Assembly (NCBI GenBank): GCA_003963435.1
Contig: RXJC01000071.1
Coordinates: 57,510 to 121,509, forward strand
Origin: Bradyrhizobiaceae bacterium
Lineage (GTDB): Bacteria > Pseudomonadota > Alphaproteobacteria > Rhizobiales > Xanthobacteraceae
Direction: 5' to 3'
Length of the DNA: 64,000 nt
Below the pieces are notes generated by a model. The model was not told the origin of the DNA, made no database searches, and was given only the letters and a program-made list of their open reading frames with translations. A program made the translations under genes and the position numbers. Positions 1 through 64,000 of this stretch are shown here, piece after piece; the stretch's first letter is position 1, and each line of letters begins with the position of its first letter.

Positions 1-1
1 G

Positions 2-121
2 TCCGGCAGCTCCGCAATCGTCGCCATCAATGCGCTGATGCTCAAGCGCACCAAGCTCGCCGGTATCACACGGCGCAGCACGCTCCAGCCGACGTTGCGC
101 CCAGCTCACGCGGCGAGCTGA
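2..121 (+). CDS. C-terminal end of a heavy-metal P-type ATPase (partial, runs off the left edge)
   Basis: Frame 2 reads SGSSAIVAINALMLKRTKLAGI...AAS*, typical of the final TM/C-terminal tail of Cu/heavy-metal P1B ATPases. Confidence 0.65.
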   Translation, partial: SGSSAIVAINALMLKRTKLAGITRRSTLQPTLRPAHAAS

Positions 122-135
122 TCGGGGAGGTTCGG

Positions 136-1401
136 TTGCAGAGCCTGACTTGGTACGCGCTCTCCGCTGTGCTGCTCGCAATGTTCGCGATCACCGTCGG
201 CTATGGTATCGTGCTGCCGATCCTGCCGTTCCTGATTGAGCGCCTCGCCGGCACAACGGACGCCACTACCCAATCGTGGCATACCGGCCTGCTGACGGGA
301 ACCTATATCCTTGCCATTTTCCTGTTCGCTCCCTTATGGGGGAAGCTATCGGACCGGTGGGAGCGGCGGCCGGTGCTTCTTCTGGGACTCGCAGGCTTCG
401 CCGCGACAGTAGCGCTATTCTCGTTCGCCGAGAGCCTGCCGCTGCTCTACCTCGACCGCTTCCTCGGCGGCGTTTTCGCGGCCGCGATTACACCGGTTGC
501 CTACGCGCTCGTCGGCGATTATGCGCCGTCGAAGGAATGGCGGGCCCACCGCTTCGCCTTGATCAATGTCGCGGGCACGGCGGGGTTCTTTGTTGGGCCG
601 CTGCTGGGAGGCCTCGTCTTGCGTGCAGGGCGCGAACTCTTCGTCGGAACGCCGGAGGGCGCCTTTTCTACGCCGCTCCTTGCGGCATCCAGCCTCGCGG
701 TTCTGGCCGCGTTGGCGGTCTGGGGTCTCGTACCGCGTACCGCGCGGCACGAGGCAAGTCAGCTGTCCTCGACCGAAAAGCGACGCAACCAGCCGGTCAT
801 GGTACGTCTATGGGGCATCGCGTTCGTGACGGCTGTAGCCATCGGCGCATTCGAGGTCGGACTATCGTTACGCGGCAAGCAAATCCTTGGGATGGATGCC
901 TCTCGCATCGGCATGATGTTTGCCGAGTGCAGTCTTGTGATGTTCGTCGTTCAGGCGCTTGTATTTTCGCCGCTCATCAAGCCAGAGGTCACGCGCTGGT
1001 TTGTTACGCCAGGACTTGCCATCCTGGCGATCGGTCTGGTGGTCGTTCCGTTTACCAGTACCTCCATCACGATGAGCATCGCCGTGGTATTGGTCGCCGC
1101 AAGCGCCGGCATCCTGTCGCCAATCGTCACTTACTGGATATCGCTTGGCGCCGGCGAGACGCAAGGCGCGGATCTCGGGCGTGCCACTGCGGCGGCAAGC
1201 CTCGGACAGGCTATCGGTTCCGCCGCCGGCGGCCTCTTGTTCGACCTTCCAATCCTGCCTGGTGCTGCTTTCACCGTCACCGCGATCGTTGTCCTGGCGG
1301 GTCTCGGTGCGAGTGTGGGGCTGCCCCAGCTTGTGATGTCGCCTCAGACAGCGGTCCGACCGAAGGTTGCCGAGCCGCCCTGCGCATTGCGCGGGCCTTG
1401 A
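136..1401 (+). CDS. MFS transporter
   Basis: 421 aa, multiple TM segments, MFS loop motif GKLSDRWERRPVLL. Confidence 0.85.
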   Translation: MQSLTWYALSAVLLAMFAITVGYGIVLPILPFLIERLAGTTDATTQSWHTGLLTGTYILAIFLFAPLWGKLSDRWERRPVLLLGLAGFAATVALFSFAESLPLLYLDRFLGGVFAAAITPVAYALVGDYAPSKEWRAHRFALINVAGTAGFFVGPLLGGLVLRAGRELFVGTPEGAFSTPLLAASSLAVLAALAVWGLVPRTARHEASQLSSTEKRRNQPVMVRLWGIAFVTAVAIGAFEVGLSLRGKQILGMDASRIGMMFAECSLVMFVVQALVFSPLIKPEVTRWFVTPGLAILAIGLVVVPFTSTSITMSIAVVLVAASAGILSPIVTYWISLGAGETQGADLGRATAAASLGQAIGSAAGGLLFDLPILPGAAFTVTAIVVLAGLGASVGLPQLVMSPQTAVRPKVAEPPCALRGP

Positions 1402-1494
1402 TGCATGTGCGACATGCGGTCTGGCTGTGCAGAATAGCAAAGCTCGGCCGGTGTCTCCAACACGCCGCGCGTGCCCTCAATCGCTCCCGGGGCT

Positions 1495-1520
1495 GTAACC
1501 AACCGCCGGTTTCGTGCGAA
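1495..1520 (+). promoter_or_regulatory. SigF-type ECF promoter GTAACC-N16-CGAA
   Basis: gtaacc at 1495-1500, 16-nt spacer, cgaa at 1517-1520, just upstream of the sigma factor gene. Confidence 0.7.
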
Positions 1521-1537
1521 TAATAGAGATAGTGGAC

Positions 1538-2095
1538 ATGATAGCGAACGAGGCCGAGCTTAAAGCGCTCATGCTGGCGAGCCTTAACGGCGATGCGGCC
1601 GCGCATCGAAGCCTGCTGAACCAGCTGAGCGGTCGTTTGCGGGCTTATTACAGGGGCAAGCTTTCGCGCCTGGGGCGCGGCGCGACCGAGGCGGAGGATC
1701 TGGTGCAGGAGGCGTTGATTGCAATCCATACGCGGCGGCACACCTATGATCCGTCGGAGCCGCTGACGCCCTGGGTGCATGCCATCGCGCGTTACAAGCT
1801 CATCGATCACCTCCGCCAAACCCGGGCTTCAATGGCGGATGCTCCGATCGATGAAGCCGACGAGGTGCTGGCGCAAGACGATCATATTGGCGTGGAAAGT
1901 GCGTACGACATTCACAGGCTCTTGAACCAACTGCCGGAGAAGATGCGGCGCGCAATCCAGGCCGTGAAGCTTGATGGACTGAGTGTCGGCGAGACGGCGA
2001 CCCGGTACGGTGTGACGGAATCGGCCGTCAAGGTCAGTGTGCATCGGGGGCTCAAGGCACTGGCCGCCTCGATCGCGCGGGAGAAGAAGGCATGA
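1538..2095 (+). CDS. ECF RNA polymerase sigma factor (SigF-like)
   Basis: Region 2 (EDLVQEALIAIHTRRHTYDP) and region 4 (DGLSVGETATRYGVTESAVKVSVHRGLKAL); overlaps downstream NrsF-like gene. Confidence 0.9.
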   Translation: MIANEAELKALMLASLNGDAAAHRSLLNQLSGRLRAYYRGKLSRLGRGATEAEDLVQEALIAIHTRRHTYDPSEPLTPWVHAIARYKLIDHLRQTRASMADAPIDEADEVLAQDDHIGVESAYDIHRLLNQLPEKMRRAIQAVKLDGLSVGETATRYGVTESAVKVSVHRGLKALAASIAREKKA

Positions 2096-2733
2096 AGACG
2101 GATGACTTGATCGCCATGCTCAGCACAAATGTGGAGCAGGTCAACCGTCGACGGCTCGTGCAAATAGTCGCCGCGGCCATCGCGATCGGCGCCGCGCTGG
2201 TTATCGCTGCGGTGTTCGTCGTCCTTGGCATCCGTCCGGACCTGATGAAGACAGGTGCGCTTGCGTTCCTGTTCTTGAAGCTCGTCTTTACACTAACGGT
2301 CCTTGTCCCGGCGTCGGTGTTCTTGATCAGGCTTGCCCGGCCGGGTGGGGAGCGCAAAGCGCGTGTCGCCCTGCTCGTGCTGCCATTCGTTGGCATTATT
2401 GTTCTTGCCGCGGTCAGCCTTGCATTCACGCCGAGTTCGCATTGGGCGACGGTCGCCCTGGGGGACCAGTGGATCGAATGCCTCCTCTCCATTCCGATCA
2501 TTGCCATCGTGCCGTTTGCCGTGATCGTCTGGGCCGTGCGGCAGACGGCCCCCACTGACCTGACCCGGGCGGGAGCTCTCGCTGGTCTGGTCGCCGGGAC
2601 TGTCAGCGCCATCGGCTACGCACTTCATTGCACCGACGACAGTCTGCCGTTCATTGCGCTTTGGTACGGAGGCACCATTGCGCTGTGTACCTTTGCCGGC
2701 GCCAAACTGGGGCCACGGCTCCTGCGCTGGTAG
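2092..2733 (+). CDS. NrsF/DUF1109-family anti-sigma factor (membrane)
   Basis: Six-TM-like protein of 213 aa overlapping the sigma gene by 4 nt; typical SigF partner arrangement. Confidence 0.85.
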   Translation: MKTDDLIAMLSTNVEQVNRRRLVQIVAAAIAIGAALVIAAVFVVLGIRPDLMKTGALAFLFLKLVFTLTVLVPASVFLIRLARPGGERKARVALLVLPFVGIIVLAAVSLAFTPSSHWATVALGDQWIECLLSIPIIAIVPFAVIVWAVRQTAPTDLTRAGALAGLVAGTVSAIGYALHCTDDSLPFIALWYGGTIALCTFAGAKLGPRLLRW

Positions 2734-2865
2734 GCGAGCTCGGCTCGGTCGATCCGAAAGTGCTCATTGTAAGGGGAAACGTCGGTCGACGTCTTGACCA
2801 TGTTTCGTCAGACCAACCGCATCAATTGAGCTTCACATTACATCCATCATCACGCCGCGCACCCT

Positions 2866-2891
2866 GTAACCGACTAGCGGCTTTCTCCGAA
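2866..2891 (+). promoter_or_regulatory. SigF-type promoter GTAACC-N16-CGAA
   Basis: gtaacc 2866-2871, 16-nt spacer, cgaa 2888-2891, 67 nt before the 2959 ORF. Confidence 0.7.
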
Positions 2892-2958
2892 CTCATAAGT
2901 AGGCGCCAATCAAAGCGCTCTTTGAGATAGCGCAATCACGCGCAACGGGAGAAATACA

Positions 2959-3228
2959 ATGCCGGGATCGAAAACGGGTATCGTTCTTGCTCTTGCGTTT
3001 GCAATGGCGGGTACTGCGCCGACTTTTGCCGGGACCAATGGGACCGATTATCTCAACTACACGGGTGCGGCACGGCGCGGTCAGTCGAGCCTGCAGGCGC
3101 CGCAGCTGCGTGCCGAGCGGCAGGAAGCGTGGGCGAACGCTCGAGCGGCGCTGCCCCGCACGGCACCTGAAGCAGGCGACAGGCCGACCCCGCATCGTTA
3201 CTACGGCGGTCCGAAATCGATGCATTGA
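2959..3228 (+). CDS. Small secreted protein ending in HRYYGGPKS motif
   Basis: Signal peptide, 89 aa, preceded by SigF-type promoter. Confidence 0.7.
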   Translation: MPGSKTGIVLALAFAMAGTAPTFAGTNGTDYLNYTGAARRGQSSLQAPQLRAERQEAWANARAALPRTAPEAGDRPTPHRYYGGPKSMH

Positions 3229-3581
3229 CTCCGCGATATGCAGAAGCGGCTGAAACGATGCCGTGTCCCTCGATTTGGAAGCACGGCGTCGCCGCCGATT
3301 TCGCTGGGTTTTCTCGCCGTCCAGGATCGCTCAAGACGCGGTCACGGCGAAGCCAGCAAGATCGATGAAAGTTGCGGGAAAACCAGGTTGGCGTCGCCAC
3401 ATACCGGTCGCTTTGGCGAATGGAAGGTTAACAGGGAATCACGAAGGCAGGACTGATTTGCCGTGCGTTGGCCGGAGGTTGCGCCAGATCAACGACATGC
3501 TCCCTCTATTGATGGTTAGTGGCAAAGGAGCTTGACGACTTGACCGGCGCATCCGATATGGACGGCAGGTGGATAGAACGA

Positions 3582-3965
3582 ATGCGGTTTGTTCGGACCA
3601 TTTTGGCGCTGATAATCGCCCTGTCGGTGGCAATGCTGCCGGTGGCCGGGGCGGCCGCGCCGTTGCCCCGCACGCAAGCAACGACCGACAAGATCACCGT
3701 CCACTCGCACTCAATGTCCGAAATGGCTGAAGCGATGGAGTGTTGTGCGGACCAGGCGACCTCGCCCGGCGTGCGGCCTTGCGATCAGGCCAAAGGTCAT
3801 TGCGATCCAATGGCGTTCTGTGCCGCCCAGTCGGTAAGCCTTGCAGATGCGGCCATCTTTCGGTTTGACCCTCCGAGGCTCGCGGGAAATGCACTTCCTG
3901 TGCCAGGTGATCAGGTCGTGTCTTTGCACGCCGGCAATCCACCCTTCCGACCTCCTCGCGTCTGA
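3582..3965 (+). CDS. DUF2946-like small Cys/His-containing exported protein
   Basis: Signal peptide (MRFVRTILALIIALSVAMLPVAGAAA), HSHSMSEMAEAMECCAD...; start codon uncertain (ORF open from 3519). Confidence 0.55.
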   Translation: MRFVRTILALIIALSVAMLPVAGAAAPLPRTQATTDKITVHSHSMSEMAEAMECCADQATSPGVRPCDQAKGHCDPMAFCAAQSVSLADAAIFRFDPPRLAGNALPVPGDQVVSLHAGNPPFRPPRV

Positions 3966-4083
3966 TCGTCTCCCAAAACGCTGCCACCGCAAGAGCGCTG
4001 TTGCTCGCGCGGGATGACCGTTGCCGCGCGTCTTCGGCTGTCGCGAAGCCGTGGCTGAGATCAGATTACCAGGAGAAAGACCA

Positions 4084-4479
4084 ATGATTTTGAAGTTCAC
4101 GCGCGTTGCGGCGCTCGCCGCAACCATGAATCTTGCCGGGTCCGCAGTTTTCGCTGCGGCGAGCGATTACGCCTTCGAGCCAGTCAGTGCGGAGATGAAG
4201 AAGGGCGATGACCTCACGGTCGCGGTACGCCTGACCAACAAGGTGACGGGAAAGCCGGTGGCCGATGCAGTGATCGTCCGCACCCGCGTCGACATGGCGC
4301 CGGACGGAATGGCCGAGATGGAATCGCAAGTTGCCCCGCTGCCCGCACCGGAGCCGGGCATCTACGCCTTCAAGACCGACTTGCCGATGGCCGGGCGCTA
4401 TCAGCTCAGCCTCTCCGCCAAGGTGCAGGGCGAGCCGGAGACCGTGACCGGCAAGGTCGTGATCAAGGCAAACAAGTGA
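4084..4479 (+). CDS. FixH/YtkA-like periplasmic protein
   Basis: Signal peptide then beta-rich domain, upstream of CusB-like gene. Confidence 0.7.
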   Translation: MILKFTRVAALAATMNLAGSAVFAAASDYAFEPVSAEMKKGDDLTVAVRLTNKVTGKPVADAVIVRTRVDMAPDGMAEMESQVAPLPAPEPGIYAFKTDLPMAGRYQLSLSAKVQGEPETVTGKVVIKANK

Positions 4480-4575
4480 GGCCTTGCCGACGATTCGACC
4501 ACGAGTCGTCAGCGGATCGCGTCTTCTCCTCCACCCTGGCTCGAACGCTCTGAGCGCCGCCATCATGGTGATACG

Positions 4576-6018
4576 ATGAACAAGAAGTTCGGAATTCTAG
4601 GAAAGTTTGCGCTGCTTATTGGACTGAGTGTCGCCAGCTATTGGTCGGCGCAACAGCCGCTGTTGTCGGAACTCTTGGACGCGGTGAGAACGGCCGGCGC
4701 TGCCGAGCGCACTGTGCTTTACTACCGCGATCCGAGCGGCTTACCGTTCTGGTCGGTGGTTCCCAAGAAAGATAACCAAGACCGCGACTACCTGCCGGTT
4801 TATGCCGACGAAGAGCCGTCGTTTGACCAGCCTACGTCGAAGCTGCGAGCAGCGGAGCCAGGGCGCAAGGTTCTCTATTATCGGAATCCAATGGGACTTC
4901 CGGACACCTCGCCGGTGCCGAAGAAGGATCCGATGGGAATGAATTATGTTCCCGTTTACGAAGGCGACGAGCCCGACGACGGTTCGGTCAAGCTTTCGCC
5001 GGGTAAGATCCAGCGCACCGGTGTGAAGTCGGAACCGGCCGAGCGGCGCGTGATCCACACTTTGGTGAGGGCGCCCGGCACCATTCAGCTCGACGAACGT
5101 CGCATCTCCGTTATCGCGATGCGGGCCGAAAGCTATGTGCAAAAGGTCGCCGATGTCACTACGGGGGCGCGGGTCGCGGCAGGGCAGCCGCTGATGGAGA
5201 TCTACAGTCCCGCCGTCGCAGCCGCCGCGGCGGAATATCTCTCGACCATCAACTCAAAGACGACAGGGGGAATCGAAGAGTACGGCCGCGGTTCGAGACA
5301 GCGGCTGATGAATCTAGACGTTCCGGAGCCGATCATCGTTGCGATGGAGAAGACCCATTCCTTCCCCATCGCCGTACAATGGTCCGCTCCGCGCCACGGC
5401 GTCGTGCTCGAACGCAACGCCGTCGAGGGTATGCGCGCGCAGCCTGGCGACGTGCTGTTTCGCATCGCCGACACCTCCGTCGTGTGGGCATTGGTCGACG
5501 TAGCGGAGCGCGATCTCGGCGGCGTCGCAGTTGGTCAACCCGTTACGGTGCGCGCCCGCAGCTTTCCCGGCCGCGCGTTCAGCGGAAAGATCAGTGTGAC
5601 CTATCCGCAGGTCAATCGGGAGACGCGAACCGCGCGGGTTCGGATCGAACTGACAAACGCGGATCTTAGCTTGCTTCCGGACATGTATGTTGACGCCGAG
5701 ATCGAGACCGGCAGCGGGGCGGCGGTCGTCGCCGTGCCCGACAGCTCTGTGCTCGATACGGGCACCCGGCAGGCCGTTCTGGTCGACAAGGGCGAGGGCC
5801 GCTTTGAACCGCGCCCGGTCAAGCTCGGACGCCGCGGCGATGGCTTTGTCGAGGTGAGGGATGGGTTGAGCGAGGGCGAGCCGGTCGTGACGTCCGCCAA
5901 CTTCCTGATCGATGCCGAGAGCAACCTAAAGGCTGCGTTGAAGAGCTTTGCGGAGGCTGGCAGCCCGCAGGAAAAGGTGGCGTCGAGCGGAATGAAAGAC
6001 ACGGGGGAGCAGCAATGA
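4576..6018 (+). CDS. cusB: RND efflux periplasmic adaptor, CusB-like, with two N-terminal heavy-metal-binding repeats
   Basis: Tandem YYRxPxGLPxxSxVPKKD...Y(L/V)PVY repeats followed by membrane-fusion-protein core. Confidence 0.85.
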   Translation: MNKKFGILGKFALLIGLSVASYWSAQQPLLSELLDAVRTAGAAERTVLYYRDPSGLPFWSVVPKKDNQDRDYLPVYADEEPSFDQPTSKLRAAEPGRKVLYYRNPMGLPDTSPVPKKDPMGMNYVPVYEGDEPDDGSVKLSPGKIQRTGVKSEPAERRVIHTLVRAPGTIQLDERRISVIAMRAESYVQKVADVTTGARVAAGQPLMEIYSPAVAAAAAEYLSTINSKTTGGIEEYGRGSRQRLMNLDVPEPIIVAMEKTHSFPIAVQWSAPRHGVVLERNAVEGMRAQPGDVLFRIADTSVVWALVDVAERDLGGVAVGQPVTVRARSFPGRAFSGKISVTYPQVNRETRTARVRIELTNADLSLLPDMYVDAEIETGSGAAVVAVPDSSVLDTGTRQAVLVDKGEGRFEPRPVKLGRRGDGFVEVRDGLSEGEPVVTSANFLIDAESNLKAALKSFAEAGSPQEKVASSGMKDTGEQQ

Positions 6019-9000
6019 TCGCCCGCGTCATCGCCTGGTCGGCTCGCAATCTGCTGCTGGTGCTGTTCGGCACCGGCTTTGCTGCGGCAGCCGGCATCTA
6101 CGCGCTCGTGCATCTGCCGCTCGACGCGATCCCCGATCTCTCCGACACGCAGGTAATCGTCTATACCGAGTATCCGGGGCAGGCGCCGCAGGTGATCGAG
6201 GATCAGGTCACCTATCCGCTGACGACGGCGATGCTGACCGTCCCGAAATCGAAGGTCGTGCGGGCCTTCTCGTTCTTCGGTGTCTCCTTCGTCTATGTGA
6301 TCTTCGAGGACGGCACCGATATCTACTGGGCGCGCTCGCGCGTGTTGGAATTCCTCAACAGCGCCGCCTCGCGGCTGCCTGCGGGGGTCACGCCGACCAT
6401 CGGACCGGACGCGACCGGCGTCGGATGGGTGTACCAATACGCCGTGATATCAAAGGAATTGAACCTGGCGGACACCCGCACCATCCAGGACTGGAATCTG
6501 AAATTTGCACTCGCCAAGGCCGAAGGCGTCGCCGAAGTCGCCAGCATCGGCGGCTTCGTCAAGCAGTACAACGTGATCCTTGATCCGCAGCGTATGCGCG
6601 ATCGCGGCATCACCCTGCAGCGGATGCGCGAGGCGATTCGCGCCAGCAACACCGACGTCGGGGGCCGCACGGTCGAACTGTCGGAATTCGAATATGTCAT
6701 CCGCGGCAAAGGTTACCTCAAGAGCATCAACGATCTCGGCAACATCGTGCTCAAGACCAATAACGGTACGCCGGTCTTGCTGCGCGACGTCGCCCGGGTC
6801 GAGCTCGGGCCCGATGAACGGCGCGGCATCACCGAGCTGAACGGCGAGGGTGAGGTCGCGAGCGGCATCGTGCTGCAGCGTTTCGGCGTCAACGCATTGA
6901 ACGTCATCGAAAACGTCAAGACGCGTTTCAAGGAAATCGCGAGTAGCCTGCCGAAGTCCGTGGAAATCGTGCCGGTCTATGATCGCTCGAACTTGATCAA
7001 GGCGGCGATCGACACGCTCAAGCACACGCTGTTTGAGGAAAGCATTGTCGTTGCCCTCGTCTGCGTGGCGTTCCTTCTGCACGTGCGCAGCGCGCTGGTT
7101 GCGATCCTGATGCTGCCGGTCGGCGTGCTGATGGCTTTCGGGGCCATGAAGCTGCTCGGACTGGGATCGAACATCATGAGCCTCGGCGGCATTGCGATCG
7201 CCATCGGCGCTATGGTCGATGCCGCCATTGTCATGATCGAGAACGCCCACAAGCATCTGGAGCGCGCCGAACCCGGCCGGTCGCGGGTTGCGATCCTGAT
7301 CGATGCCGCTTCCGAAGTGGGACCGGCGCTGTTCTTCAGCCTGTTGATCATCACGGTGTCGTTCATGCCGATCTTCACGCTGGAAGCACAGGAAGGACGG
7401 CTGTTCAGCCCGCTTGCGTTTACCAAGACCTTCTCGATGGCTGCAGCAGCGCTGTTGTCGGTGACGCTCGTTCCGGCGCTGATGGTGATCTTCGTCCGGG
7501 GCAAGATCGTTCCGGAGCACCGGAACATCATCAACCGGTTCCTGATCTGGATCTACCGGCCAGTCATCAAGAGCGTGCTGCGCGCAAAAATGTTTGTGGT
7601 CCTGTTGTCGCTCGCAGTTCTGGCGGTGACGATCTACCCGGCGCGTCAGTTGGGTACGGAATTCATGCCGACGCTGAACGAGGGCACGTTGCTCTACATG
7701 CCGACGACCTTGCCGGGCATCTCGGTAACCAAAGCCGCCGAGCTCATGCAGAGACAGGACCAGATCATCAAATCGTTTCCGGAAGTGGCGTCCGTCTACG
7801 GCAAGGCTGGCCGCGCGTCGACGGCGACAGATCCGGCACCGACGGAGATGTTCGAGACCGTCGTCAATCTGAAACCAAAGGAAGAGTGGCGTCCCGGCGT
7901 GACCATCGATAGCCTGATAGCCGAGATGGACAAGGCGCTGCAGTTTCCCGGCGTCTCCAACGCTTGGACCATGCCGATCAAGGCGCGTATCGACATGCTC
8001 TCGACCGGCATACGAACACCCATCGGGGTGAAGGTGATGGGCACCGATCTCGTCGGGATCGACAAGCTCGCCAGGCAGACCGAGCAGGTGTTGAAGGCGG
8101 TACCAGGAACCTCATCGGCTTACGCGGAGCGCAGCATTGGCGGGTACTACCTGGAAATCACGCCGGACCGCGCGGCGCTTTCACGCTACGGTCTCATGGT
8201 GCAGGACGTCCAGGACACGATTGCGACCGCCCTCGGCGGCCAGATGGTGACAACCACGGTGGAAGGCCGGCAGCGCTTCACCGTCAACATGCGCTATCCG
8301 CGCGATCTCAGGGACAATCCGAAGGCGATTGCGAGCGATATCCTCGTCCCACTGCCGGCCGGAGGGGCCGTGCCGCTCGGCGAAGTGGCAACCGTCGAGC
8401 CTGCGCGCGGGCCGACCTCGATCCGCACCGAGAACGGCCAACTGGCGACTTACATCTACGTCGACATCCGCGACCGCGATCTCGGAGGGTACGTAGCCGA
8501 CGCGCAGCGAGCGGTGCAGGCGAGCATCCAGTTTCCGCCTGGCTATTATGTGGTCTGGAGCGGCCAGTATGAATATCTGCAGCGCGCATCGGCACGGCTG
8601 CAGATCGTGGTGCCGGTCACGCTGATCATCATTTTCCTGCTGCTCTATCTCAACTTTCGATCGCTCACGGAGACAGCCGTCGTCATGCTGTCGTTGCCGT
8701 TCGCGCTGGTTGGAGGCTTGTGGATGATGTGGTGGCTTGGCTTCAACCTGTCGGTTGCGGTTGCCGTCGGTTTCATCGCGCTGGCCGGGGTGGCGGCGGA
8801 AACCGGAGTGGTGATGCTGATCTACCTCAACCAAGCGCTCGCCGAAATCAGGGCGAAGCGAGCAGCGAGTGGCCGCGCCCTCACGAAAACCGATCTCCAT
8901 GAGGCCATCATGGAAGGCGCGGTGGAGCGCGTGCGTCCGAAGATGATGACAGTGACCGCCATCATGGCGGGTCTCTTGCCGATTATGTGGAGCACGGGAA

Positions 9001-9209
9001 CCGGTTCGGAGATCATGCAGCGCATCGCGGTGCCGATGATCGGCGGAATGATCTCCTCGACGCTGCTGACGCTTATCGTGATCCCGGCGATCTTCGGATT
9101 GGTCAAGGGCTTCGGATTGCCTTCGAGCGATCACGGCACCCCTCAGCCGCCGATACAACGAGAAGTGCCGGCCAGAAGGACAACGCGCATTCCAGAGCCC
9201 GCCGAATGA
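6015..9209 (+). CDS. cusA: Heavy-metal efflux RND permease, CusA/CzcA family
   Basis: 1064 aa, HME-RND signature regions; overlaps adaptor by 4 nt. Confidence 0.92.
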   Translation: MIARVIAWSARNLLLVLFGTGFAAAAGIYALVHLPLDAIPDLSDTQVIVYTEYPGQAPQVIEDQVTYPLTTAMLTVPKSKVVRAFSFFGVSFVYVIFEDGTDIYWARSRVLEFLNSAASRLPAGVTPTIGPDATGVGWVYQYAVISKELNLADTRTIQDWNLKFALAKAEGVAEVASIGGFVKQYNVILDPQRMRDRGITLQRMREAIRASNTDVGGRTVELSEFEYVIRGKGYLKSINDLGNIVLKTNNGTPVLLRDVARVELGPDERRGITELNGEGEVASGIVLQRFGVNALNVIENVKTRFKEIASSLPKSVEIVPVYDRSNLIKAAIDTLKHTLFEESIVVALVCVAFLLHVRSALVAILMLPVGVLMAFGAMKLLGLGSNIMSLGGIAIAIGAMVDAAIVMIENAHKHLERAEPGRSRVAILIDAASEVGPALFFSLLIITVSFMPIFTLEAQEGRLFSPLAFTKTFSMAAAALLSVTLVPALMVIFVRGKIVPEHRNIINRFLIWIYRPVIKSVLRAKMFVVLLSLAVLAVTIYPARQLGTEFMPTLNEGTLLYMPTTLPGISVTKAAELMQRQDQIIKSFPEVASVYGKAGRASTATDPAPTEMFETVVNLKPKEEWRPGVTIDSLIAEMDKALQFPGVSNAWTMPIKARIDMLSTGIRTPIGVKVMGTDLVGIDKLARQTEQVLKAVPGTSSAYAERSIGGYYLEITPDRAALSRYGLMVQDVQDTIATALGGQMVTTTVEGRQRFTVNMRYPRDLRDNPKAIASDILVPLPAGGAVPLGEVATVEPARGPTSIRTENGQLATYIYVDIRDRDLGGYVADAQRAVQASIQFPPGYYVVWSGQYEYLQRASARLQIVVPVTLIIIFLLLYLNFRSLTETAVVMLSLPFALVGGLWMMWWLGFNLSVAVAVGFIALAGVAAETGVVMLIYLNQALAEIRAKRAASGRALTKTDLHEAIMEGAVERVRPKMMTVTAIMAGLLPIMWSTGTGSEIMQRIAVPMIGGMISSTLLTLIVIPAIFGLVKGFGLPSSDHGTPQPPIQREVPARRTTRIPEPAE

Positions 9210-9358
9210 AGTGGCCGCCTCGCGTGTTCCGGCGCCTGTTGAGCCAAATCAACCGGGCGGGCATCAGTCTCTGGAAGATGGCTTGACAGAGCATACCGGC
9301 CGTTGCCGTGAAGCGTTGCGGGCCGGGATGCCATTCGTCGATAGAGAGTGGGTGCAAC

Positions 9359-10918
9359 ATGAAAGCTTATTTCATCGGCGGCGGCGTTGGGTCGCTCGCT
9401 GGAGCGGCCTTCCTGATCCGCGACGGCGGCGTTGCCGGGGATGACATCACGATCTACGAGAAGATGCCGCTGCTGGGTGGCAGTCTGGATGGGGCCCGGC
9501 TCCCGGACGGAGCCTATTCGCTGCGCGGCGGCCGCATGCTGACTACCGACCACTATGAGTGCACCTGGGATCTGCTATCGAGCATCCCGTCGCTGGAGCA
9601 TCCGGCGCAAACGGTGCACGACGAAACGATCGCCTTCAACATTGAGCACAAGGCCCACTCGCGAGCCCGTCTCGTGGACCGCAACCGCTTCAAGGCGGAT
9701 GTCACCAGGATGGGGTTCTCCATGCATGACCGGATGGAGCTGCTTCGATTGATGGAGGCTTCGGAGGAGAAGCTTGGCGACAGCCGAATTACCGACTGGC
9801 TGTCGCCACCGTTTTTCCAGACGAACTTCTGGTACATGTGGCAGACGACCTTCGCCTTCCAGCCTTGGCACAGCGCGGTCGAGCTCAAGCGCTATCTGCA
9901 TCGGTTCATGAACGAATTTCCGCGCATCGAGACCCTGGGCGGCGTGAAGCGCACCATTTACAACCAGTACGACGCCATCGTTCGCCCTTTGACGGCGTGG
10001 CTGGAAAGGCAGAACGTCCGCTTTGTCCGTGACACCCGCGTCACGGACATGCAATTCGCCGACGACGGCGGCAAGGTTTCCGTCACGAGCCTTGCGCTGG
10101 ACGCGGATGGGAAGGCCAGCGTCGTTTCGGTCGGTGATGGCGACCTGGTCTTCTTCGAAAACGGCTCGATGACGGATGCATCGAGCCTTGGTTCGATGAC
10201 GAGCCCACCGGAACGTCTGACCAAGGCCGACAGCCACGGCTGGGACCTGTGGGAAAAGGTCGCGGCGGGGCGTCCGGGGTTTGGCAATCCTGCGGCCTTC
10301 AACAGTTCGATCCCGGAATCCTATTGGGCGTCCTTCACGGTCACTTGCCGCGATCCGAGGTTTTTTGATCAGATGGAAGCCTTTACCGGAAACGCCGCCG
10401 GGACAGGGGGGCTTGTCACGTTCAAGGATTCGAACTGGCTGATGTCGATCGTGCTTTACCATCAGCCGCATTTCGTCGATCAGCCAAAGGACGTCCAGGT
10501 GTTTTGGGGTTATGCGCTGCATCCTGATCGGGTCGGCGACTTTGTCGCCAAGCCGATGTCCGAAAGCGGCGGGGCAGAGATCCTCCGCGAACTCTGCGGT
10601 CACCTGAATTTCGATCCGGCGATTTTCGAGAAGGCAAGCTGCATTCCCTGCCGAATGCCCTACATCACAAGCATGTTCATGCCGCGAAAAAAGTCCGACC
10701 GGCCGCTACCTGTTCCTGCGATAAGCAAGAATCTGGCCTTCGTAAGCCAATTCGTCGAGATTCCCGACGATGTTGTGTTCACTGTGGAATATTCGGTGCG
10801 GGCGGCGCAGATGGCAGTCTACGAGTTGCTGGAGATCAAGCGGTCCGTGCCTGCCATTACCCGTCACGACAAATCGTTCGGCGTTCTCGTCGACACGCTC
10901 GAAAGGGCCTTTGCCTGA
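9359..10918 (+). CDS. ohyA: Oleate hydratase family protein
   Basis: N-terminal FAD-binding MKAYFIGGGVGSLAGAAFLIRDGG and full-length similarity by eye to OhyA (MLLGGSLDG, NFWYMWQTTFAFQPWHSA). Confidence 0.88.
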   Translation: MKAYFIGGGVGSLAGAAFLIRDGGVAGDDITIYEKMPLLGGSLDGARLPDGAYSLRGGRMLTTDHYECTWDLLSSIPSLEHPAQTVHDETIAFNIEHKAHSRARLVDRNRFKADVTRMGFSMHDRMELLRLMEASEEKLGDSRITDWLSPPFFQTNFWYMWQTTFAFQPWHSAVELKRYLHRFMNEFPRIETLGGVKRTIYNQYDAIVRPLTAWLERQNVRFVRDTRVTDMQFADDGGKVSVTSLALDADGKASVVSVGDGDLVFFENGSMTDASSLGSMTSPPERLTKADSHGWDLWEKVAAGRPGFGNPAAFNSSIPESYWASFTVTCRDPRFFDQMEAFTGNAAGTGGLVTFKDSNWLMSIVLYHQPHFVDQPKDVQVFWGYALHPDRVGDFVAKPMSESGGAEILRELCGHLNFDPAIFEKASCIPCRMPYITSMFMPRKKSDRPLPVPAISKNLAFVSQFVEIPDDVVFTVEYSVRAAQMAVYELLEIKRSVPAITRHDKSFGVLVDTLERAFA

Positions 10919-11071
10919 GAACGCCGTGGGCGGCGCATGCGGCCGCCGCAAGAAGTTCGTATTGTCTCGACGTGGCCAGCGATAGGAATTGAAAACACGA
11001 AGCTGATCTGGATCAACAGGTTCGTGCGGCGACACGGCAGGATGATCGTTAATCCCGACAGGAGGTGGCAG

Positions 11072-11290
11072 ATGATGGAAGGTTGGATGTACGGCTATGG
11101 TCCGTTCCATTGGTTCTGGTTCATTGTGCTGATCGCGGTCGTTGTCTATCCCGCAGGGCGCATTCTCAGCCGCATCGGGTTCTCGCCGCTGTGGTCGATC
11201 CTGATGTTTGTGCCGGTGATCAACCTGATCGCACTTTGGATTCTCGCATTCACTGAATGGCCGCGAAGGGAACGCGGTAGCGTCACCTGA
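11072..11290 (+). CDS. Small two-TM membrane protein
   Basis: MMEGWMYGYGPFHWFWFIVLIAVVVYPAGRILSRIGF...; ggaggt RBS at 11063. Confidence 0.6.
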   Translation: MMEGWMYGYGPFHWFWFIVLIAVVVYPAGRILSRIGFSPLWSILMFVPVINLIALWILAFTEWPRRERGSVT

Positions 11291-11384
11291 GCGCAGCGCG
11301 AGAAGAATAGGAATGTGTGAGATAGAAACCAAACCGACCTTGCGATGGCGCAGGACATCGCAAGGCCACCGCAGACCAGGCTTA

Positions 11385-11633
11385 CTATTGTTTGTCGCCC
11401 ATGTGGTGTGGAGTCGATGTATTGGGTCCACCCGTGTAGTGGTGACCTCCTGATTTTGCGTTCTTCGATGCGCCAACCGTTTCCTTCTTGCCCATGTGAT
11501 GGGGTACCTCGGTCTTCGGACCGCCTGAGTAATGGTGACCGTTCTTTTCGGTATCAGAACTGGTCTGTGCCATTGCAGGCAGTGCGATGAGCGACACGGC
11601 CGCAACGGCAGCCAGGACTTTGTGGGTGATCAT
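11385..11633 (-). CDS. Small exported protein with two HHYxGGPxT...PHHMG repeats
   Basis: Signal peptide MITHKVLAAVAAVSLIALPAMAQ then repeated His-rich units. Confidence 0.7.
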   Translation of the reverse strand: MITHKVLAAVAAVSLIALPAMAQTSSDTEKNGHHYSGGPKTEVPHHMGKKETVGASKNAKSGGHHYTGGPNTSTPHHMGDKQ

Positions 11634-11775
11634 GTCTGTTTCTCCTATTGGACAAATCCGGCAAACGAAATCAGAATGGTGGATTCGGTCCTTGACCCAC
11701 ATCAAAGAGGAGCCGGCTATATCGACCAATAGGATGCACAAGATGTCAGCAGGCGAAGTTCACCCCGGCTAAGAC

Positions 11776-12921
11776 ATGAAAGACCACCTAATTCTTCCGG
11801 AGAGGAAGCGCGATCTGCGCCTTGACCTGTTCCGCGGATTGGCCAACTGGCTCATCTTCCTCGGCCATATCCCCGATAGTCTCCTCGCCTGGTTCACAAC
11901 GCGAAACTACGGCTTCAGCGACGGCGCCGATCTTTTCGTCTTCATCTCCGGCTACACGGCGAGCCTCGTGTACGCGCGGATGATGGTGGAACGCGGGTTT
12001 ATGATTGGCGCGACCCGCCTCTGGAAACGCGCCTGGCAGCTCTATGTCGCCCAGTTGCTGCTGTTTCTGTTCTATACCGGAGCAATCCATTATATCGCGC
12101 ATGGATTGGACATTCCCCACCTCATGGATCAGTTCAATGTTGCCGGTCTAATGGACGATCCTGTCGATACGCTGGTTCAGGCCATGCTGTTGCGATTCAA
12201 GCCGTTGAATCTCGACGTGCTGCCGCTCTACATCGTGTTGATGGCGGTATTTCCATTCGCGCTCTGGCTGCTCCTGTACTGGCCAGACGCAACGATGGTC
12301 GGCTCCGTCCTACTCTACGTTGCAGCTCGCCACTTCCATTGGGATTTCACGTCCTACCCAAGCGGGATCTGGTATTTCAACCCCTTCGCCTGGCAGCTGT
12401 TGTTCATGCTGGGCGGCTGGCTCGCATTGAGCGGGGCCCAGCGGCTGCGGACGCTGGCGCGCTCCCGGATGATCCTCGCCCTCAGCGTCGGCTTTCTGGT
12501 ATTCGCCTTTGCGATGACATTGTCGAGCTCGGTCCCGGCGCTGCAGCCGCTATTCCCGGGCGAGCTTCGGGCGATGTTTGTGCCAAATGACAAGACCTAT
12601 CTGGCGCCGTATCGGGTGGCGCATCTGGTAGCGCTGGTCGTGGTGGTGGTCCATTTCATTCCGCGCGATTGGCCAGGCCTCACCTGGCGCGGTTTTGACC
12701 CTCTCATCAGATGCGGTCAGCAATCCCTCGAAGTCTTTTGCGTCGGCGTTTTCTTGTCGTTCGTCGCGCACCTGGTGCTGATCACGGTCTCCGACAGCAT
12801 TCTTGCGCAACTGATCGTGGGAGCCTGCGGGCTCTCCATCATGGTCGCCGTGGCTTACTATCGCAGCTGGTCGAAGCAGGTTGACCGGCCGGTCCTGCGC
12901 AGTGCTGCGCGAGCGGAATGA
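11776..12921 (+). CDS. OpgC-domain membrane protein
   Basis: Polytopic; RLDLFRGLANWLIFLGHIPDSLLAWFTTRNYGFSDGADLFVFISGYT is typical of OpgC family. Confidence 0.85.
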   Translation: MKDHLILPERKRDLRLDLFRGLANWLIFLGHIPDSLLAWFTTRNYGFSDGADLFVFISGYTASLVYARMMVERGFMIGATRLWKRAWQLYVAQLLLFLFYTGAIHYIAHGLDIPHLMDQFNVAGLMDDPVDTLVQAMLLRFKPLNLDVLPLYIVLMAVFPFALWLLLYWPDATMVGSVLLYVAARHFHWDFTSYPSGIWYFNPFAWQLLFMLGGWLALSGAQRLRTLARSRMILALSVGFLVFAFAMTLSSSVPALQPLFPGELRAMFVPNDKTYLAPYRVAHLVALVVVVVHFIPRDWPGLTWRGFDPLIRCGQQSLEVFCVGVFLSFVAHLVLITVSDSILAQLIVGACGLSIMVAVAYYRSWSKQVDRPVLRSAARAE

Positions 12922-13178
12922 GCAAATCGGTCATCATAGGTCCCAAATCTCATGCCGACGGCTAGGCGTCGTACGCGAATGCTAAGAGGGGCATCCGGCA
13001 CTAAGTAGTGCTAACAGAGCCCTCCTCGATCCGTGACGCAACGCGTCAAAAGCCGCCAAGCGAACCATCCGGTCGACGGGAGCAATTAGGACCGCTTTTG
13101 TTTAACTTGCATCAAGCCGTAGCCGGCCGAAATCTGCACTCATATAGAAACCCGCGATCACTCGACAGGAGAGGTCTT

Positions 13179-13901
13179 ATGAAAGGTCCGACACTGGCTA
13201 CGGCACTGCTGTTTACGGTCGTGAGCTCTCTATCCTGGGCTCAATCGGCGACCGACCATGAAGCGCACCACCCGCAGCAAAAGGAAGCCCCGGCAGCAAC
13301 GAAGCCGACGCCACCTGCAGGCCAACCGAGGATGGGCGGCTCGCAGGGCATGATGGGCGGTAGGGAAATGATGGGATCGCAAGGCATGATGGGACGCGGG
13401 GGCATGAGCATGATGGGAGGCAGAATGCCCATGATGGACATGATGCAGATGATGGGGATGATGGGGCAATCGGGCGGCGGAATGGATGGCATGGCCACCA
13501 TCGATCACGTCGAAGGCCGAATCGCCTTCCTGCGCACCGAGCTCAAGATCACGGACGCGCAGGCCAGCGCTTGGAACGCATTCGCCGATGCACTACGCGC
13601 CAACGCAAAGAGCCTCGGCGAGGTGCGTGCATCGATGATGCCTCAAGCAGATGCGGCGCCGCAGACCATGGTTGATCGCCTCACGCTGCAGGAGAAATGG
13701 CTGGCGGCCCGTCTCGAAGGTACCCGCGCGATCAAGTCAGCCCTCGCCAATCTCGTCGGCACATTCTCGGAGGAGCAGAAGAAGACGGCCGACGAAATCC
13801 TTGCGCCTCATATGGGCATGGCGGCGATGATGTCCGCAATGCCATCCGGCCAGATGGGCTCCGGTCAAATGCAGCCTGGAAAGATGATGCCCGGGCGATG
13901 A
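13179..13901 (+). CDS. Met-rich Spy/CpxP-like periplasmic protein
   Basis: Signal peptide, long MMG/MGG-rich stretch, LTXXQ-type helical C-terminal half. Confidence 0.75.
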   Translation: MKGPTLATALLFTVVSSLSWAQSATDHEAHHPQQKEAPAATKPTPPAGQPRMGGSQGMMGGREMMGSQGMMGRGGMSMMGGRMPMMDMMQMMGMMGQSGGGMDGMATIDHVEGRIAFLRTELKITDAQASAWNAFADALRANAKSLGEVRASMMPQADAAPQTMVDRLTLQEKWLAARLEGTRAIKSALANLVGTFSEEQKKTADEILAPHMGMAAMMSAMPSGQMGSGQMQPGKMMPGR

Positions 13902-14080
13902 CGCTCGTTCTTAATCGAGGTCTGTTTTGACTTATGCCGTGCTGCCCAGCGCCGTCCAAGAGCGCAAGCCGCGGTCGAAAACGGCGCCGCCATCCGGAGC
14001 GCTTTAAAGATGAGCGGTTGCCGCCGAGCCTCCTGAGATCGGTTCCACGGCTCCAACGAAGCCCGCATGTGGAGAACAAC

Positions 14081-16618
14081 ATGAGCGCAGTTGTGAGGGA
14101 CATCCGTGCACGCCGCCCGGATGCAACGACCCAGCAACCGGCTCGGGGGGAGCACATAGAGCTTCGCATCGGCGGCATGACCTGTGCGCATTGTCCTCCC
14201 GCGATTGAGAAAGCGGCTGCCACGGTCCCCGGAGTATTCTCGGCAAATGTCAATCCGAGCACTAAGATCGCGCAAATCGATTACGATTCTGCACAGACCA
14301 GCATCGCCGATATTCTGCATGCCATCCGCTCGGTTGGCTATACGGTCGGAACCGCGACCATGCGTGTACCGATCAAGAGCATGCATTGCGGCTCTTGTCT
14401 GACACGCATCGAGCTTGCGCTGCAGATGGTGCCGGGCGTCGTCTCGGCCCGCGCGAGCCTCGGAACCAACGCCGCGGATATCGAGTATCAACCCGAAAAC
14501 GTCGACTTTCCGACGATCCGTGAGGCAATCGAATCCGCGGGATACCAGGTAGCTGAGCCGAAGATCGACCCAAATGCGGAGGTGCTCGATCCTGCCGAAG
14601 CCGCCAACGAGCAGGAATATCGCACATTGATGCGGAAGTTTTGGTTCGCGGCCGCTATTTCGGTGCCGGTAATGGCGTTGAGCTATCCGGATCTCGTGCC
14701 CGGCTTGCGCGACTGGATGCCGATGGGAAGCGAGACGCGGCGGATCGTCTGGAGTCTTTTGGGCATAGTGAGTCTGCCGGTCATGATCTGGGCTGGGTCG
14801 CAGTTCTTCACGGGCATGTGGGACGCCCTGAGGCACCGCGCGGCCAATATGCACACGCTGATCGCCATCGGCATCAGCGCCGCCTTTGCCTATTCCGTCG
14901 TCACCGTGGTGTGGCCGCAACTCTTTCCGCGCATGGCGCTCGCGGAGGTGTTCTGGGATGTGACCGACGTGGTGGTTGCGTTGGTCGTTCTCGGTTTGGC
15001 GCTTGAGATTAGGGCCAAGGGCCGAACCTCTCAGGCTATCAAGAAGCTGATCGGTTTGCAGGCCAAGACCGCCCGGATCATTCGTGAAGGGGCCGAGCGC
15101 GATATTCCAGTCGAGGAGGTCCTAGTCGATGACCTGGTGGTTGTCCGGCCCGGTGAAAAGATCGCAGTCGACGGCAAGGTGACGGCGGGAGCAAGTGCGG
15201 TCGACGAATCGATGATCACCGGCGAATCGATGCCAGTCGAGAAGCAGGTCGGTGACGAAGTCATTGGCGGCACGCTGAACAAGACCGGCAGCTTCAGGTT
15301 CAAGGCCACTAGAGTAGGCAAGGACACCGCGCTCGCAACCATCATCCGCATGGTCAAGGATGCGCAGGGATCGAAAGCTCCGATCCAGCGCGTCGTCGAT
15401 ACGGTCTCGGCCTACTTCGTGCCCGCCGTCATGATCCTCGCGATTCTTGCGTTCATTGCCTGGTACAATTTCGGACCGGAACCGCGATCCGTCTATGCGA
15501 CCATCGTGTTCGTGACCACACTCATCATTGCCTGCCCATGCGCACTCGGTCTTGCGACCCCGACATCGCTCACGGTCGGCATCGGCAAGGGGGCTGAAAA
15601 CGGGATTTTGATCCGTTCCGGTGATGCCTTGCAGGCGTCGGAGAAACTTGACGCCATTGTTCTGGACAAGACCGGCACGATCACGAAAGGCGAGCCGGCG
15701 CTGACGGATGTCGTCGTCACGCCGGGTCACGAAGAAGCGGAGGTCCTGCGCCTCACGGCCTCGCTGGAGCGCGGGTCGGAGCATCCGCTCGGCGAGGCCA
15801 TCGTCAAGGGTGCTGGCGCGCGCGGCTTGAAGCTGTCGGACGCGGAAGATTTTGCCGCTATTCCCGGACATGGGGTAGGCGGCCGGATCGATGGGCGCGA
15901 CGTTCTGTTCGGCAACGCCAAATTGATGCGTGACCGCGGGATTGCCGTCGACCCCCTGCAAAAGGACTGGGAGCGTCTCGCCGCAGAGGGCAAGACGCCG
16001 ATGTATGTTTCGGTTGATGGCGGCTCCGCCGGGCTGATTGCTGTTGCCGATACGGTGAAGCCGGATTCGAAAGCGGCGATCGCCGCGTTGAAAACTCTTG
16101 GCATCGAAGTCGTCATGCTGACCGGCGACAACGAGCGTACCGGACGGGCGATTGCGCGTCAGGTCGGTATCGAGCGGGTGCTCGCTGAGGTGCTGCCCAA
16201 TGATAAGGCGCACGAGGTGCAGAAATTGCAGCTGGAAGGCAAGTCGGTCGGGATGGTAGGCGACGGCGTCAACGATGCGCCCGCGCTGGCGCAGGCCGAT
16301 GTCGGGTTCGCCATCGGTACCGGCACCGACGTTGCGATCGAAGCGAGCGATGTCACGCTGATCAAGGGCAGCCTCTTGGGAGTTGTGACTGCGATCGAGA
16401 TCAGCCGGGCTACGATGCGCAACGTGCGCCAAAACCTGGTCAGTGCTTTCGGTTACAACACGCTCGGCATCCCCGTCGCGATGGGTGTGTTGTATCCGTT
16501 CATTGGCCTTTTGCTGTCGCCGTTGATTGCCGCGGCAGCCATGGCATTCAGCTCGGTCACCGTCGTCACCAACGCCAACCGGCTTCGGCTGTTTCAGCCC
16601 CTGAGGACCGCACCATGA
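14081..16618 (+). CDS. copA: Cu(+)-translocating P-type ATPase with two HMA domains
   Basis: HMA motifs MTCAHC and MHCGSC, CPC in [12 protein letters not shown], phosphorylation site DKTGTIT. Confidence 0.92.
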
Positions 16619-16992
16619 CCCCTGATCGTTGGATCGTCACCGCCACGGGACTCGCGCTGATCGGCTTCATTGTCTGGTTCTTCTGGCTCAAGCGCTCAAG
16701 CGGATTTCGCGCCGGTGAGACCAGCGGCGGCTATCAGGAAGCGATGATCCTCGTGAAGGGCGGCTACACGCCTGACACCATCATCGTACGAAGCGGCCGG
16801 CCGGTGCGCTTGAATTTCCGCCGGGAAGAGACGGCGTCCTGTTCCGACAAGGTGATCTTCACTGACTTCCAGAAAAGCGCCGACCTCCCCACGGGGCAGA
16901 CCGTGGCGGTCGAGTTGCTGCCGAAGTCTCCCGGCGAATTCGGCTTCGGCTGTCCGATGGGGATGTTCCGCGGCAAGCTTGTCGTAGAATAG
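16615..16992 (+). CDS. Cupredoxin-domain protein, membrane anchored
   Basis: N-terminal TM then [23 protein letters not shown]...[16 protein letters not shown]; overlaps copA by 4 nt. Confidence 0.8.
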
Positions 16993-17374
16993 CCGTTGCT
17001 CGCGCCCGGATTTATCCCGAAACTCCAGCCGAGTCTTCGGCTTGGCGTCCACTGGAGGTTACCGCCATGGTTAGGATTTCGCGGCGAGGGGCGATTGCGG
17101 CAGCGGGTCCCCGGAACTCCTGCCTCATCAAGGACGAGGCGAGGCTAGGCCGCCAACATTCCTGGCGCTGATAAGTGCCTGTGTGCTGGGGTTGGTCGCC
17201 CGGAAGGCAGCACTGGCGCGAGAGGACCAGAGGACCTTGCTCAACGATACAATTTCCGGGGCCAGGCCGCGTGGAAGCTGCGACCGTCACCAAGCGAAAT
17301 TGCAGCGTAATTGATCTTCCTCAATGGAATCTCCGAGTGCACGCATTTAATAAGCCGCACTCTATCCAGCGACA

Positions 17375-17581
17375 ATGATTATGATGATCACACCAGCCCC
17401 ACGTGAAGAGCGCGAAACGGCTCATAACGACGATATGCCAAGCGGGGATGCGGCTCCTCAAGGCGAGACCAAGCAGCTAGACGAGAAGCGTTTTATTCGA
17501 GATGCGCTTGAGGATGACGAGGTCAGAGAGGCTTTGATATGCCTCCACGCGCAGAAGGAAGGAGATAGCCGACCTGCCTAG
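17375..17581 (+). CDS. Hypothetical small protein
   Basis: 68 aa ORF only. Confidence 0.3.
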   Translation: MIMMITPAPREERETAHNDDMPSGDAAPQGETKQLDEKRFIRDALEDDEVREALICLHAQKEGDSRPA

Positions 17582-17668
17582 TTTAGCTGCTACCTGCCTA
17601 GCTTAGGTACTGATGGCTTGCTGCGTTCGGCTCGGCCTTGAGCTCGGACAGGGGGTGTCGAGCGCATC

Positions 17669-17788
17669 ATGCTTGCGCTGACCTGGCCGCACCCGAAGAA
17701 CGTCACGGACGCGGTTCTGGAGGCCCGGCTGTTTGCCGACGTCGGTACCAAGCAGGGCCATCGACGTCGCGCCGAGCCCGACTGGTGA
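17669..17788 (+). pseudogene. IS21-family IstA transposase fragment
   Basis: Reads MLALTWPHPKNVTDAVLEARLFADVGTKQGHRRRAEPDW, a segment resembling IstA. Confidence 0.55.
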
Positions 17789-17909
17789 GTAAATTAGGAT
17801 GGATATCTTGTCGGCGCGCAACCTCGACAACACTGGCTGCGGGCGCCGAACTCTCCTTGACGATCCGTCGTCGCCGCTCTGGACCCGATAGAATCGTAAC
17901 TGTCGTCAC
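17774..17909 (-). pseudogene. IS66-family OrfA/TnpA N-terminal fragment
   Basis: MTTVTILSGPERRRRIVKESSAPAASVVEVARRQDIHPNLLTS resembles IS66 OrfA start. Confidence 0.55.
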
Positions 17910-18090
17910 GTTTGCCTATTTGCTTGCAAATTAATGGGCAAATCATCTCACGCTAGAACAAGATTCTGAAGGCGGCCCTAACCGGCCTGACCGGAGGCTT
18001 ACTGCCTGCGAGAGGGTTTGCCGCTCGGGCAGTTGAGAGAGGCTCAGTCGAGGGCCCAATCGCACACCACTTCTCACAAGATGCGGCAGC

Positions 18091-18777
18091 CTATTTGAAA
18101 ATTTCCGGGCATTCGCGACAGCATTTGTTGCGCACGATGATGTAAATCAGGTGAAGGGTTCCAAGCCCGGCGAGAAAACAGAAGAACGATATGTAGGCAA
18201 AGGTCAGAAACGCATAGACTACAACTGTGATAGCAATCAGCGTCAATCCAAACAGGCGGATGTGCAGGTAGGTTGAAATCATGGCCGGCATAATGAGCAG
18301 AAAAACATAGATCGAGTAGGTCAGCCAGCGTGGGATCAGATAATCAAGAAACATCGTGTCTTCATACGCCAGCGACTGCCGGTTAATCCTGACGTTTACC
18401 CAATCTGGATGGAAGAGATGTGGGACGAAGAGGACTAACCCAAAAACAAGCCCTGCCGCGGCAAAACCCATTAGCAGCAATTTGCGCCGGTTGGCTGGAG
18501 GCTCAAGAAAATAGATGCTAAACGGCACCCAGACCGGCCAAATGAGCCAAGAGAAAAAGATAAACCCCATGGCAGCCCACCAGATCATGGACGGGTCGGA
18601 GTTGTTCATTCCCATCCAGACATGACCCTCCGTGAATTGCTGTAGGCCGGCCAGCGTCGGCATCTGCGAAATGGGAAAGTATCGCTTGTTGACCTCGAAT
18701 GCTTTCCAACCGGCAAAGGCACCCCCAACCATCAGGACGCCGCCGGCAGCAAAGCTTACAGGTTCGCAAAAGCACAT
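18091..18777 (-). CDS. Polytopic membrane protein (possibly DUF6629 family)
   Basis: 228 aa, MCFCEPVSFAAGGVLMVGG start and about six TM helices. Confidence 0.65.
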   Translation of the reverse strand: MCFCEPVSFAAGGVLMVGGAFAGWKAFEVNKRYFPISQMPTLAGLQQFTEGHVWMGMNNSDPSMIWWAAMGFIFFSWLIWPVWVPFSIYFLEPPANRRKLLLMGFAAAGLVFGLVLFVPHLFHPDWVNVRINRQSLAYEDTMFLDYLIPRWLTYSIYVFLLIMPAMISTYLHIRLFGLTLIAITVVVYAFLTFAYISFFCFLAGLGTLHLIYIIVRNKCCRECPEIFK

Positions 18778-19568
18778 ACCTAGTTCTCTATTGGTATCGG
18801 AGCGAAGCTACAAAAGGACCTGTTATGTTGCGAATTGGGCCACTCGCAATTTCGAACAGGCCGTACCTAGTGTGGGACTTGTGGCGTCATCAGATACTCG
18901 GTGGCAGCGATAGCCATCAGGGCAACAGCAATCCAGACCCATCGCGGTATTGATCTTAAGTGCATGGCAGGGCTCCCATGATGTCAAGCTTTAGGATTGT
19001 TCTCGCAGGCCTCCAAGGGCATTCATTCTGGCTTCAACAGATCAATAAAGCGGTAACCGGCATAGTCGATCGGCTCGTTGCGCGGTGCAAGCGGTTGGAC
19101 GGATAGATTGTCACAACACAGGGAGCAGAAACATCGTCCGGTGAGGCTGGTAATGTTGGACGGATGGGGCTGGCGAGAAGACTCGGCCGACAACGCCGTT
19201 CGTCTTGCGCACACCCTACCTTCGATCGTCTGCGGGCACCTGTCCACATGCCCTCGTGCGCGCGTCGGGTGACGATGTTGGTCTGCCGCAGGGGCAGATG
19301 GGCAATTCCGAAGTCGGCCATATTGCGGACTGAGTTCGGTGAGACCTACGCCAAGTACGTGGCGGAAGTGCCGGCATTCATCCCCTATCAGAACCGTCGG
19401 TTCGGTCAGACTCTTCCCACGGCTCCTGGCGAGAGCAATGAGATTAAGGCATTGCTCGCGGCTGTCGGTGGCACATTGCCCAGCGATGCGACATGTTACG
19501 AAACATTGTTGAAACCAGTTTTTGATCTCCCTCGGACGAGCGAGATCGAACAAGGACACCGGCGGCCG

Positions 19569-19967
19569 TTAGCTCGTGTGCCTCCGCCCGGCGATCCTCG
19601 AAACGGAATGCGCTATTCTGCCAAGGAGTCCGGTAAAATCTGGTAGATCGATCATCGCGAGAAGCAGGGCGGCGATCCAGAAAACATTGATATGCGTAAA
19701 CATGGCGAGCAAGCCCAGCACCGCCACGACCTCGTACTGCACCTTTTGCTCCTTTTGAGCGATGTGTTCGGGGAGATGATGTAGACGCAAGAACAGGATC
19801 CCGAAGGCCAAGGTGAATAGAACCAAGAATACCCCCATAGCGATCAGAAGCACGTCGTGTTGCCCCGGTTCGGTGATGAACCATGGCAGGTTTACTGACA
19901 ATGCCAACGGATGCAGCTCCACCATAAAGCGACCTTGAGCGAGAGCTATTTGAGGCGCTTGATCCAA
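19569..19967 (-). CDS. Small membrane protein, unknown
   Basis: 132 aa with two to three TM segments; ...HHLPEHIAQKEQKVQYEVVAVLGLLAMFTHINVFW... Confidence 0.6.
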   Translation of the reverse strand: MDQAPQIALAQGRFMVELHPLALSVNLPWFITEPGQHDVLLIAMGVFLVLFTLAFGILFLRLHHLPEHIAQKEQKVQYEVVAVLGLLAMFTHINVFWIAALLLAMIDLPDFTGLLGRIAHSVSRIAGRRHTS

Positions 19968-20523
19968 ATCAAGCTCGCCCCGTCCCCGGCGCTCACGGTG
20001 ATGTACGTCAAGCTGGCTCGGACCGACCGATGATCCGACGCAGGGCGGACGTGGGACTTACCCCATGGATCGAACGCGCCCGCGCCAGCCTTGTCGCCTC
20101 GTTCGCCAGCGGCGTCGCAAAGGATGAAATCGCTGTCGGGCGGCGATCACTTCGCCCTGGTCCAACAGCCAGACTGAAGGTCAGATCACGCGCCCCAAGC
20201 TCGTCAGACGGCAAATGCACGGCCGCGGAAAAATCGATCAGCTTCAAGCCAGACAAATTGGCGCAGAATAATCGGAGCTGCACCAAATTTGCGTCAGAGC
20301 CATTTTTGGGCCGAATAACAATGAGAGCGAACCGAGGCGGACGCGTGCACTGGTCGCCGCATCGACGGTGAAAGATAAGGCTGACGCGACCGCCTTGAGC
20401 TCTCCGCTTGCGCAAGGAGGTGAGACAGAGCTTTTGAGGTGCTCGCTCAGCTCTTCGACGGCCTGTAGGGGCCCAGTTGCAGAAATGGGGCCGCAGCGCT
20501 TATACTAACTAAGTTATTGATGT

Positions 20524-20551
20524 TATTCGCATAACATAGATTATGGAATAA
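20524..20551. other. dif-like XerC/XerD recombination site
   Basis: TATTCGCATAA-CATAGA-TTATGGAATAA; 11-6-11 layout with CGCATAA and TTATG core arms as in E. coli dif. Confidence 0.5.
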
Positions 20552-20596
20552 ATTCTTATTTCCCGAACCTCGAAATTCGCTGATTCACTAGGTTTG

Positions 20597-21013
20597 TTAT
20601 GACGCAATCGCTCGTCTTCGCCGGACAGCGTCGCGTTGGCGTCGCCTCCGTTCCCGAATGCGTCGAACTGGCGCTATCAAAGGCATCGGTGACAGCGTCG
20701 TGGCCGGCGTCGGCTCGTCGACCGCGCAGATGGGAGGCAGTTCCGTTGTTGGGGCGGGTGCGGGCCGCGCCTCCATGATCTCGAGAACCGCGCGTCCCTT
20801 GTCGGTGATACGCCAGCCGCCGTTCATCCGCCCGATGAGACCTTGGGAGAAGATATCCAGGTCGGGCACGCGGGCCGCCAATCGCTTCGTACGTTCGGCC
20901 CAGTCCCGTCCGCTGGTCGCCAGGATCGCCATATCGCGCTTGAGGTCCGCCATGGCGGCGAACCCGTCTGGATAGCTGACCAGCACCTTGAGAACCGTCA
21001 CCTGGAAGTTCAC
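20597..21013 (-). CDS. Hypothetical protein with winged-helix-like domain
   Basis: 138 aa; VLKVLVSYPDGFAAMADLKRDMAIL...WRITDKGRAVLE; decayed paralog at 33061. Confidence 0.6.
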   Translation of the reverse strand: MNFQVTVLKVLVSYPDGFAAMADLKRDMAILATSGRDWAERTKRLAARVPDLDIFSQGLIGRMNGGWRITDKGRAVLEIMEARPAPAPTTELPPICAVDEPTPATTLSPMPLIAPVRRIRERRRRQRDAVRRRRAIAS

Positions 21014-21372
21014 TGCCCCACCCGTACCCGGCTTCCGCGAACTTACTTCCTCGGCATCTTAGGAGCATTCGTGAGCCTCTGTCGATTCCCGACATTCATC
21101 CGCGGGCGTCCGTTGGAGGTGCGCAGCGCCAAAATCCTTGTTGGGCATGACAACGGCTGAAGATTCCAGGTCGGATAGTTCGGCTCGCGAATTGCCCCCC
21201 GACAGCTCGCGCAGGCAGGGCTGGTACGTCGATATGTCGACGATGCGGATTCCGTGGAAAACCCGCCGGTCGGGCCGCTGATTGACGCCCGGCTGTGGAC
21301 ATTGAGAGCTACGACATCGAAATCGAGCGAGGATGATGTTGAATCCGGCCGCACCGATGAGAGGGAGAGTTC

Positions 21373-22686
21373 ATGACTTTCAAAGCAACCGCAGCCGGCG
21401 CCTCGCACGAGCCGACCTTACATTGCCCCAATTGCAATCACGAAATCCGGCTGACCGAGTCGCTGGCCGCTCCCCTCCTCGCTGAAACCCGTCAGCGCTT
21501 TCAAGAGCAACTGGCCAGCAAAGATGCCGAGATGGAGCGCAAGACCGAGGCGCTGCGGCTGGAACGCGAGCAGGTGGCGAAGGACCGCGCGCAAATCGAA
21601 GACCAGGTTGCGAGGCGATTGACCGCCGAACGCGCCCAGCTGGTCGCGGCCGAAAGCAAGAAGGCGCGGGAGGCGGCCGCGGCCGAGCTACAGACGAAAG
21701 AGGCGGAAGCTGCGGAGCTGCGAGCCACCCTGCTCTCCAACAACATGAAGCTTGCCGAGGCCCAAAAGCAGCAGGCTGAACTGATGCGGCAGCAGCGGGC
21801 GCTCGAAGAGGAAAAGCGCGAGCTCGACCTGACGATAGAGAAGCGCGTGCAGGCCTCGATCAGTGAGATCCAGATCAAGGCCAGGCAGGAAGCCGACGAG
21901 GCAGCGCGCTTGCGCGTCGCCGAGAAGGACCAGACCATCGAGTCGATGACACGCACGATCGAGGAACTCAAGCGCAAGGCCGAACAGGGATCACAGCAAT
22001 CTCAAGGCGAGGTTCTCGAGCTCGAGCTCGAAGAGCTTCTGCGCGGGCGTTTTCCAACCGATTCGATTGAGCCGGTTGGCAAAGGTGAGCTCGGGGCGGA
22101 CGTTATTCAACAGGTGAATGGTGCTATTGGCCAATCTGCCGGCATCATCCTTTGGGAAACCAAGCGCACGAAGGCTTGGAGTGACGGGTGGCTCGCCAAA
22201 TTGCGTGACGACCAGCGTCGTTCCGGCGCCGACGTCGCTCTGATCATCTCCCATGCGCTGCCGAAACATATCGAGCAATTTGACCTGGTCGACGGTGTAT
22301 GGGTGGCTCATCCGCGTTGCGCATTGCCGGTCGCCGTGGCGCTCCGCCAGGGTCTGATCGATGTGAGCAGCTCGCGCCTCGTTCAGCAGGGTCAGCAGAG
22401 CAAGATGGAGCAGGTTTATCACTATTTGACCGGCACGAAGTTTCGGCAGCGCGTCGAAGCGGTGGTCGAGAAGTTCAACGACATGCGTGAGGACCTCGAC
22501 AAGGAGCGCAAGTTCATGGGTCGTCAGTGGGCCAAGCGGGAGACGCAGATACTGGCCGTCGTGGAGTCGACGGTCGGCATGGTCGGCGACCTGCAGGCGA
22601 TCGCTGGCAAGGCCATGCCGGAGATACCGAGCCTCGAAGTGCCGCTGCTTGAAACCTCTGCCGTCTCTGAGCGGAGAGCGAGCTAG
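21373..22686 (+). CDS. DUF2130 family protein (coiled coil + nuclease-like C-terminal domain)
   Basis: CPNCNHEI zinc knuckle, long coiled coil, GADVIQQVNG...GIILWETKRTKAWSDGWLAKLRDDQR. Confidence 0.85.
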   Translation: MTFKATAAGASHEPTLHCPNCNHEIRLTESLAAPLLAETRQRFQEQLASKDAEMERKTEALRLEREQVAKDRAQIEDQVARRLTAERAQLVAAESKKAREAAAAELQTKEAEAAELRATLLSNNMKLAEAQKQQAELMRQQRALEEEKRELDLTIEKRVQASISEIQIKARQEADEAARLRVAEKDQTIESMTRTIEELKRKAEQGSQQSQGEVLELELEELLRGRFPTDSIEPVGKGELGADVIQQVNGAIGQSAGIILWETKRTKAWSDGWLAKLRDDQRRSGADVALIISHALPKHIEQFDLVDGVWVAHPRCALPVAVALRQGLIDVSSSRLVQQGQQSKMEQVYHYLTGTKFRQRVEAVVEKFNDMREDLDKERKFMGRQWAKRETQILAVVESTVGMVGDLQAIAGKAMPEIPSLEVPLLETSAVSERRAS

Positions 22687-22824
22687 TTAGTCGCCCCCGA
22701 CCGGGAATCAGGTCGCTTTGCTTCCCTATGGAGGCGGCAGAGGGGACGCGGCGATGGCGTCACGGCGATCCTGAGGTTCGGTCCCAACAACAACGCATGC
22801 GGCGCAGATGATGTTGACGATCGC

Positions 22825-23030
22825 GTAACGGTACCAATTGGCACTGCGATGTTCCATATTGAGCTCGCGCGATCTCTCGAAGACCGCCACCATCATCAAG
22901 GGCCTTGCTCGGCTCTCACGTCTACCCCAAGAACCCTTTACGCGGTGGCCAGAATTGTCACTGGTGGATTGTTGAAAGCGGCGACAACTAACCTACAATG
23001 CTATTTCCCTATTTGTTCTATATTTGATAA
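22825..23030. repeat. Copy A of duplicated csp-leader / SOS-box module
   Basis: Shares cggtaccRattgScactgc, ctcgcgcgRtct, ggctctcacgtct, ggattgttgaaagcggcgacaact and ttccctatttgttctat with 32981-33715. Confidence 0.7.
23004..23018 (+). promoter_or_regulatory. Degenerate LexA (SOS) box TTTC-N7-GTTC
   Basis: tttccctatttgttc; one mismatch from alphaproteobacterial GTTC-N7-GTTC. Confidence 0.45.
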
Positions 23031-23165
23031 GAACATCGCTCCCAAACAACAGCAACCGGCCAGGTAACCCGCCAAAACCCTGGGCGCTGTCCTCTGCGCC
23101 CGCGCAAGGCGCAACCGAATCGGATATGTTTTCGGACCGATTAGCTCCCAATTTAGGTCCCGACA

Positions 23166-23410
23166 TGATGCAACGATCCGACATCGTTTCGGCCGGCATC
23201 CCGCCTAGCGTCGAGGTCGACGAGATGCTGGCGTGCCCGTCGTTGACCGACGTCCCGCCCATCTGGCTCGATGCGCTATCGAGGGCAAGAATCTACCTCG
23301 ATGCCGCGAACATCCTGGAGGACGGGTCGCCGCGCCTTTGCCAACTGATCGACGCCGCCGGTGACATCGAAGAGGTAGCGATCCGGGCTCTGTCACGGGT
23401 TGTGGCGTGA
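23166..23410 (+). CDS. Hypothetical protein, first gene of short operon
   Basis: ORF open from 23024; overlaps next gene by 4 nt. Confidence 0.5.
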
Positions 23411-23907
23411 TCGGCGAATGGCTTGGCCTCTCCAAGCTCCTGCCCGGCGCCGCCTCTGCTGCGAAGGCGGTCTACGGCCGCGTGGTCGGAAAGTCGCCCC
23501 GGCTCAACTTTGACACCACGAGCGGCGGCATCGAGCTGCACGTCTTCAACACGAAAGACGAGACCATTATCGTCGAGAGCGTCCAGGCCTCGCCGTCGCT
23601 GCTCGGCTTTTCGGAAGGAGCAGCACTGCGCGACGTCCTCAGGGCTGCAACGCATCAGGTGAATGGTGCTGATGAGGAGCGTCCAATTGCGGTGATATCT
23701 CCTGGCGAAAAGGCCGAGATTAGGATTCTTAAGACAACACTGGAGGGCAATCAGGCCGATCAGCTTATTCGCGTCACCGTTCGCTGGCGCACAGCCCGCC
23801 GTCGTCCATTCTCGAAAAGCGTGATCTCAATCCGGATCAGCGTTCGGGACATTCGCGACCTGCTTGTCGAGGTCGACCGCAAGCAGCCCGGGATCGTAAT
23901 TGTCTGA
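23407..23907 (+). CDS. Hypothetical beta-rich protein
   Basis: 166 aa; overlaps both neighbours. Confidence 0.55.
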   Translation: MIGEWLGLSKLLPGAASAAKAVYGRVVGKSPRLNFDTTSGGIELHVFNTKDETIIVESVQASPSLLGFSEGAALRDVLRAATHQVNGADEERPIAVISPGEKAEIRILKTTLEGNQADQLIRVTVRWRTARRRPFSKSVISIRISVRDIRDLLVEVDRKQPGIVIV

Positions 23908-24751
23908 ACTTCATCGCAAGAGCCGCCCACACCGCATGATTTTGTACCACTACACCTCCGCCGCAGGCCTTTATGGCATCGTTGCCAGCAAATCCCTGTG
24001 GACGTCGCATTACCGCTTTCTCAACGACACGTCCGAGTTTCGGCACGGCTGGGACATCGTGATCGCAGCCATCGAGCGCCGGAGCGCCGAGATCGGGCAG
24101 ATATCGTCGCTCGCCTGGGAGACGATAACGCTGTTTCGAGCGCACAGTGAAAGCGTACATGCGTTCGTCGGGTCCCTCACCTCCAACGGTGATCTGCTGT
24201 CGCAATGGCGCGGTTATAACCACGGACAGGGTTTCTCGATCGGCTTCGACGCGGACTGGCTGGTGCAGAACGCCGCCGCGCAGGGCTTCGACATCACCCC
24301 CGTGATCTACGACACCGCACAACAGCACGCGGCCGCCGACGCGGCTGTCGCTCTGCTCATTGCGCTTCTGTTGGAAGGAACGGACGAGCCGGAAGGCGCT
24401 CGCGCCCAAGTCAAGCGATGGTGGCCGCATGCGCTGAAAACGGCACTCGTTCTCAAGAACGAGCATTTCCGTGAGGAGTGCGAATCCCGACTGGTCTGGG
24501 CCGATGTGTCCTGGCCGCCCGGGCTGAAAACGCGCCTCTCCCCTGCCGGACTCGTTCCCTACCGGTCATGTCAGTTCAACGAAGTCATCATCCACAATTC
24601 GACCTCGCACCCCAACAACTGCGGCATCGAAGAAATCATCGTCGGGCCGGCCCTCGCGCCGCAGCAGGTCTGGGCGGTCGAGGCACTGCTGGCCACCCAT
24701 CACATGCGTCTTGCAATCAAACGCTCCGCGATACCGTATGTCGCGGACTGA
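23900..24751 (+). CDS. DUF2971 family protein
   Basis: [38 protein letters not shown] is the family signature region. Confidence 0.8.
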
Positions 24752-24813
24752 AGGCCTTTGCGCCTGATATGCTTGCCTGTCGCATGACCGGCTGTCTTCA
24801 AGAAAGTGGCGCC

Positions 24814-25164
24814 ATGGCAAAACACCGGATCTACACGACGAGCTTCGCCAGCGTTTACCCGCTCTACGTTGCCAAGGCCGAGAAAAAGGGGCGGACCAAG
24901 GCCGAGGTCGATCAAATCATCGCGTGGCTGACCGGCTATGGTCCAAAGGACCTCGAGGCAGAGCTAGCACGCAAGGCCGATTTCGAGACCTTCTTTGCGG
25001 AAGTGCCTCGGCTCAATCCGTCGCGGGCACTGATCAAGGGCGTGATTCGCGGCGTGCGCGTCGAGGACATCAAAGAACCAACGATGCAAGAGATTCGCTA
25101 CCTGGACAAATTGATCGACGAACTGGCACGCAGAAAGGCCATAGAGACACTTCTCAGACAATGA
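24814..25164 (+). CDS. DUF2200 family protein
   Basis: [41 protein letters not shown]...[27 protein letters not shown]. Confidence 0.85.
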
Positions 25165-25330
25165 CGTTGTCTGGGGCCGCGCATTATCGTCGCTGGCGCG
25201 AACTCGTTCCTTTGCCTGATTATTTAGCCTCGATCTCGTTGGGTAGCTCGATGCTATTCCTCCTACGCCACGCTATCACACAATCACCCTATGCGCCTGT
25301 GGAACGCGCTCGGATGTGGCTCGGCCCGTG

Positions 25331-26482
25331 CTAGGATTGCTGCTCTTTCCACCGACGATGCTGCTCACGAAGCGCAGCCTCAGTTGCGGCAAGCTGGCGA
25401 TTGTAGTCCAGTTCGCCGGGGCTTTTGGCAGCCACTTGCCCAGAGACGATAACGAGCCGCCACGCCGCGTACTCGTGAAATGGGTTTAGGCCGATAACGT
25501 TACCGAGCGTGAGGTCACTCGGCGCCGGCGCCAACAACAACCTGGAGAAGGCTGTGATGGCGGCATTCATATCCCAATTCGAAACGAACAGCACCAAGGC
25601 GCACAAGGCAAGCAATGCGACCGGTGCTCCTTTTAACCTAAAAGACTCCGGACGGACTTTACCAATATCGATTCCGCCATTCACCGCGACGAAGGCGGCA
25701 AGCGAGACCGCCGCGTCGTAGTAGCGCTGGAGTACAGTCGGATCGAACACCTCGCGCTGATGGTGCTTCCGAAGGAGCTCTCCCGCTTGTCGACAACTCC
25801 CGTCGTCGATTGGGACACCCCTTACCAGAAGGAACAGGTGCTCATGATCTTCGGTGAACTGATACCTGGCTGCGGCTTTCCAATTGAATGCGGGCATTTC
25901 CGCCTGAACTGGGTGGAATGTCCAGCGCTGGTAGCTGGGATGACGATGGAGTGCTCGCGTCCAGGAAATCGCCTCTGGCGACGTTGTCAGGGTGAAGCGG
26001 CTGCCAGACTTGAGATCGAAAAACCATTGGCGCATGTCCCGAATACGCCGTTGGTCAAATAACCCTTGCTCGATACCTTTGCATACGAGGAGTCTCACGG
26101 CCCTTGTTTCTGTGCTTTTCTCCGAACCGAAGTCGATGAGGCTTGCCTGCGCGGATCGATCCTCGTCATCGCCGTAGAACTCGCAGAATGGGTGGTGGGC
26201 GTTGCCGCCATTGGGATCGACGAACCTGAAGTGCGCTTGCCGGAGAACGGCCCTCGATGCGCGCGATCTTGCGGAGCGAACCACGCGAGCGCCGAACTTA
26301 CCGCACGATGAGCATTGGATGTCGGCGCGGATCGCGTCGCCAGACGCGCTCAGAAGCTCAGCTCCATCTCGTTCCGACGTCGGATTCTGGCCTGTCATCA
26401 ACATCGCGAGCTGGTCCACATCGAGTTCGCGGGCGAATCTGACTGAAAAGGCAGTTGCGGGCATTTTCCCCCCAAAGCACAT
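25331..26482 (-). CDS. Hypothetical protein with Cys/His zinc-binding-like N-terminus
   Basis: 383 aa; CSSCGKFGARVV...HHPFCEFYGDD; same strand as and downstream of helicase gene. Confidence 0.6.
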   Translation of the reverse strand: MCFGGKMPATAFSVRFARELDVDQLAMLMTGQNPTSERDGAELLSASGDAIRADIQCSSCGKFGARVVRSARSRASRAVLRQAHFRFVDPNGGNAHHPFCEFYGDDEDRSAQASLIDFGSEKSTETRAVRLLVCKGIEQGLFDQRRIRDMRQWFFDLKSGSRFTLTTSPEAISWTRALHRHPSYQRWTFHPVQAEMPAFNWKAAARYQFTEDHEHLFLLVRGVPIDDGSCRQAGELLRKHHQREVFDPTVLQRYYDAAVSLAAFVAVNGGIDIGKVRPESFRLKGAPVALLALCALVLFVSNWDMNAAITAFSRLLLAPAPSDLTLGNVIGLNPFHEYAAWRLVIVSGQVAAKSPGELDYNRQLAATEAALREQHRRWKEQQS

Positions 26483-26695
26483 TGATTCTCGTGCGTCGGA
26501 CAGACGAACGATCGACGCAACGGTACACTAAATATCGGCATTGGCTTGAGGACGAGGTCTCATGAACCCCTACATCCGTGCCGGCAAACACCTCGCCGCT
26601 CCCCCGCCCGACGTGCCCAGCCGTCGGCTTTGTTTGCTCCTTCAAGCAACCTTGGATGACCGCAACGGCAACGGCAACACCACTTCGCTCACAGA

Positions 26696-28606
26696 TCACA
26701 CCACAACCACCTCGGCTTCGCCGCTCGCGAACCACTCGCGCTCGACGACCTTGCGCACCAGCTCCTCGGGCGCCTTTGTGTAGCATACGATGGCCAGGCT
26801 CTCCTCCGCCCGACTACAGGTGACATAGAGGAGGCGCCGGGTTCTGTCGTTGCTCGTTTCCGAGCCGGCGGCCAGATTCTTGCGGTCGGTATCGCTGGGC
26901 GGTTCAACACCAAAGAGCTTGTCGTATTTGAACAGGAAGCCCCGCGCCTCCTCGTCACTTATAACTACCATGACTCGCGGAAACTCGAGCCCCTTTACGC
27001 CTTGATGTGTACCAAACGGTGATTTTCCGCTGACGTATTCGTTGTAGGCCTCAATTTGCTCGAAGTTGGTGTTCAGCATCTCGCGCCAGGCCAAGATCTC
27101 TCCGGCCTCTCGCTCCTCACTCTCATCCGAGGAAGTATCGTCCGGCGCCGCAAACGGCGCCAACGCCTCCGGAACATCAAAAAGCCCGCTGGCCGCAACA
27201 TTCTCCAGCACTTCCCGGAACGTCGGCTTGTGCGACGATGCGAACAACGCGAGCAGAGCATCTGCCGCATTCTTTGCAAGCCTGAGCTGCTCGCTGCCCC
27301 CCGATTTGAGAGCGTCCGGAGCGAGCAGAGGTGAAGACTCGCGAACAATGCTTGTGAGGGCAAACGCGTCATTTGACCGCAGCGCTTTGACTGCCGGCAG
27401 CACCTGTCCACTGAAGAAATTCAACGACGGAGACGTTCCTTCGAGAAGCGAGGTCTGAACGCGGCTTTCTCGATAGAGCGGGCGAAACATCTCGGCAAAG
27501 CCGAACCGCACCGCCGCCATATGGTGTTCCAACGTCAGCGTTTTGAAGTTGCGAGGCTGATCTTTCCAGGCTGGATCGCCTGTGACTTCCGCCATTCTAT
27601 CGACGACGTGCTGCTCGACGCGCTGCTTATCGCTGCCGGCTTCCTGAACCGCGAACAACCTGACGTGTCCCTCCGGCTTGTCCTCGCGCCCAATCTGAAC
27701 GACGTCATCCACTTCGCTGCGAATGCGGTTGAGTAGGCGAATGACCCGGTGAGGACACCTATGGTTCATAGCCTTGCGCGGGAAGACCCAGCCGTGCAGG
27801 CCTTGGCCAAGATCGACCTTACCGTCGGCGTAAATGCGCTGCATCGTGTCCCCGAGTAAGCCGAGCCCAAAATGCTCCGCATTGTCACGCTGAACTTTCA
27901 GCAACGCTTCCATGAGGTGACGGTTCGTATCCTGGCTCTCGTCTACCAGCAAAATCGGGTATCGCGAAATCAAGAGGCGCTGAAGCGTGCCTTTTGACGT
28001 GAGAAACTCTGATGTGATGCCGATCACCTCAGCGTGGTTCAACGCGTCTCGGGTCCGATTGTCTCCGGTCGGGCTGTAAACGAACTTCACGATTCCATCG
28101 AGAGCGGCCAGGCGCCGCTTGCGGCTCTCAAGCGACCGGACGTTCTCTTGGTAGGTCTTGGTCGACCGATTCTTCGTACCGGCGACTGTTGTCTCAAGCT
28201 CCGCAATTCGGTTCGTCAATGACGTCCTTACCCAAGACCGGATGTCCTCATTGTGCCCGGATATCAAGGACCAAGCGAAGGCGTGTATCGTCGAGACGTC
28301 AATGCGCGGATCATAGTCCAACCGGCGAAGAATCTCGTCGCAGGCCGCATTGGTGTAGGTGATGACACCGAGCTTTTGCCGGGACAGCGCCAGACGCCGT
28401 CCAGAGCTCTGTCTTATGTGCTTGATAGCCTCAACCAAAGAACGCGTCTTTCCGGAGCCGGCACCGGCAAACAGAAAGAAGCTTCTGGGGTGATCCAAGT
28501 CCAGGCATGTCGCAATGACCCGATCGGCGTCTGAATCGCGATGATCATCGTCGCTGCGCAGATGATCAGGCATCTGCAACCTCCGGTTCCGTCGAGAGTA
28601 GTTCAA
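26696..28606 (-). CDS. UvrD/Rep-like SF1 helicase (GajB-like)
   Basis: Walker A FFLFAGAGSGKTRSL, Walker B ILLVDESQDTN, C-terminal RRLLYVTCSRAEESLAIVCY; overlaps upstream OLD gene by 41 nt. Confidence 0.88.
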   Translation of the reverse strand: MNYSRRNRRLQMPDHLRSDDDHRDSDADRVIATCLDLDHPRSFFLFAGAGSGKTRSLVEAIKHIRQSSGRRLALSRQKLGVITYTNAACDEILRRLDYDPRIDVSTIHAFAWSLISGHNEDIRSWVRTSLTNRIAELETTVAGTKNRSTKTYQENVRSLESRKRRLAALDGIVKFVYSPTGDNRTRDALNHAEVIGITSEFLTSKGTLQRLLISRYPILLVDESQDTNRHLMEALLKVQRDNAEHFGLGLLGDTMQRIYADGKVDLGQGLHGWVFPRKAMNHRCPHRVIRLLNRIRSEVDDVVQIGREDKPEGHVRLFAVQEAGSDKQRVEQHVVDRMAEVTGDPAWKDQPRNFKTLTLEHHMAAVRFGFAEMFRPLYRESRVQTSLLEGTSPSLNFFSGQVLPAVKALRSNDAFALTSIVRESSPLLAPDALKSGGSEQLRLAKNAADALLALFASSHKPTFREVLENVAASGLFDVPEALAPFAAPDDTSSDESEEREAGEILAWREMLNTNFEQIEAYNEYVSGKSPFGTHQGVKGLEFPRVMVVISDEEARGFLFKYDKLFGVEPPSDTDRKNLAAGSETSNDRTRRLLYVTCSRAEESLAIVCYTKAPEELVRKVVEREWFASGEAEVVVV

Positions 28607-30908
28607 CCTGCTTTCTTCTCAGTTGGTTGTCCAGCCACTCAAGCCCCTCTCCGATGTAGCGCGGGATCTTGAGACTTTCGAAATCCTCCGCCACCAGAAT
28701 ATTCAGTGCAAAAGCTCCTTTGTCCGCGTTGTTTCGGAGGGCCTCGAATAACTGTTCTCCGATCTTTGCTACGTCCGTTGCGCCCGCAATCGCCTCTCGG
28801 AACTTTCGGACCAAGCCCGCGCCTTCCAAGCGCCCGAAGAACGCCATGTTCTCAAACGCGAGCGCATCTTCGAATGTGTAAGGCAGAGCAGTCTGCGCAG
28901 TCGTGGCGGTCTCTGGCCAAACGACCTCGACCGGCGTTTGGTACGCCACGCAGACCTCGTGCATCAGAACACCCGGAAGCCTCTTGATTACGGCTCCATC
29001 CAGCAACTCATCAAGGCTCGATTTCTGCGGCAACCAGGTTTTGAGCGTGTCGTTGTTCGTCGTAAGCCCGGCACCCAGCTTCGGCTGGGCGGCGTGATAG
29101 CTGATCTTCTCTTTGGCCGTTTCTGTTGCAGGAGTCACTTTCCTCTCCTGGGCATCGAGATCCGTGATCACCAATGTGGTGAGCCCTAGGTGATGGACGA
29201 GCGGCTTGAGCCTATGTGCATGGCTACCGCCCACCTCGAGAATGGTGACATACCCCTGGTCCACCCTTGGGAAGCCGCGGCGAATGAAGTGCGGAAGTAA
29301 CACGCGCTCGGCAGTTCCCTCGACAAGGATAAGAGCATCAGCAAAGAATAAATCCGCGTGCTGGGCGCGCAGGTAACGAGCGACAAAGCGCGATGTCTCA
29401 TCCGACTGTCCGAACGCATTGGTGAGGTTCACGACGATAGAGACGGGAACCGCAATGCCGTTCAAGCCCGCAGGAAGGCGCCGGAAGTATCTCAAGCAAT
29501 CATACTGGATTTCGTGGGCGACGTGACTGGAATGCGTGCTGACAATTAGCTGAGTCCTCAGCAAAGTGCTGGAACGTAAATCCTCATGCGCCCGGAGAAC
29601 GTCGTACGCTTTCTTGATAAATACCTGTTGGACTTGCGCGTGCAGGTGCGCTTCCGGCTCTTCAACAAGCACGAGATGCAAGGGCTCGAATTCAGTCGCA
29701 TCGGGGTTACGTGCGGCCTTGCCAACCCGCATCCATGCGTCGCGAAAGCTCATCAGGCGGAAAATCATGGAGATAAGGTTTTGATAGCCGAGGCCGTTGT
29801 TTGCCTCCGGCAACCTCGCGATCGGCACCAATTCGCCGCCTTCGCGCACCACGTCCACTTCGAAGGTAATGGCGGTCTGATGGTTCAGACCGTCTACAGG
29901 GTGTATTCGAGTCGCTACCCGCGGCTTGGGATCCGTGACTCCGGGGTATCCAAGCCCTTCGACCTCCATGAAGGCGGCTTTGAAGCTTTCGGTGAGGCGG
30001 AGGTCGAACGCTTGCTGGGCGGCTTCGATCGCTCGAAGCGCATCCAGATCACTCGCTTCCGGATATTCGGAGGGATCGAGATGCTTTCGATAATAGGCCC
30101 GCAGCTGCTCAGACAGACGTTCTGGTGAGCGTGCCGCAAGACCTTCCTCGTCCTCTCGCTCATTCTGTGTGCCGCCAAATCCTCGCTGAGCGTTGATCTC
30201 GTTTACTCGTATCAGGCCGGCGAGCGGATCACCGTCGAGCGCGGGAACGAGCGGCGCGAGCTGCTGGGGTGCGGCAATCGAGTTCTCTGGCTCGACGAGC
30301 TTCGATGGATCGAGTGGATAGGATCTTACAATTAGATATTGATTTAACCGACGCGTCAGGAAATCCATCATGTCGGCCGGCCAGATTGTAAGGTTCTTCG
30401 GCTCGTCCCCTTCGGATCCTGGCAAAGCCCCGGCGCTAGCCCCTCTTATGGCAGTCGCGTCCGTCATTGCCTGCACGAAGGCCTTGTGAAACTCCACGGG
30501 ATCCTTCGGCTCCAGCCTCAGTCGAACGCCAAGCAAACCTCCGTTCCAATCCAGCGTAGGCACCAGCTTGCTGACGTGGTGGAGTTCGGTTGAAGCGACC
30601 CGTAGCCAAACATCGATCGCCGGGAGGTGCGGTGTCCAGATATCGAGGCTGAGGTTTGGTGCAGTTCCGCCAGCGCGCGCCGCCATCCAATCTGCCCCGA
30701 TCTTGTTCAGCGCGCCCCAATGCACAAGAGTTATGTCGTGGACTTGAAATTGGCGCTGCCTTGGTATGAGAAATCGCCGCATCGCCAGCATTGCCGACGT
30801 CTTGCCGCTGTTATTCGCTCCGACAAAGAGCGTCTTCTCCTCAGCGAGGTCGATCCGGACTGAAAGCAACTTTCTGAAATTTACGATTTCGATGAGACTT
30901 AGATACAT
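28566..30908 (-). CDS. OLD-family ATP-dependent endonuclease, AAA + TOPRIM (GajA-like)
   Basis: LSLIEIVNFRKLLSVRIDLAEEKTLFVGANNSGKTSAM; TOPRIM LILVEGTAERVLLPHF...LVITDLDAQ. Confidence 0.88.
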   Translation of the reverse strand: MYLSLIEIVNFRKLLSVRIDLAEEKTLFVGANNSGKTSAMLAMRRFLIPRQRQFQVHDITLVHWGALNKIGADWMAARAGGTAPNLSLDIWTPHLPAIDVWLRVASTELHHVSKLVPTLDWNGGLLGVRLRLEPKDPVEFHKAFVQAMTDATAIRGASAGALPGSEGDEPKNLTIWPADMMDFLTRRLNQYLIVRSYPLDPSKLVEPENSIAAPQQLAPLVPALDGDPLAGLIRVNEINAQRGFGGTQNEREDEEGLAARSPERLSEQLRAYYRKHLDPSEYPEASDLDALRAIEAAQQAFDLRLTESFKAAFMEVEGLGYPGVTDPKPRVATRIHPVDGLNHQTAITFEVDVVREGGELVPIARLPEANNGLGYQNLISMIFRLMSFRDAWMRVGKAARNPDATEFEPLHLVLVEEPEAHLHAQVQQVFIKKAYDVLRAHEDLRSSTLLRTQLIVSTHSSHVAHEIQYDCLRYFRRLPAGLNGIAVPVSIVVNLTNAFGQSDETSRFVARYLRAQHADLFFADALILVEGTAERVLLPHFIRRGFPRVDQGYVTILEVGGSHAHRLKPLVHHLGLTTLVITDLDAQERKVTPATETAKEKISYHAAQPKLGAGLTTNNDTLKTWLPQKSSLDELLDGAVIKRLPGVLMHEVCVAYQTPVEVVWPETATTAQTALPYTFEDALAFENMAFFGRLEGAGLVRKFREAIAGATDVAKIGEQLFEALRNNADKGAFALNILVAEDFESLKIPRYIGEGLEWLDNQLRRKQVELLSTEPEVADA

Positions 30909-30930
30909 TCCCGCGGGTCCTCCTAAGCGG

Positions 30931-30946
30931 ATCAGAATATTCTGAT
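30931..30946. promoter_or_regulatory. 16-bp perfect palindrome upstream of OLD gene
   Basis: ATCAGAATATTCTGAT, 23 nt from the gene start. Confidence 0.45.
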
Positions 30947-31172
30947 GCCTACTATCTAGAATAGGTCAATTCGCTTACGACCCCCGACGAGTTGTGGATA
31001 CGCTACCCACCATCCGCTTTGAATGGCGGGTAGCGTCAGATCATCGAGGAAGAGACCCGCTCTTGGGAGCGCATCCGGTGCTCGCGCGGTGACGTCGCGG
31101 AAAGATTTATCGCTACCCTCACCGCGATGTCGCTCTGACGGGCATCCGAGCTTGCTTGCGGGCATTGCGCGA

Positions 31173-31574
31173 TCACCCGCAGGGCGGGATACCGCTGGCC
31201 CTGGCATTTGCTTCCGATGTCTCTCCCACCTTGAAGCCGCCGCTCCAGATACTGACCGTCGGATCATCTCCCGATTTCGTATAGCAGTAGCGCGCGGAAG
31301 ACTGCGCCAATGAGGCATTTGGGTTGTCGATTGCGTTTCGCAAATTGAGGACCGAGGCGCAGTGCAGCAGGATGTCGGTGATGTCGTCGCTGTGCAGAGA
31401 TGGCACATCCAGGTTTGTGATCATCGTGCGCACGCGTTCATCACGATTATCCGCGCCCGGATTCGCAGTCGGCAGATTGACGGCAGGCGGTTGCCTTGCC
31501 GGCATCGCTTGAGCCTTTTTCGCCTTGTCCTTCGGCTTTGCGGCCTGACCAGCTTTTTTGCGCGAGCCGTTCAC
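31173..31574 (-). CDS. Hypothetical protein
   Basis: 133 aa, Lys/Ala-rich N-terminus, then ILLHCASVLNLRNAIDNPNASL. Confidence 0.5.
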   Translation of the reverse strand: MNGSRKKAGQAAKPKDKAKKAQAMPARQPPAVNLPTANPGADNRDERVRTMITNLDVPSLHSDDITDILLHCASVLNLRNAIDNPNASLAQSSARYCYTKSGDDPTVSIWSGGFKVGETSEANARASGIPPCG

Positions 31575-31587
31575 TGTGTTCCTCCTC

Positions 31588-32451
31588 TTACGGAATTATG
31601 CGGGTACCACGCAGACCGGCTCTAAGCTGTTGATTGATATGAAACGCCTGCGCCAGCGGCGACAGTGACTTGCCGCCCTTTGCCAGGGGTCCGAAGGTGA
31701 AGACGACTTGATGCGTTCGCTCGCGCCCTGCACTGAACAGGTTTCCAGACGGGTTCACCGTGCCGGTCGTAAACTTCCACGTCGGTGTGATGTCGCCTGA
31801 AATCGTCTCCTTGATCGAGACTGTTTGCGTCAGGACGTTCTTCTCGTCCTTGATCAGCTCGACGTTGTCCGGATCGCTGGCCAGGCCGAGCTTGACGATT
31901 TGAATGCGGGACTCGAGCAGGGGCAGGATCTTCAGATCGATGTCCACCAGTGGCGAGCCCTCTTTGTTTCCGGAAGGATCGCGGCAAGGACGCTCCGCGC
32001 TGTTACGTTGAAAGAGATTTGGCTTGTAGAGCGCTGCGATCGGATAGAAGACGTTGAAGTTGTTCTCGTTCATCGCAACGGCACCGCCGCTGATGCCGCC
32101 TGCGAGACTGAACACCGGCGAGAGTGGAGACACTGGCTCCCAAAGACCGGTCGGATTGACAGTCGAGTTTTCCGAGACCGTCAAGTCCGTCGCAACTTCG
32201 ACACCCCACCCGACGAGAAAGCTGCTGTACACGCGATGATTGGCTCGTTCGCGAGCTTGAGCCAGATCCTATTTTACCGCCAATGTCACCGCGTAGCTCA
32301 ACTCGCAAACGATACTGCGAATGAGCGTCGAATTCATATCCTCGACTTCGCGCGAGCTGGATTTAGGCCAATCCCTTTGGCTTGGAATGTAAGTGCCGCA
32401 GCCGGTCAGCGACAGGCAAGCGGCCCCGAATACGAGGTGCCGCAATCTCAT
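31588..32451 (-). pseudogene. Putative lipoprotein gene interrupted by one in-frame TAG
   Basis: Lipobox SLTGC at N-terminus; ...AVTLAVK*DLAQARERANHRVYSSFLVGWG... stays in one frame across the stop at 32269-32271. Confidence 0.6.
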
Positions 32452-32819
32452 GACAACATCGCCTTTTGCCAGCGAGCCAGTTGGTCACTGGCAAGCCAGG
32501 CTGAAAACAGTCTGAAATCATCCTGCGACGCTCCCAATTCCCATGCGAAGCATTGAAGTGGCGCTACCATGGGTTTTGTGAGCCCGTAGGCACCACCTTA
32601 GGACCGGTCAAATGTGGAGTCTGTCACCGGCGTGCAACAATCCGACAATTTGTGATTGTTTCGGCTATTGGGCTAGCGCCGGACCGGTCACTTCGCCGGG
32701 CAAGAAAACGGCCTCAGCTACACCGGGGATAGGCTGAGGCCGTGGGGATGCTTGGTGGCTGAACGAGAAGCCAGGTCAGAATGCCTCGGGGCCTGGCTCG
32801 GTCCCCGGCGCTTGGTCAG

Positions 32820-32999
32820 CCAATGCGCAGGTTTTCCGCGCTCATCTTGCCTGAACGTCCGGCTTTCACCTCGTAGCTGACCCGGGCGCCTTCCGCGAGG
32901 CCGGTGTAGCCGGCCTTCTCGACGGCACTGATGTGCACGAAGACGTCGGCTCCTCCATCCTTTGGTCGCGTTGAACCACTTCACGGTACCGATTGCCAC
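32820..32999 (-). pseudogene. cspA-like cold shock gene with internal deletion/frameshift
   Basis: MAIGTVKWFNATKG then frameshift; downstream frame reads GADVFVHISAVEKAGYTGLAEGARVSYEVKAGRSGKMSAENLRIG. Confidence 0.8.
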
Positions 33000-33060
33000 T
33001 GCAATATCTCCAAAATGAACTCGCGCGGTCTATCGAAGAGCGCCGCCCCGGCTCTCACGT

Positions 33061-33470
33061 CTATGCTAGGCGCCCTTTACGCGGGCTCAATCTCTTGCGG
33101 CGGAGACGGTTCCTGCGCGCGATCGCGCGCGGCGGCGCAGTCACCAAAGGCGTCCTCTCGCCTTCGGGCCGCTGCCCGGTCTTCGGCTCAGCTCGGCCTC
33201 GCGCACCATCCCGATCCAGTTGCTCGAGGGTCTGAAGAAGCTGCCTGCCCTCCGCGGTGATGATCCAACACCCCGCCTCACGCTCGATCAGCCTTTGCCC
33301 GAATATATCGAGCTCGGGTGCGCGGCTGGCGATGCGCGTCATGCGCGCAGGCCACTCCGGCCAGCTGCTGTAATAGAGGGCCAGGTGCTGCTTGACGACT
33401 TCGATATGGTCCAGCTGCGCGCGTCAGCGAGAAGCGGGACATAAGATATCGCCCCTCCTCGGCTCCCAAG
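33061..33470 (-). pseudogene. Decayed paralog of the 20597-21013 protein
   Basis: TRIASRAPELDIFGQRLIEREAGCWIITAEGRQLLQTLE matches KRLAARVPDLDIFSQGLIGRMNGGWRITDKGRAVLEIME; N-terminal half is in another frame. Confidence 0.6.
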
Positions 33471-33688
33471 CGTCGGCGACGCCGTCGCAGGACGACGACC
33501 TGAAAGCAGTCGATGTAACGCCAATCAAGCGTCGCAGGGCCGCCAAAGCGTAGTTCTGCGCCGTCTGAACGAGCCCCGAAGCCCTCCGATGGCAGCTTGC
33601 TCGTGCCTACAACAACCCAACTTGCCGCCCACGTCGCTAGCCATTGGCGGATTGTTGAAAGCGGCGACAACTACGCCGCAATGTAATT

Positions 33689-33703
33689 GTTCCCTATTTG
33701 TTC
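33689..33703 (+). promoter_or_regulatory. LexA (SOS) box GTTC-CCTATTT-GTTC
   Basis: Perfect GTTC-N7-GTTC immediately before the first ATG of the operon. Confidence 0.75.
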
Positions 33704-33704
33704 T

Positions 33705-35654
33705 ATGTATGATAAGGACGTAGACCTCATCTGTAAGGTAAGCGAGAAAGTGGCTCGTCCGTACGCGCAAGAGATTGAAAAACTTACCGAAACGCTGGCG
33801 TGGGCCGGATCGGCATCGATCGACGATTTGGCTCGCGCAGTGCGAACGGCCGCGCTCGGCCCCCTGGTGGCCGTCGGCTCGGGCGGCTCACTCAGCGCCG
33901 CGCACTTCCTCGCTCAGGTCCACCAAAGTTTATCCGGCCAGCTTGGACAGACGGCGACCCCTTCCGAGTTGCTTAACGCGCCTGCGCCACGTTCAGCCGC
34001 GATTTGGCTCTTGAGCGCTGGTGGAAGCAACGTCGATATCAATGGTGCTTTCGACGACGCGGTGGCGCGCGAACCTCGCCAGCTTGCTGTCCTGTGCGGA
34101 CGCGCGCAAAGCCGATTGTCGGATACAGCGCAGCAGCACTCCTACTGCGATCTGCTGCTCTACGAGCTGCCAGCTGGCAAGGATGGCTTTCTGGCGACCA
34201 ATTCCCTCTTCGGCTTTTGCGCCCTGATCTTGCGGGCCTATCTGGCAGCGACCCAAGCAAGTGCCGACTGGGACGCCATTGAGCAGCAAATGTCTCGCCT
34301 GCTCTCAGTAGAAAATCAAACGATGTGGCGCAACTCCACCGAACACTTGTGGGGGCGGTCGACAACGGTCGTGCTGCACAGTCCGAATGCCCGAGTTGGT
34401 GCGATAGATCTGGAATCAAAATTCACCGAAGCAGCAATCGGGAACCTTCATTACGCTGATTGGCGAAACTTTGCGCACGGACGTCATCACTGGTTGGCTA
34501 AGCGTGGAAGAGAGAGCGCGATCATTGCACTCATCGGCGATGACGAACCGCTCGCGGAACGGACACTCGCCCTGATACCCGATGATATCCCGGTCTCTCG
34601 CCTCCGATTGCCTGGCCCACCGGAAGCGGCCTCCCTTGGCGCCCTCGCAGCGTCACTGCTGCTGACGGGATGGGCGGGCGAGGCCCGAGGCATAGATCCC
34701 GGCCGGCCGGGCGTCCCTGAATTCGGACGAAAGCTTTACGGTCTCCCGCTCAAGAAGTCCGCAAAATCGCGTCGTGACGCGGAGATTGCCGCGATCGAAC
34801 GAAAGGCCTTCGCATCGCATGCCCAGCTTGTCGAACGCGGGCAGCTTACGTTCTGGCAGAGCGCGTACAACGACTTTAACGAACGACTGCATGCAGCATC
34901 GTTTGCCGGCGCCGTGCTCGACTATGATGGCACAATCGTAGACGCGCGCGCGCGCACTCTGCCGCCTGAGAAAGACCTTGTGCAGATCGTTGTCCGCCTC
35001 ATCGAAGATGGCTTGGTCTTGGCCATCGCGACGGGACGCGGAAAATCGGTGCGCCTGTCTTTGCGCGAAGTCCTGCCGAAGCCAGTGTGGTCCAGGGTGA
35101 CGATCGGCTACTACAACGGTCTCGAGATCGCCCCCTTGAGCGAGGATGGTTCACCGAACGATACGACCCGGCCGACAGAGGCTCTGGCCGCGGTTGCCGC
35201 TCGTCTGCGAGCCCAACCGGAGGTCTCTCTCTGTGCGGAGCAGACGGATCGCGCGCACCAGATCACCTTGGAGCCCAAGCATTCGTTGCGAGAAGATCAT
35301 CTGTGGCTGCTCGCGCAGCAGGCAATTCTGTCGGAGGGGGCCAGCGGAGTTCGCGTCGTGCGATCCAGTCATTCGATCGACATTATCGACGCCAAGCGCG
35401 CCAAGGGAGCCGTCGTCGATGCAATGCGAAACCGGGTTGGGAACGGCGCCATACTATGCGTGGGCGATAGGGGACGCTGGCCGGGTAACGATCACGAATT
35501 GCTGGCCGAACCCCTTTCGCTGAGCGTTGACGAGGTCAATCTCGACCCTGCGACGTGTTGGCACCTGGGCTCCGAAGGATCCCGGGGGCCGTCGGTTCTG
35601 CTCGAATACCTGAGGAGGCTGCGTCCGCGCGACGGTCGTTTCCTGTGGGAATGA
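33705..35654 (+). CDS. SIS-domain (double phosphosugar-binding) protein fused to a HAD-superfamily phosphatase
   Basis: SIS: GPLVAVGSGGSLSAAHFL, IWLLSAGGSNVD; HAD: AVLDYDGTIVDARA, AIATGRGKSVR, LCVGDRGRWPGNDHELL. Confidence 0.8.
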   Translation: MYDKDVDLICKVSEKVARPYAQEIEKLTETLAWAGSASIDDLARAVRTAALGPLVAVGSGGSLSAAHFLAQVHQSLSGQLGQTATPSELLNAPAPRSAAIWLLSAGGSNVDINGAFDDAVAREPRQLAVLCGRAQSRLSDTAQQHSYCDLLLYELPAGKDGFLATNSLFGFCALILRAYLAATQASADWDAIEQQMSRLLSVENQTMWRNSTEHLWGRSTTVVLHSPNARVGAIDLESKFTEAAIGNLHYADWRNFAHGRHHWLAKRGRESAIIALIGDDEPLAERTLALIPDDIPVSRLRLPGPPEAASLGALAASLLLTGWAGEARGIDPGRPGVPEFGRKLYGLPLKKSAKSRRDAEIAAIERKAFASHAQLVERGQLTFWQSAYNDFNERLHAASFAGAVLDYDGTIVDARARTLPPEKDLVQIVVRLIEDGLVLAIATGRGKSVRLSLREVLPKPVWSRVTIGYYNGLEIAPLSEDGSPNDTTRPTEALAAVAARLRAQPEVSLCAEQTDRAHQITLEPKHSLREDHLWLLAQQAILSEGASGVRVVRSSHSIDIIDAKRAKGAVVDAMRNRVGNGAILCVGDRGRWPGNDHELLAEPLSLSVDEVNLDPATCWHLGSEGSRGPSVLLEYLRRLRPRDGRFLWE

Positions 35655-35739
35655 TCCGAAAAATCGACAATCGGGTCGCTCGATGCACACATAAGTTGTA
35701 ACTTAGCTGTCCAATTCGCCCCTGAAGGGAGCAGAGTAG

Positions 35740-36849
35740 ATGCCCGTCAGATCCCAGCGCGATGCCGAGCCAGCGCCGACTATCAGGTCGATGAAGGCGC
35801 GCGGTACGAAACAGGCCGGAAGCAAACGCCCTACCGCGTTCGGATCCGGCTTGATTGCGCTCGATCTCATCGTCAGTGCTGATTCGTCTTCGTCATTTCA
35901 GGCTCATGCTGGCGGGACGTGCGGCAATGTGCTCACCGTGCTCGCCTATCTGGGATGGGAGTCCTATCCGGTTGCGCGACTTGGCAACGATGCCGCCTCC
36001 CAGGTCTTACAGGCCGACATGAGCCGATGGGGCGTGCATCTTGATCATGCTCGCTGCACCCCCAGTGCTCACACCCCGATCATCGTGCAGCAGATCCGCC
36101 GCAAGCGCGACGGCACCCCCACCCATTCGTTTTCCTGGGCCTGCCCTCGTTGCGGCAAGCGACTACCCAGCTTCCAGCCGATCACCCGTACCGTAGTGGA
36201 TTCGATTGCGCCTCACCTTGCGTCGGCAAAGGTTTTCTTCATGGATCGCTTGTCGAGAGGCATTCTCGACCTGGCCGCTCTGGCTGCCAAGAATGGCGCC
36301 CTGATCATGTACGAGCCATCGGGCGTTGCCGAACCGCGACTGCTCCGGGAGGCGATCGAACTTGCTCACATCTTGAAATACGCGGATGCGCGTCTTTCGG
36401 AAATCGAGAGGGCATGGACCGAGCGCGCGGCAACAGCGATCGAGATTCAGACCATGGGCAACCGTGGACTTCGCTACCGGCATAAGCTTGGCAGCAAGCG
36501 AAGCAACTGGCTCAGCATTCCGGCCATAAATGCCCCTCGGCTGGTCGATACCTGCGGCTCCGGAGATTGGTTCAGCGCCGGCTTTCTCACCGAGATATTC
36601 AGACTGCAACCTGAGGGCTTGTCAAAATTGAAGGCTGCCCAACTGACGCAGGCGCTTCACTACGGTCAGGCGCTCGCTGCCTGGAACTGTGGTTTCGAGG
36701 GAGCTCGAGGCGGCATGTACGCCTCGACCAGAAACGCGTTTCAGAAGCAGATCGCAAAGTTGCTCGAGGGCGGCACCCCTGCTCTCCCGACATCCGCCAA
36801 AGCGACGGTCGAAGCCGAAAGTCTCGCCTGCCCCGCTTGCGTCGCGTGA
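35740..36849 (+). CDS. PfkB-family (ribokinase-like) kinase with CxxC insert
   Basis: AHAGGTCGNVLTVLAYLGWESYPVARLGNDAAS; anion-hole/catalytic VDTCGSGDWFSAGF; CPRCGKRLP insert. Confidence 0.8.
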   Translation: MPVRSQRDAEPAPTIRSMKARGTKQAGSKRPTAFGSGLIALDLIVSADSSSSFQAHAGGTCGNVLTVLAYLGWESYPVARLGNDAASQVLQADMSRWGVHLDHARCTPSAHTPIIVQQIRRKRDGTPTHSFSWACPRCGKRLPSFQPITRTVVDSIAPHLASAKVFFMDRLSRGILDLAALAAKNGALIMYEPSGVAEPRLLREAIELAHILKYADARLSEIERAWTERAATAIEIQTMGNRGLRYRHKLGSKRSNWLSIPAINAPRLVDTCGSGDWFSAGFLTEIFRLQPEGLSKLKAAQLTQALHYGQALAAWNCGFEGARGGMYASTRNAFQKQIAKLLEGGTPALPTSAKATVEAESLACPACVA

Positions 36850-36870
36850 GGGCATCATCCCGGAGGAGGA

Positions 36871-37971
36871 ATGAAGGAAGAACTTGCGAAGGGCCTGCTC
36901 GCTCTGGTCATGGAGTGGGATGGGAATCGGCTCGCTCAGGAACTTCCGCGATTGGATCGGATGGCCCGCTTCAAGTACGACGAATATCAGCAATTCGGTC
37001 CAGGTCAAAAATTTCTCGAGGCTCTTTGCCTTTGGTTGCAGCAGTTCAGAACGACGACCGAGCGTGAAACCGCTTACGCCTTCGTGCGTGATCGCGTCGT
37101 CTTCGTTTCCGCAGCGGACATGCGTCATCTCGTCGAGTCCAGTTTCCCCGACGTTATCCGGCCCTCATTGATCACCGACGTAGCAGCCTCCATCGGAATC
37201 GCCCCCCACTGCATTACTGAAGTGATCCGTCATCCAGACTATAAACGCTCGCTTCGTCAGACGCTTTTCCTGGGGCTAAGCGATGGCTCGAGGATGGATA
37301 TCTTTCGGCGAGCAGCTTCCCTGGACAATGAGCAAGTCTGGCAGGCTTACGAGATCGGCAAGCCGAAATCAGCGGGTATGCTCAAGGATTTGCAATCATC
37401 TCTTGGCGACGCGAATGCACAGTTTGCTCGGATTGTCCTGATCGACGACTTTTCAGCGAGCGGAATTTCCTACATCCGTAAAGAAAAAGATCAGTGGAAG
37501 GGCAAGCTGGTCAAGGCATTGAAGCAATTTCAGCCCGGCGAAGACGCCTCCTGTCTGATCGAATACTCAACGATCAAGATGCAAATCGTTCTCTATGTGG
37601 CGACCAAGGCAGCCGTCGATTACATCGGCAGCCAGTTAGCCCTCTACTGCGAGGAGCAATCCGTTCCGGTACCTAGCATAACCGCGGTCTACGAGCTTGC
37701 TCCAGACATGGCGCTTGCCTCGCCCCGCGACAAGGAGTTTCTTGCACTGGTCGATTCCGACACTTACTATCGAACGCGCCCGCTCGACGAGCATGAGGCG
37801 AAAGGCGGAACAGACACCATCAAGCGCGGGTTTGCAGCTTGTGCCTTGCCTTTGGTCCTTGCGCATAATTGTCCCAACAACAGCATTTATCTCCTCTGGG
37901 CCGATCCTCTCGAAGTCGGTAGTGCTCGTGGCCTCTTCCCGCGCATCGTGCGTCATCGCGAGGCCTTATAG
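36871..37971 (+). CDS. Phosphoribosyltransferase-like protein (PRTase-CE-like)
   Basis: PRPP-loop-like IVLIDDFSASGISYI; tight operon position. Confidence 0.65.
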   Translation: MKEELAKGLLALVMEWDGNRLAQELPRLDRMARFKYDEYQQFGPGQKFLEALCLWLQQFRTTTERETAYAFVRDRVVFVSAADMRHLVESSFPDVIRPSLITDVAASIGIAPHCITEVIRHPDYKRSLRQTLFLGLSDGSRMDIFRRAASLDNEQVWQAYEIGKPKSAGMLKDLQSSLGDANAQFARIVLIDDFSASGISYIRKEKDQWKGKLVKALKQFQPGEDASCLIEYSTIKMQIVLYVATKAAVDYIGSQLALYCEEQSVPVPSITAVYELAPDMALASPRDKEFLALVDSDTYYRTRPLDEHEAKGGTDTIKRGFAACALPLVLAHNCPNNSIYLLWADPLEVGSARGLFPRIVRHREAL

Positions 37972-39887
37972 TGGCTCGGAACGCTTTTGCCATCCGGACC
38001 TCCGAGACATCCTCGCCGGACGAGATTTTCTCGCGATACTTCGCGCCCGAAGTGCTGAGCATCCTCCCTCAGGATCTGTTCGCCACAAGTGCGCTGGTGC
38101 TGCGGAGCGCCCCTGGCGGGGGCAAAACATCGCTTTTGCGGATATTCACTCCGGGTCCTCTGATTCAGGTCATTCGTAATCGACATCTCTCACCGCACGA
38201 CGAAATTCATCGAAGCCTGGCCCAGCTCGGTGTGGTCGACGAGGCGACGGCGCTCGCGTTCGGAATCCTCGTTCCCTGCGCCAGTGGATACGCCGAAATC
38301 GGCCCTCAACTCGAAGAACGGACGTCGCGCGCGCTTTTTCGCGCTTTGGTGAATGCTCGCGTCATCCTCCGGACGCTGCGAGCGCTGTGCACGCTCCATG
38401 ATCTCGAGTATCCCAACGGCTTGGGCACGATCACCTGCGAGTACGCGGCCTCGTTGTTCGACGAGGGACCTATTCCGCGAACCGCCGACCTCAGCGTCCT
38501 GCGCGCATGGGCCGAGGACGTCGAATCTCGCTGCTTCGCTCAACTCGACGCCATCGGGAACACATCCGTCGACCTGCCTCTCCACTTGCAGTTCGATGCT
38601 GTGCTGTGGCTGTCGCAGGTGTCGTTCGTCATTCATGGCAGGGCCGTAGCGGCAAAGCCAATCGTTATGTTCGACGACGTCCACCGGCTCCGGCCGTGGC
38701 AAAGAACGCTGCTGTACAGCGAACTACTTGACCACCGGCAGGGTGCTTCCGTCTGGTTTGCCGAACGAACCTATGTGATCAATCCTTCCGAGCTTCTGAC
38801 AGGCGCGATCCCGCGGCGCGACTACGAAGAAGTGCGCATGGAGCAGGCTTGGAGCACCGCAAAACCCAAGCAGTACCTGAACTTTGTGACGTCGATTGCA
38901 AATCGCCGCATGGCGCAGATGCGCACCGATCTGGAAAGCTTCGGCGACTATCTTTCAAACACCGTCACGGACTACGCGACTCAAGACAAAATCGCAAAAG
39001 CCTTGCCAGAGATAGAACGGAGGGTTCGCGCCCTGGCCAGTGGTAGCGGGCTCTTTGACGAGTGGATCGCAAGCGCGGCTTCCGCGGCGGCAGAGCCTTT
39101 CGATAAGGCCATCGAATGGACCCGAATAGGCATTCTCATCACGCGTGAGAAGCAGAAGGTTCAAGCGTCCCTGGATTTGGCGCCTCTCTCTGACGACGAT
39201 CTGGAAGCTCGAACAGGCTCCGGCGTGCCGGCCGCTGCAGAGAGGTTTGTCTGCAACAAGCTCGACGTACCCTATTTCTACGGAATAGAACGCGTGGTGC
39301 GCCTCAGCTCCTATAACGTCGAGGAGTTTCTCCAGATCTGCGCGGTCCTGTATGACCATATTTATGCGCAAAAAATCACGCGCTCCCGCGGCAGTGGCCC
39401 GGTATCGGTCAGCGCAAAACTCCAGAACGACGCCCTGACCAAACTTGCCGAGAAGAGGTTCAAAGAGCTGCCCCGCCTGTTCGCGCTGGGCCCCCAGGCG
39501 CAAAGACTCATCGAAGCAATCGGCCTCATGTGCCGTGAGAAGACCTACGAGCCCAACGCGCCCTATGCACCGGGCGTCACGGGCATTGCCCTTTCCACGC
39601 AGGATCGCGAGGCGCTGGTGCAAGCTGGGCGCGACGGTCCTGGCAACCCGTATTTCGAACTCGCCTCCACAATCAGCTCTTGCGTGGCGCAAAATCTGTT
39701 TGAAGTGCGAGACAATCACAAGCAAGACAACAAGACGTGGGTCGTCCTGTATCTAAACCGGCTATTTTGCGCGCAATTTGATCTTGTCTATCACGTTGGC
39801 GGTTGGCAACGCGTCTCGCTTCGCCGCCTTCAGGATTGGTCGCGCGGGGTGGTTCCGCGGGCGAATGAAAAGATAACATTGGTCTGA
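37971..39887 (+). CDS. P-loop AAA-type ATPase (ORC/CDC6-like?)
   Basis: Walker A SAPGGGKTSLLRIF, Walker B PIVMFDDVHRL; GTG start overlaps upstream stop. Confidence 0.7.
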   Translation: MARNAFAIRTSETSSPDEIFSRYFAPEVLSILPQDLFATSALVLRSAPGGGKTSLLRIFTPGPLIQVIRNRHLSPHDEIHRSLAQLGVVDEATALAFGILVPCASGYAEIGPQLEERTSRALFRALVNARVILRTLRALCTLHDLEYPNGLGTITCEYAASLFDEGPIPRTADLSVLRAWAEDVESRCFAQLDAIGNTSVDLPLHLQFDAVLWLSQVSFVIHGRAVAAKPIVMFDDVHRLRPWQRTLLYSELLDHRQGASVWFAERTYVINPSELLTGAIPRRDYEEVRMEQAWSTAKPKQYLNFVTSIANRRMAQMRTDLESFGDYLSNTVTDYATQDKIAKALPEIERRVRALASGSGLFDEWIASAASAAAEPFDKAIEWTRIGILITREKQKVQASLDLAPLSDDDLEARTGSGVPAAAERFVCNKLDVPYFYGIERVVRLSSYNVEEFLQICAVLYDHIYAQKITRSRGSGPVSVSAKLQNDALTKLAEKRFKELPRLFALGPQAQRLIEAIGLMCREKTYEPNAPYAPGVTGIALSTQDREALVQAGRDGPGNPYFELASTISSCVAQNLFEVRDNHKQDNKTWVVLYLNRLFCAQFDLVYHVGGWQRVSLRRLQDWSRGVVPRANEKITLV

Positions 39888-39891
39888 CGAT

Positions 39892-41079
39892 ATGTGGTGG
39901 GACCCCTACAACCTATATCGAGCCGAGCAGTTCAGCGCGTTTTGGCGCAAGCATCTGGAGAACGGTGAGCGGAGGCTGCTGTTCATCGTCGGAGCCGGAT
40001 TCGATCCACGTGTGATGGGCCCCGCGAAAGAGATCATTACCTGCGCTCCTGACGCTACGCGCAAGTGTCTGGCAATCGACATGTCTGAGGGATATGGCAC
40101 GGACGCTGCTGCGTCCAAACTCGGCAGCAAGAACCTGACCGGCTTGAAAGCGTTGTTTCCTGCCGATCGACTTGAGGTCAGACATCTGGTTACGACAGAC
40201 GCGGACGGAATTAGAGACGTTTCACGAAGTGCAGCTGTTCTGTTTGCGGATTTTGAGACCTGGATTTCGGACTACACCGACATCGTTGTCGATATCAGCG
40301 CACTCCCTCGCCTGGTTTATCTCACTCTGCTCAATACGCTGCTCACCCACCTCGTGAAGCCGGCCTCCGAAACGCCACTTGGCTCAACAATCAATCTCCA
40401 TGTCGTTTATGCGGAATCAGCAGCGATTGACAGCGCCATTGCCAAGTTTGAGATCGACACAGATCTCGCACCTATCCAGAGCCTGGCAATCCGGCTCGAC
40501 GAAGAAGCTTCTTTGGGCTGGCCGGTCGTCTGGTTTCCGGTGCTGGCGGAGGACGTGCTCGAGCAGCTCACTCGCATCGGTGAGCGCACCAATCCCGATG
40601 AGATCTGCCCGGTACTACCCATTCAGTCCGCAGATGCTCGCCGCGGCGACAACATCATTAATGCCTTGGGAGAATTCCTGTTCGATCGCTACGATGTCGA
40701 TATCCGCGACATCTTGCGGGCGACCGAATGGAATCCGTTCCAACTCTATCGCTCGCTGATGCAGACGATGGCACGCTACGAGGACAGCCTCAAGCTCGCG
40801 GGCGGCGCAAAATTTGTCTTGTCGCCCTTGTCGAGCAAAGGCCTATCCATAGGATGCTTGCTGGCGGCCTTCGAGAAGCGGGCGACCGGCAATCGCGCAG
40901 GGGTCCGCGTCGGCATGGCGCACGTCGAATCCAGGCGGTATGAAGCGGTCAAGATACAATCGAATCCGAAGTATCAGCTCATTTCCGCCTGGGTCGCGGG
41001 TGAATGCTATAGTGTGACCTCACACAAAAAGCAGACCGAAGAAGTGCAGCAAGCGCTGATCGGCGCGGACGCCAAATGA
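39892..41079 (+). CDS. Unknown protein, last gene of the SIS-HAD/PfkB/PRTase/ATPase operon
   Basis: 395 aa, N-terminal RRLLFIVGAGFDPRV; 4 nt after upstream stop. Confidence 0.7.
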   Translation: MWWDPYNLYRAEQFSAFWRKHLENGERRLLFIVGAGFDPRVMGPAKEIITCAPDATRKCLAIDMSEGYGTDAAASKLGSKNLTGLKALFPADRLEVRHLVTTDADGIRDVSRSAAVLFADFETWISDYTDIVVDISALPRLVYLTLLNTLLTHLVKPASETPLGSTINLHVVYAESAAIDSAIAKFEIDTDLAPIQSLAIRLDEEASLGWPVVWFPVLAEDVLEQLTRIGERTNPDEICPVLPIQSADARRGDNIINALGEFLFDRYDVDIRDILRATEWNPFQLYRSLMQTMARYEDSLKLAGGAKFVLSPLSSKGLSIGCLLAAFEKRATGNRAGVRVGMAHVESRRYEAVKIQSNPKYQLISAWVAGECYSVTSHKKQTEEVQQALIGADAK

Positions 41080-41159
41080 CAGTGCGGCCGATTCGATCGA
41101 GGCGTCCCAAATCCGTTTCTGCACGGTGTCCAAGCGGAAGCGGGGCAATTGCCGCTCAC

Positions 41160-41341
41160 GGCCCTGTCGCGAGCCGCACTTTCTGGCTAGCTCCGAAGGC
41201 CTTCGCTTCGTAAGAAGCGGCAAGCACAACGCCACCGCCGACGGCGATTGGTTTGCCGCGCAACGAAGGGTCAAGCAGCTGCTCTACCGAGGCTTAGAAG
41301 GCGTCCAGGTCCGCATGCAGGATGGTGGCTGTCGTTGCCAT
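41160..41341 (-). pseudogene. dinB (DNA polymerase IV) N-terminal relic
   Basis: Reads [49 protein letters not shown]...; stop replaces the conserved Y of DAFYASVE. Confidence 0.8.
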
Positions 41342-41385
41342 CCCGATCGTTCGCCCCGTGACGTTTCGAGGACGTTTTAGCGAAA

Positions 41386-41400
41386 GAACATAATGAGAAC
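41386..41400 (-). promoter_or_regulatory. LexA (SOS) box GAAC-ATAATGA-GAAC upstream of dinB relic
   Basis: Perfect GAAC-N7-GAAC. Confidence 0.7.
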
Positions 41401-41471
41401 ATTCGTGGCGGGTGTCAAGCCACAGAGTGCGATCGAAGCGATGAATGGCGTCCTGATCCGAGTCGCCAAAT

Positions 41472-41669
41472 CTATTCTGCGGGAAGATTGGACAGCAGCG
41501 TCTTCGTCGCCTGAGAAGGTCGGCCAATACGGCGGTCATATTGCTCCGCCAGGTCCAGCAGCCTCCTTCTGGTGAAGGGGTCTGCCTTGTCCGCGAGATC
41601 CCGAACGATCTTGGCTCTGTCTCTCAAAAATTGTTCGTCCACGAAAACACCAATCCACTGAAATCTCAA
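41472..41669 (-). CDS. Hypothetical small protein
   Basis: DEQFLRDRAKIVRDLADKADPFTRRRLLDLAEQYDRR, coherent amphipathic 65 aa ORF. Confidence 0.5.
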   Translation of the reverse strand: MRFQWIGVFVDEQFLRDRAKIVRDLADKADPFTRRRLLDLAEQYDRRIGRPSQATKTLLSNLPAE

Positions 41670-41706
41670 TATGCTGCGCAGTTTTGTCGTTTGGCTTTGA
41701 ATTGCG

Positions 41707-42558
41707 CTACGGAGTTGGCAAATCCAATATTACGTTGTCGATCAACCGGGTCGAGCCGACGTAAGCTGCCGCACAGAGCGCCGCGGAGCACCGAAGCGGA
41801 CTCTCAGCAGTCTTGAGCGTATCACCGTCGACAAGTTCAAGATACTGCAGTCGGTCAACTGCCTCTAAATGCCCCTTGGCGATCGCAATCAGCTTTTCCA
41901 CGTTGCGCTCTCCTGAGCGAAACGCATCAGCCGCGGCGAATAGTCCACGACTGATGGCAAGGGCCCGCCGACGTTCTTCCTCACTGAGATACCTGTTGCG
42001 ACTGCTCATCGCGAGCCCGTCCGGTTCGCGAACGGTTGGTACGGTGGCGACCTCGATCGGAAGATTGAGGTCAATTGCCATCCGACGCACGACCGCGCAT
42101 TGCTGAAAGTCCTTCTGTCCAAAAAACACGACGTCCGGCTGCACCATGTTGAACAGCTTGCAGACTACGGTCGCAACACCGCGAAAATGTCCAGACCTGA
42201 ACGCTCCGCACAGTGGTTTCGCGAGTTCGCCGGGTTCAACGAAGGTCTCAAATTGAGTCGGATAGACTTCCTGAGCATCCGGCGCAAACAGGATCGCAAC
42301 ACCAGCATCGCGGCACAGTTTCTCATCACGCAGGAAGTCACGCGGATATGTGCTGAGATCCTCGTTTGGTCCAAACTGAGTGGGGTTGACGAAGATGCTA
42401 ACGACGGTGACCTCGCATTGCGCCCGGCTCGCCACGATCAGCGCCAGGTGGCCATCGTGGAGATAGCCCATCGTCGGCACGAATCCGACCCGTTGATCGG
42501 CGCTGCCAGCCTTTGCGAGAGTGCGGCGAAGCTCAGCGACCGTCGTGATTGTTTGCAT
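41707..42558 (-). CDS. panC: Pantoate--beta-alanine ligase
   Basis: VGFVPTMGYLHDGHLALI, FFGQKDFQQCAVVRRM. Confidence 0.95.
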   Translation of the reverse strand: MQTITTVAELRRTLAKAGSADQRVGFVPTMGYLHDGHLALIVASRAQCEVTVVSIFVNPTQFGPNEDLSTYPRDFLRDEKLCRDAGVAILFAPDAQEVYPTQFETFVEPGELAKPLCGAFRSGHFRGVATVVCKLFNMVQPDVVFFGQKDFQQCAVVRRMAIDLNLPIEVATVPTVREPDGLAMSSRNRYLSEEERRRALAISRGLFAAADAFRSGERNVEKLIAIAKGHLEAVDRLQYLELVDGDTLKTAESPLRCSAALCAAAYVGSTRLIDNVILDLPTP

Positions 42559-42571
42559 GTCGAGCTCTACA

Positions 42572-43444
42572 TCAGGTTAGGTTGGACGGCGCCCAGTTGG
42601 CGATTGCCTCGCCGAGGCCTTCAGGAAGACGATAGGACTCTTGGTGTCCCGGGAACGCACCACTGCGAACATCTGTCGCCCAGCGCGAAAGCGCATCGTG
42701 CAACAACTGGAAACCTTCCACATAGGCGCGAACGAACTTTGGCCGATGACCTTCGGTCAGGCCCAGCACATCGTGAAACACGAGGACCTGCCCTGAACAG
42801 TCCGGACCGGCGCCGATTCCAATCGTCGGTATCGTCAAGGAAGAGGTGGCACGAGCAGCAAGCTCAGCCGGAATGCCCTCCAACACCAAAGCGAAACAGC
42901 CGGCTTCTTGCAGACGGTGGGCGTCATCGAGCAGACGCAGCGCTGCATCCGCTTTCCGGCCCTGCACCTTGAAGCCCCCCATGACATTAATGCTCTGTGG
43001 GGTAAGACCCAGATGGCCCATCACCGGAATCTCGCAATCGACCAACGCACGTACCATCTCGATACGTTTGTCCCCGCCCTCGAGCTTCACCGCGGCTGCA
43101 CCTCGCTGCAGGAATCCGCCGGCATTGCGTATGGTTTCCTCGACGCTGAGGTGAAAGCTGAGAAACGGCATATCGGCGACGAGCAGAGCACGAGGCTTGG
43201 TGCGTGCAACAGCCTCCAGGTGATGGTTCATCATCGCCACGCTGACGGGCAGCGTGTTTTCAAATCCGAGACAAACATTGCCGACACTGTCACCGACGAG
43301 GATGATATCGACCACGGGATCCGCGATACGTGCCGCAACCGCGTCGTAGGCGGTGCTCACGACGAGGCGCCTCCCCTCCTCCTTCCACCGCTGCAGGATG
43401 GGAATCGTAACGCGCTCAACCGGCTGCTCCGAAACGTGGCTCAT
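42572..43444 (-). CDS. panB: 3-methyl-2-oxobutanoate hydroxymethyltransferase
   Basis: ILVGDSVGNVCLGFENTLPVS, PVMGHLGLTPQSINVMGGFKVQGR, GIGAGPDCSGQVLVFHDVLGL. Confidence 0.95.
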   Translation of the reverse strand: MSHVSEQPVERVTIPILQRWKEEGRRLVVSTAYDAVAARIADPVVDIILVGDSVGNVCLGFENTLPVSVAMMNHHLEAVARTKPRALLVADMPFLSFHLSVEETIRNAGGFLQRGAAAVKLEGGDKRIEMVRALVDCEIPVMGHLGLTPQSINVMGGFKVQGRKADAALRLLDDAHRLQEAGCFALVLEGIPAELAARATSSLTIPTIGIGAGPDCSGQVLVFHDVLGLTEGHRPKFVRAYVEGFQLLHDALSRWATDVRSGAFPGHQESYRLPEGLGEAIANWAPSNLT

Positions 43445-43469
43445 TTTAGATACCCATCCGTCGACGACC

Positions 43470-43925
43470 TCAGTTCGATTCTGCAGTCCGAAGCGGCACG
43501 GCTTTGATGTCGCCCAACTCGCCGATTATCTCGAAGCCATAGCGACCCGCTGCGTCCGAAGTGACCGAGTATGTGAGGCGATCAGCAATCTGGTTGCTGC
43601 GATCGAAAGTGAGAATCCTCGGCCTCAATTCTACAATTCGCCGGTCGTCCAGGTATGACGAACTGCAGATGATCAGTTGGTCGCCAACCTGGCAGGTGCG
43701 CGCAGCGGCGCCGTTGAGGACACAGCAACGCGAACCGCGCGCGCCGAAAATGACATAAGTCGAGATGCGTGCCCCCGAGTTCTTGTTCCAAATCTCCACG
43801 AACTCCATCGGCAGGATGCCGGCTTCATGGCAGTGATCCGGATCGAGGGTGATTGACCCATGATAGTGAAGATTGGCCTCCGTAACATGGATGCCATGCA
43901 GCTTGGCAGCGAGTACTTTTCGCAT
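43470..43925 (-). CDS. panD: Aspartate 1-decarboxylase
   Basis: KLHGIHVTEANLHYHGSITLDPD and ARISTYVIFGARGS. Confidence 0.92.
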   Translation of the reverse strand: MRKVLAAKLHGIHVTEANLHYHGSITLDPDHCHEAGILPMEFVEIWNKNSGARISTYVIFGARGSRCCVLNGAAARTCQVGDQLIICSSSYLDDRRIVELRPRILTFDRSNQIADRLTYSVTSDAAGRYGFEIIGELGDIKAVPLRTAESN

Positions 43926-44120
43926 CCTGAAAGTTCCTCTCAGTCTCCACACATCCTCGGAGCTGCGCCTTCTATGCAAGTCGAAAGAAAACAGTCAAAG
44001 GGAGGACGAAAAAAGAAATATACATCCCCAAAATAGCTGGCCAACGCATCAAAACATCCAATGGTCGCGCGATCATGAGACGAGAACCTGTGGCCGCTAT
44101 TTGGTCGTGCGGACAGGCGC

Positions 44121-45410
44121 TCACGTATGCCCGGTCCATTCCGGCCTCCACAGCGCGTCGGCAGCATCGTTTATTGCGGCGTAGATTTCGTTGAGGTCCG
44201 CCGCCGTGACGCTATAGGGCGGCATAACGTAGATCGTATTGCCAAGCGGGCGCAGTAGCAGACGACGATCGTTGAAGAACGCCTGAAGCTTCGGACCGAT
44301 ATTCGCGAGGTAGCCCTCGTCGCGCACTTTCAGCTCAAGTGCCGTGATGGTACCCATCCGACGGACATTCCTGAAGCGTGCGTCCGCACGAAATGGCTCG
44401 ATTTGCTTCTCCTGCATTGCAGCGACGGATGCCAAACGCGCGTAAGTCTCTTGATTGCGCCAGAGACTGAGGTTCGCCTTTGCAGCCGCGCACGCGACCG
44501 GGTTTGCCGTGTAAGAACTAGAGTGGAAGAAGGTGCGCGTACGGTCTTTCGAATAGTGCGCGTCGAAAATATCCGCGCGGCAGAGTGTCACCGCGAGCGG
44601 AAGCGCCCCTCCCGTGAGGCCTTTGGAATAGCAGACGATATCGGGCGTGACATCCGCCTGCTCGCACGCGAATAACGTTCCGGTGCGGCCCCAGCCCGTC
44701 ATGACCTCGTCGGCAATGAACAGCACGTCCGAGGCCTCGCAGATCCGCTTCATCTCTCTGAGCACCCAGGTTGGGTACATCAGCATCCCGCCCGCCCCCA
44801 ATATGAGAGGCTCCACAATAAATGCGGCTGGAATTTCGTTTCGACATGCAGACTCGAGCGCATCGAGCGTCGCCTGCTCAAGGCCTTTCGCAGGGAACGG
44901 GATTGACGTAACATCGAACAGCAGGGGCCCGTACGCCGCGTTTAACACGCCTCGGGCACCGACAGACATCGCCCCAATCGTGTCGCCGTGATAGGAGTGC
45001 TGCATCACGACAATGCGTATTCGCTGCCTGCCGATATTATGCCAATAGCCGAGTGCCATTTTTAAGGCCACTTCCACGCTGGCTGAGCCGCTGTCGGAGA
45101 AGAAGACATAATCGAGGCCACGGGGTGCGAGTTTCAAGAGTAGCGCCGCAACCTCCTCGGCCGGCTCGTGGGTGTAGCCGGCAAAGATGATCTGGTTGAG
45201 CTTGCCTGCCTGTTCCTGAATGGCGCTCACAATATGTGGATGGCAATGACCATGCGTCACGACCCACCAGGATGAGATTGCATCTATGATACGACGACCA
45301 TCCGCGGTATGGAGATAGGCACCATCACCACGCACAATCCTTGTCATCTGGTCCTGAAGAGCGTGCTGCGTGAATGGATGCCAGATTGGCGACTGTCTCT
45401 TTGGCATCAT
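44121..45410 (-). CDS. bioA: Adenosylmethionine-8-amino-7-oxononanoate aminotransferase
   Basis: [40 protein letters not shown]. Confidence 0.95.
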
Positions 45411-46039
45411 GGTTTGAAATCATCAGCATGGAAGGCGGTTTTGAATGCGGCTTGCAGCGTTCCTGGCGTGAGAGGAGAAAGCCACGGCAATCGCCCCAAC
45501 CAACGCACCCGCCCGATCTCGCAAATTGCGCTCTCAGTCTCGGAATTTCTTTCGCCAATGAATGCAATCCCAAGAACGTCGATCTGGCGCTTTCGCAGGG
45601 CCTCTATCGACAGCAGCGAGTGATTGATTGTACCCAATGCTGTCCTCGCGCAAAGCACGATGGGAAGCCGCCATCGCTCGAAGACGTCAATATAGAGAGT
45701 GTTGCCAATCAGCGGCACCATCAGCCCGCCGGCTCCCTCGATCACGAGTGGCCGCTCCCCCGTGTCTGGCGATCGAAGCGAATCCGCGTCGATGCGAACT
45801 CCGTCAATTTCGGCGGAATGATGCGGCGAAGCAGGCGTTCGAAGGCGGTAAAGCTCCGGCACGATACGATCGACGGAGAGACCGCCAAGCCGCGCGACGA
45901 GCTCTGTATCGGTCTCTCCTTCGAGACCGGCTTGGATCGGTTTCCAATAGTTCGCGCCGAGGAGATTGGCGAGGCCGGCGCAAAAGACGGTCTTGCCAAT
46001 GCCGGTATCTGTGCCAGTCACCACGATGCGCTTACTCAT
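45407..46039 (-). CDS. bioD: Dethiobiotin synthetase
   Basis: [31 protein letters not shown]. Confidence 0.93.
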
Positions 46040-47190
46040 CGCGGATCGCCCCAAGTCTCTTCGACTAACGCATCAAGCATGTCGCATACATCATCTTCGC
46101 TGACGTTAAGCGTCAGCGAAATTCGCAACCGTGCCGTCCCTGCCGGCACGGTCGGCGGCCGTATCCCACGGATGTCAAAACCGCGAGCCTGCAGCGCAGA
46201 GGCGAGCCGCATGGCACGCGCATTGTCGCCGACAATGTAAGGAACAATCTGTGAATTCGAGGGACTTGAGCGGCCGCGCAGGTCGATCTCACGATGTGCG
46301 AATGCGACCAGATTGGCCAGGCGTTGCTGCCGCTCGGGCTCCTCCTGCAGGATCAGGAGCGCCTCCTGCACGGCAACCGCCATCAATGGTGAGGGCGCGG
46401 TGGCGAAGATGAACGGACGGCAGCGATTGACCATGAAGTCGCGCAGCACGGTGGACGCAGTGACGAGCGCGCCGGCAGCGCCGAGCGCCTTGCCGCAGGT
46501 ATGAACGACCAGGAGATTTTCGCGCCCCTCATAGGTCGCGGTGAGCCCTCGTCCCTGCTCGCCGTAGACGCCTGTGGCATGAGCTTCATCCACCATCAGG
46601 AACGCATCATGCCTGTCGGCTATTGCGACAAGCTCCTTGAGCGGTGCGAAATCGCCGTCCATGCTGTACAGGCTTTCGGCTACGATCCAGACGCGGCCCG
46701 TTCCGCCCTTCGCGCGCCAGTCGCGGATTGTGTTTTCGACCGACGTCGGATCGTTGTGAACGCTTTCGCGAAATTCGGCTCGTCCGGCCCGTGCGCCTTC
46801 GTGAATACTCGCGTGCACGAGAGAATCGAGAACCAGCAGATCGCCCCGTTGCGGCAGCGTCGTCAGGAGGGCGAAATTTGCGACATATCCGCCGCTGAAA
46901 AACAGCGCCGTCTCCGCTCCGAAAAAGCGTGCGGCCTCTGCTTCGAGCCGTTCGTGCTCGTCGCAGTTGCCGCGCAGAAGCCTTGACCCACCGGCCCCGA
47001 TCGGACTGCCGGCTTCCAGCGCCGCCGCCACAGCCTTCTTCATGCGCGGCGCGCTCGCCAGCGCGAGATAGTCGTTCGATCCAAAATCGATGCCGGAGCG
47101 GGGCGCGAGGCGCCGCAGCCGATCCTGCTCGTTCAGGGCGCGCAATGCGGCGCCATAAGTGGCCACCTTGTCCGTGCGTATTGAAGTCAT
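46036..47190 (-). CDS. bioF: 8-amino-7-oxononanoate synthase
   Basis: [43 protein letters not shown]. Confidence 0.93.
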
Positions 47191-47313
47191 CAATTGATCC
47201 CGTGTGCAGAGGGGGTGTTCGTGCAAGTCATTCGGGCAGCGGCCAATCACGAAGCCCTGCGTGTTCCCGACATTTCAAGATTCTCCCGGGGACCGCGGAG
47301 GCGGGGTTTGGCC

Positions 47314-48375
47314 TCAACCGCTCTGAACGTTATCGTGAGCCGGCGCGGGTTGGCCGGTGACCGGTCGCGCCTGGTCGAGATTGGATTTGATGCCGAGCCG
47401 CCCGAGCAGCTCCGCATCGAGGTCGCGCTGCGGGTTTCGCGTCGTGAGAAGCACGTCGCCGATGAAGATCGAATTGGCGCCAGCGAGAAAGCACAGCGCC
47501 TGCAATTCGTCGGTCATGTATTGCCGCCCGGCGGACAGCCGCACCACGCTTTGTGGCATCATGATGCGGGCGATCGCGACAAGCCGCGCGAGACTGATCG
47601 GATCCGGCCGCTCCGCGGTGTCGTTGACCGGCACGCCCTTGACCTCGTTCCAGAGGTTGATCGGGACGCTTTCCGGATGGCTCGGAAGATTGGCGAGCAG
47701 CACCAGCATGCCGAGCCGGTCCGCGACGCCCTCTCCCATACCGATGATGCCGCCGCAGCAGACCTTGATGCCCGCCGCGCGCACCCGGGCGAGCGTGTCG
47801 ATGCGATCCTGCAAGGTCCGGGTGGTGATTATCTGGCCGTAGAATTCAGGCGAGGTGTCGACATTGTGGTTGTAGAAATCGAGGCCGGCCTCGCGCAAGC
47901 GCTGCGCCTGCTGAGCCGTCAGCATGCCGAGTGTCACGCAGGTCTCCATTCCGAGGCCCTTCACGGCGCTGACCATCTCGCAGACCTGATCGAGGTCGCG
48001 GTCCCTTGGACTGCGCCACGCCGCTGCCATGCAGAAGCGCGCCGCGCCGGCCGCTTTCGCGCGCTCGGCAGTGGCGATCACATCCGCCTTGTCCATCAGC
48101 CGCGTCGCCTTCAGCCCCGTGTCATAATGCGCGCTCTGAGAGCAATAGCCGCAATCCTCGGGACACCCGCCGGTCTTGATGCTGAGGAGGCTCGCGGTCT
48201 CCACGTGATTAGGATCGAAGTGGCGGCGGTGAACGGCCTGGGCACGGAATAACAAGTCGGAAAACGGCGAGTTGTACAGTGCCTGCGCCTCCGCACGGGT
48301 CCAGTCATGGCGGACAGGTTCGATGTCGCAGCCGTCGTTCGGTTTTGCTTCCATGCCATAGACCCTCTGAGCCAT
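47314..48375 (-). CDS. bioB: Biotin synthase
   Basis: Radical [27 protein letters not shown]. Confidence 0.95.
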
Positions 48376-48399
48376 AAGTCTTTCCTCAGTGCGCATCTC

Positions 48400-48424
48400 A
48401 TAGATAATCATATTGATTATCTAT
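48400..48424. promoter_or_regulatory. BioR-type operator (11-bp inverted repeat) upstream of bioB
   Basis: ATAGATAATCA-TAT-TGATTATCTAT, contains TTATCTATAA at 48417-48426. Confidence 0.75.
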
Positions 48425-48483
48425 AATTATTCTGCCATGGATCATGCTAGCGGACGTCGCGTGTCAGCGCATCCGATTTTGCG

Positions 48484-48496
48484 ATAGATAATCTAT
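48484..48496. promoter_or_regulatory. Second BioR-like palindrome at the bioR start
   Basis: ATAGATAATCTAT overlapping the bioR start codon. Confidence 0.6.
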
Positions 48497-49133
48497 GATA
48501 ATGGAGAACGAGAACACGACGACCGCGCAACGCATTGCCCAGTCAATCGGGGAGCGCATCATCAGCGGCGCACTAGAGCCAGACGCACCGCTCCGGCAGG
48601 ACCATCTCGCGAGAGAATTCAACTCGAGCCACGTCCCTGTGCGGGAAGCTTTTCGGCAATTGGAGGCGCAACATCTCGTTCGGGCCGTGCCCCGCCGCGG
48701 CGTGCGCGTTGCGCCGCTTGACGCCAGCTCGGTGAAGGAGATCGCCGAGATGCGCGCAGCGTTGGAAGTGGTCGCGTTGCGCAATGCCGCGCCGAAGCTC
48801 ACGTCGGCTCATCTGGCGCGGATTGAGCTGGCCCTGATCGAAGCAGACAATGCCGAGACGATTCAGGAGTTCGAGGTCACCAATCGCACGTTTCACCACG
48901 CCCTGGTGGCACCCTGCGCAATGCCGCGACTCCTCGCCTGCCTCGATGGACTGCAGCTCGCAAATTCGCGTCTGGTGTTCGCGATGGCGCGCAGTGCCGG
49001 ATGGCGACCGCGCTCCAATCAGGATCACCGCTTGATCCTGCAAGCGTTACGATCGCGCAACATCGATCAGGCCTGCGGTCTGCTCGCGCGCCACATTCAA
49101 ACCATTGAGCGCCTCGCCTTCCCCGCGTCATGA
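48495..49133 (+). CDS. bioR: GntR-family regulator, BioR-like
   Basis: GntR wHTH RIISGALEPDAPLRQDHLAREFNSSHVPVREAFRQLEAQHLV, FCD C-terminus, divergent from bioB with BioR boxes. Confidence 0.85.
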   Translation: MIMENENTTTAQRIAQSIGERIISGALEPDAPLRQDHLAREFNSSHVPVREAFRQLEAQHLVRAVPRRGVRVAPLDASSVKEIAEMRAALEVVALRNAAPKLTSAHLARIELALIEADNAETIQEFEVTNRTFHHALVAPCAMPRLLACLDGLQLANSRLVFAMARSAGWRPRSNQDHRLILQALRSRNIDQACGLLARHIQTIERLAFPAS

Positions 49134-49235
49134 TGAGGAACAACAATCGCACGGCACCATGCGGCGTCCGTCGCTGGTGTGATACCAAGATAGCCCTGCG
49201 ATCAGCCTTTCATCTCACACGAGCCATAGCCAGCC

Positions 49236-49535
49236 ATGATCCGCCACATCGTCTTATTCACCGCCAAGGACAAGACCGACATCGACCGGATCGTCGATGG
49301 CCTCTCGGTTCTTACCGCCATCCCACATGCACGCCGACTCGAGATCGCGCGCAACCGCAAGACCGACCAGCTCGGCAATGACATCGACGTCGTCGTTTAC
49401 GGTGAATTCGAGAATGATGCTGAGCTCGCCGCCTACAAGGCGCACGATCTCTACAAGGAATCGATCAAGCGGGTACGACCACTGCGGGAACTTCGGTTCG
49501 CGGCCGACTATAATTTGGCGGATGTCGGCCCGTAA
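49236..49535 (+). CDS. Dabb (stress-responsive A/B barrel) family protein
   Basis: IRHIVLFTAKDKTDIDRIVDGLSVL...NDIDVVVYGEFENDAELAAYKAHDLYKESIKRVRPLRELRFAADY. Confidence 0.85.
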   Translation: MIRHIVLFTAKDKTDIDRIVDGLSVLTAIPHARRLEIARNRKTDQLGNDIDVVVYGEFENDAELAAYKAHDLYKESIKRVRPLRELRFAADYNLADVGP

Positions 49536-49540
49536 GTCTT

Positions 49541-50935
49541 ATGCATATCCGCGAATTGCCCTGGATCGAGCCGGTCACGGCGATGCGACGTCTCGCACAT
49601 CGGCCGCACCTCACGTTTCTCGACAGCGCAGCAAAACACGAATTACTTGGACGCTACTCATATCTGGCCTGCGATCCCTTCAGCAGCTACGTAGTCGCGG
49701 ACGGGCGCGCGAGCTGCAACGGCGAGCCTCTCGAAGGCGATCCATGGCACGCCCTTCGCGCGCTCCTTGCTAGCTACCCGCAACACTATCGCCCCGATTT
49801 CCCCCCGTTCCAAGGCGGCGTGGCCGGCTTCTTTTCCTACGATCTGAACAGGACCCTGGAACGGCTGCCACCGCCGGCAGCGCAGGGACAAGGATTTCCA
49901 CAATCGATTCTACATTTCTACGACGTGGTCCTCGCCTACGACCATCGCGATCAAAAATGCTGGATCCTTTCGACCGGATGGCCCGAGCAGGACCCCACAC
50001 GTCGCAGCAAACGCGCTGGCCATCGCGCCGATGAGTTTGCGGCGCTGCTTGCAGGCCCAAGTTCTCCACAGAACCGCTCCCATACCGCAGCGAGCTCATG
50101 GCATTCGAACTTCAGCCGCGATAGCTATGTCGCGGCCGTGCAGCAGGTCATGGACTTGATCCTGGCCGGAGATATTTTCCAAGCCAACATCGCGCAACGC
50201 TTCAGCACCAGGCTGTCGAGCCCGTTTGATCCGCTCGCCTTCTACTGTCGGCTACGGGCATTGAACCCGGCGCCCTTTGCCGCCCTTCTGCGTTACGGCA
50301 AGTTGACCATTGCATCGAGCTCGCCGGAACGATTCCTCAGACTCGATGGGCAACAGGTTGAAACGCGCCCGATCAAGGGCACGATCAGGCGTTCCGGCGA
50401 TCCGCAGGAAGATCGGCAACGCGCTGAATTGCTGCTTGCAAGCGAGAAGGACCGCGCCGAAAACGTGATGATCGTCGACCTCCTCCGAAATGACCTGTCA
50501 CGCGTTTGCACCGCGCACTCCGTGAAGGTTCCCGTTCTGTGCGGCCTTGAATCTTATGCTTCTGTGCACCACCTGGTTTCGGTCGTCACCGGCAAACTCG
50601 CAGCTGATCACGATGCCGTCACCCTGCTGCGCTCCTGCTTTCCTGGCGGCTCGGTCACCGGGGCGCCGAAGGTGCGGTCGATGGAAATCATCGCCGACAT
50701 CGAACGTGTTGCGCGTGAGGTCTATTGCGGGGCCATCGGCTTCATCAGTTTCAACGGGCAGATGGATACAAATATTGCGATCAGGACCGTCACGATCGAC
50801 GATGACCTTGCGGTTTTTCATGCCGGTGGCGGCATCACGGCGATGTCGGAGCCAAGCGCTGAATACGAGGAGACACTCGCAAAGGCGCAACGCATCTTTG
50901 ACGCATTTCGCGCAGAGACGAAGGGTGCGTCATGA
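49541..50935 (+). CDS. pabB: Aminodeoxychorismate synthase component I (or anthranilate synthase I-like)
   Basis: IFQANIAQRFS, RPIKGTIRRSGDPQEDRQRAELLLASEKDRAENVMIVDLLRNDLSRV, GGSVTGAPKVRSMEII. Confidence 0.88.
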   Translation: MHIRELPWIEPVTAMRRLAHRPHLTFLDSAAKHELLGRYSYLACDPFSSYVVADGRASCNGEPLEGDPWHALRALLASYPQHYRPDFPPFQGGVAGFFSYDLNRTLERLPPPAAQGQGFPQSILHFYDVVLAYDHRDQKCWILSTGWPEQDPTRRSKRAGHRADEFAALLAGPSSPQNRSHTAASSWHSNFSRDSYVAAVQQVMDLILAGDIFQANIAQRFSTRLSSPFDPLAFYCRLRALNPAPFAALLRYGKLTIASSSPERFLRLDGQQVETRPIKGTIRRSGDPQEDRQRAELLLASEKDRAENVMIVDLLRNDLSRVCTAHSVKVPVLCGLESYASVHHLVSVVTGKLAADHDAVTLLRSCFPGGSVTGAPKVRSMEIIADIERVAREVYCGAIGFISFNGQMDTNIAIRTVTIDDDLAVFHAGGGITAMSEPSAEYEETLAKAQRIFDAFRAETKGAS

Positions 50936-51528
50936 TTGCGATCATCGACAACTACGATTCCTTCGTCTTCAATATCGCTCGCTACTTCCGGGAACTCGGG
51001 GAAGCGACGGAGGTGGTCCGGAACGACGCGACCAGCGTTCGCGATCTCGTTCGGCTCCGGCCACGCGCGGTAGTGATCTCGCCGGGGCCGTGCACGCCAA
51101 CGGAGGCTGGGATCTCGACGGCCGTTGTTCGTGAACTCTCCGGCCGGGTCCCGATCCTCGGCATCTGCCTTGGACACCAATGTATCGGAAGCGTTTTCGG
51201 CGGTAGGGTCGCGCGCGCATGTCGCCCCATGCACGGCCAGGCCTCGCACGTTACTCATGATGGCCGAGGGCTGTTCAAGGCACTGCCGTCGCCGCTTCGC
51301 GTTGGGCGCTACCATTCTCTCATTGTGCAGCTCGATGATGCGTCGGGATCTTTGCTGATGGTAACGGCGCGTTCAGACGACGGCGAGATCATGGCAATCG
51401 CACATCGCGATCAACCAACTTATGGCGTGCAATTTCACCCGGAATCGATACTGACTCAGTACGGACCCGCAATATTTTTGAACTTCTTGCGACTTGCTGA
51501 GGCTTCCAATCATTTCGTGCAAACATAA
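50932..51528 (+). CDS. pabA: Glutamine amidotransferase component (PabA/TrpG-like)
   Basis: IIDNYDSFVFNIARYF, ISPGPCTPTEAG, ILGICLGHQCIG, GVQFHPESI. Confidence 0.88.
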   Translation: MIAIIDNYDSFVFNIARYFRELGEATEVVRNDATSVRDLVRLRPRAVVISPGPCTPTEAGISTAVVRELSGRVPILGICLGHQCIGSVFGGRVARACRPMHGQASHVTHDGRGLFKALPSPLRVGRYHSLIVQLDDASGSLLMVTARSDDGEIMAIAHRDQPTYGVQFHPESILTQYGPAIFLNFLRLAEASNHFVQT

Positions 51529-51589
51529 TAGGCTCCCGGACGATGGGCAGATGAATTCGGACCGGGAGCAAAGTCAGCCACGTTTCGGG

Positions 51590-51650
51590 GGTTCGAGTCG
51601 GGGGAGGGACGCGAACCCCCGACCCCAGGATTATGATTCGTGCGCTCGGT
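51590..51650 (-). other. tRNA(CAU)-like 3' fragment (possible att scar)
   Basis: Reverse strand reads ...ACGAATCATAATCCTGGGGTCGGGGGTTCGCGTCCCTCCCC: anticodon and T-arm of a tRNA without a recognisable 5' acceptor. Confidence 0.5.
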
Positions 51651-52726
51651 TATCTGGTTCGCTCATTGCCTCGTGCTTTGTCGCCCCCTTCTGCATCGAT
51701 GCCCTGGTCCGCGCCGCGCCGCCGAGTATTGGCAAGCTCCGAAAGCTCGTTCTTCAGCGCATGCCGGCGAGTTTCAACGGCGGGCATGTCGTCGACGAAT
51801 TGCCGAACTTGGCGAGCTAACTCGTGATCTGCTGCCGCTCCAGAGCGCTGTAGCTCCGCGGCATATTCGAGATATCGCCGCCGGATCGCGTCCTGACGTG
51901 ACTTAATCTGTTCATCCCAAGGGAGTTTGGCGGTCCTGCCGCCCCTCACCTCCGAAAGCACCTCCTTACGGGCGAGCCGATCGACATCGGGCGTGATCTT
52001 TCGCTTGCGGAGAGCGAGGACCGCCCCGCGATCGGCCTTTCGAACGCGTCCGCGGGTTCGCCGCGGCGTTGCCTCCGCTGCAATCCCGCGAAGCCTGAGT
52101 TCGCCCGCAAAACGTTCGCGCCAGGCCTGAAGATCGGCCTTACGCGGGTTGAGGCGCTTGCGGTCATGGCCCAGGGACCGAACGGTCAAGTGCACGTGGG
52201 GATGCTTGTCGTCGAGATGCTGGACGAAAACGTAGTCGTGATTGCCATCGAACGTCTCGATGGCAAAAGCCCGAGCTGAATCCTTGACTGCGATGGCATC
52301 GGTGCCAGCCGGCATCGATAGAATGATGTTGACCGAGAGCGACCCATCGCGGCGACGCTTGTCGTCGAAACCGGCATCATCCTCCCAGCGTTGCTGCAGA
52401 TCTTTCAGTCCGGAACGACCCGTCAGAGCCGCGCCCTGCTCTGTTTCCGCATTGAGCTCCCCGTTTCGCGTGATGTATGCGAGGTGCGACCTCAGATGCG
52501 CCACGCTCTTGGTGCGACCAGTGATCTTGACCATCACCTCTGGCGCTCGGCGCACGATGCGTTCGAGCTTTGCACGCATCGCCGGCGTAAGGCGGCCGGG
52601 GACAGCTGGATCGGAAATATCCCACTCGGCTCGCCGAGGGCGCCGATTGGGCGTTTCCCAGACATACGAGATCGGCGGAAGTTCGGACACCAGGTCGGTC
52701 GGCCGGGTCGAGTGGCGCCGACTCAT
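51650..52726 (-). CDS. Relaxase/mobilization nuclease
   Basis: VKITGRTKSVAHLRSHLAYITRNG; HUH-type HDYVFVQHLDDKHPHVHLTVRSLG. Confidence 0.85.
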   Translation of the reverse strand: MSRRHSTRPTDLVSELPPISYVWETPNRRPRRAEWDISDPAVPGRLTPAMRAKLERIVRRAPEVMVKITGRTKSVAHLRSHLAYITRNGELNAETEQGAALTGRSGLKDLQQRWEDDAGFDDKRRRDGSLSVNIILSMPAGTDAIAVKDSARAFAIETFDGNHDYVFVQHLDDKHPHVHLTVRSLGHDRKRLNPRKADLQAWRERFAGELRLRGIAAEATPRRTRGRVRKADRGAVLALRKRKITPDVDRLARKEVLSEVRGGRTAKLPWDEQIKSRQDAIRRRYLEYAAELQRSGAAADHELARQVRQFVDDMPAVETRRHALKNELSELANTRRRGADQGIDAEGGDKARGNERTR

Positions 52727-53256
52727 CGCCGCCCGTCCCAATAATCTGCGTTGCCATTCAACGCATTACGCAATTGCGCGAGCTCCCTTTCAATGACCAA
52801 TTTGGCCTCTTGAATTGCGGATAAATCGGGCTCAACCGCCCTGCCCTGCAGCACACTGGTGTTTGCGGCGCGCGCGATCTGGTTGATATTGCCGCCGATC
52901 CGGTTGAGCTCGCGAACGATCGCACGAAGCGCGTCGTGCTCGTCCGGGGAATGCTGCACCGGTGATCCCAATCGCGAGCGCACCAGCGCAACGATCCAAC
53001 CGGTTCGCGTCATGCCACGCTGATGTGAGACTTCCGCGAGCTGCCGCATCTCGCTCTCGCGAAATCGCACCGTCACCTTCTCCGGCCGTCCGACCGGCAA
53101 TGCCAAGATGCGCGGCGCTGGCGCAGCAAGTGCATCAGCAATGAGACGCCGCAGCAGCGCGGATTTACCGCCCTGGGTAGCTGCAAGAACTGAGAACTCT
53201 GCCGCGACTTCGTCGGAGACGCGAAGCGAAATCAGAGCCATGCACTCCGATCCCAA
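52723..53256 (-). CDS. MobC-like plasmid mobilization relaxosome protein
   Basis: RHH-like N-terminus; LRAIVRELNRIGGNINQIARAAN; overlaps relaxase. Confidence 0.75.
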   Translation of the reverse strand: MGSECMALISLRVSDEVAAEFSVLAATQGGKSALLRRLIADALAAPAPRILALPVGRPEKVTVRFRESEMRQLAEVSHQRGMTRTGWIVALVRSRLGSPVQHSPDEHDALRAIVRELNRIGGNINQIARAANTSVLQGRAVEPDLSAIQEAKLVIERELAQLRNALNGNADYWDGRR

Positions 53257-53327
53257 TCGCGATGTAATACATCGCTGGCGCGAAGCCTATCCTGCACTAG
53301 AAAAGGCGAAACCCTCCACCCCCTCCA

Positions 53328-53343
53328 TGTTGGTTCAAACCAT
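53328..53343. promoter_or_regulatory. Candidate ParB-binding repeat downstream of parB
   Basis: TGTTGGTTCAAACCAT; near reverse-complement copy of the 55453 palindrome. Confidence 0.4.
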
Positions 53344-53656
53344 CGGGCTCGGCAGGCAAGGCTCGGGAGTTGCTCCAGGTCACAGCCGACGATCGATGAG
53401 GAGAGCTCTTCTGGGAAGGACGCAGCCGTCGCCCGTAATGCTTGTACTCCACGAACACCGCGCGGGCAGATTCGCAACATTGGCACTGAATATGTGGACC
53501 GCGGCTTTCCAGCAGCCTCCGGCCTCTCTACGGCGCTGTGGAGGGCGCGTTCGGCCTCCGGCTGCTGCGCTAACGCGCCATCCTTCGGATGGGAAATCCG
53601 CTCCGCCGGCGCACCAACTGTAGCAGCGTTTCTGAGGAGGCTGTCTAAGACCAGCT

Positions 53657-54637
53657 TCATGCCGACAGGATCTCTTCGATTGTGATGGTCGATGCTGGAA
53701 CCTCTTCCGCTACTTCTGCGCCATCGATCAGCAGCACGGCATGGCGTGAGCCTCGAGACGCGAGTCGATCGACCAGAAGACAGCCCGTGCGATCTTGGTG
53801 ACGCACTCTGATTGTCAGCGATGTACTCATTCTCGCGTTCCGATCGACTGAAGAGTTGAAGGACCTTTCCGCGATCGCCGTCACGCGGTCTCTCTCCATG
53901 GGTCGCAATGCCGTTTGCGGTGCGATCTCGCTTCGTGGTGGTTGATCTCCAGGGGGGCCCTCGCCATCAGCAGGGGAACCGCGGACCTCGGTGCGAATTT
54001 TGCGGGCCAACTGACGGGCGTGTGCATCGGTGAAGCTCTCCTGTGCTGCGCATAAGGTCTCGACGGCGTTGGGCTGCTCACGCCAAGCCTGGTAGAGCTC
54101 ATACACAGCACGGATTGACGAGCCAGCAAGCTTCGACCGAAGGAAGTCCGGCATATTCTTGACCGACGCGTAGCGAGACACCCAGTCCCTGGGCTTACCG
54201 AGCTTGCGCGAGATGTCAGCCTGGTTATCACCCTGCTCCAAGCGGTCCGCGATGAACGCCGCAATTTCGGGGGCATTGAGGTCATCGCGCTGGATATTCT
54301 CGATCATCTGGACATAACGATCCGCAGAACCAGCGGCATGAATGAAAGCCGGCATCACACGGAGCCCGGCGCGCTTAGCAGCACGATACCGCCTCGCACC
54401 CATGACGATCACGTACCGGCCTTCCTCGGTCGCTTGCCGCAGCACGATCGGTTGCAGCACTCCATGCTGAAGGACCGATTCCGCAAGCTCGTCGAGCTTC
54501 TGTTCGTCGAAGCTGCGCCGGGGCTGGTCCGGATCTTCGTCAATACGGTCGATAGAGATGCAAGTCGGTTGCCCGATTGTGGCGGCACCATCTTCCGCGG
54601 CGGCGATGAGCTGCTTAAAGCTGAGATCAAGCGCCAT
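53657..54637 (-). CDS. parB: ParB/RepB-family partition protein
   Basis: RIDEDPDQPRRSFDEQKLDELAESVLQHGVLQPIVLR...GARRYRAAKRAG. Confidence 0.88.
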   Translation of the reverse strand: MALDLSFKQLIAAAEDGAATIGQPTCISIDRIDEDPDQPRRSFDEQKLDELAESVLQHGVLQPIVLRQATEEGRYVIVMGARRYRAAKRAGLRVMPAFIHAAGSADRYVQMIENIQRDDLNAPEIAAFIADRLEQGDNQADISRKLGKPRDWVSRYASVKNMPDFLRSKLAGSSIRAVYELYQAWREQPNAVETLCAAQESFTDAHARQLARKIRTEVRGSPADGEGPPGDQPPRSEIAPQTALRPMERDRVTAIAERSFNSSVDRNARMSTSLTIRVRHQDRTGCLLVDRLASRGSRHAVLLIDGAEVAEEVPASTITIEEILSA

Positions 54638-55388
54638 GTATCGACTCGTTCATCTGCGCGACGATCTTGGCGAGAACATCGCGGATTTCCCGACCAGCCT
54701 CCTGCGCAGAGCGGCGCTTCAGTTTCCAGACCGGCAGGCGTTCCGCGACGGCCTCAGCGTAGCCATCCCTTGCAACGATCTGGCCCGGAAACACATATTT
54801 GCCGGCCTCGCGCAAGAGCTGCTCCAGATGCATCCTTTGACGGGGCGATTTCGTGTTGAAGTTCGAAGGCAGCAACCCGAGGAACTTCGTATCCTGGCGG
54901 CCATAACGCCTCTGCACACCGATCACGGTCTGCATCAGACCTTTGACGCCCTTGATCGAATAGTCCTCCAGATAAATAGGAGCCAGCACATGCGACGCTG
55001 CAACCAAACAGCCGACGCTGCGAAGTCCAAGTGAAGGGGGCGTATCGATGACGCAGGCATCGAACTGATCCGACGCGATAGCGAGGTTCTCTTGCAGAGC
55101 CGTTATGGCGGCTGCATTGCTGCGATCGAGATCCGTCAGTGAGCTATCGGCCGGCGCGAGCGTTAGGCCTTCGTCGTCTCGAGGTACGACCCGTATCCCC
55201 GGCTTGAACAAATCCGCGGCTAACGTTGAACCGGCGTAATGCCTCAACGTATCCGTCGCATTGCTCTGCGCATCAACGTCGATCATGAGAACGCGGAGAT
55301 TTGCTTCCGCCATGAACCAAGCCAAATGTACAGCAAGAGTCGTCTTGCCGACCCCGCCCTTTTGATTGTTGATGACAATTGTCTTCAT
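54627..55388 (-). CDS. parA: ParA-family partition ATPase
   Basis: KTIVINNQKGGVGKTTLAVHLAWFMAEANLRVLMIDVDAQSNAT. Confidence 0.93.
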   Translation of the reverse strand: MKTIVINNQKGGVGKTTLAVHLAWFMAEANLRVLMIDVDAQSNATDTLRHYAGSTLAADLFKPGIRVVPRDDEGLTLAPADSSLTDLDRSNAAAITALQENLAIASDQFDACVIDTPPSLGLRSVGCLVAASHVLAPIYLEDYSIKGVKGLMQTVIGVQRRYGRQDTKFLGLLPSNFNTKSPRQRMHLEQLLREAGKYVFPGQIVARDGYAEAVAERLPVWKLKRRSAQEAGREIRDVLAKIVAQMNESIHGA

Positions 55389-55452
55389 CTTGAGGCCCGA
55401 AATCGGTCCAACGGCGCGGGAGTCATGTCCTTGTCCATCATGTCCTGAGGGA

Positions 55453-55470
55453 TGTTGGTTTGAACCAACA
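55453..55470. promoter_or_regulatory. Palindrome upstream of parA (candidate operator/centromere)
   Basis: TGTTGGTT-TG-AACCAACA, 8-bp arms. Confidence 0.5.
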
Positions 55471-56129
55471 GACGATTGCGAATCTAATCACCGGAACGAT
55501 CCTGAAATTCGTTCGGCGAATCCCCTGTCATAAGAGTCAGGTCCGTCTGGAGCCATCGGGAGGAGCAAATTGCTAGAAGCCAGACCGAGATCGTGATTGT
55601 TGCTGGACCACAGCGACACGATCGCGAGAGGATCGTCACGCGAATGCGCGGAGACCGCTTGTGGGCTCCGGGAGCGTCGCCGCGGCGGCGCGAGTAGAGC
55701 CGTCCCCGGAGGGGATCGCCCAAGCGCACACTGTTAAGACTGGACCCGCAGGATACGATTTCTCTATGGGATAGCTATCTGCATCGATGGGAATACGTTT
55801 TACCTATCGCGAGAAAGATTGGTGTCGCCTGCCTCGAATGCGTCGGTGCAACGACAATGTGCCGACCCTGTCGAATTGGCCGCAGGAAGCTTTAGATCAA
55901 AGACCGATCGCTTGCGACCGGCTGTTTCAATAAAGACCGTCGCAATTGCAAGCTCGGCATTGCGACGCGGGCATCCCGGTACCGAAGTCTCCGCCGCGGA
56001 AGGGTTTAATCCCACGTCGGGTCGGCGCAATTTCCGGCGAAATTGACCTATCGATAAAATGAATCGACCTGCCCCATCGATTCATAAAACTCATTGGACG
56101 GAGCTTGCGAGGGAAGCAAGAATCCGCCC

Positions 56130-56390
56130 ATGCCGAAACTGGAACCAGAACCGCTTCATCTGCGCCGCATCGATGCCGCGCGCAATATGCGGCGGTATTA
56201 TTCGCTGTCCACGCAGCCGACCTTGTTCGGAGAAACGTCGCTGATCCGCAATTGGGGCCGGATCGGCACGAATGGCCAGACCATGGTGCAGACCTTCGAC
56301 GGCAGTGCAGAGGCGGTCGAAGCGTTCGGACGGCTCGAGCGTGCCAAGCGGAGGCGCGGTTACGCTGCAGCGGACGGAAAGCTGTCATAG
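56130..56390 (+). CDS. WGR-domain protein
   Basis: LHLRRIDAARNMRRYYSLSTQPTLFGETSLIRNWGRIGTNGQTMVQTF. Confidence 0.88.
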   Translation: MPKLEPEPLHLRRIDAARNMRRYYSLSTQPTLFGETSLIRNWGRIGTNGQTMVQTFDGSAEAVEAFGRLERAKRRRGYAAADGKLS

Positions 56391-56494
56391 TGACAATTTT
56401 TCGGGGACTGCGGCTCCGCCTGTGATGTCGGCTCTATCTGTTCCACTGCTTTGATGTCAGACGAGCAAAATCGAAACAAGACGGAGCTCGTCCC

Positions 56495-56800
56495 ATGACG
56501 ACTGCCAATGAGATCGCCGAGAAGATTGCGGCCGAGAACGACCTGACGAAGGCTCAGGCGAAAACCATCGTCGATAGCGTGTTCAAGGCGATCGCTGATG
56601 CGGCCGTAAGCGGGGCCGAGACGAGCCTTCCAGGCTTCGGAAAGTTCAAGGTCAAGGATAGCCCCGCTCGTGAGGGCCGCAATCCGTCCACCGGCGCAAC
56701 GATTGCGATCGCAGCTTCCAGGAAGCTGACCTTTACGCCTGCCAAAGCCATCAAGGATGTTCTGAACGGAGGAGCGGCCCCGAGCGACGGCGCATCGTAA
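56495..56800 (+). CDS. HU-family DNA-binding protein
   Basis: LPGFGKFKVKDSPAREGRNPSTGATIAIAASRKLTFTPAKAIKDVLN. Confidence 0.92.
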   Translation: MTTANEIAEKIAAENDLTKAQAKTIVDSVFKAIADAAVSGAETSLPGFGKFKVKDSPAREGRNPSTGATIAIAASRKLTFTPAKAIKDVLNGGAAPSDGAS

Positions 56801-56817
56801 GTCGCAAGACAAGGGGC

Positions 56818-56961
56818 TTATGCCCGCTCCTCGGCTGCGAGCGCTTCGTTGCGTCGGCGGATGAGTTCGGCCAGCTCGCGTTCGAGCGCCTTGCGCTCCG
56901 CCGGCGTGAATACGCATTCGCGCAGCTCGGCGCGCAATTCTTCAATGGTGTCGATGGTCAT
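56818..56961 (-). CDS. Small helical hypothetical protein
   Basis: MTIDTIEELRAELRECVFTPAERKALERELAELIRRRNEALAAEERA. Confidence 0.6.
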   Translation of the reverse strand: MTIDTIEELRAELRECVFTPAERKALERELAELIRRRNEALAAEERA

Positions 56962-57022
56962 GATCGCATCTCCTGTCGAAGGGAGCAGGCCCCGCCTTGC
57001 GGCGGAGCCCACTGGCTGGGCC

Positions 57023-57334
57023 TCAGTCCCGGTTCGGCCGGGACCAGATCAGTTGGAGGCCTTCCGCACCCTCAACCTCGGTCAGAGTGGCGTAAATCGG
57101 AGCGGGGAAGCTCGGATCGTCCAGCTTGACGGAGAGGTAGTCGCGCTCGCTGTCCTTGGCGGTCTTCTGCCAGGCCGCACCTAACTCGACGTTGCCCGAG
57201 TAGATGCGGAAGTGCGGTCCTTTGTCGGACGGGTTCTCGACGCGGATCAGCTTGGCCTTGACGTTGAGGTTGAGCGTCTTGATCGCGCCGGAGAAGCCAT
57301 TGCCCGTGGAGGTGAAGGTGCCGATGGTAGCCAT
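57023..57334 (-). CDS. DUF736 family protein
   Basis: [29 protein letters not shown]...[14 protein letters not shown]. Confidence 0.93.
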
Positions 57335-57981
57335 TATCTCATTCCCTTGGTTTTCTCGGGCCGCGCCTATCGCGACCTCGATGGCGGTCGTGAGACCGGA
57401 GGCGATCGACCTGCACCCAAAGGGCCGAAATGAAATGGAGGGCGGCCGGCAGCGACTTTCTTGAACCGCGAGGAATGGCGCGCAGCGCCAGGGGAAGAAA
57501 GTCGAGGACGGACGTTGCGGGGACAAGATCGAGAGCCCGCGAAGCGGGATCGGCCTTCGGTCAGACCAGCCTCTATCGAGGACGCAGATGGGTGCGCCCG
57601 TCGCGAAAACACATGGAATGAAGACGGGCGGTCCTAATCGGTTCAGCCATTCGGATCTCAAGGCAACGGGCGCAGCAGCAAAACGCAGTTCACCTTAGCC
57701 AGGCACCTAGACCACGCGTCGTCACTCGCAATGGAGATCGTCGCTATCAGCAAACCCGGCGCGTCGGTCGAAGTTGCCATCGCAAGATTGATAACGAGGC
57801 CAGCGATGTGTCCGCCCTGTGGATGCAACATCGCCCTCCGCATCCGTGCCGCCCATCCTGCGAGACGTCAAAAGTACTGGCGGGAGTGGACAGGCCGGTC
57901 ATCGACCCGGTGTATCGTCGCAGAACTCGGGGATGTGACTTAAAGTCGATCTGCACCTCCTATCGAGGAAGGACACAGACG

Positions 57982-58215
57982 ATGTCGGAAATCTCATGGC
58001 AACGAGACGGAATCGACCCTGGCTGGTTCATCGCCGAAGGCGTCGGATCGATCCGAAGCACGGCCAGCTATGGGAAGCCCGGCGGGTGGTGGTTCCTCCC
58101 CGCTTGGCTGCCTGACACTGGAGAGAACGACATCGGTCCGTTCAAGACAAAAACTGCCGCACTAAAAGAGGCGCAACGCCTCTCGGCTGCCCAAGATCTA
58201 GCGGCCCAGAAGTAA
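57982..58215 (+). CDS. Small hypothetical protein
   Basis: 77 aa; DGIDPGWFIAEGVGSIRSTASYGKPGGWWFLPAW; ggaagga RBS. Confidence 0.55.
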   Translation: MSEISWQRDGIDPGWFIAEGVGSIRSTASYGKPGGWWFLPAWLPDTGENDIGPFKTKTAALKEAQRLSAAQDLAAQK

Positions 58216-58393
58216 TCGCGGTATCGGGCATCGGCCGCTGTTTGATGCTGGAAAAGTTGGAACGGCACCACGCTCCCGAGAGCGGAGCCTTATCGGACGT
58301 CGCGCCAACGCCACCGAAGGTTCTTCACCGCCCTCTCTCGACGAGTCAGCCCTGCAGCATTGAACCGCGCCAGTGCAGACGCGGTGCGACGAA

Positions 58394-58813
58394 TCATCGC
58401 CTGCGCCGCGCAATCTCGTCAGCGACCATGCCCTGCGCCCGCACCAGCCGCTCATGCAGGGTCTCGAACATATCGAGGATGTCATCATTCGGTTCATTCT
58501 TGCCCTGCTCGATGGCTTCAGCAACGAGTTCATCGAGGGGTGTCTCCTTCAATCGGCCCTTCTCCAGAAGCTCTTCAAACAGGCCATCGCTGTTCGGCTG
58601 TGGTTGGATACGGCCGTCAGAGTTGCACCAGGCAGTGAATATCTGCTGTCCCAGAACGGCGCCCTCGACCATCTCCGCATCCAACGGAATCAGCGTTCCC
58701 CAGGCCTCGCCCGCTTCGTCGGTGAACCCTGCCACGTACATCCGTTGCTCCACGGCGTCTTCATCGCGAAGTTGGAAGAACGGCGTGAGGTTGATTGGAG
58801 TGCATTTTGCCAT
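58394..58813 (-). CDS. Hypothetical protein
   Basis: MAKCTPINLTPFFQLRDEDAVEQRMYVAGFTDEAGEAWGTLIPLD... Confidence 0.6.
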   Translation of the reverse strand: MAKCTPINLTPFFQLRDEDAVEQRMYVAGFTDEAGEAWGTLIPLDAEMVEGAVLGQQIFTAWCNSDGRIQPQPNSDGLFEELLEKGRLKETPLDELVAEAIEQGKNEPNDDILDMFETLHERLVRAQGMVADEIARRRR

Positions 58814-58917
58814 GACGATCTCTCCGAACAGCTTTGCGTCGACACAGTGCAGCCGGGTCAGCGCGGGCACCTTCGATCACACGAAAAAGGCAAGGTCTGG
58901 GAGCGCGCCTCCTCGTC

Positions 58918-59250
58918 TCACGCCCGCTTCTTGTTCTGCCGCCGAGAATTAATCTGCGCCATCAGGATCGGGCCAAGCGAAAAATCGCCGAACTCGGATT
59001 TTCGCGTCAGACCGCGGCAGGTAGCCGCCGGCGGAATTGATCTCGGCCCCGCGCTGCTGGATGCACGCGACGACGGCGGCGGGCACCTCGCCCATGTCTG
59101 TTTGCGCCGCTTCCCAGGCACTAGGCTGATCCCGAGCGTCGATCGAACGACGGCCGCAGTCGCGAGAAAATCCCGCCGCCCTTGACGTAATCGACGATGT
59201 CGGGAGACACGCGTCGAGGACCATTCCCAAAGGATACGATCCCTCGGTAA
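58918..59250 (-). pseudogene. Decayed tandem duplicate of the repC C-terminal region
   Basis: SYPLGMVLDAC, DIVDYVKGGG, FLATAAVVRSTLGIS, AWEAAQTDMGE, RGLTRKSEFGDFSLGPILMAQINSR are spread over all three frames and match RepC 59455-59790. Confidence 0.8.
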
Positions 59251-59454
59251 AACGCCCCCTCGATCCGACCGGCCGCCCGCGCATGACGCCCGGGTACGCA
59301 ATCGCCGCACGGACGATCTCGGGGTCGCCAGTCTCCTGCGCGGCGCCCTGATGAGAGAAATTGGATCTGACGCGGTAGCCAAGGCCTTATGAAATTCTGC
59401 CTCAGACCACGCATCAGCCCGAGGCGGTGGCGCAAAGAGACTCTTACCCATCCG

Positions 59455-60687
59455 TCAGGCCGTTCGTTTTTCATGGAGCCGTGAGTTGATCTGCGACATC
59501 AGAATTGGTCCGAGCGAGAATTCGCCGACTTCGGCTTTTCGTGTCAGGCCGCGCAAATATCCGCCGGCGGAACGGATCGCGTCCCCTCGCTGCAGGATGC
59601 AGCCGACCACGATCGCAGCTTGGGTCTCGCCCATCACGGTCTGCGCCTCCTCCCAGGCGCTAGGACTGATCCCAAGCATGGATCGAACGACCGCCGCCGT
59701 CGCCAGGAAATCGCGCCAATTCGAAATCCCAGCCTTCGCATAATCGACGATGTCCGGGCATGCACTCAGGACCATTCCCAACGGATACGAACTTTCGGCG
59801 ACTCGCGATGGTTGAGGTTTTGGCTCAGCTCTCGCCGCCCTGCCTTCTTGAAGGCTAGGTTCAAGATCAATAGGGGCGTCTGGATTTGAATTCTGTATGT
59901 GGCGCTCAGAATGGGACTCATTGGCGCTCGGATTTTTGGATTTGATGTGCGCTTCCAGCAGATTGAGCACATCGTCAGCAAGTTGCGACAGCTCGTCGGC
60001 GATCGGCTCGAGCTCCTGGCGCGTCGCGGTGCGCGGAATCTGAGCGACCATCGTGCGGAAGGCGGCATGCACCTCCTGCCAATCGGCAGGCCCCTGCCCT
60101 GCCCTTCGCGTCGGGACGCCTTCTTCGATGCCAGTTGCAATCATCTTCGCGATGTCGCGCCGGCACAGCGTGATCCGCTCACGCACGAGCTTGAGCGCGC
60201 GGGCTTCGGCTTCGATATCGGCCGCCAGGCTCTCGAACTCTTCCGAGCGCACGACGAGCGGCGAGAGATCGAAGCCGAAGGCGAGTTCGATTTCGCCAGC
60301 ATCGTCCTTCCGGGCATACCGCTTCCCATTCGGACTGTCGCGCCGAACGATCAATCCCGCGTCGACCAGCACAGCGAGGTGACGCCGTAGCGTCGATGCC
60401 GGCATGCCGTGCGCCCGTCGACTGAGCTGATGGTTCGATGGGAAGACGATCAGATCATCCTCTCCTGTCAGCGCCGTCTCAGGATGGAAGGTCAAGAGCG
60501 CGTTTAACACCGAGAGCGAGCGCTCCGACACCCCAATACGTGGCCGTGCCGTGCAGATGGCGTGGAAGATCTTCCATTTGTGCACGATCTTTTCGGGGGG
60601 ACGTTCGGTTGCGACCATCTGGCTTGCCACATGGGCAAGCGTCAGCGATCGCCGCCCAAAGGGCGTCGTTGGAGAGTGTGACTGCAT
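59455..60687 (-). CDS. repC: Plasmid replication initiator RepC
   Basis: TPFGRRSLTLAHVASQ, LTFHPETALTGEDDLIVFPSNHQLSRRAHGMPASTLRRHLAVLVDAGLI. Confidence 0.93.
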   Translation of the reverse strand: MQSHSPTTPFGRRSLTLAHVASQMVATERPPEKIVHKWKIFHAICTARPRIGVSERSLSVLNALLTFHPETALTGEDDLIVFPSNHQLSRRAHGMPASTLRRHLAVLVDAGLIVRRDSPNGKRYARKDDAGEIELAFGFDLSPLVVRSEEFESLAADIEAEARALKLVRERITLCRRDIAKMIATGIEEGVPTRRAGQGPADWQEVHAAFRTMVAQIPRTATRQELEPIADELSQLADDVLNLLEAHIKSKNPSANESHSERHIQNSNPDAPIDLEPSLQEGRAARAEPKPQPSRVAESSYPLGMVLSACPDIVDYAKAGISNWRDFLATAAVVRSMLGISPSAWEEAQTVMGETQAAIVVGCILQRGDAIRSAGGYLRGLTRKAEVGEFSLGPILMSQINSRLHEKRTA

Positions 60688-60744
60688 GTCTTTGCCTCAT
60701 GCGGGCAAAGAAAATCTGCTCGCCAAAACGGCGCCGTTGCTAAA

Positions 60745-60845
60745 GACGCTTGACTGCGATTCGCGAAAGTGATTCTCTGTCAGTCGCCAAACGTGACGAG
60801 AGAAGGCTTTCGGACGGAGACGTTCCGGGGGCCTTTTTTCTTTTT
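60745..60845 (+). ncRNA. Candidate repABC counter-transcribed RNA (ctRNA), antisense in the repB-repC gap
   Basis: Strong hairpin GGCTTTCGGA-CGGAGACGT-TCCGGGGGCC followed by TTTTTTCTTTTT; 5' end is estimated. Confidence 0.65.
60805..60845 (+). terminator. Rho-independent terminator of the ctRNA
   Basis: 10-bp stem (with G-U pairs) 60805-60833 and T-run 60834-60845. Confidence 0.75.
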
Positions 60846-60951
60846 CCGCTATGCTCCTGTGGTTAGAGAACGGAAACGCGGGTACGCATCGCATCGCCCG
60901 ATCATGAGAGGTCCGGACGACGCCATATCCAAAGCGGCAAGACGCGCGATG

Positions 60952-61968
60952 TCATTCATCGGTGCGCCCCTCGCGAAAAGATCGGTAGAGTTCAGGCAGC
61001 CGCGAAATCACAAAATCCCCAAACGCTGGTGCTGCCTTTTCATCGAGCGCTAGCGTGACGCGATCTGCGCGACGTTCAATCTTCACGATCTTCTTGCCGT
61101 CGTCATCGGCCCAGGTCGTCGGCCGCGGGGCTTTGGGCTTGCGGGGCGCGAGCGCGGCGAACGCGATCGCGAACCGTTCATCGGAAGTAGCACGCACAAA
61201 ACGATCGCTAGCAACGCTGTCAGCTAATGCCTTTTGGTCGTGGCGACCCACCATCCGCTCTGCCAGCTCCATCCAGCGCCGGCGGCCGGTCTTGGGCGCT
61301 GGCCCGATCGCATCGACTAGGCTCCGTGGCAGGGTCCGCGTGACAGAGATGAGGCGGGAGAGCTCTGTCTTGTCGACGCTGAGCGCCGCCATGATGATCT
61401 CACGTTTGAATCCACGATCCTCGAGCGCGGTGGCATAAGTTGCCCGCTCAATGAAGGACAGATCCTCCCGCTCGCCATTCTCCTTGCCTTGTGCCACCAC
61501 CAGGTCTTCGTCGCTGAGGTCACGGACCACGGCCCGTGCGGGATGGCCAAGTTCGGCGAGCGCACGGACGCGACGATGGCCATAGGCAATCTGAAACCGG
61601 CCTGGGCTGGTCGGATGCGGGCGAAGGAGGATCGGAACCAATTGCCCATTGGCGCGAATCGATTCGACGAGAGCGGAGTGCTTCTCGTCGACGCTCTTCA
61701 TGCGATCCGGGACGATCGAGGCATCAATCAAACCTGGGGCGATTTCAACGACGGTTTGACCGGTGGTGAGTTGTTCGGTCAAGGCCTTGGCGGCGTCGCG
61801 CTCTGCGGACAGCATCTCGAGCGAACGGCTCATGGCACCGACTGCCCCGCGTGAACCGAGTGTTGGTTGGGATGGTCTCCGATTGTCGCTTAGCTCACCT
61901 GACGGCGGTTCGTTGACCGCGGTCAACTTGTCGTCCATGAGGTCAGCAAGCAGGTTTTTGCGACCCAT
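60952..61968 (-). CDS. repB: Plasmid partition protein RepB
   Basis: MGRKNLLADLMDDKL; SIRANGQLVPILLRPHPTSPGRFQIAYGHRRVRALAELG. Confidence 0.93.
   Translation of the reverse strand: MGRKNLLADLMDDKLTAVNEPPSGELSDNRRPSQPTLGSRGAVGAMSRSLEMLSAERDAAKALTEQLTTGQTVVEIAPGLIDASIVPDRMKSVDEKHSALVESIRANGQLVPILLRPHPTSPGRFQIAYGHRRVRALAELGHPARAVVRDLSDEDLVVAQGKENGEREDLSFIERATYATALEDRGFKREIIMAALSVDKTELSRLISVTRTLPRSLVDAIGPAPKTGRRRWMELAERMVGRHDQKALADSVASDRFVRATSDERFAIAFAALAPRKPKAPRPTTWADDDGKKIVKIERRADRVTLALDEKAAPAFGDFVISRLPELYRSFREGRTDE
61912..61927. promoter_or_regulatory. parS: repABC parS palindrome (inside repB 5' region)
   Basis: GTTGACCGCGGTCAAC matches GTTNNCNGCNGNNAAC. Confidence 0.85.
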
Positions 61969-63194
61969 TAGGCCCTCCCCCATGCAGCCTGGATGAGGCT
62001 TTGAATTTCGCCATTGACACTGTCCAGCGATTCCATCGCGCGGTCGTAGGTAGCGCGTGTGAACTGATCGCGACTGACCTCATAGAGCGTTTGCTTCGTG
62101 ATGCCGGCGTCCGAGATCGCCGTACTTTTCAGCATCATATTGGTGAGCATGCGATCGCCGAACAGCGAGCGCATGAAGCCGACCATTTGGGCCTGCGGTC
62201 CATCGCCGGGCTCATAGCGCGTGACGAGATAGCGCATCCAATCGTAATTCATGTTGCCGCCTGCCTTGGCTACGACGGCAAGGAGATCGGATGTCATGAT
62301 CAGGAATTGGCACATCGACATGACATCGAGCATTTGCGGATGCACGGGAATCAGAATTGCGGTTGCTGCGCAGAGCGCGGAGAGCGTGAGAAACCCAAGT
62401 TGGGGCGGGCAATCGATTACGACGACGTCGTAACGGTCCTGGACCGTGGCGAGGGCACGGGCAACGCGGGCAAAGAACAGCGGGTCACCCGACTGGCGCA
62501 TAGCCAACGCTTTCGGGGTTTCATGTTCGAATTCCATCAACTCGATGTTGCCGGGAACGATGTCGAGCCCCAAAAAGTAAGTCTGCCGAATGATGTCATT
62601 CAGCTCGCGACGCGCGTCGTCATAGCGGATGGCGCCGTAGAGAGTTCCGTTCTCCTCAACGTCAAACTCTGGCTGATAGCCGTGCAGCGCGGAGAGCGAG
62701 GCCTGCGGATCGAGATCGATCGCGAGCACTCGATAGCCCTGCAGCGTGAGATGTTGAGCGAGATGCGCGGCGGTAGTGGTCTTACCCGATCCACCCTTGA
62801 AATTGACGACGCCGATGACTTGCAACTGTTCGCCCGCGACGCGATGCGGTCGGTATCGGCGAGCGCCTTTGCCGGATTCGTCGAGATAAGCACGAAGGCT
62901 CTGAATGTCCTCGAATGTGTACGACCTTCGACCCGTTGGAGTGGTGTCTGGCTGAGGGCCCCTTCCCTCCAGCGACAATTGGCGGAGGTAGCCGTCATTA
63001 ATACCGACGAGTTTAGCGACTTCGCCGGATGTGAACCGGCGGAGATGCTTGCGGGCTTTCGGCGGGAATAACTTAGTTCGGTGGGCATGAAGTTTCGCGG
63101 AGAGTTCCCGCGCGTCGGCCGCGATCGTATCGTGGATCGCCGGGGGCGCGGCCGACGGGATTGGCGCCATCGCTTGTTGATCGTTCAGGGCCAC
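61968..63194 (-). CDS. repA: Plasmid partition protein RepA
   Basis: VIGVVNFKGGSGKTTTAAHLAQHLTLQGYRVLAIDLDPQASLSALHG. Confidence 0.95.
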   Translation of the reverse strand: MALNDQQAMAPIPSAAPPAIHDTIAADARELSAKLHAHRTKLFPPKARKHLRRFTSGEVAKLVGINDGYLRQLSLEGRGPQPDTTPTGRRSYTFEDIQSLRAYLDESGKGARRYRPHRVAGEQLQVIGVVNFKGGSGKTTTAAHLAQHLTLQGYRVLAIDLDPQASLSALHGYQPEFDVEENGTLYGAIRYDDARRELNDIIRQTYFLGLDIVPGNIELMEFEHETPKALAMRQSGDPLFFARVARALATVQDRYDVVVIDCPPQLGFLTLSALCAATAILIPVHPQMLDVMSMCQFLIMTSDLLAVVAKAGGNMNYDWMRYLVTRYEPGDGPQAQMVGFMRSLFGDRMLTNMMLKSTAISDAGITKQTLYEVSRDQFTRATYDRAMESLDSVNGEIQSLIQAAWGRA

Positions 63195-63338
63195 GGCTTT
63201 CTCGCGTAGTTACGAATTTCGGATGCAGGACATGCGCAAAGCGTGGCTAACTAGGCCCGATTCTGAGCGGTCGCGCAACAATTAAAGGGTAAACAAATCC
63301 TTAACGGTGATTTCCGGTTGCCTCGCGCAAATGGAAAA

Positions 63339-63354
63339 GTTGACCGCGGTCAAC
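63339..63354. promoter_or_regulatory. parS: repABC parS palindrome (upstream of repA)
   Basis: GTTGACCGCGGTCAAC, identical to 61912-61927. Confidence 0.85.
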
Positions 63355-63686
63355 TTTCTCCAGTTGGGCCGAATCGGCCTCTATGAAGTCTACCCTCTTC
63401 TGCTTCGCAGGAAACCGAATCTAGGTGCCTCGCGCCGAGCGCAGGCTTGGCGACGCCAATAGCTTCATGCCCTTCCGCCGGTGCAAGGTCCCATTGCGCA
63501 ACTCGCCGCGTCATCGCTGCGCCAAAGCGAAATGTTGTGTAGCCCGGGCCTAAAAGCACCGTCGACGTAGCTGATCGTGCCTCTCCATCGGCGGGATCAG
63601 CGAGAGCGCGTCAAGCTACGGTGCGCACCGGTTTGGGTGTCGGAAAGCCAGCGCGCGCCAGGTAAAATCGTCCGTGGGCGGCGCCA

Positions 63687-64000
63687 TCAAAAGCCGTAGC
63701 TTCGATCCGCCCAGCGCAGCAGCACGCGAGCGTCGGGATCGGGCAGGCGAACACGCTGCGCCTTCAGGCCTTGCGCAATCGCCAGGCCGATGTCGGGATC
63801 AACCCAATGCCCGTGGGTCATCAGGAAGAACCAGCCGAAGGACAGGCCGACCTCACTGTCCACGGCCTCAATCCGATCCATCAGCAGATGCACCGAAACA
63901 TCCGATGCCGTGAGCAGCCGCTCCTTGGGGGGCTTCAGCGGCCGGGGGATGAAACCGACTTCGCGCTCGCCCTTGTGGGTATAATCACGAACATCGAGCG
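63687..64000 (-). CDS. Hypothetical plasmid protein (partial, runs off the right edge)
   Basis: Open frame from the edge: LDVRDYTHKGEREVGFIPRPLKPPKERLLTASDVSVHLLMDRIEAVDSEVGLSFGWFFLMTHGHWVDPDIG... Confidence 0.65.
   Translation of the reverse strand, partial: LDVRDYTHKGEREVGFIPRPLKPPKERLLTASDVSVHLLMDRIEAVDSEVGLSFGWFFLMTHGHWVDPDIGLAIAQGLKAQRVRLPDPDARVLLRWADRSYGF

Follow-up and report, generated by a model that had tools for sequence, protein, structure and literature searches.

A mobile five-gene operon of two exchangeable modules, with PRTase-CE, ORC-CDC6-like and CARF6 genes and a likely defence function

A five-gene operon identified in the 64 kb stretch of DNA analysed here (hereafter the window) is a mobile unit that occurs in more than 10 bacterial phyla and is composed of two separate evolutionary units, genes A-B and genes C-D-E, which are swapped between loci. 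Its genomic context makes a defence function likely. The five open reading frames are intact, lie on the same strand and are separated by 85, 21, −1 and 4 nt, in agreement with the original prediction of five co-directional genes except for the second gap, which had been given as 22 nt. The operon comprises the following features (window coordinates):

33689..33703, + strand: LexA-type (SOS) box GTTC-N7-GTTC, the same pattern being present at other operon starts
33750..35654, + strand: gene A, tandem SIS phosphosugar isomerase/deaminase plus HAD-IIB phosphatase (fold, profile and motifs)
about 33750-34830, + strand: SIS part of gene A (profile and structure)
about 34890-35630, + strand: HAD-IIB part of gene A (profile; invariant HAD motifs)
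35740..36849, + strand: gene B, kinase of the PfkB family, in which four cysteines probably form a zinc site (profile 1.2e-16; GSGD invariant)
36871..37971, + strand: gene C, PRTase-CE, an effector predicted to act on nucleotides or PRPP (PF24390, 1.8e-18; PRPP-loop DD invariant)
37971..39887, + strand: gene D, ORC-CDC6-like AAA ATPase (PF24389, 1.2e-26; Walker A and Walker B intact)
39892..41079, + strand: gene E, CARF protein of the CARF6 family, predicted to sense a ligand (CARF6 profile 5e-110)

The start of gene A was corrected to the GTG at window position 33750 (MARPYAQE...), because the homologues L046-L048, L132 and L038 begin at the corresponding GTG. Judging by its gene content, the contig appears to be a repABC plasmid or chromid of Bradyrhizobium: RepC and RepA with a RepB-like ORF between them are encoded at 59455-63194, and a MobA/VirD2-type relaxase and a second ParA/ParB-like pair at 51650-52741 and 53657-55388.

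A scan with gene A yielded 235 relatives in 85,462 species genomes (80 kept; more than 10 phyla). Co-conservation of the five genes, on which the original prediction had been made beforehand to stand or fall, was found at 67 of the 69 gene A loci with enough contig, the only loci short of partners being L061, which has lost C and D, and L094, in which A is truncated. The commonest gene order was A-C-D-E-B, and the orders A-B-C-D-E, B-A-C-D-E and C-D-E-A-B were found as well. Twenty plasmid records carried gene A, 10 of them predicted to be conjugative, and no copy of the gene was present in phage records; two IMG/VR contigs classed as viral (L125 and L126) hold all five genes. At one locus (L110:11821-14710) gene C is disrupted by what appears to be an insertion sequence of the IS3 type, and at another (L084:11932-12582) an extra gene of 216 aa between A and C perhaps encodes a dUTPase/dCTP-deaminase-like protein with a membrane tail.

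The enrichment near defence genes that had been anticipated for the operon was borne out. At a threshold of 1e-20, 68 PADLOC families were matched by the 125 flanking proteins of 19 loci as against four by 125 control proteins encoded far away on the same contigs, a ratio which overstates the number of genes, as one protein can match several PADLOC families. The flanking families include PrrC, AbiE, HEC-01, type I specificity, CBASS parts, HmaC and dGTPase. In the window, a full-length Gabija pair (26696-30908, − strand) lies 2.8 kb upstream of the operon:

28566-30908, − strand: GajA (PADLOC, 4e-264)
26696-28606, − strand: GajB (PADLOC, 2e-238)

It is from this context that a defence function of the operon appears likely. 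The region of the Gabija pair also encodes, at 21373-22686, a DUF2130 protein whose ZorA-type match is weak (9e-8).

The division of the operon into two modules emerged from comparison of 77 non-redundant loci, in which pairwise identities correlated at 0.93 between A and B and at 0.95-0.97 within C-D-E, as against 0.64-0.77 between the two sets. In the A-B tree the window is placed inside a mostly alphaproteobacterial clade of 16, and in the C-D-E tree it lies on the other side of the central branch, grouped with L036, L133, L135 and L137. Forcing either tree's grouping on the other dataset was rejected (p-AU 1.7e-61 and 3.3e-77) and L135/L137 require a second swap (5.8e-6), the groups for the p-AU tests having been named after the trees had been seen. 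Moreover, on two rhizobial plasmids a single A-B-NADAR set is accompanied by two C-D-E triplets that differ in type (L135:11393-25666 and L140:7758-20016). As swapping is free and one A-B can be shared by two triplets, the modules probably communicate via a metabolite and not through a co-evolved interface or tight complex.

Units without A-B gave an indication of the roles of the individual genes. L041 consists of three genes, for a PRTase-CE, an ORC-CDC6-like ATPase and a CARF6-like protein. In L042 (7671-12726) a C5-cytosine DNA methylase directly precedes an HD-CE gene, an ORC-CDC6-like ATPase and a CARF6-like gene, possibly representing a modification-sensing variant, and L039 combines a calcineurin-like enzyme with the ORC-CDC6-like ATPase and with a third gene in which no similarity to E could be detected. 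Since a PRTase-CE, an HD-CE or a calcineurin-like enzyme can stand before the same ATPase, the slot of gene C is exchangeable. A-B, on the other hand, were seen with PRTase-CE only and not with the HD-CE or calcineurin-like units, which together with the exchangeable slot argues for C being the effector and for A-B handling its chemistry. A-B cannot be a universal antidote, because L041 has the PRTase-CE, ORC-CDC6-like and CARF6-like genes and lacks A-B. In a genome of the window's own genus, a protein kinase-like domain is fused to an ORC-CDC6-like ATPase in a protein of 1239 aa (L040:7494-11210).

C, D and E fall into families that earlier catalogues list as conflict or CARF proteins. Gene C scored 67.8 bits against PF24390 (profile positions 4-242 of 253) and gene D 94.1 bits against PF24389 (positions 1-566 of 571), both with a curated cut-off of 27, so that the memberships which the original prediction had tentatively suggested were confirmed over nearly the full length of both profiles. 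The PRPP loop of gene C is intact, as are the catalytic motifs of the operon's enzymes in general, and C also showed a distant match to the retron protein PRTase_III-A (8e-10). The PRTase-CE, HD-CE and ORC-CDC6-like families (PF24390, PF24391 and PF24389) were reportedly named by Nicastro et al. in NAR in 2023, and CARF proteins are said to have been classified by Makarova et al. in 2020. Gene E, previously regarded as an orphan, turned out to belong to the CARF6 family, whose PADLOC profile was matched by all 55 homologues examined; 10 of these also matched CARF1, two CARF3, one CARF4 and one Csx1. Its AF2 model (pLDDT 88) found poor best matches among PDB structures, a Csm6 (9w3u) ranking 41 with a TMq of 0.36, and searching the PDB by sequence with E or C returned no informative match. 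Among 387 alphaproteobacterial genomes CARF6 was matched three times, in no case by a lone C-D-E unit.

In gene A, residues of about 15-370 form a tandem SIS and residues of about 395-640 the HAD-IIB phosphatase, whose motifs are invariant. The SIS part was missed by Pfam and recovered by profile and structure only, its structural matches being the NagB-II isomerase 8fdb, GlmS 1moq and the glucosamine-6-phosphate deaminase 2cb0 (TMt 0.66-0.78). In a MAFFT L-INS-i alignment, K238, E241 and H257 of gene A correspond without gaps to the catalytic Lys, Glu and His of GlmS; the phosphate loop, however, is unlike that of GlmS (SAGGSN versus SQSGET). Gene B contains the catalytic D276 in its GSGD motif, and an internal CPxCG and a C-terminal CxxC were both present in 36 sequences, both absent from 10 and mixed in two, a co-occurrence that points to the zinc site. 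The SIS-HAD and ribokinase-like identities originally proposed for A and B were upheld. An ADP-heptose analogy (GmhA/HldA/GmhB) for the pair was abandoned, as the SIS part of gene A is tandem and NagB-II/GlmS-like. SIS and PfkB enzymes, in part with HAD, are common to A-B and to the GlmS, NagB-II, FrlB-FrlD and GmhA-HldA-GmhB pathways, from which A-B differ by the SIS-HAD fusion, by a tandem that is not GmhA-like, by the altered phosphate loop and by their obligate partners C-D-E. Ordinary catabolism of a rare sugar or glycated amine through an FrlB/FrlD-like deglycase and kinase would account for the tandem SIS and PfkB, the enzyme pair of fructoselysine-type pathways, for a weak match of B to fructoselysine 6-kinase (1.4e-5) and for the NagB-II/GlmS-like SIS. 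Such a role appears very improbable: the conserved genes include no transporter or sugar regulator, PRTase-CE, ORC-CDC6-like ATPase and CARF6 are not known from any catabolic pathway, the phosphate loop departs from that of GlmS and the setting is that of a defence island.

A further association was observed with NADAR genes. At 12 loci such a gene is separated from A or B by 2-102 nt; NADAR genes are absent from the window operon and turned up nowhere else in 2.15 Mb of loci nor in 266 kb of control DNA. On two plasmids NADAR directly precedes A, with no PfkB found nearby. NADARs are ribosyl N-glycosidases and antitoxins which reverse guanine ADP-ribosylation (PMC9503650, PMC11543638, PMC11125620), and YbiA, a NADAR protein of E. 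coli, belongs to a LexA-controlled operon that includes a phosphoribosyltransferase-like protein (PMC11125620). The 12 loci thus have NADAR in common with the DarT-NADAR and YarT-YbiA toxin-antitoxin systems (PMC11543638, PMC11125620), but no ADP-ribosyltransferase is annotated beside NADAR in those loci that are annotated. We infer a (phospho)ribosyl theme common to the PRTase, the ribokinase-type kinase, the phosphosugar isomerase, the sugar phosphatase and the ribosyl glycosidase.

Taken together, we tentatively favour a mobile, SOS-regulated and probably anti-phage or anti-mobile-element conflict system of two modules, in which A-B restrain or clear the chemistry of C. In the first module, E would sense a ligand, D would gate C, and C would attack PRPP or nucleotides, upon which growth or phage replication would stop. 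In the second, A-B, joined by NADAR in some loci, would constitute a pathway acting on sugar or ribosyl phosphates, with a kinase, a tandem-SIS isomerase/deaminase and a HAD phosphatase as its enzymes; this pathway would signal to the first module by a small molecule and would most likely restrain or clear the chemistry of C until triggering. The parts of effector, sensor and restraint or antidote are thus putative assignments for C, E and A-B, respectively. A precedent is Clover (CloA dGTPase and CloB), in which a nucleotide-targeting effector is restrained by a small molecule of the partner enzyme (PMC12265719); the analogy is one of working only, as no common protein families were found, the enzymes of the operon are different ones and its sensor and ATPase are separate. 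A bolder version, which we regard as unlikely, is that PRTase-CE adds or releases phosphoribosyl on a nucleobase or amine and that A, B and NADAR are the erasers, recombining freely with CARF-gated effector triplets in a DNA-damage-induced toxin-antidote logic.

Alternatively, A-B (and NADAR) could make an activating ribosyl- or sugar-phosphate second messenger, which E would read and so switch on C via D. Consistent with this, E is a CARF protein whose ligand must come from elsewhere, since the operon has no oligonucleotide cyclase and the genome no Cas10, and A-B are obligate partners of C-D-E. A messenger role is nevertheless possible rather than likely, given that one CD-NTase-type (SMODS) gene is present on another contig of the genome and that L041 and L042 have CARF6-like third genes and no A-B, so that CARF6 sensing does not generally require A-B.

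Comparison with known systems set the operon apart in several respects. From type III CRISPR and CBASS it is distinguished by the lack of Cas10 and CD-NTase among its five proteins, and from other CARF6 proteins E is set apart by belonging to an operon without either Cas10 or an oligonucleotide cyclase. The PRTase effector of retron type III-A (PMC12548924) is the distant relative of C noted above, but that system includes a reverse transcriptase, which none of the five proteins is. The closest units are those in which PRTase-CE or HD-CE is combined with an ORC-CDC6-like ATPase and, as the third gene, a CARF6-like one, to which the operon adds the obligate A-B and sometimes NADAR. No description of the five-gene set was found in the literature searched, which did not extend to the primary PRTase-CE and CARF classification papers and hence does not prove its absence. 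The original claim of an undescribed system accordingly fails for C, D and E, as members of catalogued families, and stands, as far as could be checked, for the obligate A-B module, its link to NADAR and the module swapping. PRTase-CE is, as far as we found, a predicted immune effector to which no chemistry has been assigned; the substrates of A-B (and NADAR) are likely to be linked to its action, so that its target becomes approachable from these enzymes. What CRISPR-free CARF proteins sense likewise becomes testable through the operon, and the swapping, with two effector triplets beside one A-B, suggests a general restraint or antidote logic.

The perfect GTTC-N7-GTTC box predicted ahead of the operon is real, and its significance derives from its position. 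GTTC-N7-GTTC is the LexA box of Alphaproteobacteria. Its number is not significant in the window (2 observed, 2.1 expected), and the genome-wide count of 168 is about equal to that of the reversed control. Within −250/+90 of the operon start, however, it was present in 27 of 43 alphaproteobacterial loci, which are related and hence not independent events, and in none of 54 loci of other groups, whereas control patterns (the same arms at a spacing of 6 or 8, and others) were found in 0-1 of the 43. In the window the box (GTTCCCTATTTGTTC) ends 46 nt before gene A, and in all Bradyrhizobium homologues it lies 60-67 nt upstream of the gene A GTG; across loci its arms are constant, and the N7 part and the distance to the start vary. 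It is missing from 16 of the 43 alphaproteobacterial loci and from all other groups scanned, and the LexA-type boxes of Gammaproteobacteria and Actinobacteria are essentially absent from operon starts. Conservation of this motif at the operon start supports a predicted SOS (LexA) control in Alphaproteobacteria and ties the operon to the SOS response. The box, like the LexA-controlled YbiA operon (PMC11125620), would also fit an operon that is induced in the SOS response to repair or clear away damaged nucleotides or glycated ribosyl compounds and plays no part against phages. We consider this improbable, as the operon is spread patchily, on plasmids and amid defence genes and integrases, as C occupies an effector slot open to exchange and as a CARF sensor is present. 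Just downstream of the operon, a DinB-like pseudogene (41100-41400, − strand; start at 41341, with an early in-frame stop) has a GTTC-N7-GTTC box of its own at 41386-41400.
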